From positions 1 to 24,518 of the IMG/VR virus record IMGVR_UViG_3300017917_000396: a stretch of DNA of 24,518 nucleotides; one strand, written 5' to 3'. The notes below the pieces were generated by a model. It was not told the DNA's origin. It worked only from the letters and a program-made list of their open reading frames with translations, and did not search any database. The translations under genes were made by a program, and so were the position numbers. Below are positions 1 through 24,518 of the stretch, in pieces (the stretch's first letter is position 1; every line of letters starts with the position of its first letter). Source of the stretch: a virus.

Positions 1-151
1 TGTTGTACTGTTGCCAAGCATAAGCCTTGAAGTTGTATAAGTCGTTTTCGTTGTAACGATATCCGTACTCTACACAGAAGTCTAAAAAGTTTGCCAAATC
101 TTCTTGTACTTGAAGGGCTCTTGGACTAGGGCGGTAAACTTGTTTACCCAT
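1..151 (-). CDS. Unknown phage protein, N-terminal part (runs off the left edge)
   Basis: About 50 codons are visible before the window ends. The ATG at 151-149 is preceded by a good ribosome binding site (AAGGAAG, about 6 bases upstream), which fixes the start. The protein begins MGKQVYRPSPRALQVQEDLA and continues with an aromatic-rich stretch (FLDFCVEYGYRYNENDLYN). I recognise this only as the kind of short conserved protein found in T4-like aquatic phages and can assign no function. It lies 12 bases downstream of the QueD-like gene and is probably in the same operon. Confidence 0.7.
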   Translation of the reverse strand, partial: MGKQVYRPSPRALQVQEDLANFLDFCVEYGYRYNENDLYNFKAYAWQQYN

Positions 152-163
152 TTGTTTCTTCCT

Positions 164-607
164 TTAGATATTAATAGAAAGGTTAGGACGAGAAAGTTCG
201 TATTTGATCAAGCAGCCGTTCTCGCCATCTTCGGCTACTTCAATCCACACAGCTCGATTAGGATATCGTTCTGCGATCTTAATATATATATCATCTGCGA
301 TCATCTCGCAACTTTTATAGTCTAGTTGTAAGATGCCATCTTTATATAAGTTTTCTAACCAACGTTTAAATTGTATAAACTCGATGTCACGGTCGTTGTG
401 GAAGACATCGATCCACACCCTGAAATGGAAAATGTGGCGATGAGGATAACCAAGGAAGCTAACGTCGTATTCATCATTTGTGGCCAGTTGCGGATCAGTT
501 GCAGCCGCAGGATATTTATGAATGCCTTCTTTGCGGAATGTTATCCAGATCTTGCGTTCTGCTGATTCTTTGATGCGTTCAATTTGTTCGCGTTCTGCTT
601 GTATCAT
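164..607 (-). CDS. QueD-like (6-pyruvoyl-tetrahydropterin synthase fold) protein lacking the catalytic Cys
   Basis: A 147-residue protein whose pattern follows QueD/PTPS enzymes. H30 (context IHKYP) matches the first zinc histidine (AHRLP in E. coli QueD). H56 and H58 (PHRHIFHF) match the HGH zinc pair. An acidic-hydrophobic segment IEFIQFKRWL (75-84) matches the IIDFAELK region. SCEMIADDIY (99-108) matches the T-S-E-x-x-A segment, and VAEDGENGCLIKYE (124-137) matches the C-terminal KETxxxGCIYRGE stretch. The catalytic Cys that precedes HGH in QueD is absent (the sequence there is DVSFLGYP). It is therefore probably a zinc T-fold enzyme acting on a pterin or deazaguanine but not a normal 6-carboxytetrahydropterin synthase. 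Downstream of the DpdA gene in the same overlapping operon, it could be the step that tailors the base, for example a 7-carboxy-7-deazaguanine decarboxylase (DpdL-type). That last point is inference. Confidence 0.7.
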   Translation of the reverse strand: MIQAEREQIERIKESAERKIWITFRKEGIHKYPAAATDPQLATNDEYDVSFLGYPHRHIFHFRVWIDVFHNDRDIEFIQFKRWLENLYKDGILQLDYKSCEMIADDIYIKIAERYPNRAVWIEVAEDGENGCLIKYELSRPNLSINI

Positions 608-879
608 ACTCGTAAACTTTCAAAAGTGATTATTCTACCTAACTCTTTTCCAAGATCTTGTCCATCTACTATAACATGTAGAGAGGTATGTTGTCTATCG
701 GTTCGTTTATCATATTGATCAGTTTGAACAACTGTTCCACCGCTGGCTCGAAATACCTTGAATCGGATACATTCTGAATCGGGTTCATCTGTTGTTGCTC
801 GAAGTGTAATTGGCACATAGATATCATTGTCATCATCATCATTGATCCAATTGCGTAATTTTTTCTTAAGCCATCTCAT
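604..879 (-). CDS. Small unknown protein in the deazaguanine cassette
   Basis: A 91-residue ORF joined by 4-base ATGA overlaps to the genes on both sides, which supports it as real. The N-terminus is basic and amphipathic (MRWLKKKLRNWI), followed by an acidic run (NDDDDND) and a beta-rich remainder with no motif I recognise. There is no signal peptide or membrane segment. Its position between the DpdA-associated 175-residue protein and the QueD-like protein suggests a role in the same DNA modification pathway or simple co-expression. No function can be assigned. Confidence 0.65.
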   Translation of the reverse strand: MRWLKKKLRNWINDDDDNDIYVPITLRATTDEPDSECIRFKVFRASGGTVVQTDQYDKRTDRQHTSLHVIVDGQDLGKELGRIITFESLRV

Positions 880-1403
880 AATGTTTCGTCCTTGGTATAT
901 TTAGACCAGTCTGTAAACACTGATCGATCTTGTAAATCGTGCAAGCTATGGCACCAAACACCTGGATTGGTTGCCTGAAAATCTTTGTCATCTATCTTGA
1001 GAGTGGCGTTATATCCCAGTTGACGAATATAAGGCAGTTTGACTGACAGCATGGGTATGAAGTTGGCGTGCTCAGTTAGTGGTCCTTCCAGCAATCCTTC
1101 TGCACAGCTCACATCCATGTCTAGTGTGCAGGTGTAAAAGTGATCACCACCAAATCCACTGCGCAACATTAAACTGATCATGTCTTCCCAGGCTTTCCAC
1201 TCTGTGCTGTTGATATCAAGTTTGGGAAAACTTTGATTGGCGCCAAAGTAAATGTGTTCACAACGATGTGCCATGGCTTGAGCATGAATCTCTGCTGTGG
1301 GTTGAATGCCCACAACAAACAATGTACGCATACCAAATGCTGGCGAATGTTCTACTTCTGTTCCTACAAAGAATCTTACAGATTCATGTCCTAGTCGGTT
1401 CAT
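876..1403 (-). CDS. Conserved-looking unknown protein, translationally coupled to the DpdA-type gene
   Basis: A 175-residue protein starting MNRLGHESVRFFVGTEVEHS. Its ATG overlaps the stop of the transglycosylase gene and its stop overlaps the next ATG, so the three are coupled. Predicted strands alternate with helices (TLFVVG, HIYFGANQSF, TCTLDMDVSC, FIPMLSVKLPYI, NATLKIDDKDF, GVWCHSLHDL), which would suit a partial alpha/beta barrel. Because it sits in a 7-deazaguanine cassette I considered a degenerate QueE (radical SAM) protein, but the CxxxCxxC iron-sulfur motif is not present, so this is only a thought. The cysteines (HRCEH, YTC, VSC, VWCH) could bind a metal. Function unknown; a role in making or tailoring the modified guanine is inferred from context. 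Confidence 0.65.
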   Translation of the reverse strand: MNRLGHESVRFFVGTEVEHSPAFGMRTLFVVGIQPTAEIHAQAMAHRCEHIYFGANQSFPKLDINSTEWKAWEDMISLMLRSGFGGDHFYTCTLDMDVSCAEGLLEGPLTEHANFIPMLSVKLPYIRQLGYNATLKIDDKDFQATNPGVWCHSLHDLQDRSVFTDWSKYTKDETL

Positions 1404-2980
1404 TTTGCTTGATCATGTTCGAGTTGATCCAATCGGGCCTGTTGGTCCGGGCTAAATTCTTCTTCTAATTGTACACTATCCGCATCGTCTTCGTCAACTG
1501 TTTCGAACAAAGCATTGAATTGGCTGTGTGCGTTTTTGGCTTTTTTGCCTTTGAATCCACGTGTGCCCACAATGTCCATCCAATAACGATCATAGTGTTC
1601 GATAATGGCTTCGGCTTCGGCACGATCTGGTGTGGCAAAGATGGCATCCACAATGTCTTTGAACTTGGCATGGTCACCGTTTTCGTTCCACATCATGGCA
1701 GGACGTTTGCCCATGTCATACTCGCGATTGGCACGCTGTACTGCTTCGATGTGCATCCAAACATTATGACCCATTAGCAAAGCATAGCTGAAACTATCCC
1801 ACGATGTCTTACCTTCTTTGCCAATCTTGTTGAGATCGCCTGGTTTATAAACACAAACATCTTTCATGGTCATTAGTTTAGATATTGGTGATTCGTCAAA
1901 CCAATCAATCAATCCATCGGCTAGGACCGCTGGCCCAAATGGACGTGTGTCTGTGGCATATTTTTTATCATCCACAATAGGACTCATTCTATAACACCAT
2001 TTGCCATGATCCGGCAAATCAATGTGATGATATACTTGTCCGTTAGCAGTTGCTAAGAATGGGCTTGCACAATCAAAGCTGATAGTAAACGCAGGGTTCA
2101 CATACCGGCGAACAGCACGTTGGATGTCAGTGAGTAAGATTGCCCACTCCAGTTTTGATGTACCCAAGAAGTGCATCCAATCGTGAATGCCTTCACGTAA
2201 AAGACCATCATGTCTTAGTGCTACCAAACGACGAAGCACCAAGTGAACATCGCACATATTCTGTCCACCCATGGCCCAACCGTCAAAGTGCGTGTCAGGA
2301 TAGACATTAGGATCACAATAGTGTTTCATGATATCATACCAACGATCTGCGTCAGCATGATTGGCACCTTGCAACACGTTTAGAAACTTGGCACCACCGT
2401 TGTTCTTGCCCTTACGGTTGGCCATGAAGTAATCGTTGTTGAACTTGGTTGCATCTACGGCTTCTTCTAATGTGGTAATTTGACATTTGGCGCTGGCATT
2501 CTTGTCATGAATAACCCAAGTTGGAATATCAAGGATCATGCCGTAGTCGGCAATGCCGTCTAACCACTTGAGTACTGCTTCACGTTTCTTTTGTGCTTTG
2601 GGACATCCTGAGTTGGCTTTCCAGTCACCTTCCCATAAACCCTTGGCAATCTGGAATCCACCCGAGTCACCCAGCATCAGTGTTCCGGGCTCACGATTAC
2701 GAACCATGTCTTCTGACCAATCTTGCTTGTTGAGATCCAAGTTGGCATGCCCACCTGAATATAGACTCCACTTATAAGGGAACAGAGCTTTCTGACTGTT
2801 GAGCCAGTTCATCATTTCCATGTCTTTGAGCCCAGCTGGCATACGTGCAGGATCAACATAAGGTCCATTGACCGGATCACGTTGCTTGCCTATGAATGTG
2901 GCATAGAATCCTGAAATAGCCGGTAAGAACACAGCGTAGTCATTTTGTTTTGCTGTTAAGTTGTCTTGCTCATTTGCCAC
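1400..2980 (-). CDS. dpdA: DpdA-type guanine transglycosylase (7-deazaguanine insertion into DNA)
   Basis: A 526-residue TGT-superfamily protein. The hallmark DSGGFQ motif is at 105-110 (D105 is the base-recognition/general-base Asp). NVLQG (201-205) and GWAMGGQ (234-240) match the TGT QGG and AIGG substrate loops. FLGTSK (271-276) matches the YLMGVG strand, and SFDCASPF (301-308) matches the MFDCVLPTR segment that holds the nucleophilic Asp (here D303). The C-terminal CxC/C/H zinc site of bacterial tRNA TGTs is not visible, and the tail is highly charged. Tgt enzymes act on tRNA, whereas DpdA proteins exchange guanine in DNA for a preQ0-derived base. The phage context, divergence and neighbouring QueD-like gene favour DpdA. 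No folE, queE or queC is in the window, so the precursor may come from the host or from genes outside it. The modified base cannot be told from sequence. Confidence 0.85.
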   Translation of the reverse strand: MANEQDNLTAKQNDYAVFLPAISGFYATFIGKQRDPVNGPYVDPARMPAGLKDMEMMNWLNSQKALFPYKWSLYSGGHANLDLNKQDWSEDMVRNREPGTLMLGDSGGFQIAKGLWEGDWKANSGCPKAQKKREAVLKWLDGIADYGMILDIPTWVIHDKNASAKCQITTLEEAVDATKFNNDYFMANRKGKNNGGAKFLNVLQGANHADADRWYDIMKHYCDPNVYPDTHFDGWAMGGQNMCDVHLVLRRLVALRHDGLLREGIHDWMHFLGTSKLEWAILLTDIQRAVRRYVNPAFTISFDCASPFLATANGQVYHHIDLPDHGKWCYRMSPIVDDKKYATDTRPFGPAVLADGLIDWFDESPISKLMTMKDVCVYKPGDLNKIGKEGKTSWDSFSYALLMGHNVWMHIEAVQRANREYDMGKRPAMMWNENGDHAKFKDIVDAIFATPDRAEAEAIIEHYDRYWMDIVGTRGFKGKKAKNAHSQFNALFETVDEDDADSVQLEEEFSPDQQARLDQLEHDQAK

Positions 2981-3710
2981 TGTTTATTTCCTCAGTTGAA
3001 AACCATTTAAAGTCAGCAGATTCGATCATGTTGTAATCCTGCTGATAATATCTTTCTAGTGCGTTTCTAAGATAAGGACGTGACGCAATCCTTTCTCTCA
3101 AAAAGTCACAAATCAAACGAACATGTTCATTGTCCTTGCCACGATTATAATCGGGTTCCGATGGCAAAGTCAAGTTCATGTCTCTAAAATTATAAAGAAA
3201 AGTTTGTTCAAACGAATCATCTAGATAAAACCAAGTATAAGAGTCTGCTGTAAAATTATTCACAAACCATGACTGCTCTTGTGTATGATCATCAAAGGCA
3301 ATTTGTTCAAACAACAATCGTTCGGTGACTTCATTATAACTGTCAATGAATTGTTGTCCAGTTATAAACGGTCCTTCGTAGTTGAGTTTCCCAGGAATAT
3401 AATTTCCATGATAACCTTGATTAAACTTTGTTCGATCATACCAGTGACTGTGTAAAACATAGCTACTAAAATATTGTGCTATGCCCGCAATCCAACGTTC
3501 AACCGGATCACGCAAGACCACAATCAACTCATTGATGTGCTGATTAGGGCAGTGTTCTAATACTCCCTGTGTCCAACCATTGTGTCTCAGCACATGACTG
3601 ATCCAGCTACTACCGTTCTTTGGAATCAAACAATAAAAGCTAAGGTGGTCAGTGGCTGGATGCCAAAAACCACCATGATCAAAGTCTTTTAATCTAGGAA
3701 TCAAACTCAT
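2970..3710 (-). CDS. Sulfotransferase-like protein
   Basis: A 246-residue protein with both PAPS-binding signatures of the sulfotransferase fold. The 5'-phosphosulfate loop is CLIPKNGSSWISHVL, with P30-K31-N32-G33-S34-S35 forming the P-loop-like turn. The 3'-phosphate motif is VVLRDPVERWIAG (64-76), with R67 and the following D-P. The rest is aromatic-rich, with no signal peptide or membrane helix. Such enzymes transfer sulfate from PAPS to sugars or proteins, and similar genes occur in cyanophage-type genomes, where the substrate is generally unknown. It overlaps the start of the 115-residue protein upstream and runs 11 bases into the dpdA start, so it is part of the gp45-to-QueD operon. Its target could be a virion or lipopolysaccharide glycan, but nothing in the window fixes this. 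Confidence 0.8.
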   Translation of the reverse strand: MSLIPRLKDFDHGGFWHPATDHLSFYCLIPKNGSSWISHVLRHNGWTQGVLEHCPNQHINELIVVLRDPVERWIAGIAQYFSSYVLHSHWYDRTKFNQGYHGNYIPGKLNYEGPFITGQQFIDSYNEVTERLLFEQIAFDDHTQEQSWFVNNFTADSYTWFYLDDSFEQTFLYNFRDMNLTLPSEPDYNRGKDNEHVRLICDFLRERIASRPYLRNALERYYQQDYNMIESADFKWFSTEEINSGK

Positions 3711-4054
3711 TCTTTTACCAATGCGTCTACTATGCGTAGTTGTTCTTCTGCTTGTTTGTACCGTTCATACGCATCACGTATGGTAGGATTCTTCTCAGCC
3801 ATGGCTTTCCAGTTTTGCTCTTGTTGCATTTTTTCACGTGCCCAGCGTAGAATTTCTTCTGCACCAGGACTCAATGCAACTTGAGCACTGCCAGCACAAT
3901 TGATCCAATTGTTGCCATCATAAACTTCCATGCATCGACTTGAAGGATTGAATCGGACTTGTCCAGCACTCAATTCAGTGGTATCGATGTAGAAATTGTT
4001 GGCGTAAGTTTGCACATTAAGAAACTCACTACCGCCATAGACATTGTTAATCAT
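3707..4054 (-). CDS. Small unknown protein between gp45 and the sulfotransferase
   Basis: A 115-residue protein with two parts. The N-terminal half is beta-rich and contains the phrase GQVRFNPSSRCMEVYDGNNW (51 or so to 72), a pattern seen in phage tail- or fibre-associated beta modules. The C-terminal half is helical and charged (EEILRWAREKMQQEQNW onward), a likely coiled coil. Its ATG overlaps the gp45 stop by one base and its stop overlaps the sulfotransferase ATG. I do not recognise a family. Coupling to the clamp gene suggests co-expression with replication genes, not a demonstrated role in replication. Confidence 0.65.
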   Translation of the reverse strand: MINNVYGGSEFLNVQTYANNFYIDTTELSAGQVRFNPSSRCMEVYDGNNWINCAGSAQVALSPGAEEILRWAREKMQQEQNWKAMAEKNPTIRDAYERYKQAEEQLRIVDALVKE

Positions 4055-4776
4055 TACTTAGATTGTGCTGGAAGAATATAGTTATACACTGCCAAGCCTG
4101 AATCCACAGTGATCATTGCGGCACCGTCATCACTGATCTTGACCACTTTGTCACCTTGCAAATCCATGATGCTGATGAAAGTCTTGATTGGCCATGCCCA
4201 GCTGCGCTTCAATGTTCCTGTGACACCAGGTTGGAATACAAAGTTGCCTGCGTGTGTTGAATGATCGCCAAAGAAGAATTTTAAGTCGCCGTTTTCAGTT
4301 TTGGCTTGGAAGTTTACTTCTTCTGCGTTGGCCTGTGCCTGCATTTTCAAACGTTGAATACTTGCCACAGTTGGTTCAAATTCAATATGCCAATTTACAC
4401 CCTTGAACTTTACAGTTTTGAGTTTTTCATTCACAATCTCTGATGCCATAAAGCGATAGTTGTTTTTAAAGTCGCCTGCGGCATTTTCAAAGTTGATGCC
4501 ATCAGGTGCGCCTGTGTCTTTGCGTGTGATACTGAGCTTGGCATTCTCTTTGTACTCTTGAATGTTCAACAAGATTTTGAGCTTGCTCAAATTAGGCATA
4601 CCAAAGTTGCCCACAAATTCTGCTACTGGTGCTGAATACTTGCCTTCTACTACCACACTGCGATCTTCAGCAATGCCAGCAATAACTGTTTCGTTGGTGT
4701 CGCCTGTGATCTTGACAAGGTCAATACAACCCAAATCAAGAGTGTGTGATACTAAGTCTAATAAATGATCTCTCAT
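4054..4776 (-). CDS. gp45: DNA polymerase sliding clamp (T4 gp45-like)
   Basis: A 240-residue protein, close to the 228 residues of T4 gp45. It has the repeated beta-alpha-beta layout of a PCNA-fold clamp: a strand-rich N-terminal half with FVGNFGMPNLSKLKILLNI (the helix-strand corresponding to the T4 DLNGFLGILSLV region), then a connector and a second half ending FISIMDLQGDKVVKISDDG and a terminal strand AVYNYILPAQ. Clamps of this type form a trimeric ring that tethers gp43 and, in T4, also activates late transcription with gp33 and gp55. It has its own sigma70-like promoter and an AGGAG ribosome binding site 8 bases before the ATG. Identification rests on size, fold pattern and linkage to gp43; the primary sequence is divergent from T4. 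The clamp loader genes (44/62) are not in the window. Confidence 0.82.
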   Translation of the reverse strand: MRDHLLDLVSHTLDLGCIDLVKITGDTNETVIAGIAEDRSVVVEGKYSAPVAEFVGNFGMPNLSKLKILLNIQEYKENAKLSITRKDTGAPDGINFENAAGDFKNNYRFMASEIVNEKLKTVKFKGVNWHIEFEPTVASIQRLKMQAQANAEEVNFQAKTENGDLKFFFGDHSTHAGNFVFQPGVTGTLKRSWAWPIKTFISIMDLQGDKVVKISDDGAAMITVDSGLAVYNYILPAQSK

Positions 4777-4799
4777 GTGTTTTTCTCCTATTGTGTTTG

Positions 4800-4828
4800 A
4801 TTATAACTGGTTTATTTAGATTTTGCAA
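4800..4828 (-). promoter_or_regulatory. Sigma70-like promoter for gp45
   Basis: Read on the minus strand: TTGCAA (4828-4823), a 17-base AT-rich spacer, then TATAAT (4805-4800). Transcription should start about 7 bases on, near 4793, giving a leader of roughly 17 bases that holds the AGGAG ribosome binding site. The -35 TTGCAA is identical to that of the dsbA promoter. This lies in the only clear gap between the methyltransferase-like gene and gp45. Confidence 0.75.
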
Positions 4829-4839
4829 CTGTATTTGAT

Positions 4840-5778
4840 TTATTTTTTGATTATTTTTGCCAAACTCTGTCCGCCTCTCAAGCTGGTAAGAGTTCCAGGC
4901 TTTCTTAGTTCCAACCAAGTAGTCGGACCATCATCGTCCCAGCTGAAATTTTGATTGTAGCCAATGGTAGAAGCCAACTCTCTTACCAAACTGCCCGGAG
5001 TATAACAAGCATACCGTTGTTCGGCCAACTTTACAGCTTTGTCACGATCACAGTCGTTAAAGGTCATGATAAATGTGCCACCAGGTTTTAGTTTTTGATA
5101 GACTTCTGTCATGTACTTTCTAACAATTTCAAGAGGCTTGAATTCAAAAAAGTTATAGGCCAAACAAAATCCAAATTGACCGTTTGGTACTTTGTCCATT
5201 ATCTCTGTGTCAACATTTTCTCTCACAGTGTACAGTCTAAGTCTGCGTTGGTAGGCTTCAGGAAATCTTTCAACTGCTGGAACCATTAGATCGTGCTCTT
5301 GATCAATTATGTACAGTGGATCAAACCCAACCAAGTCTTCGATAAATTTTTCTACGCCAGGTCGAATGATCATGCCACTGTGTTGCCAATCCACGTAGTT
5401 TTGTATTCTAACTCTTAGATAGTTTTCAGTGTCTTCAGACAAGATTGGACGACGATTTAAAATGTGCTCAACTGAGTCATTGCGCATCTCTTGATCATAC
5501 AAGCGATAACTTTCCTGAAACCACATTTTTTCAGCAATTTCAATCTGCGACTGTATTTCTTGTTTTAACTGATTGAGTATGAGTTCAAATTGATTGACCT
5601 GTTGATAGATTTCACTGTACTGATTGTCAAGTCGTTGTTTGAAGTCGCCTAACTGAATTGACTGTGAATCAACAAGATGAGTGATCTGCCCAAGACTGAG
5701 CTCAATTTCTCGATGTGTTGTACGAGCAGTTAATTTGCTCAGTGCAGTTTTGTAGGCAACAAGTTCGCTGAGTTTCAT
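4840..5778 (-). CDS. Coiled-coil protein with SAM methyltransferase-like C-terminal domain
   Basis: A 312-residue protein. Residues about 1-100 are helical with heptad-like spacing (QLGDFKQRLDNQYSEIYQQV, then NQFELILNQLKQEIQSQ) and likely form a coiled coil. From about 135 on it resembles a class I SAM-dependent methyltransferase: a motif-I-like strand PLYIIDQEH (154-162), strand-turn FGFCLAYNFFEF (202-213) for the motif IV region, and a post-motif helix followed by KLKPGGTFIMTFNDCD (229-244), the best match. The glycine-rich motif I (GxGxG) is not obvious, so SAM binding is probable but not certain. It sits 1 base downstream of gp43 and 12 bases upstream of the gp45 promoter, within the replication block. 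Substrate unknown. Confidence 0.6.
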   Translation of the reverse strand: MKLSELVAYKTALSKLTARTTHREIELSLGQITHLVDSQSIQLGDFKQRLDNQYSEIYQQVNQFELILNQLKQEIQSQIEIAEKMWFQESYRLYDQEMRNDSVEHILNRRPILSEDTENYLRVRIQNYVDWQHSGMIIRPGVEKFIEDLVGFDPLYIIDQEHDLMVPAVERFPEAYQRRLRLYTVRENVDTEIMDKVPNGQFGFCLAYNFFEFKPLEIVRKYMTEVYQKLKPGGTFIMTFNDCDRDKAVKLAEQRYACYTPGSLVRELASTIGYNQNFSWDDDGPTTWLELRKPGTLTSLRGGQSLAKIIKK

Positions 5779-5779
5779 A

Positions 5780-8437
5780 TTACCACTCGAACAAGGTTTG
5801 GAAAGTGTTGTCTGTGTTGGTAGCTGACGCCAAATCCCAATCCAACACGCCCAGTAGGTTGTCTACCTTGCCATCAATCACAGTGGCTTCCATTTCAGCA
5901 TCATCAAACGGCAAGTCTTTGAACCATTGTGGTAGATGAATTTCGTCTGTGGGATAACCAATTGATGTCCAGCCCAATGCATTTGACTTGAGTTTACACA
6001 CAATGGTTTTCATACCATCCACAATTTGTAAACTGTAGTTGTCGCCGTTCATCTTGCGCAAGTTGTTCCAGTTCAGTGCTGCACGCACATGTCCTGGCAT
6101 GTTGGCTTTGCCTTCACGTTCTTCTTTTTTGCCATACATGGTCAAGTTGTTCACACGCTTGGGTGAACCTTTTTCCCAACCTGGTCGTTCTTTGAACGCA
6201 TACTTGAACTCACGAATCTTTTCTACCACTTGATCCTTGCCAGCACCTGTTAGTACATCGTGCAAGATATCACTCAAGAAGTTTTGAATAACCACAGGAG
6301 TATCAGATCGTTTCAAGTCCAAGCCCATGGCCTTGACTTTGCCAGGCTTGCCGTCAGTGTCCACACGCTTGCCTTCTTTGTCTATGATCATCACAGCATA
6401 ACGCTTCTTGGTAATGAACAAGCCCTTGCTTGCTACCACTTCTCGACCACCCTTGATTACACTACCCATTTCTCTAGGCACATGAAATGCCTGTTCCATG
6501 AATCCTGGAAAGCTCTGATTGACTTGATCAGCAATTGAGTCATACAGTTGAATACAAGTTTCATTGCTCCACTGCATTTTGCCTTCTTCTACTTCTTTAC
6601 GCAGGACCGGCCATGCAGAAAAATAGCAACTATCAGTATCGCCGTATATAATAGTGTCTCCCACATGGTCATACTTTCCGGTGAGGCACTCGTTGACATA
6701 AGCGTCCATGTGCTTGGCAATACTTCGGCCAGTAAGTGTGGTAGACTGCCCAATACGTTTATCAAAAAACCTACAGCCAGGGTTAAGAATAGCACCGTAG
6801 AGGGAGTTGAGATTAATCTTTTTAACAAGCTGTCGTTTGTCCCAATATTCTTCATCTTCTTTTGTGACACATTCCTTGAGCTTGGCCTGCATTTGCTTAC
6901 GTTCAGCATACCAACGCTTGAGCAAGCCCGGAATAATGCCTTCCTTTTCAAATGTAAAAATTGTACCATTGGCACTGATTGTCCAAGGTTGGTTTGAATC
7001 AAATATAATCTTCCATACTTCAGCGGCACTGTGTACAGTTGAATCACCATCGTTCCAATCAATGGTTATCTCTGTGCCACGTTGTTGTTCCATCACTGCT
7101 GTGTATTCCAGTGTGGCAAACAGACCTTCCCAGGCTCCAGCAAAACTGGCTCCACCTCGCATTTTTTCCGAGATGTAGCGATCAGTCATTGTGAGTCGGA
7201 GTTGACCGACAATGGTTTCTGGGCCCATGTTGAGGGCACGGATTGTAGAAGGATACAGCGAGTTGATGTCGATTGACCCGACATATTCGTGTATGCCTTT
7301 TTTGGGATAAGCAACATAGGCACCTGCGGCTTGCGTGTCTTCATCTGTGAGTCTTTCTCTACGATTGGGTACGACCATTCCACGTTCGTGGGCTTCATTG
7401 ATAATAGCTTGTTCAGTCACTGCCACAGCACCCATGGTGGTTTGTAGCAACACTGTGTTCTCATGTGCCAGAGTATTGGCCAAGTCTAAGAATTTGAGTT
7501 TCTTGTCTAGTTTGGCCAACAACAAGGTATCTTGTCTGTTGTACTCAATAAACGTTTTGAAGTTTTGATTGTACAGTTGATCCAAGGTTCCTTCAAACGC
7601 TGTCTTGCGTTCGTCTAGTTCGTATTCACCAATGGCATCCAAACTATAACTGTGTCGTTCTTCGTATGTGTACTTGCGATACAACTGCATATAGTCCATG
7701 TGTACACGACCAATCAAATCATAAGTTTGATTTTCTGCACCAAAGCGTTCAAACATGCGTTGCTTGGGATATTGATTCCACAAACACATTCTACGAGTGT
7801 CGTCTTTGCTGAGTACTCTAGTGATGCGATTGATGGTGTAAGGAATATCGAAGCCTTCACTGTTCCATCCACTCAATGCATCTGCATCTTCGATCAAGTC
7901 CAAAAACACATTCAGCATGTCTGCTTCATTGTTAAACATCATGCAGTTTTCAAACTCACTACAGATTTCTTGTGCAGTGGCCTGACTCATGTGTTTGGGT
8001 GGAATTACCAGCGTGACCATTTGTTCCAACCAACCCAAGTACACTGAAATAGCAGTGATTGGATTGAACGGATCTTCGGGTCGACTGAATCCACGTTCAG
8101 GATCAAAGTCGACCTCAATGTCGAAAAATGCTGTGTGTAGTTTTGGGCCGTCTTGGCCTTTGTAGTTTTCTTCTAGGCAACGGAATATAGGATTGATATC
8201 CGACTCATACAATTGCTTGCCTGACTGGATACGCATTTCCTTGCGGAACTCTTTGTTGTTGCGAGTTGAAAAACGACTCACAGGTGTTCCGTAGATTGAT
8301 TGAAACTTGCCTCTGGGGTCGTCGTAATAGAAAATGTAGTTGGCCGGATATTCGCGATATTCCCTGCGTCCATCCTTGCGCTCAACTACATGTATGCGAT
8401 CGTGTTCACGATCAAATAGTGCGTCAATATAACTCAT
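5780..8437 (-). CDS. gp43: Family B DNA polymerase (T4 gp43-like)
   Basis: An 885-residue polymerase (T4 gp43 is 898). Exonuclease motifs: Exo I FFDIEVDF (D106, E108), Exo II SGWNSEGFDIPY (D197), Exo III YNRQDTLLL (D303). Polymerase motifs: A GSIDINSLYPSTIR (D390), B KKINLNSLYGAILN (539-552), C IIYGDTDSCYF (D600, D602). All catalytic acids are present, so both replication and proofreading should work. The extreme C-terminus, FQTLFEW, has the hydrophobic-aromatic form of a sliding-clamp-binding peptide. It is the replicative polymerase, working with the gp45-like clamp encoded 1 kb downstream. The ATG has a GGAG ribosome binding site 4 bases upstream. It is preceded by its own promoter inside the end of dsbA and by a structured leader, which in T4 is where gp43 represses its own translation. 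Confidence 0.98.
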   Translation of the reverse strand: MSYIDALFDREHDRIHVVERKDGRREYREYPANYIFYYDDPRGKFQSIYGTPVSRFSTRNNKEFRKEMRIQSGKQLYESDINPIFRCLEENYKGQDGPKLHTAFFDIEVDFDPERGFSRPEDPFNPITAISVYLGWLEQMVTLVIPPKHMSQATAQEICSEFENCMMFNNEADMLNVFLDLIEDADALSGWNSEGFDIPYTINRITRVLSKDDTRRMCLWNQYPKQRMFERFGAENQTYDLIGRVHMDYMQLYRKYTYEERHSYSLDAIGEYELDERKTAFEGTLDQLYNQNFKTFIEYNRQDTLLLAKLDKKLKFLDLANTLAHENTVLLQTTMGAVAVTEQAIINEAHERGMVVPNRRERLTDEDTQAAGAYVAYPKKGIHEYVGSIDINSLYPSTIRALNMGPETIVGQLRLTMTDRYISEKMRGGASFAGAWEGLFATLEYTAVMEQQRGTEITIDWNDGDSTVHSAAEVWKIIFDSNQPWTISANGTIFTFEKEGIIPGLLKRWYAERKQMQAKLKECVTKEDEEYWDKRQLVKKINLNSLYGAILNPGCRFFDKRIGQSTTLTGRSIAKHMDAYVNECLTGKYDHVGDTIIYGDTDSCYFSAWPVLRKEVEEGKMQWSNETCIQLYDSIADQVNQSFPGFMEQAFHVPREMGSVIKGGREVVASKGLFITKKRYAVMIIDKEGKRVDTDGKPGKVKAMGLDLKRSDTPVVIQNFLSDILHDVLTGAGKDQVVEKIREFKYAFKERPGWEKGSPKRVNNLTMYGKKEEREGKANMPGHVRAALNWNNLRKMNGDNYSLQIVDGMKTIVCKLKSNALGWTSIGYPTDEIHLPQWFKDLPFDDAEMEATVIDGKVDNLLGVLDWDLASATNTDNTFQTLFEW

Positions 8438-8499
8438 TGTTCTCCGTTTGTGGCCGGTTAGCCGTGATTCATGCCCGTGACGTGGGCGAACCGCTGTTG
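8438..8499 (-). promoter_or_regulatory. Structured 5' leader of gp43 (candidate translational operator, with tiny uORF)
   Basis: The mRNA leader is richer in G+C than its surroundings. An outer 5-bp pairing CGGUU (8493-8489) with AACCG (8459-8455) encloses an inner hairpin GCCC-ACGUCAC-GGGC (8487-8473). A competing small hairpin CGG-CUAA-CCG uses the 3' arm of the outer stem. Between them lies a 4-codon upstream ORF (AUG AAU CAC GGC UAA, 8472-8458). In T4 and RB69, gp43 binds a hairpin just before its own start and blocks translation, so an equivalent operator here is plausible. The T4 operator sequence itself is not present. Confidence 0.4.
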
Positions 8500-8539
8500 A
8501 TTATAACAGTAATTATAGTGTTTTGCCTACGGTGGTCAA
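8500..8539 (-). promoter_or_regulatory. Sigma70-like promoter(s) for gp43
   Basis: Minus strand: TTGACC (8539-8534), a 16-base spacer, TATAAT (8517-8512). A second TATAAT follows at 8505-8500, with AGGCAA 17 bases upstream (8528-8523), so there are either two overlapping promoters or one with a duplicated -10. The element lies across the last codons of dsbA and would allow gp43 to be transcribed independently of the upstream gene. Confidence 0.7.
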
Positions 8540-8773
8540 AATTGTTTCCAACAATTCATGATCCTGTTGTTCACGACCAAATTCAGCCTTGTGTGCTAGT
8601 TTGATAGCTTTCTTAAGAATAGCAGGTTTGATTTCCATTTCTTCTGCTACTGCTTTGATAGTGTCGTTCAAGCCACCTGTGAGTGTTTCGATTTCGTGCA
8701 TGACCTGCATGCCTTCGTTGACGATTTGAGTGAGTTTGATTTGTTGTTCGTTTGAAAATACGCGATCTGACAT
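8513..8773 (-). CDS. dsbA: T4 DsbA-like double-stranded DNA-binding protein
   Basis: An 86-residue, mostly helical protein, very close in size to T4 DsbA (89 residues). The pattern in GLNDTIKAVAEEMEIKPA followed by a basic helix (KKAIKLAHKAEFG) matches T4 DsbA, where a helix with NELIKDIRIRAKDELGVDG is followed by FNRLLALYHKDN and an acidic C-terminal helix. T4 DsbA binds dsDNA and can affect late promoter activity; it has nothing to do with the bacterial disulfide oxidase of the same name. The gene has its own strong promoter and an AGGAG ribosome binding site 6 bases before ATG. It is placed directly upstream of gp43. Confidence 0.72.
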   Translation of the reverse strand: MSDRVFSNEQQIKLTQIVNEGMQVMHEIETLTGGLNDTIKAVAEEMEIKPAILKKAIKLAHKAEFGREQQDHELLETILTTVGKTL

Positions 8774-8799
8774 TGTGTTCTCCTGTTAGTAATAGATTA

Positions 8800-8827
8800 A
8801 TTATACAGTGATTTTTACAATTTGCAA
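8800..8827 (-). promoter_or_regulatory. Sigma70-like promoter for dsbA
   Basis: Minus strand: TTGCAA (8827-8822), a 16-base AT-rich spacer, TATAAT (8805-8800), predicted start near 8793, leader about 20 bases including AGGAG. The -35 matches the gp45 promoter exactly. It marks the beginning of the replication block after the long upstream operon. Confidence 0.78.
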
Positions 8828-8856
8828 GTATTTTGGTAAGGTGCTCACTTTTTAGT

Positions 8857-8912
8857 TTCCGGGTAGCGAATCCGTATTCCTAAGCCCAGCAGCCGGGCAT
8901 TCGGTCCTAAGG
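8857..8912 (-). other. GC-rich structured intergenic element
   Basis: In the 146-base gap between the GIY-YIG fusion gene and dsbA, a G+C-rich patch stands out from AT-rich flanks. Read on the minus strand it has CGAAT next to GCCC, a 7-base loop, then GGGC, and after a 12-base bulge ATTCG, giving about 9 pairs. The heptamer CTTAGGA occurs twice, 27 bases apart. There is no U-run after the stem, so it is not a standard intrinsic terminator. It could be an mRNA 3'-end element of the long operon or a protein binding site. Confidence 0.3.
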
Positions 8913-8919
8913 CCAAATT

Positions 8920-9975
8920 CTATTTGCGTCCGATCACCATGAATCGACGATAGCGTGTTTCTGGATCTTGGAGCTGTTTGGTTCCTGCGTACAACACTTG
9001 ATCCAGAGGAAACTTTGCCAGAATGTCTTCTGGGCTTTCGAACTGATTGCCAGGATCGCGATCTCGTGCCTGCATTGCAACCAAGGTACCGTCAGGTATG
9101 TGTCGGAACCAATCTGTTCCATCCATGTCAGTGAGGCTGGTATTGATCACCACACCTGCATTGCCCAGTTGTCTGTAGTCTAGATCATTGGCATCTTTGT
9201 ACATGTGCTCCACATTAGTGGCACCAATATGATCGTGCATACTCTCACTTTGATCCAGCATGTCTTGATTGGTTTCTACATTGATAATGTTTGTGTACTT
9301 GATCATAGGCAACAAGTTCATGTACAAACTCATATTGCCATACCAACAACCAAGAATGTAAACAGTGCCCACTGCAGGAGCTATCTTTGCCAGTTCTGTT
9401 AGCAACCATACTTTACTCACAATCAGGTCTCTTGTAAAACTGCCTTGTAAACTATAACCACTGCTTTCTGTGATTGGCCTAGCAGGTGGTATGCGTGTGG
9501 CACTGGGTCGTTGTGAATTGTATTCACGATTGCACATTGGATTGATTGCAGATACAATACGTGTTTCGATGTTGCTTAATTCTTGTTTAAATGTTGAGCT
9601 TCCGGGATTGGGTCGCGGATAAAATCTCAGTGTGATATCTTTCAAATCATCCAGTCCATAGCCTTGTTGAGCAAACTTGTCAGCAAAGGTCTTCCAGTTG
9701 GCCATCTGTTTTGCACTGCTACACTGATCTAAAAGTTTTTGAATGTGTTTGTTCCAGCGTTCTGTGAAGTTGTCTGCAGCAGCGATACCCACATAGAAAT
9801 ATCCCCAGTCTGGATGATGCCAAACATAGATACCACTTTGTCTAGTTTCTGCTGGACGATCTCTGCGCAGTTGTATGCTCAAGCCACCTTGCGGTCTTGC
9901 TTGTACTGCTTTGAATATGTCATAGAAGTTGTATCTAACACTACGACCTAGACGTTCAACTTCGCTGAGTCTCAT
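8920..9975 (-). CDS. GIY-YIG nuclease-like domain fused to SAM methyltransferase-like domain
   Basis: A 351-residue two-domain protein. The N-terminal domain has the complete GIY-YIG pattern: GIYVW (48-52), YFYVGIA (59-65) as the YIG strand, R73 in TERWNKH as the catalytic Arg, and E137 in NIETRI with N149 in PMCNREYN as the metal-ligand Glu and downstream Asn. The C-terminal domain (about 185-351) looks like a class I methyltransferase: TVYILGCWYGNMSLYM (204-219) as motif I, VETNQDM (233-239) as the acidic motif II, and VVINTSLTDMDG (275-286) near motif IV. It could cut and methylate DNA, or pair recognition with modification. Its start MRLSEVERLG is a weak match to the capsid-targeting pattern of its upstream neighbours. 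The ATG overlaps the preceding stop. It is last in the long operon. Substrate unknown. Confidence 0.75.
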   Translation of the reverse strand: MRLSEVERLGRSVRYNFYDIFKAVQARPQGGLSIQLRRDRPAETRQSGIYVWHHPDWGYFYVGIAAADNFTERWNKHIQKLLDQCSSAKQMANWKTFADKFAQQGYGLDDLKDITLRFYPRPNPGSSTFKQELSNIETRIVSAINPMCNREYNSQRPSATRIPPARPITESSGYSLQGSFTRDLIVSKVWLLTELAKIAPAVGTVYILGCWYGNMSLYMNLLPMIKYTNIINVETNQDMLDQSESMHDHIGATNVEHMYKDANDLDYRQLGNAGVVINTSLTDMDGTDWFRHIPDGTLVAMQARDRDPGNQFESPEDILAKFPLDQVLYAGTKQLQDPETRYRRFMVIGRK

Positions 9976-10112
9976 ACTTCGCTGTAGGGGTTGATCGGGC
10001 GATCTGTGCCATCGGATTCTGGCAATACTGGATAACGATCTTGACTGGCCAACTCAGGGTCGTTCCATACGTTGCGATTGTTCAAGATCTGTTGACGTTG
10101 TTGTTCAGTCAC
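9972..10112 (-). CDS. Small unknown protein, GTG start
   Basis: I place the start at GTG (10112-10110), giving 46 residues beginning MTEQQRQQILNNRNVWNDPE. A strong AAGGAGG ribosome binding site lies 8 bases upstream, while an ATG further upstream (10160) would overlap the preceding gene by 56 bases and has no such site. The stop overlaps the next ATG. The protein is polar, rich in Gln, Asn and Pro, with no recognisable domain. It is probably a real operon member of unknown role. Confidence 0.6.
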   Translation of the reverse strand: MTEQQRQQILNNRNVWNDPELASQDRYPVLPESDGTDRPINPYSEV

Positions 10113-10512
10113 GTATAGGTCCTCCTTCGACCCAGGCATCACAGGTGCGTTTGGCCGCACATTTGAATTTTAAAAATTTGCAGTAGCCTAGAGTACCAGC
10201 GTCAATGGTGTCATGTGGATCAGATCCAGGTTCACTTCCAATACCTTTGGCAATACAGTCTTGCATTTTTGTTGTTTCATCAAAGGCTGCACAGTTGCCG
10301 CAACGTGCTGATTTGGCATCGTCAGGATCAGTCATGTTCCACTCATCGGCTTTGGCCTGCCAAAATTCTTCGTTGGGTGCGTTGGGATCCAAGGGGCCAT
10401 AGCCATATTCGTCTATGGCTTTTTGACGATTTTTTAAGTTGAGATCAATGCTTTGTGTTGCTGGCGGACAACCACTTTCTAGTGCCTCCAACATGTTGAT
10501 CAAATCTCTCAT
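10105..10512 (-). CDS. Cysteine-rich putative metal/iron-sulfur protein
   Basis: A 135-residue protein with six cysteines in the C-terminal half: C71-x2-C74-x11-C86-x24-C111-x6-C118-x5-C124, in the contexts RCGNCAAF, DCIAKG, GYCKFLKFKC and RTCDAWVEGGPI. The C-x2-C, C, G-Y-C order resembles small high-potential iron-sulfur-type proteins but could also bind zinc. Residues 28-60 (around NRQKAIDEYGYGPLDPNAP) form a conserved-looking linker. The N-terminus MRDLINMLEALESG may be a short capsid-targeting peptide with cleavage after MLE. The ATG overlaps the stop of a 39-codon gene. Function unknown. Confidence 0.65.
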   Translation of the reverse strand: MRDLINMLEALESGCPPATQSIDLNLKNRQKAIDEYGYGPLDPNAPNEEFWQAKADEWNMTDPDDAKSARCGNCAAFDETTKMQDCIAKGIGSEPGSDPHDTIDAGTLGYCKFLKFKCAAKRTCDAWVEGGPIRD

Positions 10513-10628
10513 AACAATCCTTCTGCCTTTAGTTGAGCTCTGTATAAGTTTTTAGCTTCAGTAAATGTTGCTGCAATTATTTCAATCACTCGATCTGAGT
10601 TTGGTAATCCAAATTTGTATGTTCTCAT
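10509..10628 (-). CDS. 39-residue unknown protein
   Basis: A short ORF starting MRTYKFGLPNSDRVIEIIAA and ending RAQLKAEGLL. It exactly fills the gap between two real genes: its ATG is 1 base after the preceding TAA and its TGA overlaps the next ATG (ATGA). The GGAAAA at the end of the upstream gene may serve as ribosome binding site. The central part (EIIAATFTEAKNLYRAQL) is a helix of the kind seen in very small phage proteins. No function is known to me. Confidence 0.6.
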   Translation of the reverse strand: MRTYKFGLPNSDRVIEIIAATFTEAKNLYRAQLKAEGLL

Positions 10629-10629
10629 T

Positions 10630-11286
10630 TTATTTTCCAGCCTTGGCTAGGGCTGCTCCTTTGTTGAAACTGGGTGACCATGGACTCATTCCATCTACGC
10701 CACCGCGTGCCTTGCTCCAATTGTATCCTGCTCTATGACCTGAACAGTCTTTGGTACATTCACTGCCTAAAAAAGTCAATTCATCTAGTTGTTGTTCGTA
10801 TAGATCAGGATCAAAATCATCTGCTGAAATAAAATATGTAGTACCATCACGATGTTGTAATTGTACAGCATCATCTTCTGATTCTACTTGTGCAATGCTC
10901 CAACCCATGCTGTTTAGCACCGATTCAATCTGTGGTTGCTTGTCTGTGGCATTCCACCAACGATTGGCCAAAATCAACAATTGATCTGGAACATCATCGT
11001 CACGCTCGGGACGGCTGGGTGCAAATTCGTTTACTTTTGTTGCCACATTCTTGGCTTTGCCACGACGTTCTGGATTAGGATCTTCTCTGCGTTTTTTGGC
11101 CGCTGCACTTGCACGACCTTTTTTGCCTAAGGCATGTGCTTTTGATTGTGGCAAACACTTGGGCTTGCCTTCCGACTCGCTTCCTCTGGCACAGTCGCCA
11201 CGAATCTTGCCGTCAGGTCCAAAGCGAACCCATTTTTCTTTGAACCACTTGCGTAGGTCTTCAGAGATAAATTCACTGGCTCTCAT
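10630..11286 (-). CDS. Probable capsid-targeted protein with two Cys/basic modules (DUF5872-like N-terminal part)
   Basis: A 218-residue protein. MRASEFISE resembles the T4 internal-protein targeting peptide (MKTYQEFIAE), with gp21-type cleavage expected after ISE. Residues 11-80 form a basic module with WVRFGPDGKIRGDC, C32 and C44, a PKCLP turn, then an Arg/Lys-rich tail ending NPERRGKAKN; I recognise this as the DUF5872-type phage module. The middle (100-165) is acidic and helical. The C-terminus has a second module, ECTKDCSGHRAGYNWSKARG (176-195) followed by PSFNKGAALAKAGK. Both modules look suited to DNA or metal binding. The start and stop overlap or abut neighbours. Confidence 0.7.
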   Translation of the reverse strand: MRASEFISEDLRKWFKEKWVRFGPDGKIRGDCARGSESEGKPKCLPQSKAHALGKKGRASAAAKKRREDPNPERRGKAKNVATKVNEFAPSRPERDDDVPDQLLILANRWWNATDKQPQIESVLNSMGWSIAQVESEDDAVQLQHRDGTTYFISADDFDPDLYEQQLDELTFLGSECTKDCSGHRAGYNWSKARGGVDGMSPWSPSFNKGAALAKAGK

Positions 11287-11759
11287 TTTTTGCTTTTGTT
11301 GCCCCAGTTGGCAGCACCTTTTTTACGACACTGTACCAGTGCACCTGATGCATAAGCACTGGGCCATACTTTGTATCTTGACTTGACTTTGCGATAGCAA
11401 GCGTCTTGTTCTTCGTGCAGTTCAGCTTCTTCATACATGCCCGTGCGTTGCAACTGGCCATCTTTGTCCAATGTATAACCCACTTGAATCAACTGTTTGA
11501 TTTTTTGCTTGACTAATTCTTCATTGCCTTGACTCATGGCATCTTCAATTTCGCCAGCAATGATTCTGGCGTTGCGATCGTCTTGATTTTCTTCATGAAC
11601 CTGTTGGCTACCTTTGAGCAAAGACCAATGCTTGGCCATCCACTCGTCCGGAGTCATCTTGTAGCGACTGTAAAATGCCACTGGTTGCAAATTTTTATAA
11701 TCTTGATATTGTATAGCAAGATCGCCCATGCGACTTTCAAATAAATCATTCAGTATCAT
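11283..11759 (-). CDS. Probable capsid-targeted protein with C-terminal Cys/Arg module
   Basis: A 158-residue protein beginning MILNDLFESRM, similar to the N-terminus of T4 Alt (MELITELFDED), so it may carry an Alt-type capsid-targeting peptide cut after LFE. Residues about 20-115 are helical and acidic (RIIAGEIEDAMSQGNEELVK). A second possible cleavage site (LHEE) precedes the basic C-terminal module ACYRKVKSRYKVWPSAYASG and ALVQCRKKGAANWGNKSKK, which has two Cys and many Arg/Lys. This module recurs in aquatic T4-like phages; I know no established function. ATG overlaps the stop of the 811-residue gene. Confidence 0.7.
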   Translation of the reverse strand: MILNDLFESRMGDLAIQYQDYKNLQPVAFYSRYKMTPDEWMAKHWSLLKGSQQVHEENQDDRNARIIAGEIEDAMSQGNEELVKQKIKQLIQVGYTLDKDGQLQRTGMYEEAELHEEQDACYRKVKSRYKVWPSAYASGALVQCRKKGAANWGNKSKK

Positions 11760-14191
11760 TCTTTGAATCCTTTTAGCTTGGCTTCACGTTGTTTGTCTAA
11801 CCAGCGTTGTTTGACTTCAGCACGTGTTTCTGGATCCAACGTCTTGTCGTTGAGCAATTTAAACAAGTGTTGTTCAACTTCTTCCCAGTGTTTTTGATTC
11901 AACAGAGGACCATAACCTGCACGGCCTTCTTTGACTTCTTTCTTTTCAGGTTGTTGTGGTTTGGGTTGTGGAAAGTGTGCTGGTGGCTTGCCAAAAATTT
12001 CACCAAAGTCCTTGAACAACTGTTTCATGATATCATCATCCTTTGGCTGTTGTTCAGTTTCACGCATGACTTTGCGAATGTGTACTTCACCGCCTAGTTT
12101 TTTCTGCATTTCTTGAGCATCTTGTTCCACACGCTTGAGGTCTTTTAATTTGTAGAACGCAACTTCACGACCATTGTGCGTGAGCATGTACACTGGTTCT
12201 TGCTGATACATGGGTTGACCACTGCGGTCTAGTTGTGATTCTTCTGTGTATTCTTTGTCACCGTAGTGTGCTTCGTAGCCGCGATTCCAGTCACGATGTT
12301 CTTGTGTGCCTGCTGGATAAGGATTTCTTTTGGCTCTAGCATAGTGTCCTTCTCTAGCGCCATTGACATAGGCCTCACTGTGATCTTTGGCTTGTTGACC
12401 TTCCATGTGTTGACGACGACTGAACACTGCTTTCTTTCTTGCTAGATAAGATTCAAGTTTGTCCACTAATTTTTGATAGTAGGACAAAGTGTCATTGTAG
12501 TCTTGGTCAGTTTGCGGCAACGGATAATCTAATTCTAAATCTGCTGCAAGTCCTCTTTCAATACCGCCAGGTTTGCGTTGAGCACGATCAGTGAGTTGCT
12601 CAATTTTTTGTTTGAGTCTGAGAATTTGATCCAGTTTGTTGCGACGACTTTGTGCCTGTGCCAGAGTAATGGGTTCATTCACTGGCAGTGTTGCAGACGG
12701 CGCTGGTTGTGGTTCTGTTGGTTGTGCTTGTTGTGCTTGTTGTTGAGCTATGGCCTTGCGAGCTTGCATCAATTGATATTGATTTTTGGCAGCCAATGCT
12801 TCACCAACTGGACGTTCTACACTTCGAGTTTCTAAATCATCTGGGTACTTGTCTTCTTCACTGGCATCAATGATACGATTGGCCACAACTTGATAGTTGT
12901 TGTAGCTACCTGGTTTGTTTGGGGCACGTCCCACTAACTTTCCGCCGCGACTTACTGTGACTATTCGTTTGACAGGATCGTATTCTACTGTGTAGCCTTG
13001 AACAACCATTTTGCTTGGAATGCTACGACCTTCGTCTTCGGCAACTTTTTGTAGTCGTTGTGGAAAGTCAAGCACGTTGTCAGCTCTTTCAACATCATCA
13101 GTTGATGCTGGTTCTGCTGTGCGTTCTGTATCACTGGCTCCAGGAAATAGGTCAATGACTTTTGGAATCTCAGCCGGAATCTCAGATGGTTTTCCAACTG
13201 TGGGCGCTGGAGGAATGTTTGGTTGTACTGGTTTGATCTTGGCACCGCCAGCCATCTTGGACATGGCAGACATAGCGGCCTTGCTGGCCTTTTCAGCATC
13301 AATTTCAGCTTTGCTTCTACGTTTGCGTTTGGGCTTGGCCAACACAGTGGCTGGCTGTCCGCCTACTGTGGCTGGTGTTGCTGTGGGAATGCCTGCCGGA
13401 GGCAATGCTGCGGTCCAGTCTGGCTTGGTATCTGCGGCACTAGGAGCTGTCCATGTACCTGTACCAGCAGTGGCAGTGGTATCGGCGTCGGCATCAGTTG
13501 CGGATGCTTTTTCTTTTTCTTTGGGTCTACGTTTGGCTATGTCAGCTAGTTTTTTGGCCAGTTCTGCATTTACTGTACGTAGCTGTTGTAGATTCTGTTG
13601 TAATTCATCTTTGTCTGAATCCAAACTGTCAATCTCTTGATCTTGTTGTTGATTGATTGCTGTTATACGTTTCAACAATTCATCTTGTTTTTTATTTGTG
13701 TCTTTGACTCTTTGAAATTCTCTTTGATCGGCATCCTGACTGTCAACAAAGTCAGCGGTCATGGCTTCTAAGTCACTGCCAGCAGATGGATACTTGGCAC
13801 GAGCCTGAGTTTTTAATCTTGCAAGTTTGGTATTTTTAAATTCTGGATTGGATTGTTTTTCAGAATTTTTTTTTTCAAAAAGTTTGCTTTGTGCCAACTC
13901 GTTTAAGAAACGTATGGTTTTGTTGTAGTCAGTTAAAACACCATAGACCAACTGAGCTTTGTCATTTTGAGTCTCAAGGGTGTTGTAGTAATCGGCCAGC
14001 ATGTCGACCCATTGCTCTGACAGTTTGTAAGATTTTCCACCTGGAAAATCAAACTGCACAGGTCTTGTTGGATTGGTGCTGTAGGCCTTGATCAAGTTGG
14101 CAAAATTTACTGTGCCATAATGCTTGGTAGATTCGTATCCAACTGGTTTACGAAAGTTAGGATCTTGTTCAAATAAATCTAAAGTAATCAT
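11756..14191 (-). CDS. Large probable capsid-targeted coiled-coil protein with an RMF-like module
   Basis: An 811-residue protein starting MITLDLFEQDP, an Alt-type targeting motif with cleavage expected after LFE. Residues 150-220 are a strong coiled coil. Residues 225-345 are an Ala/Pro/Thr-rich low-complexity linker with a basic patch (KPKRKRRSKAEIDAEKASKA, 286-305). Residues 395-440 form a small beta module (MVVQGYTVEYDPVKRIVTV). Another coiled-coil segment is near 510-590. Residues 607-640 match the ribosome modulation factor pattern A-x3-G-x7-G.. NPYP..H..W..G (AYVNGAREGHYARAKRNPYP, HRDWNRGYE). The C-terminal end is again charged and helical. It is one of the biggest candidate cargo proteins and could scaffold or bind DNA. 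The function is unproven. Confidence 0.7.
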   Translation of the reverse strand: MITLDLFEQDPNFRKPVGYESTKHYGTVNFANLIKAYSTNPTRPVQFDFPGGKSYKLSEQWVDMLADYYNTLETQNDKAQLVYGVLTDYNKTIRFLNELAQSKLFEKKNSEKQSNPEFKNTKLARLKTQARAKYPSAGSDLEAMTADFVDSQDADQREFQRVKDTNKKQDELLKRITAINQQQDQEIDSLDSDKDELQQNLQQLRTVNAELAKKLADIAKRRPKEKEKASATDADADTTATAGTGTWTAPSAADTKPDWTAALPPAGIPTATPATVGGQPATVLAKPKRKRRSKAEIDAEKASKAAMSAMSKMAGGAKIKPVQPNIPPAPTVGKPSEIPAEIPKVIDLFPGASDTERTAEPASTDDVERADNVLDFPQRLQKVAEDEGRSIPSKMVVQGYTVEYDPVKRIVTVSRGGKLVGRAPNKPGSYNNYQVVANRIIDASEEDKYPDDLETRSVERPVGEALAAKNQYQLMQARKAIAQQQAQQAQPTEPQPAPSATLPVNEPITLAQAQSRRNKLDQILRLKQKIEQLTDRAQRKPGGIERGLAADLELDYPLPQTDQDYNDTLSYYQKLVDKLESYLARKKAVFSRRQHMEGQQAKDHSEAYVNGAREGHYARAKRNPYPAGTQEHRDWNRGYEAHYGDKEYTEESQLDRSGQPMYQQEPVYMLTHNGREVAFYKLKDLKRVEQDAQEMQKKLGGEVHIRKVMRETEQQPKDDDIMKQLFKDFGEIFGKPPAHFPQPKPQQPEKKEVKEGRAGYGPLLNQKHWEEVEQHLFKLLNDKTLDPETRAEVKQRWLDKQREAKLKGFKE

Positions 14192-14895
14192 TATGCCTCG
14201 TCAATGTAGTCTGCTGATTGATCAGCTTTTTTCTGTCTAGAACAAAACATTTCAAAGGCCATTGTGGCTTCGTCGATGTTTTTAAAACGACTCTTAAGAC
14301 GTCGATTACCGTGACGAATCTCAAACCCTGTGTGCTCATTGCCGTGTATTTCACAGATGCGACCGTCTTCCATGGTCATGGTTTTGACAGGGCCTGTGGC
14401 GGATTCAGCGTAGGTAGGATTCTCAACTGGAATAGTTGGAGCTTGAATTGCTGGATCTTCTTCAGTGGGATCTTCTGTGACTTCGTCTTTGGCAACTAGG
14501 TCTCGATCTTTTTTGTCTTTTTTGCCAATGTCTCGATCTGCAGGCTTTTCACCAAGCTCATGATCAATTTTCTTTTCTAGCTTTTCTTCAACACTGGCTA
14601 GGTAATCTGTCAAGGACTTTTTGACTTTGTCCAAGAGCTTTTCTTCGTCAACCTTGGCTTCTTCAACAACTTCTTTGTCGGTTTCTTCTTCTTCGCCTAC
14701 CAACCAACCATCCATGGGATGATCCTGATATGGAGGCTTGCTGAGTGTAGGACTGATATCCTTGGGCTTGAACAATGCTGGCAATTGCTTGACAGACTTT
14801 TGTTCAGGATTAAGGCCAGACTTGACGGTGGTAGGAGTTATACGTCCCTCAAGTATAGCCAATCGTTCGATGATGTTGCGAATATCATTGCTCAT
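14191..14895 (-). CDS. Acidic probable internal head protein with conserved C-terminal domain
   Basis: A 234-residue, highly charged protein. The start MSNDIRNIIERLAILEGRI fits a helical targeting peptide with a gp21-type cleavage site after ILE. Residues 65-150 are dominated by Glu, Lys and Asp (a possible coiled coil with EKLLDKVKKSLTDYLASVEE). The C-terminal 55 residues are a compact domain: MEDGRICEIHGNEHTGFEIR (175-194 or so) then RRLKSRFKNIDEATMAFEMF, a module I have seen in other aquatic phage proteins but cannot name. Its stop overlaps the next ATG by 1 base, and its own ATG is 1 base after the Dps-like gene's stop. Confidence 0.65.
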   Translation of the reverse strand: MSNDIRNIIERLAILEGRITPTTVKSGLNPEQKSVKQLPALFKPKDISPTLSKPPYQDHPMDGWLVGEEEETDKEVVEEAKVDEEKLLDKVKKSLTDYLASVEEKLEKKIDHELGEKPADRDIGKKDKKDRDLVAKDEVTEDPTEEDPAIQAPTIPVENPTYAESATGPVKTMTMEDGRICEIHGNEHTGFEIRHGNRRLKSRFKNIDEATMAFEMFCSRQKKADQSADYIDEA

Positions 14896-14896
14896 T

Positions 14897-15337
14897 TTAT
14901 GCTCTTGCGTCCTTTAAAAAACTCTTTAGCTGCCACATGTATTTGCCGTGTGCGTCTTGACGTTCTGCCATAAAGTTGGCAATGTCTTCACGCTTTTCGG
15001 CCTGTGCGGCTTCGAACACCTGCATGACCAAGTCTTTCATGGTCTGTGTGTCTGCTAATAATTCTTCTAACATAAGACGAGCACGTGGCACTTTGAGCTG
15101 GCCAGGTACAATTGATAATTCATTGAAACGCTCAAAACTGCCAGGAGCATATTCTTCCAAGGTACGGATATATTCAGCAATCTTGTCCACAGCACCATAA
15201 GCGTCGCCGTAGATTTCAGCAAAAAATTCGTGTAGTTGAGCAAAGTCAGGACCTTCCACATTCCAATGGAACATCTGTGCTTTTAAATAATAAGCAAAAT
15301 TACTGGCCAACAACTGTTTTAATAAATCACTCAACAT
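14897..15337 (-). CDS. dps: Dps-like ferritin (DNA protection/iron storage)
   Basis: A 146-residue protein of Dps type. HWNVEGPDFAQLHEFF (24-39) gives the two histidines H24 and H36 of the ferroxidase motif, and VDKIAEYI (50-57) gives D51 and E55, matching Listeria Dps H31, H43, D58 and E62. The remaining ligand, Asp47 in Listeria, is replaced by Ala40 (E41 is next to it), so iron oxidation may be altered. Dps proteins form 12-mers that bind DNA and detoxify iron and peroxide. Found among probable capsid cargo, it could condense or protect phage DNA, or act early in the host. It has no MRxxEFI-type leader of its own. It overlaps the upstream gene by 11 bases. Confidence 0.87.
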   Translation of the reverse strand: MLSDLLKQLLASNFAYYLKAQMFHWNVEGPDFAQLHEFFAEIYGDAYGAVDKIAEYIRTLEEYAPGSFERFNELSIVPGQLKVPRARLMLEELLADTQTMKDLVMQVFEAAQAEKREDIANFMAERQDAHGKYMWQLKSFLKDARA

Positions 15338-15518
15338 TCTTTTTACCCTTGTTTTTTCTCATTCTTTTCGGTGTGTTCGGAAAAGGATCGTTTGTGTATT
15401 TACCTGTAAACATAGATCCACCAGATCTTGTTATAGGTGCTCCTAGTGCCGCAGGAACTGTGGCAATAGCACCGGATGTTGTAGCGCCGGCTGATTCCAT
15501 GAATTCTTTAAATCGCAT
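15327..15518 (-). CDS. 63-residue protein with capsid-targeting-like N-terminus
   Basis: Starts MRFKEFMESAGATTSGAIAT. MRxKEFME is a variant of the T4 targeting motif, with cleavage expected after FME. The rest is Gly/Ala/Thr-rich and ends in a very basic tail (PKRMRKNKGKKN), so the mature peptide would be a small basic DNA-binding-like molecule. An AAGGAT ribosome binding site sits just upstream of the ATG, inside the end of the preceding gene (11-base overlap). Proteins of this shape are common in aquatic T4-like phages; I know no function. Confidence 0.68.
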   Translation of the reverse strand: MRFKEFMESAGATTSGAIATVPAALGAPITRSGGSMFTGKYTNDPFPNTPKRMRKNKGKKNVE

Positions 15519-15804
15519 TTTCTATCCTTAATAGGGATCCTTGGATGTGTCCAGGTCCAAATTCCACACGTAAATTTTTCACATCTAAATGAGCCAGATG
15601 TGGAGCCACAAGCTCATAACGAATATGGTATTCTCCGGGTTCTGCATTGATTTGCAACAGTTCTTCTAAATACACTGTGTCACTGTCCCAGTACCAGGTT
15701 CGTTCGGCAAATAATTCGTCGTTGACATACACACGATACACTGGTGGTAAACCTTCCCAGTCGCAATGAACGTCACCTAGCACTCGCACGAATTTTTTGT
15801 CCAT
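15508..15804 (-). CDS. Small beta-rich unknown protein
   Basis: A 98-residue protein, MDKKFVRVLGDVHCDWEGLP onward, with regularly spaced strands (VYRVYVNDELFAERTW, YHIRYELVAP, LDVKNLRVEFG), which suggests a small jelly-roll or immunoglobulin-like sandwich such as carbohydrate-binding modules have. It lacks a targeting-type N-terminus, unlike its neighbours. It has no clear Shine-Dalgarno site; a CTAAATA motif lies 4 bases before the ATG. A glycan- or virion-binding role is a guess from fold pattern only. Confidence 0.6.
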   Translation of the reverse strand: MDKKFVRVLGDVHCDWEGLPPVYRVYVNDELFAERTWYWDSDTVYLEELLQINAEPGEYHIRYELVAPHLAHLDVKNLRVEFGPGHIQGSLLRIENAI

Positions 15805-15808
15805 GCTG

Positions 15809-15816
15809 TATTTAGC
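15809..15816 (-). promoter_or_regulatory. Late-promoter-like motif (GCTAAATA) just upstream of 15804
   Basis: Minus strand GCTAAATA (15816-15809), 6 of 8 matches to the T4 late consensus TATAAATA, sits in a 31-base gap and ends 4 bases before the ATG. A start from it would give an mRNA with almost no leader. The same spacing is seen before the 1726-residue gene. Weak evidence alone. Confidence 0.3.
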
Positions 15817-15835
15817 TTGTTTTCTTTTTGGGTGT

Positions 15836-16420
15836 TTAAAGACTAAATGGGTCTATTATGACAATTTGACCGTCTTTTCTACGGCCTAGATTTTCAATTG
15901 AGCGTAAATCCAGCGGTGCTTGTCCGCCAATGGCATCTTCAAGATCTTGTGTGGCCATGACCAAGCCGTCAACTTGTTGTTCTGATAATTCGGGCGGTCT
16001 TTTTTTGTTTTGATAAAATGCTGCCAGGGCTTGTTCACCACGCGGTAATGCACTCATTAAATCTTCAATGTATTCAAGCACCCGATCTTCACCGCTTACT
16101 GGGTGCAAGTATTCCATTTCGTACACAAAGTAAGTTTCGCCGTCTACTGCAAAATCTCCGGCATTGTATATACGTGGATAGTGTGGATTACGCTGATTAC
16201 GCAAGAAGAACCCTACGTAAGTTTTTACTATGTCTTCACGCTCATCTTCGCCTATGCCCACAACTTTGAGCACTGTGCCACGTGGGCTTAGAAATGCTAT
16301 TTGATCACGGCCTTCGCCTAAGTATTTGTACCCACGATCAGTGAAGTAATCTTGTATGCGTTGACTAACTGATAATTCGTCGTCGGCATTGATTTCAGCA
16401 ATAAACTCTTGTGCTCGCAT
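15836..16420 (-). CDS. Probable capsid-targeted compact kinase-like protein
   Basis: I place the start at the internal ATG (16420), not the longer form at 16444: it gives MRAQEFIAEI, nearly identical to T4 MKTYQEFIAE, and overlaps the preceding TAA by 1 base. The 194-residue product has a kinase-like pattern: glycine-rich turn LGEGRDQIAF (34-43), strand with Lys VLKVVG (K52), hinge-like YFVYEMEYL (97-105), catalytic-loop-like DLRSIENLG (D171, N177) and metal-binding IIDP (D190 in the DFG position). It is shorter than classical kinases and ends 4 residues after D190, so the activation segment and C-lobe helices are missing. It may be a phosphotransferase, AMPylator or inactive relative. If packaged, it would reach the host at injection. 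Confidence 0.68.
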   Translation of the reverse strand: MRAQEFIAEINADDELSVSQRIQDYFTDRGYKYLGEGRDQIAFLSPRGTVLKVVGIGEDEREDIVKTYVGFFLRNQRNPHYPRIYNAGDFAVDGETYFVYEMEYLHPVSGEDRVLEYIEDLMSALPRGEQALAAFYQNKKRPPELSEQQVDGLVMATQDLEDAIGGQAPLDLRSIENLGRRKDGQIVIIDPFSL

Positions 16421-17202
16421 TATAAACCTGCCAAGGGTTCCCAACCCAAATTTTCAATACGATCAGCTGGAATATTTGCTTGAGCTCGGTACCAACCATC
16501 TTTATAAGTCAACGGAATACCGCGAATGTCAATCTTCAACAAATTTAGTTCTTCATCTGAATCTTCTGTTCTAGCATACAACCAACCAGCCACTTGATAT
16601 AACTCTTGGCGTAGTCGTTGTTGATCTCCTTCGTCTACCACTAGGTAAACATTGCCATCTCTGGGTCGTAATCCAACTGCGTCAATTTCTTCAGCATTTT
16701 CTTCTGTGGTTATGTGATATGCAGTATCAAATTCATGTTGTTCTTCCGACAACTGTTCGGATTCCATCATCTCAGCACCCACACGATCAGCAATTACCGA
16801 CCATGCTTCATAGTTGGCGTTGTCATTGATCACTAGTTCACGTTGTTCTGTGTCGTATAGTCTTTCGCCGGCTTCAAATAGAGCCCGGATGATAGCAGTA
16901 GCGGCACCTTTGTAGTTGCCAGCTGTGGCATCTTCTACCACAACAATCATTGAGTCACCTTCGGCATAGGCATTGAGCGTGAGATAAAATGCTCCACGCA
17001 CTGTGTCACCACCAGCAAATGCACTGGCCGCACCCTGTTGTCCTTTGGCTGTGGTCAATCCCACACCTTCTACCACTGACTTGCCGTAGAGTTTGACGCC
17101 TGGATAAAGTTCACCAAACGCATCTTGAGCCACTGCCACAATGTTCTGTGGTTGCATCTGTTCAAAGTCCACTGACTCAACAATAAACTCACGGGCTCTC
17201 AT
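16420..17202 (-). CDS. Probable capsid-targeted protein with ADP-ribosyltransferase-like C-terminal domain
   Basis: A 260-residue protein starting MRAREFIVES, a targeting-type peptide with cleavage after IVE. Residues 20-145 form an alpha/beta domain with segment ATAIIRALFEAGERLY and a NDNANYEAWSVIADRVGAE end that resembles GNAT acetyltransferases, though the acetyl-CoA loop is not clear. The C-terminal domain (158-255) follows the ART/RNA 2'-phosphotransferase-like pattern: TAYHIT (160-165), NAEEIDAVGLRPRDGNVYLV (169-188), LLKIDIRGIPL (221-231) and ANIPADRIENLG (242-253). T4 delivers an ART, Alt, from the capsid to modify host RNA polymerase, so an injected ART here is a natural parallel. 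NAD binding and targets are unproven. ATGA overlap with the upstream 59-codon gene. Confidence 0.68.
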   Translation of the reverse strand: MRAREFIVESVDFEQMQPQNIVAVAQDAFGELYPGVKLYGKSVVEGVGLTTAKGQQGAASAFAGGDTVRGAFYLTLNAYAEGDSMIVVVEDATAGNYKGAATAIIRALFEAGERLYDTEQRELVINDNANYEAWSVIADRVGAEMMESEQLSEEQHEFDTAYHITTEENAEEIDAVGLRPRDGNVYLVVDEGDQQRLRQELYQVAGWLYARTEDSDEELNLLKIDIRGIPLTYKDGWYRAQANIPADRIENLGWEPLAGL

Positions 17203-17378
17203 TTTATTTCCTTGACTGATCCTACCTGATGATCTTGAATTTGATATTGTTGTTTTAACATGGTTCTGGCAATCTGTGCGTTGGGTGCCCAGACTTGAGC
17301 ATCAACATAGCCCACATAGTTGGGTTGATTGATACGTACTTTGGCAGTCCACAGTTTACCTAGCTGTTTTATTTTCAT
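17199..17378 (-). CDS. 59-residue unknown protein
   Basis: An ORF starting MKIKQLGKLWTAKVRINQPN and ending QVGSVKEIK. It fills the gap between its neighbours: TGA overlaps the ATG of the ART-like gene (ATGA) and the ATG lies 6 bases after the preceding stop. It has a beta-strand start followed by a helix ANAQIARTMLKQQYQIQ-like segment (residues 31-48), the layout of small phage proteins of unknown role. There is no targeting leader and only a weak ribosome binding site. Confidence 0.62.
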   Translation of the reverse strand: MKIKQLGKLWTAKVRINQPNYVGYVDAQVWAPNAQIARTMLKQQYQIQDHQVGSVKEIK

Positions 17379-17384
17379 AATATA

Positions 17385-17675
17385 TTACTTATTCTTTTGG
17401 CGACCGCTCTTCATATTGGCGCACCAGTGATACATTTTGCCTTTTTCGCCACCGTACTTACGGGCCTTAGCTCTTAAATCAGTCACTGATCCGGAGCAAC
17501 TAGCACCAGCACGTTTTACACGGCCAGGACGACTTTTGCCCTTGACCTTGCCATCTGCAAAGTTTTCTTCAACTGAACTTTGTTCGTAGAGTCGATGTAA
17601 TTTGTAAGTGGTAGAACCGGCAAAGTCTGATATGTCTGCTTCGTAGCCTAAAGCACTGGCATAACGACGAACCAA
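17385..17675 (-). CDS. 3' part of a gene interrupted by an in-frame TGA, with C-terminal Cys/basic module
   Basis: The frame is open from the TGA of the upstream gene (17714-17712) to 17385, with no ATG near the beginning; the first usable start is a TTG at 17675, with no good ribosome binding site. Read from the TGA the sequence is QKAGTRSNLYTSLVRRYASA and continues naturally from the upstream protein, so this looks like one gene split by a stop. Residues 43 to the end form a basic module with ADGKVKGKSRPGRVKRAG, C60, then YHWCANMKSGRQKNK, similar in style to the other Cys/Arg modules of the operon. It could be expressed by readthrough or weak re-initiation, or be a dead fragment. Confidence 0.55.
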   Translation of the reverse strand: MVRRYASALGYEADISDFAGSTTYKLHRLYEQSSVEENFADGKVKGKSRPGRVKRAGASCSGSVTDLRAKARKYGGEKGKMYHWCANMKSGRQKNK

Positions 17676-17711
17676 ACTTGTGTATAAGTTTGATCTTGTG
17701 CCAGCCTTTTG

Positions 17712-18296
17712 TCAGGGCTCAACATCTTTGTTGGCACTGAAATATAATTGCTCGGGTTTTCTTTTTTCAATGAATTGTGCAATGGCCGCTAGTACTGTGG
17801 CAAACACACGCTGAGCATCTCCTGCTCCTGTGACTTCTTGACTGTTGTCTCGCCAAAACTCCACACTGTAAATACCTTGCCCTTCGTCATCGTAATCCTG
17901 ATTAAACATGATGCTCAGATTACTTCCATCGGGCAAGCGAGCCAAGGCATCCGCACTTTCATCTGCTTCACTCTTTTCCCAAGTAATAGGATAAGGAGCG
18001 TCAAAAGATTCCATGATACCAGTGGCACGGCGCAATCTCAAATCGTAGTCTACATCACTTTCATAGCGATCAACATAATCGGCATAATAGCGTTGAGCTT
18101 CTGTAGGAGTGTTGGCGTCAAACTTGTGAACTACCTTGTTAGGTGTTTCAGCATGATAGATTTCATAGCCTTTGTTGAGTCTATCACGCACACGAGCCAT
18201 GCGTTCTTGTCTTGCGTCAACTTGCTGATTGGCACGACTCAAATACTGCTGTAGACGCTCGTCACTAATCTCTGCTATAAATTCACAGGCTCTCAT
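17712..18296 (-). CDS. Probable capsid-targeted protein, truncated by an in-frame TGA
   Basis: A 194-residue protein starting MRACEFIAEISDE, a very good match to the T4 targeting peptide, with cleavage after IAE. Residues 12-90 are helical and Arg/Asp-rich. The following domain runs PITWEKSEADESADALARLP, SLSIMFN, YSVEFWRDNSQEVTGAGDAQ (about 142-161), RVFATVLAAIAQFIEKRKPE and ends QLYFSANKDVEP. In relatives I recall, this domain continues after the LYFSA strand into a helix like the one encoded just past the TGA (LYTSLVRRYASALGY), so the domain here is cut before its last helix. The ATG overlaps the stop of the 1726-residue gene by 4 bases. Function unknown. Confidence 0.68.
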   Translation of the reverse strand: MRACEFIAEISDERLQQYLSRANQQVDARQERMARVRDRLNKGYEIYHAETPNKVVHKFDANTPTEAQRYYADYVDRYESDVDYDLRLRRATGIMESFDAPYPITWEKSEADESADALARLPDGSNLSIMFNQDYDDEGQGIYSVEFWRDNSQEVTGAGDAQRVFATVLAAIAQFIEKRKPEQLYFSANKDVEP

Positions 18297-21200
18297 TTTT
18301 TCTGTTTCTTTGCTTCTGGACTGATCTTTACAATCACCGCTGGATTAACCGCAGGATCATCCTTGCGTGGTACTTGATTGTACTTGGTACGCATGGCGTC
18401 TTGTCTTACTGGCGCCACTGGAGTGACTTTTGTTTCTTTGACTTTATTCTTGCGATCCAACATGTTGTAATGACCATTGTCCAACTTCAGTGCATTCACA
18501 GCCATTTGCATCACAGTGTTCTTAGCTGATTGCGGCACAGCGGCCCAGTTAGCATAGCCCAACTTCTTGGCAGCTGCATCCATGGCATTACGAGCTTTTT
18601 GTGCGTCATCAATACTTTCATTTGTTGCGGTTGACATCTTTGGTCTAACAGCAAAGCGTTCTCTGTAAGTATCAGGATCTTCTGCTCCAACAGTACGCAA
18701 CCAACTCAAGGCCTGTTGCATTGCTTCACGTTCGTTGTGATCAGCAATGTTGCGTAATACGGTACCAGTTTCTTGATCATACAAATCCCACAAAGGAACA
18801 CCGTTGGCAGAACGAGCCTGTTGAGGTTGATTTGTGGCCGCTGATGCCATAGCACGATAGCCATAGTTTTCTGTGTCTATGGGCATGCCTTGATTGCGTA
18901 GCCAGTTGTTGAATTTGTCTCCAGCATCTGTGGCAGAATCAGCACTGTATTGTAGCATCACACGATTGGTTCTGCGATCCACAATCTCATACTGACCACT
19001 ATCTTGATCTACGGTGATGTCAATGTCACGCACCTGTGGGTCTAATCTTTGTTGAATTTGACGACTGTCACGAGCATTGTCTATGGCCTGTTGAGCATTT
19101 GACGCTCGTTGTACTGAGAAGTTTTCTACATCCAGACCCTTGTCTCGCAAATAGGTCACAGAAAAATCCACAGCCTGACTCATGGTACTAGCACGGAATG
19201 TGTAGAATGGCAATAGGCTGTGTTTGTTGATGATCACATAGTCACGTGGCTGTGCAATCTGCTTGGCCAACTTGGCTCTACGGCTCAACTTGGGTTCTGG
19301 CTCAGACGGTTGCTCGCCACCATAGGGTTCAATGTAATATGGAATAACATCTGTGTATTTTTCATATGCTTGATCCGAGGCTTCCCCACGTGTAGCAGCA
19401 TCGATGATTTCCAAGGTTTCGTGATTGTCACGACGTATCACACGCCAACGGCCTGTATTGGTGCCCACATCACGTAATTCGTAAGTCTGATTAAAATCTG
19501 TCATGGAACTAGCTGGACTAACTTTGGCCTTGGCACGTTCAATAGCATCCAATTCTGTATAGTTAGAATAGTCTTGTCCGGGCACAGGTTCTCCGGTTCT
19601 ACGGTTGTACAAACGCCAGTTTGATTTTTTGTTGTCTGCCGGAACTTCCTTGGAAATGACTTTTTCAGCCCACTGCTTTTTGAGTTGTTCTGCTGTGATT
19701 TCACCGGCGCTGAACTTGCTGAACAATTCTAGATCTTTATTGCCTTCAGGAGCAATAAGTTTGTATAACTTCTTGTAGTATTCTGGACGCTCTAGGTCAG
19801 GACGACCTGCCAAGTACATGGCATAGGCAAAGCGACGCATGGTGTCTTCCAACACGTTGATTTCTTCGTCGGCTTTGGCCAAGTAATCACCACCTGGGCT
19901 ACGGAATTCAATGTAGCCGTCTTTGATGTGTGCTGATGTATATTTGCTGTTGCCCACTCCTTGCTGTACATAGTTCTGTGCCAGTTCCAACAAGTTGTTC
20001 TTCATCAACTCCATGGCTGATGCAATCTTGTCATCGTTGCGATTCTTGCTGCCAGCAACGTTTTGTTTGAGTTTTTCCATGGCACTTGCTGTGTAGGTAT
20101 TGGCCGCACGACCAAACTTGTCCAACACATACTTGTCGCCCATGAATAATATTAACTTCAAGTAGTCAACATCGCCACCTTTGTAGGGTATTGATACACC
20201 CATGTGTAGTCCAGTTGATCTGTTGGTATAGGCATTGCCTTCGTTGGGATCATTGGCCCATTCAACGACCTTTTGCAGTTGCTCAATGGCCTGATTTAAC
20301 GGCATAGGTGGGCTAACAATTTCCAAGCCTACTTCTTCATTTTTGTCGTCGGGATCTAATGATCCGTCGGGTTCAATCACATAGTAATCACCACGCTTTT
20401 GACTGTGGTATCCTGAACTAACTTTCACAGGCATGCCAGTGGCATTGCGCAGGCTCACACCAATGTCGTCCCAATCACGTGATCCGTAGTTGCTGTTTCC
20501 GCCACCAGTGTAGTAGGGCCAATCCAGACTGTACTCGTTGGCCACATCGCTCATCCAGCGCAGGCCGATGTCATTAAAGAAATCGCTGTCGTCTGCATCA
20601 TATCCGTCACGGAAGTTGTCCAGAGCTTGATCATAGTAGCCGTCTTGATTGTCTATGCTGGCTTCAACTTCTTCATCCAAGATCTCGTCAGCAATGTCCA
20701 CAGCTTCAAGGTATTGAGCATATCTTTCATTCTCTTTTTTGTATTCTTCTTGATCTGCATTCTTTGTAAAGCGTGGTGCTTTATTACCAGCAGCCATAAC
20801 TTGATCAGCTTCGGCATCATCCAGGCCCATGCCATCTGTCAAGGCACTGAGTATGCGCTCGTCCATTGGACGTTCTTCCAACCATACTTCACGCACAAGA
20901 TCTTCTGATTCACGATTAAACGCATCAATGATTTGATCATCGCGCCACTCAAAGTAGGCTTCATCCAATTGATTTCTCAAGCGGTCGGCCTGGCGATCAC
21001 TGAGTCCATATCCGTATTCATCATTCATGAAAAAATCAATGACTTCGTCAACGGTCCTTGCACGCTCGTCCATGTCATAGTCGGGTTCCATGTCTTGCTC
21101 TTCAGCATCTCCGGCAGTGTCACGGAAAATTAATTCTGCTTCAAACCCAGCACGTATGCCTTCTGCTTCTGGGCTACTAGCAAACTTGGCCAAAGCACTC

Positions 21201-23473
21201 GGGCTCATTTTAACTTCGTCTAATTCTACACTTTCACGCACAGGAACATTTTTCAAGTAGTGTGGGTTGATAGCAATAACATCACCTACCTTTAGTTTGC
21301 CACGACCATCGGCAGCCACAATGCGAATTTTGGTTTTCTTTGTGCTGGTGTCAATCACTTGCCCAACCACACTGTCGTAGCCTTGATACATGCGAGTCAA
21401 GTCTAGCAATTCTTCATTTACGTTGTATGTGGGATCAGTTTTGATCTTGCGTCCAGGACGTTGCACAGGATCTGCGGGATCAATGTCAGTGACATCCAGG
21501 CCAGTGGCTTCTAGGTCGCCAATGAATTTGTGTTCTGTATCTTCGTCGCCAAAGCTCACAATGGTACTGGGAGGTCCTTGACCAAAATCATGCTGGCCCA
21601 GACCCTTCATGTTGGCAATGTGTTGACCCAGTTTGTACCAGTCATAAACATCACTAACATCCACACGCACAGTGCCTTTGGGCATGGTGGGCTTGAACTC
21701 TGGTCCTGGCGGTGTTTGATTGCCCAAACTGTCTATACGACCTGTTTCTTTGAATTCACGTAGGGCGTTGCGTAGACCCTTGATCAACAAGTCAGGATGT
21801 CCTTGACTGTCTGTGTCTAATTTTAATTTGTTGGCTTCCTTGCCCACTTGACCAGGTTTGATATCCTGGGTGAGTGCCATGCTAAAACGTGGATCTTTGC
21901 TTTGTTTCTTTGTGGGAATATAACCTGATGCTGATTCATTCTGCGGCTCTGGCTTTTCCATTTTCTTTTGCAGTTGATACAAACGACTTTGATTCTTGGC
22001 ATTGGCTGATCCTGGACCTTGTCCTTGTGCTCGGATAAAGTTGCGTAGCTCTTGATCTAGTTCAGCTTGTACACCTTGCTTGGTCATGCCTTTTACAGTC
22101 TGTGCTGTGCGTCCCACAGTTTGTACATCCTTTGCAACCTGGCCTGTTGTGGTAGCACAACCAGGTGTGCCTGCTATACAGGCAGCTGCTGCAAGTCCTG
22201 CTGCTTTTTCTTTCCAACCTTCTTCGATGCCTGTTAGGTCATCGGCTTGTCCGTGTGCAAAATATTCTGGGTGCAGTCTAGCATAGTCGCGCATGAGTAT
22301 GCCAGCACGTGCATTGGCTTCGTTTTCGTACCGGCTACCAGTTTCTCCAGCATCTGCAGGCACTGCTTCACGCTCGTGCTGACGACGGTGTGTGAGTTCA
22401 TGAGCTACTGTACGCAACACATCCATGATGTGACGATTGCCCCAGGCCACTTCCAACATGTCACGATCATCTATGTAGCGACCAAAGGTCTTGTGTACTT
22501 CAGGCCACTGTGGATCACGACGCAATTTGATTGTGGGCAGTTTTTGTATTTTTAATTCTTTTACACAAAAATCCACAAAGTCTCTTAGTATTTGTTCGTC
22601 AGTGGGCGCATTGACTTTTTCTTCAATGCTTTCACCACCGCCATCTCCACCACCTGCGTCTGCAGAACCAGCATCGGATCCAGTGTCAAAATTGTAGCCT
22701 GGATACCAATATCCACCAAAACCGTATTTTACTTTTTTCTTTTTGGATTTCTTTTTACGACGCTCATTCAAACTCATTTCGGCATCCTGAGCCGCTGTTC
22801 TAGCATCATATAATTTTTTGATCAGGCCTTGGTTGCGCAACATTTTATAGGCCAAGTTCTCAGCGCCTAGTTCGCCATGTGCATCAAGTCCTGCCTGACG
22901 CATGTTTTTGATTTTCTTTGCCAACTCTGCAATAGCAACACCATCTTGGGAAGCAATGGCAGATTCAATTCTGTGTCCAAGGTCTTCAAACTTGCTCTTG
23001 ACTGCTTCATCGTTCACCGTGGCACGTATTTTACGTGGAATTTTAACCCAGTCATTGTTCATCACTGAGTATATGCCCTGACTCACTGGTTGCTTGCGGG
23101 CATCTTCTACATAGAGCTCTACATCGTAGCCACCAATGGTGATATTGTGTTGATCATTGTACTGATACTTTTTGGCATCAAACAATTCACGATAAACATC
23201 AGACTCGTCGGCCTGTGGAATATCTACCACTAGGTGTAAATCAATGTCTGAATAAGGTGTGTAAGTGTATCCGGCATTGGAGCCTGATACTGTGATGTCT
23301 TTTACTTCTATGTCACTTAGACCCAAAAACTCTTTGAAATCTTGAGCAATGACCATGAGTCGCTCACGCACCTCTGGTTTCATTTTGTCACCGGACCAGA
23401 TGGCAGGATTTAATTGGTCATTGAATTTAACAGCATCTGCTAAATTATAGGAATCTAATTCTGTGATGTTCAT
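18293..23473 (-). CDS. Giant multidomain protein: nucleotidyltransferase, HExxH metallopeptidase, amidoligase-like, tandem repeats
   Basis: A 1726-residue protein. Domains in order: nucleotidyltransferase fold, VSGSNAGYTYTPYSDIDLHL (62-81; D76, D78) with D117 in YDVELYVE; a Lys-rich and Gly/Asp-rich linker (235-290); a zinc metallopeptidase, VAHELTHRRQHE (H358, E359, H362) with YENEAN (382-387) giving the third ligand; a hydrophobic Ala-rich segment (424-441); an unnamed domain near 600-740 with a KOW/SH3-like strand set; an amidoligase-like (glutamine-synthetase-fold) domain from GFEAELIF (776-783) through GLEIVSPP (1049-1056), STGLHMGVS (1086-1094) and YIEFRSPGGDY (1187-1197); then about five repeats of some 50-70 residues (1285-1612). 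Sites like the gp21 cleavage motif (LNE 235-237, IEE 283-285 and 416-418, LDE 751-753) lie between domains, so it may be a polyprotein. It has a promoter but no clear ribosome binding site. First gene of the cargo operon. Confidence 0.85.
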   Translation of the reverse strand: MNITELDSYNLADAVKFNDQLNPAIWSGDKMKPEVRERLMVIAQDFKEFLGLSDIEVKDITVSGSNAGYTYTPYSDIDLHLVVDIPQADESDVYRELFDAKKYQYNDQHNITIGGYDVELYVEDARKQPVSQGIYSVMNNDWVKIPRKIRATVNDEAVKSKFEDLGHRIESAIASQDGVAIAELAKKIKNMRQAGLDAHGELGAENLAYKMLRNQGLIKKLYDARTAAQDAEMSLNERRKKKSKKKKVKYGFGGYWYPGYNFDTGSDAGSADAGGGDGGGESIEEKVNAPTDEQILRDFVDFCVKELKIQKLPTIKLRRDPQWPEVHKTFGRYIDDRDMLEVAWGNRHIMDVLRTVAHELTHRRQHEREAVPADAGETGSRYENEANARAGILMRDYARLHPEYFAHGQADDLTGIEEGWKEKAAGLAAAACIAGTPGCATTTGQVAKDVQTVGRTAQTVKGMTKQGVQAELDQELRNFIRAQGQGPGSANAKNQSRLYQLQKKMEKPEPQNESASGYIPTKKQSKDPRFSMALTQDIKPGQVGKEANKLKLDTDSQGHPDLLIKGLRNALREFKETGRIDSLGNQTPPGPEFKPTMPKGTVRVDVSDVYDWYKLGQHIANMKGLGQHDFGQGPPSTIVSFGDEDTEHKFIGDLEATGLDVTDIDPADPVQRPGRKIKTDPTYNVNEELLDLTRMYQGYDSVVGQVIDTSTKKTKIRIVAADGRGKLKVGDVIAINPHYLKNVPVRESVELDEVKMSPSALAKFASSPEAEGIRAGFEAELIFRDTAGDAEEQDMEPDYDMDERARTVDEVIDFFMNDEYGYGLSDRQADRLRNQLDEAYFEWRDDQIIDAFNRESEDLVREVWLEERPMDERILSALTDGMGLDDAEADQVMAAGNKAPRFTKNADQEEYKKENERYAQYLEAVDIADEILDEEVEASIDNQDGYYDQALDNFRDGYDADDSDFFNDIGLRWMSDVANEYSLDWPYYTGGGNSNYGSRDWDDIGVSLRNATGMPVKVSSGYHSQKRGDYYVIEPDGSLDPDDKNEEVGLEIVSPPMPLNQAIEQLQKVVEWANDPNEGNAYTNRSTGLHMGVSIPYKGGDVDYLKLILFMGDKYVLDKFGRAANTYTASAMEKLKQNVAGSKNRNDDKIASAMELMKNNLLELAQNYVQQGVGNSKYTSAHIKDGYIEFRSPGGDYLAKADEEINVLEDTMRRFAYAMYLAGRPDLERPEYYKKLYKLIAPEGNKDLELFSKFSAGEITAEQLKKQWAEKVISKEVPADNKKSNWRLYNRRTGEPVPGQDYSNYTELDAIERAKAKVSPASSMTDFNQTYELRDVGTNTGRWRVIRRDNHETLEIIDAATRGEASDQAYEKYTDVIPYYIEPYGGEQPSEPEPKLSRRAKLAKQIAQPRDYVIINKHSLLPFYTFRASTMSQAVDFSVTYLRDKGLDVENFSVQRASNAQQAIDNARDSRQIQQRLDPQVRDIDITVDQDSGQYEIVDRRTNRVMLQYSADSATDAGDKFNNWLRNQGMPIDTENYGYRAMASAATNQPQQARSANGVPLWDLYDQETGTVLRNIADHNEREAMQQALSWLRTVGAEDPDTYRERFAVRPKMSTATNESIDDAQKARNAMDAAAKKLGYANWAAVPQSAKNTVMQMAVNALKLDNGHYNMLDRKNKVKETKVTPVAPVRQDAMRTKYNQVPRKDDPAVNPAVIVKISPEAKKQKK
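18638..19621 (-). repeat. Tandem protein-level repeats at the C-terminus of the giant protein
   Basis: Residues about 1285-1612 hold roughly five related units that share a strand-turn-strand start and a helix with A/Y-x3-A: NWRLYNRRTGEPVPG, RWRVIRRDNHETLEI, DYVIINKHSLLPFYT, QYEIVDRRTNRVMLQ and LWDLYDQETGTVLRN, each followed by a helix (for example EREAMQQALSWLR). Units are diverged, so the repeat is visible in protein and not in DNA. Such repeats usually bind a ligand or partner. Confidence 0.6.
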
Positions 23474-23477
23474 AGTG

Positions 23478-23499
23478 TATTTATTGGATTATTATTATA
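23478..23499 (-). promoter_or_regulatory. Promoter region of the giant gene (extended -10 and late-like motif)
   Basis: Minus strand: TGTTATAAT (extended -10; TATAAT at 23499-23494) directly after the terminator of the upstream gene, without a clear -35. Eight bases further on is AATAAATA (23485-23478), 7 of 8 matches to the T4 late consensus, ending 4 bases before the ATG. No Shine-Dalgarno site is seen between the promoter and the ATG. Confidence 0.5.
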
Positions 23500-23504
23500 A
23501 CATC

Positions 23505-23535
23505 TTAAAGAAAAAGCCGCTGGCTCAGCGGCTTT
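23505..23535 (-). terminator. Rho-independent terminator after the glycosyltransferase gene
   Basis: Minus strand: AAAGCCGCTG, loop AGC, CAGCGGCTTT (23535-23513), a perfect 10-bp stem, followed by TTCTTT. It lies 19 bases after the glycosyltransferase stop and separates that gene from the cargo operon. On the plus strand the stem is not followed by a T-run, so it works in the minus direction. Confidence 0.9.
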
Positions 23536-23553
23536 GTTGGGGTCAAAAAAGAC

Positions 23554-24426
23554 TTATTTCTTTTTCTTTTTGCTGGCAGCCATGACTTTGCCTGTGACAG
23601 GGGCCGGTGGTTCTGCTGGTGCCACTGCTGGTGCTGTGGCTGGCTGTGTGGGTGTTGCTTGTCCTTGATTGGACAAAACAATGGCGTGCAAATCTTTGTA
23701 TAATTTTTCCTGTGCGCCATGGTCAAACACATAGGTACCCGAGTGCTTGAGTAGCACACGTTTGTCTACCCATACTTCGCCACCTAGATCACGCCAGTTT
23801 TCACAGAATGCCCAGTCTTCTGAATAGTAGCGATTTTCACGCACACCTGTGTCAAAGTAGGTCTTCATGTGAGCATCCAGCGCAGGGTCTAGACCAATGT
23901 CATTTTTGAATGGAATCACATGTGGATGCTTGTTTAGCTTTTCAAACACATGACGCTTGATCAACAAGAAACCTGTGCCTGTTTTTGATACTTCTTGAAG
24001 CGTGCCGTCTTCACTGGACTTGGCACCATCAAAGCCGTTGACACACCATTTGATTGGCAGACTTTTCATTGGGTATAAACCACCTATGACATCTTTGTCT
24101 GCATTTAACATAACCAACAAATGCCATGGTTCCCAACCAATGTCAGCGTCAATAAACATCAAGTGTGTGGAATCATTGTTGAGCAAGAACTTGGCAGTTA
24201 ATGTATTTCTAGCACGAGTGATCAAACTTTCATTGGTCATGGTTTCCATGGTCCAATCAATGCCCAATTGACGTGCAGTGTTGCCCCATTTGATAAAACT
24301 CATGAAAGTTGATTCTGTGAGCATGCCACCATAGCAAGGCATACAGATATGAACTTTTGTGGTTTTTAAATAATCAACGTTGACTTGTACAGTGTTTTGT
24401 TGCGGTTGTGATTGTGCTTCGCTCAT
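23554..24426 (-). CDS. Glycosyltransferase (GT-A fold, DxD)
   Basis: A 290-residue protein. Strand-turn VHICMPCYGGML (26-37) opens a GT-A Rossmann-like fold; LITRARNTLTAKFL follows; THLMFIDADIGWEPW has the DAD nucleotide-sugar/metal motif; DVIGGLYPMKSLPIKW is a conserved patch of this cyanophage-type family; YYSEDWAFCENW carries the ED catalytic-region acids. The last 40 residues are a Pro/Ala/Thr-rich linker and a Lys run (SKKKKK), absent from a typical GT and possibly used to tether it to DNA or membrane. It might glycosylate modified DNA bases, as T4 does, or surface glycans. The ATG has an AGAGGA site upstream. It forms its own transcription unit ended by a terminator. Confidence 0.82.
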   Translation of the reverse strand: MSEAQSQPQQNTVQVNVDYLKTTKVHICMPCYGGMLTESTFMSFIKWGNTARQLGIDWTMETMTNESLITRARNTLTAKFLLNNDSTHLMFIDADIGWEPWHLLVMLNADKDVIGGLYPMKSLPIKWCVNGFDGAKSSEDGTLQEVSKTGTGFLLIKRHVFEKLNKHPHVIPFKNDIGLDPALDAHMKTYFDTGVRENRYYSEDWAFCENWRDLGGEVWVDKRVLLKHSGTYVFDHGAQEKLYKDLHAIVLSNQGQATPTQPATAPAVAPAEPPAPVTGKVMAASKKKKK

Positions 24427-24435
24427 GCTTTCCTC

Positions 24436-24492
24436 TGTTGTAAAATGTGCGTATATTTACAACATTGTAGCATCAGGGGTTATTTTTTGCGA
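24436..24492 (-). promoter_or_regulatory. Promoter and 9-bp inverted repeat upstream of the glycosyltransferase
   Basis: Minus strand: TCGCAA (24492-24487), 17-base spacer, TACAAT (24469-24464), related to the TTGCAA promoters of dsbA and gp45. Just downstream is a perfect inverted repeat TGTTGTAAA-N11-TTTACAACA (24464-24436) that ends next to the ribosome binding site. The left arm includes TGTAAATA (24461-24454), a late-promoter-like octamer. The repeat could be an operator or a hairpin in the leader. Confidence 0.5.
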
Positions 24493-24518
24493 CCGGCACA
24501 GTGAGCTCGTTGGCTAAA
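24480..24518 (-). CDS. C-terminal end of an upstream gene (runs off the right edge)
   Basis: An open frame enters from the right edge and ends at TAA (24482-24480), giving FSQRAHCAGRKK. The basic, Cys-containing end is similar in style to the C-terminal modules in the cargo operon (for example WCANMKSGRQKNK), which is why I list it, but only 12 codons are visible and the assignment is tentative. Confidence 0.35.
   Translation of the reverse strand, partial: FSQRAHCAGRKK

Follow-up and report, generated by a model that had tools for sequence, protein, structure and literature searches.

The gene run at positions 8920-18296 of the window (the whole stretch of DNA analysed, 24,518 nt; IMG/VR record IMGVR_UViG_3300017917_000396, positions 1 to 24,518) is best read as encoding CTS-tagged cargo polyproteins of a T4-superfamily jumbo phage, which would be cleaved to cassettes as the head matures and be injected afterwards; we place the probability of this reading at about 0.7. 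Tags of this sort are familiar; what is new is a variant, the cassette polyprotein. The tag, MRAxEFIxE or MIxxDLFE, corresponds to MKTYQEFIAE of T4 IPII and IPIII. It would place each protein in the prohead core, and a gp21-type protease of the phage would remove it by cutting after [LIVMF]xE. Many of the proteins carry this site where internal modules begin as well, and cleavage there would divide the tagged polyprotein into separate modules within the head. The released modules (kinase, GIY-YIG, nucleotidyltransferase, amidoligase and small basic, probably DNA-binding, domains) would exit together with the DNA and, by analogy with T4, may enter the host and act there. Because a site travels with every module, a module could move to another gene or phage, or become a gene with a tag of its own.

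Seven minus-strand genes in the run begin with MRxxEF[IM]xE or MIxxDLFE, each where the earlier note had placed it. Weaker versions (MRLSE, MRDLINMLE, ..LAILE and MNITE) occur on four more; three of these N-termini had already been proposed (MRDLINMLE, MSNDIRNIIERLAILE and MRLSEVE) and are real, and MNITE of the 1726-aa protein can be added. No clear tag was found on the Dps/ferritin gene (14897-15337) or on ORFs 15508-15804 and 17199-17378. The features are as follows, a slash marking the putative cut position.

18293..23473, minus strand: 1726-aa polyvalent protein just outside the run, MNITE/, with nucleotidyltransferase, zincin-like HELTH motif and amidoligase; junction sites YNVNE/ (21413-21421), VPVRE/ (21233-21241) and VELDE/ (21215-21223)
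17712..18296, minus strand: putative cargo gene, tag MRACEFIAE/ (18270-18296); internal site TGIME/ (18009-18017) ahead of the FDxPYxxxW module
17385..17675, minus strand: basic module SSVEE/NFADGKVKGKSRPGRV, site 17565-17573
17199..17378, minus strand: small ORF, untagged in the window
16420..17202, minus strand: putative cargo gene, tag MRAREFIVE/ (17176-17202); candidate internal site EQLSE/ (16744-16752)
15836..16420, minus strand: putative protein-kinase-like cargo, tag MRAQEFIAE/ (16394-16420; the start is an internal ATG)
15327..15518, minus strand: 63-aa protein, MRFKEFME/ followed by a segment like the mature gp23 N-arm and a basic tail
14897..15337, minus strand: Dps/ferritin-like gene within the run, untagged (Pfam Ferritin, 2.9e-21)
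14191..14895, minus strand: cargo candidate, N-terminus MSNDIRNIIERLAILE, ..RLAILE/ (14848-14895); RLA[IL][LI]E is kept by homologues
11756..14191, minus strand: 811-aa cargo candidate, MITLDLFE/ (14168-14191), several internal LxE sites
11283..11759, minus strand: putative cargo, MILNDLFE/ (11736-11759); internal AELHE/ (11412-11420) ahead of the DACYxKVK module
10630..11286, minus strand: putative three-cassette cargo, MRASEFISE/DLRKWF..KVNE/FAPSRP..DLYE/QQLDE/LTFLGS..; sites 11260-11268, 11026-11034, 10795-10803 and 10780-10788, with predicted cuts in the 218-aa protein at residues 9, 87 and 164/169
10105..10512, minus strand: cargo candidate, MRDLINMLE/; in homologues the N-terminal stretch still ends in [LM][LIV]E
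8920..9975, minus strand: GIY-YIG domain (MRLSE/VERLG) and a second module, joined at PITE/SSGYSL (9466-9474)

The shared N-terminus of the run is a peptide signal. Across 81 related sequences the strict motif stands at 27 of 1312 N-termini and in two of 7835 internal-Met contexts, an enrichment of about 80-fold. The loci examined gave in total 69 different starts of the form MRAx[ED]F[LIV]xE, which sit on at least 38 unrelated body families, as the claim of unrelated bodies behind one N-terminus had it; a peptide ending in [LI]xE is thus common to unrelated bodies, as in the internal proteins of T4. Applied to T4 itself as a positive control, the rule recovers IPII, IPIII, Alt, gp21, gp22, gp24 and gp68. 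Targeting in T4 depends on an aromatic residue at position 4 and on Phe7; equivalents of the Phe and of Ile/Glu are kept, and the equivalent of T4 position 4 is Ala, Phe, Tyr or Leu. Tyr4 of the T4 tag is important for targeting (PMC9026906), and its correspondence to Ala3 in the window counts against a T4-type reading. T4 Alt, for which a cut at ELFDE had been assumed, has a propeptide of seven residues (PMC9026906) and by our reading is therefore cut at LITE. The near-complete relatives G003 and G004 carry two MRAxEF-type genes each and no more, so the size of the set varies.

The gp21-type site also recurs inside the proteins of the run, at the edges of modules that have moved among genes and among phages. 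In an unsupervised test on 73 boundary families (identity of at least 55%) the frequency of [LIVMF]xE at module boundaries was 0.401 versus 0.174 (z 10.7), which exceeds chance; without the identity cut the effect was smaller (z 4.2). A close homologue of the KWVRFGPDGKI module was not found in isolated phages. Of the 60 distinct contexts in which this module occurs, almost every one has hydrophobic-x-E just ahead of [DN]L, with the Glu present in 60/60, and these contexts comprise both N-terminal tags and unrelated internal sequence. Four further modules follow the same trend, and ahead of the kinase module hydrophobic-x-E is kept behind unrelated upstream sequence in 8/8 homologues covering the region. 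What precedes the FDxPYxxxW module differs between loci: an N-terminal tag in L060 and L043, an LxE-type site within the protein in L210, L211 and others.

Cassettes are gained, lost and fused exactly (window/L001/G003, L224/L225 and L223/window). L001 lacks precisely the middle cassette of the 10630..11286 protein, which G003 carries in another protein. The second module of 8920..9975 is a separate gene in relatives, starting ..LDE/SSGYSL or DLAE/SSGYSL. The basic module at 17385..17675 is probably the broken-off end of the preceding gene, since the two are fused in frame in L209. Some junctions depart from the consensus (TNE/SVDFEQ in L224, TNE/AKKCW in Syn19), and the module arrays of cyanophages (T4-GC119) have no clear N-terminal tag. 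LxE occurs within probable folded domains of the long proteins too, so accessibility must matter.

It is unlikely, in our estimation, that the N-terminal tag alone is processed and that LxE at junctions reflects flexible-linker composition or a tag remnant left by gene fusion. Acidic linkers are common, and the fusion of two tagged genes automatically leaves ..[LI]xE before the second body. L223 fits this when compared with the window: a homologue of 16420..17202 is fused there behind a homologue of ORF 17199-17378, the latter forming the N-terminal tagged module (MRSKEFITE/), and LVKE/ replaces the tag. However, at these 73-family boundaries the control motifs [LIVMF]xD, [LIVMF]xK and [ASTG]xE show no enrichment, and sequence before internal sites does not resemble a decayed tag, yet hydrophobic-x-E is kept. 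Because the cut-site half of the signal recurs at internal module boundaries, the set resembles polyprotein cassettes rather than single tagged proteins. The core of the earlier note's proposal, a T4-type targeting peptide cut at [LI]xE, is supported by the N-terminal enrichment, the diversity of bodies, gp21 and gp23 in relatives and virion mass spectrometry of a T4-like cyanophage; it is incomplete in leaving out these internal sites.

Kinase similarity, also proposed earlier, holds for 15836..16420, which matches PHROG 15752 (T7 kinase family; 6e-7). Its AF2 model (pLDDT 83) has a folded body and disordered residues 1-11, and Foldseek matched it to kinases/APH with probability 1.0. The 1726-aa protein carries an amidoligase above the Pfam cut-off, a nucleotidyltransferase just below it with PHROG 36119, and a HELTH motif read from the sequence; several biochemically disparate domains are thus joined in one polypeptide. 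The ART-like candidate at 16420..17202 gave no Pfam or PHROG match and a poor model (pLDDT 48). The RMF-like assignment of the DACYxKVK module was dropped; the module weakly resembles DUF5872 instead.

Homologues of gp21, sought as the earlier note advised, and of gp23 are present in the near-complete relatives G003, G004 and G007, whose gp23 sites read LLE/G, ILE/N and LRE/NASSGS; gp21 and the head genes were not found on the window's own contig, a 24.5-kb fragment. The published virion proteome of cyanophage S-CREM2 (PMC10665884, Table 3) includes ORF156 and ORF160, homologues of the operon's nucleotidyltransferase and basic modules; ORF156 is a homologue of the 1726-aa protein, and candidate module junctions in ORF160 read NLEE/KKNCW and EISE/GKKDACY. 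With patterns set after the virion N-termini had been inspected, the choice of F[ILMF]xE being partly post hoc, this motif lies within the first 12 residues of 5/51 virion and 1/166 other proteins (p = 0.003), and the T4 core F[ILM]xE in 4/51 and 1/166 (p = 0.011). A first, simple tag expression had matched no S-CREM2 virion protein because cyanophage tags read MKxFxxFLTE, not EFIxE; they are nearer to T4 than the window tags are. Three structural clusters were noted in Atu_ph07.

These data also bear on whether the tagged set belongs to the prohead core or scaffold, as gp22, gp67 and gp68 do, and is chopped at many LxE sites that serve removal rather than module release, with fragments expelled before DNA packaging. 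We regard this as quite improbable. gp21 does cut T4 core proteins into multiple fragments (PMC9026906) and the 811-aa protein is rich in coiled coil and linker by sequence, but folded enzymes (kinase, GIY-YIG, nucleotidyltransferase, amidoligase) are among the modules, the sites concentrate at module boundaries and homologues of two operon proteins occur in mature S-CREM2 virions.

Synonymous codons vary at the tag (all four for Ala3; GAA/GAG 37/31 for Glu5; TTT/TTC 50/19 for Phe6), so the constraint is on the peptide and not on a DNA motif; a DNA-level origin was ruled out on this ground. It is accordingly very improbable that the common N-terminus serves translation or the DNA (start-site context or recombination sequence) and has no packaging role: the tagged genes do share one operon with overlapping start and stop codons, but the tag residues are fixed while codons vary freely, and in S-CREM2 the peptide goes with presence in the virion. 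A late promoter scan was uninformative, the exact TATAAATA being absent and one-mismatch matches numbering 28 versus 16 expected on both strands.

In two proteins, T4 gp61.1 and the 63-aa protein of the window, a CTS with a cut site is joined to a copy of the mature N-arm of the capsid protein. In gp61.1, a conserved ORF (MKTFKEFIKE/..), 37 residues align with gp23 over its cut site and the N-arm of the mature protein. The family of the 63-aa protein resembles the relatives' gp23 in a pairwise test; a Smith-Waterman comparison of the gp23 arm across the G003 and G004 genomes did not single the protein out, and no close homologue was found in isolated phages. The two sequences differ, each apparently resembling the capsid protein of its own lineage.

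We lean slightly towards a general scheme for T4-superfamily phages, in which the maturation protease would act as a polyprotein processor: interchangeable gp21-bordered cassettes would be packaged via one tag and cut to independent effectors in the head, while a second class of small tagged proteins would copy the mature capsid N-arm, possibly to occupy its place on the inner shell. The data suggest a customisable protein set that is packaged, cut apart in the virus head and delivered to the host. If so, the tag together with [LIVMF]xE/ at module starts would allow what many uncultured T4-like phages inject to be predicted from their sequences, and large families without a function (the DACYxKVK, KWVRFGPDGKI and CWxGY modules) would gain a place of action. 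Capsid maturation would be coupled to effector-domain release, analogous to viral polyproteins, and gp61.1, a conserved gene in a model virus, would be directly testable as a capsid-arm mimic.

Like the window's proteins, T4 IPI, IPII, IPIII and Alt carry a short N-terminal peptide ending in hydrophobic-x-E on unrelated bodies, and T-even relatives have at least ten Ip proteins recognised by their leader (PMC12373910). The window differs in having more genes per operon, a tag one residue shorter with Ala at the Tyr4 position, and proteins of several modules whose internal junctions bear that site too. The T4 prohead protease gp21 (Peptidase_S77) has the same [LI]xE specificity and cuts gp22 and gp67 at several sites, whereas in the window the internal sites adjoin exchangeable modules, enzymatic or basic, which would persist individually. 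The phiKZ-like phage SPN3US likewise packages many proteins, and its prohead protease cuts C-terminal to Glu in a short motif; every mapped substrate site except the protease's own removes an N-terminal propeptide (PMC10052503), and module-junction processing, as proposed here, is not reported for its ejection proteins. Polyvalent proteins are injected effectors that combine several domains (nucleotidyltransferase, kinase, peptidase and the like), for which the polyprotein analogy has already been drawn (Iyer et al., 2017; PMC5512222). Their release was proposed to occur via embedded peptidase domains, whereas the modules of the window are delimited by sites for the capsid maturation protease.

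Seven strong and three weaker N-termini in the minus-strand cargo run had been read in an earlier note as a shared capsid-targeting tag, and all are confirmed in the window (the seven strong ones as MRxxEF[IM]xE or MIxxDLFE). Counted over the window plus 80 relatives, the strict motif occurs at 27 of 1312 predicted N-termini versus two of 7835 internal methionine contexts. The accompanying claim that unrelated bodies follow one N-terminus also held: across every locus retrieved, 69 distinct MRAx[ED]F[LIV]xE starts stand on 38 body families, with the residues fixed and synonymous codons variable. From the enrichment, the variety of bodies and the codon variation we conclude that the tag is, on sequence grounds, a peptide-level signal common to unrelated proteins.

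The 24.5 kb IMG/VR contig is complete as a record and constitutes the window. Its DNA polymerase is ~50% identical to those of the jumbo phages Sinorhizobium Phosso and Agrobacterium Atu_ph07 and 77–95% identical to those of many uncultured contigs, identities from which the window is judged to be a fragment of a T4-superfamily jumbo phage. On the minus strand, a long run of genes reaches from the 1726-aa gene, which encodes nucleotidyltransferase and amidoligase domains, to the region of the sliding clamp and polymerase. A GIY-YIG domain is present in the 351-aa protein. The 194-aa protein at 15836–16420 has a kinase-like fold in its AF2 model (pLDDT 83), which Foldseek matched to kinases and APH enzymes with prob 1.0 and a TM of about 0.4. 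This protein is related to the T7 kinase PHROG, its invariant Asp, Asn and Asp are consistent with kinase catalytic loops, and the model shows the tag (residues 1–11) as disordered. An untagged Dps/ferritin gene (14897–15337) is conserved within the run; its product may be packaged along with the DNA, or may instead work inside the cell. In the related locus L209 a 258-aa ORF starting near 4099 joins the tag MRAQEFIIE to a GH19 chitinase/lysozyme domain (E 2e-12), apparently a head-packaged cell-wall hydrolase.

The run and its relatives hold common modules in different combinations, and hydrophobic-x-E, the site type of the gp21 prohead protease, usually lies immediately upstream of each recurring module (a slash marks the putative cut). 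Glu precedes KWVRFGPDGKI in 60 of 60 distinct contexts, both behind the tags MRASEFISE and MRAEEFITE and behind unrelated internal sequence, and P3 is nearly always Leu, Ile, Val or Met. The DACYxKVK, CWxGY, FADGK and FDxPY modules behave similarly, with exceptions. In eight homologues whose upstream sequences are unrelated, the kinase module comes after FIAE, FVRE, QLNE, KLEE, PINE, GLTE, AVAE or NLQE. Since conservation within one module could explain part of this pattern, an unsupervised cross-module test was run on 2264 non-redundant ORFs, a boundary being alignable sequence that starts after unalignable sequence. [LIVMF]xE occurs at 40% of 73 boundary families versus 17% expected (z 10.7); [LIVMF]xD, [LIVMF]xK and [ASTG]xE are not enriched there. 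Looser alignment cut-offs gave a weaker z of 4.2, as ragged boundaries would. A literature search covering open-licence papers, preprints excluded, found no description of site-bounded cassettes.

Cassettes are also gained, lost and fused. The 218-aa window protein reads FISE/DLRKWF..KVNE/FAPSRP..DLYE/QQLDE/LTFLGS; the related locus L001 lacks the middle piece (KVGE/EQLDE/LTFLG). In a near-complete relative genome the homologue of the large protein, 1851 aa long, contains both that piece (FAPTPD..DLYE/) and the first cassette (..SDxRLQQYLSRA..GLME/) of the 194-aa protein at 17712–18296. Locus L224 has MRAKEFITE/NFADGKK versus MRAKEFI..YNVGE/NFADGKK in the closely related L225, where another module is inserted. 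Two neighbouring window ORFs are one fusion in locus L223, LVKE/SVDFEQ replacing FIVE/SVDFEQ. A less likely explanation of the sites is that they are fusion remnants. At 17676–17712 the window's reading frame is interrupted; the pieces on either side form a single 302-aa protein in L209, and the ORF downstream has TTG as its only start.

A virion proteome has been published for cyanophage S-CREM2 (PMC10665884 Table 3). F[ILMF]xE lies within the first 12 residues of 5/51 virion ORFs versus 1/166 others (p = 0.003), the residue classes having been widened once virion N-termini had been seen; the T4 core F[ILM]xE gives 4/51 versus 1/166 (p = 0.011). Tagged packaged proteins include a SAM hydrolase (MKDFDSFLEE), a kinase (MKRFDAFLTE) and a cytidylyltransferase (MKNFSSFLTE). 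The virion-detected Cas9-like nuclease ORF12 (OR473000 7704–10313) carries a tag-like RFASFMAE at residues 18–25. Also virion-detected are ORF156, the homologue (37% identity) of the nucleotidyltransferase part of the 1726-aa protein, and ORF160, which reads as an array of basic modules of the kinds in the 218-aa and 158-aa window proteins.

Some proteins resemble the mature arm of the capsid protein gp23; the loci concerned, with T4 gp23 itself, are:

T4 NC_000866 18966–19130: gp61.1, conserved ORF of unknown function; reads as targeting sequence, gp21 site, copy of the mature gp23 N-arm and basic tail
T4 NC_000866 104945–106510: gp23
S-CREM2 OR473000 128342–129235: ORF160, virion protein

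T4 gp61.1 and gp23 share a 37-residue alignment that spans the cut site (FIKE/DMVAGD..TSGAV versus FLTE/AEIGGD..TSGAV), scoring 82 against 47 for the best of 1000 shuffles. Phage records matching gp61.1 number 1386, and some of these matches may be to the capsid gene. Shuffle tests indicate a similar resemblance to the relatives' gp23 arm in most of the family to which the 63-aa window protein belongs, and ORF160 holds a 24-residue near copy (19/24 identical) of its own phage's mature arm ahead of its basic modules. Proteins of the gp61.1 and 63-aa type are likely, as read from these alignments, to be packaged proteins imitating the mature capsid arm. In L224 and L225 an ORF beginning MKLYEIISE.. 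has a capsid-arm-like internal segment, MQE/TATAGATSAGNVGVG, within a larger tagged protein.

The simplest account of the sequence pattern and of the virion presence of homologues is that the cargo proteins would be packaged via the tag, gp21 would cut the tag and the module junctions, and the cargo would be released with the DNA and injected. Less likely, the tagged products are core proteins.

In relatives with large contigs a Peptidase_S77 (gp21) gene lies near the gp23 gene, and their gp23 has an N-terminal start with several [LI]xE sites, the last being LRE/NASSGS. The targeting-sequence sets of T-even phages are already known (PMC12373910, PMC9026906). Run on the 290 ORFs of T4, our tag rule recovered IPII, IPIII, Alt, gp21, gp22, gp24, gp68 and about a dozen others; IPI (MKTFKEFTST) was not recovered. 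Genetics assigns residues 4 and 7 of T4 MKTYQEFIAE to targeting and residues 8 and 10 to processing (PMC9026906). Phe7-Ile8-x-Glu10 is retained in the window tags, which lack one residue relative to the T4 peptide and carry Ala, Phe or Tyr where T4 has Tyr4.

Follow-up and report, generated by a model that had tools for sequence, protein, structure and literature searches.

The window is the whole stretch of DNA analysed here (24,518 nucleotides, IMG/VR record IMGVR_UViG_3300017917_000396). It represents a 24.5-kb virus fragment with a family-B-type DNA polymerase (phrog_262), and the source of the gene under study is an uncultured tailed phage. An intact ORF of 260 aa (P0001) was found on the minus strand, with an ATG at 17202 and a TAA ending at 16420, while the plus strand of the same interval is full of stops. 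The first-pass annotation had placed the gene at 16420-17202 with the strand unstated; its coordinates are correct, and the strand is minus. The features of the locus are as follows.

16420..17202, minus strand: main gene, P0001, 260 aa, stop codon included; an orthologue is present in the related contig L002, with dN/dS <1 in both domains
17176..17202, minus strand: leader MRAREFIVE, followed by S, with a likely prohead-protease site I-x-E; common to four unrelated window genes
16765..17172, minus strand: middle domain, residues 11-146; 83-93% identity in four other phage contigs
16423..16734, minus strand: C-terminal ART-like domain (C-domain), residues 157-260; triad positions H163, Y186, and Y238
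17199..17378, minus strand: 59-aa ORF (MKIKQLGKLW...), which shares ATGA (17199-17202) with the start of the main gene
15836..16420, minus strand: next gene, leader MRAQEFIAE and a kinase-like domain (phrog_15752); one-base overlap with the stop of the main gene
17712..18296 (also given as 17646-18296), minus strand: upstream gene with leader MRACEFIAE, phrog_16075-like
10630..11286, minus strand: further gene with the shared leader, MRASEFISE

The main gene sits within a densely packed minus-strand run, and no terminator-like site was found between 15700 and 18400. The tight packing and the lack of such a site suggest that the genes of this run are probably co-translated. The gene at 15836-16420 matched phrog_15752 (protein kinase, inhibitor of host transcription) with an E-value of 5.9e-7, and its counterpart in the L002 contig has a GNAT segment between the leader and the kinase. 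The phrog_16075-like gene at 17646-18296 is cut by an in-frame TGA, at which the frame of its L002 relative reads on. A Dps/ferritin-like gene (14897-15337, minus strand; PF00210, 2.9e-21) lies amid the leader-tagged genes. The minus-strand gene at 18293-23473 encodes a 1726-aa multidomain protein that resembles phage polyvalent proteins, with segments that are nucleotidyltransferase-like, HELTH metalloprotease-like (by eye), and related to Amidoligase_2 (E 8.5e-7).

Variants of the P0001 leader (MRASEFISE, MRAQEFIAE, and MRACEFIAE) open three other window genes, which have nothing in common in the rest of their sequence. Further genes with a leader of the RA-x-EFI-x-E type occur in the related contigs. 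The pattern RA-x-EF-[ILV]-x-E was present in 4 of the 26 window genes; the chance per N-terminus was about 2e-7 under the window composition, a value that is indicative only because the pattern was set after seeing the data. A core profile of eleven leaders was used to rank 38 N-termini (37 T4 proteins and the YHGT protein of Caulobacter phage Cr30), allowing up to six start offsets. IPIII and IPII tied at the top, followed by the Cr30 protein in third place, IPI in fourth, and Alt in seventh. This offset-tolerant ranking came second; a prior scoring without offsets had not placed the T4 internal proteins near the top, the T4 leader being one residue longer. The recurrence of the leader and the top rank of IPII and IPIII give statistical support to the capsid-targeting-type N-terminus that had been proposed from the first reading. 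P0001 carries an N-terminal leader with an (L/I)-x-E site, as do T4-type capsid-targeting sequences, and the likely cut at I-x-E was assigned with the prohead-protease cleavage rule. T4 loads proteins into the prohead via leaders of 10-20 residues, which are removed by gp21, and the role of its capsid-targeting sequence in protein packaging is established (PMC5694885, PMC9958956). The packaged cargo of T4 comprises diverse anti-defence proteins (PMC3012670, PMC12373910).

Since the leader core best matches the capsid-targeting sequence of T4 IPII and IPIII, we infer with good reason that P0001 is packaged and injected. A search of the related contigs for a prohead protease (Peptidase_S77) was empty and is uninformative, because the controls were silent too. 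If P0001 were not injected, EFIxE would be a coincidental motif or another assembly tag, and the protein would act in the cytoplasm after its expression. Some neighbour genes indeed have no clear leader, but the repetition of the leader on unrelated proteins and its best likeness to the T4 capsid-targeting sequence make this quite improbable. Should the leader function as it does in T4, it would serve as a readable address label, with at least four cargo proteins in the window alone, and the injected effectors of uncultured myoviruses could be listed from sequence.

Four further loci related to P0001 (L002-L005) were found in IMG/VR. L002 encodes the whole protein with 73% identity, and the P0001 orthologue there has the equivalent of the upstream 59-aa ORF fused to its N-terminus. 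L003-L005 match only residues 2-146. The C-domain is evidently a separable module, because the ORFs of L003-L005 end where it would start. Between the window and L002, the middle domain showed 93% identity (dS 0.64, dN/dS about 0.08), whereas the C-domain showed 57% identity with a dS of 1.8 and a dN/dS of about 0.19, which is a rough value because dS is near saturation. The gene is thus under purifying selection in both domains relative to L002, and the C-domain has evolved much faster than the middle domain. This difference in identity and dS suggests domain-wise exchange. Scans of the collection with the C-domain alone, C-domain alignments, and the SIOphi protein described below added no full-length member to L002 among the viral contigs and gave none among the genome contigs. 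That L002 is the only full-length homologue known counts against the explanation favoured below.

The middle domain matched no entry in any library searched. The window sequence NYKGAA (QYKGAA in L002) and the NDNANxxAW after it look like GNAT motifs A and B, and this likeness presumably prompted the GNAT-like label of the first-pass annotation; the match of the former to the acetyl-CoA motif Q/R-x-x-G-x-G/A is too short to exclude chance. These Q/N-Y-K-G-A-A and N-x-N-x-x-x-A-W motifs, together with a low-confidence model whose elements run beta-beta-alpha-beta-alpha, could point to a GNAT acetyltransferase in the middle domain that provides the main effector activity. However, PF00583 and PF13508 did not match the window even at E 10, although they detected the GNAT segment of the neighbouring gene, a kinase fusion, in the L002 contig, and hhalign of the middle domain against that GNAT segment scored below shuffles. 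An acetyltransferase as the main activity is therefore unlikely, and the GNAT-like label of the first-pass annotation, which found no profile support, has only the Q/N-Y-K-G-A-A motif behind it. Homology of the middle domain with the phrog_16075-like neighbour was also considered and was rejected, as the score fell below shuffles.

The three motifs originally noticed in the C-domain, YHIT, GLRPRDGNVYLV, and IPADRIENL, are all present (H163, Y186, and residues 244-252), in the same order as in the homologous YHVT family. Direct searches with P0001 against Pfam, PHROGs, NCBIfam, PADLOC, and PDB gave nothing meaningful; a match to AAA_25 (E 0.18) was dismissed as noise. PF01885 did not match the window at E 10, and control genomes were positive. 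Two leads came from tblastn, Bacillus phage SIOphi AGK86882 and Caulobacter phage Cr30 AGS80945, with E-values of 4-6, which on their own are at noise level. Profile comparison with the C-domain yielded scores of 39.6 (Cr30) and 36.5 (SIOphi) against null maxima of 19.0 for shuffles and 19.6 for 235 ORFs; both proteins had been picked from a large search, for which these nulls alone are lenient. Clear homologues of the SIOphi protein were detected on many plasmids (Pseudomonas, Acetobacter, Jeotgalibacillus, and Euzebya), and the resulting YHVT family consists of standalone proteins of about 100 aa from bacterial plasmids and SPO1-like phages. When the window and L002 domains were aligned by hhalign with the YHVT profile, a probability of 96.9 and an E-value of 1.4e-10 were obtained over residues 3-101. 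A reciprocal HMM of 12 non-window proteins, searched against the five contigs, returned the window and L002 domains as the top two hits (E 2e-7; next 1.5). By these profile comparisons, homology to the YHVT family extends along the entire C-domain.

None of the tested YHVT members has a dedicated Pfam, NCBIfam, or PADLOC family. Plasmid members (L036, L037, L042, L043, and L044) were located directly upstream of an integrase gene, and this position suggests that the plasmid genes are carried on mobile elements. The L043 copy is broken by a stop in the YHVT start region.

Against PDB, the YHVT profile matched only ARTs, namely Tpt1 (best E 0.0025) and DarT1 (0.29 and 0.56), and against NCBIfam it matched RNA 2'-phosphotransferase alone (E 0.0076). 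The YHGT domain of Cr30 AGS80945 matched phrog_5470, RNA 2'-phosphotransferase, with an E-value of 1.4e-6, and the Cr30 protein also gave weak matches to PARP, PTS_2-RNA, and ART-PolyVal. The ART core motif is accordingly reached through the YHVT family, the window sequence alone having no PDB match; a window profile gave no significant match to E. coli KptA (E 0.11). The direct link to ARTs is confined to a YHxT...GLxP stretch of about 22 residues and its E-values are marginal, which counts against the favoured explanation. AlphaFold2 models were of unusably low confidence (pLDDT 37 for the full protein and 35 for the C-domain with fragment rows), a further point against it. Since the C-domain is homologous to a family whose PDB matches are only ARTs, its assignment as a distant ART/2'-phosphotransferase-like domain is supported, indirectly but consistently, in agreement with the original reading of this domain. 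Its tie to the ART superfamily makes the YHVT family testable.

Among the 12 YHVT proteins, the His of YHxT was conserved in 11, the twelfth being the copy broken at that place, the Tyr of VYxF in 10, the Glu of GYE in all 12, and the Arg of IGxRS in 11. The H-Y-E triad of the family resembles that of PARP and DarT-type ARTs. An HY-[EDQ] ART clade has been named (PMC9503650). The corresponding window residues are H163, Y186 (placed by a genafpair alignment), and Y238, which replaces the family Glu. The triad of L002 is H-F-H, with Phe at the Tyr186 position and His at the Glu position. The H/Y/E-type conservation expected at first thus holds for the His, holds for the Tyr in the window only, and fails for the Glu in both proteins. 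The Arg-Ser of IGxRS and the GE of NWLGE are also lost in the window domain.

These residues bear on whether the C-domain is catalytic. It may be an active mono-ADP-ribosyltransferase that uses NAD+ to modify a host macromolecule as Alt does, from an unrelated ART clade. The ART-type core motifs, the packaging leader, and the retained H163 are consistent with such an activity, but the family Glu and Arg are gone and L002 has H-F-H, so that activity of this kind appears rather doubtful. Human PARPs with H-Y-Y triads include active mono-ARTs, and the Glu change therefore does not settle the matter; the loss of Glu nevertheless takes away the strongest argument for activity. Alternatively, a degenerate ART may persist as a binding module only, acting as a decoy for NAD+/ADP-ribose or an RNA end or through contact with other proteins; defences that depend on NAD+ or on restriction could, for instance, be blunted in this way. 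The loss of catalytic positions under continued purifying selection points in this direction, and the T4 internal proteins are specific inhibitors of restriction enzymes (PMC12373910). The much faster evolution of the C-domain than of the middle domain argues against it, and a function limited to binding is likewise not the probable answer. For the domain itself, catalysis and non-catalytic binding each appear to have a little under an even chance, and some other function is improbable.

The best explanation, which we regard as reasonably probable, is that P0001 is a head-packaged, injected phage effector with a divergent ART-superfamily C-domain. The MRAREFIVE leader would dock P0001 in the prohead core, and a gp21-type protease would probably cut it after I-V-E. 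The mature two-domain protein would then enter the cell together with the DNA. Its C-domain, which would belong as a divergent member to a small ART-superfamily family of the HY-E type, would most likely bind NAD+, an ADP-ribose-like ligand, or a nucleic-acid end, and may act early on a component of host defence or gene expression, either as an atypical mono-ADP-ribosyltransferase with an H-Y-Y triad or, without catalysis, as a binder or decoy. A more specific proposal is tentative: the locus could be a swappable array of injected effectors tagged with one capsid-targeting leader and exchanged domains, in which P0001 would be a new ART-fold type with a replaced catalytic Glu. It would then either transfer ADP-ribose as an atypical mono-ADP-ribosyltransferase or counter host defences by binding NAD+/ADP-ribose.

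T4 IPI, IPII, and IPIII likewise place a short N-terminal leader with an EFIxE core on unrelated cargo, and QEFIAE is identical in the window gene at 15836 and in IPII and IPIII. The window leader is one residue shorter (MRAx versus MKTYx), the cargo is unrelated, and packaging is here proposed from the leader. The T4-like Caulobacter phage Cr30 protein AGS80945 (L030:3004-3321) also combines a T4-type leader (MKTFKQFFNE) with a small YHGT domain; this uncharacterised protein has no middle domain and retains a Glu close to the final strand. As a phage that can be cultured, Cr30 offers a test case for a packaged mini-ART. The YHVT family, to which SIOphi AGK86882 and plasmid proteins including WP_124297611 belong, is homologous to the entire C-domain; it is standalone and keeps H-Y-E, IGxRS, and NWLGE, whereas the window domain follows a leader and a middle domain in one protein and has lost the E, R-S, and GE. 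Tpt1/KptA and DarT have the YHxT...GLxP core motif in common with the YHVT family, but the similarity covers only about 22 residues and P0001 lacks the KptA N-terminal domain.

T4 Alt, a head-packaged ADP-ribosyltransferase of the Alt/VIP2 family (RSE clade), would share with P0001 the proposed strategy of a packaged and injected ART-superfamily protein. P0001 differs in its H-type rather than R-S-E-type core and in its far smaller size of 260 aa, and the earlier view that it is unrelated to Alt agrees with the lack of meaningful Pfam, PHROGs, or NCBIfam matches, including those to Alt-type profiles. P0001 works, at most, like Alt, with the same delivery, a different ART clade, and an altered triad. 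Head-packaged ARTs of several families have been described as common or enriched in myoviruses, and about 44% of phage ARTs occur in contexts that suggest packaging (PMC9503650), so that the suggestion of an independent solution was overstated. Because head-packaged phage ARTs are already documented, P0001 is best classed as a divergent form of this known strategy, with shuffled domains.
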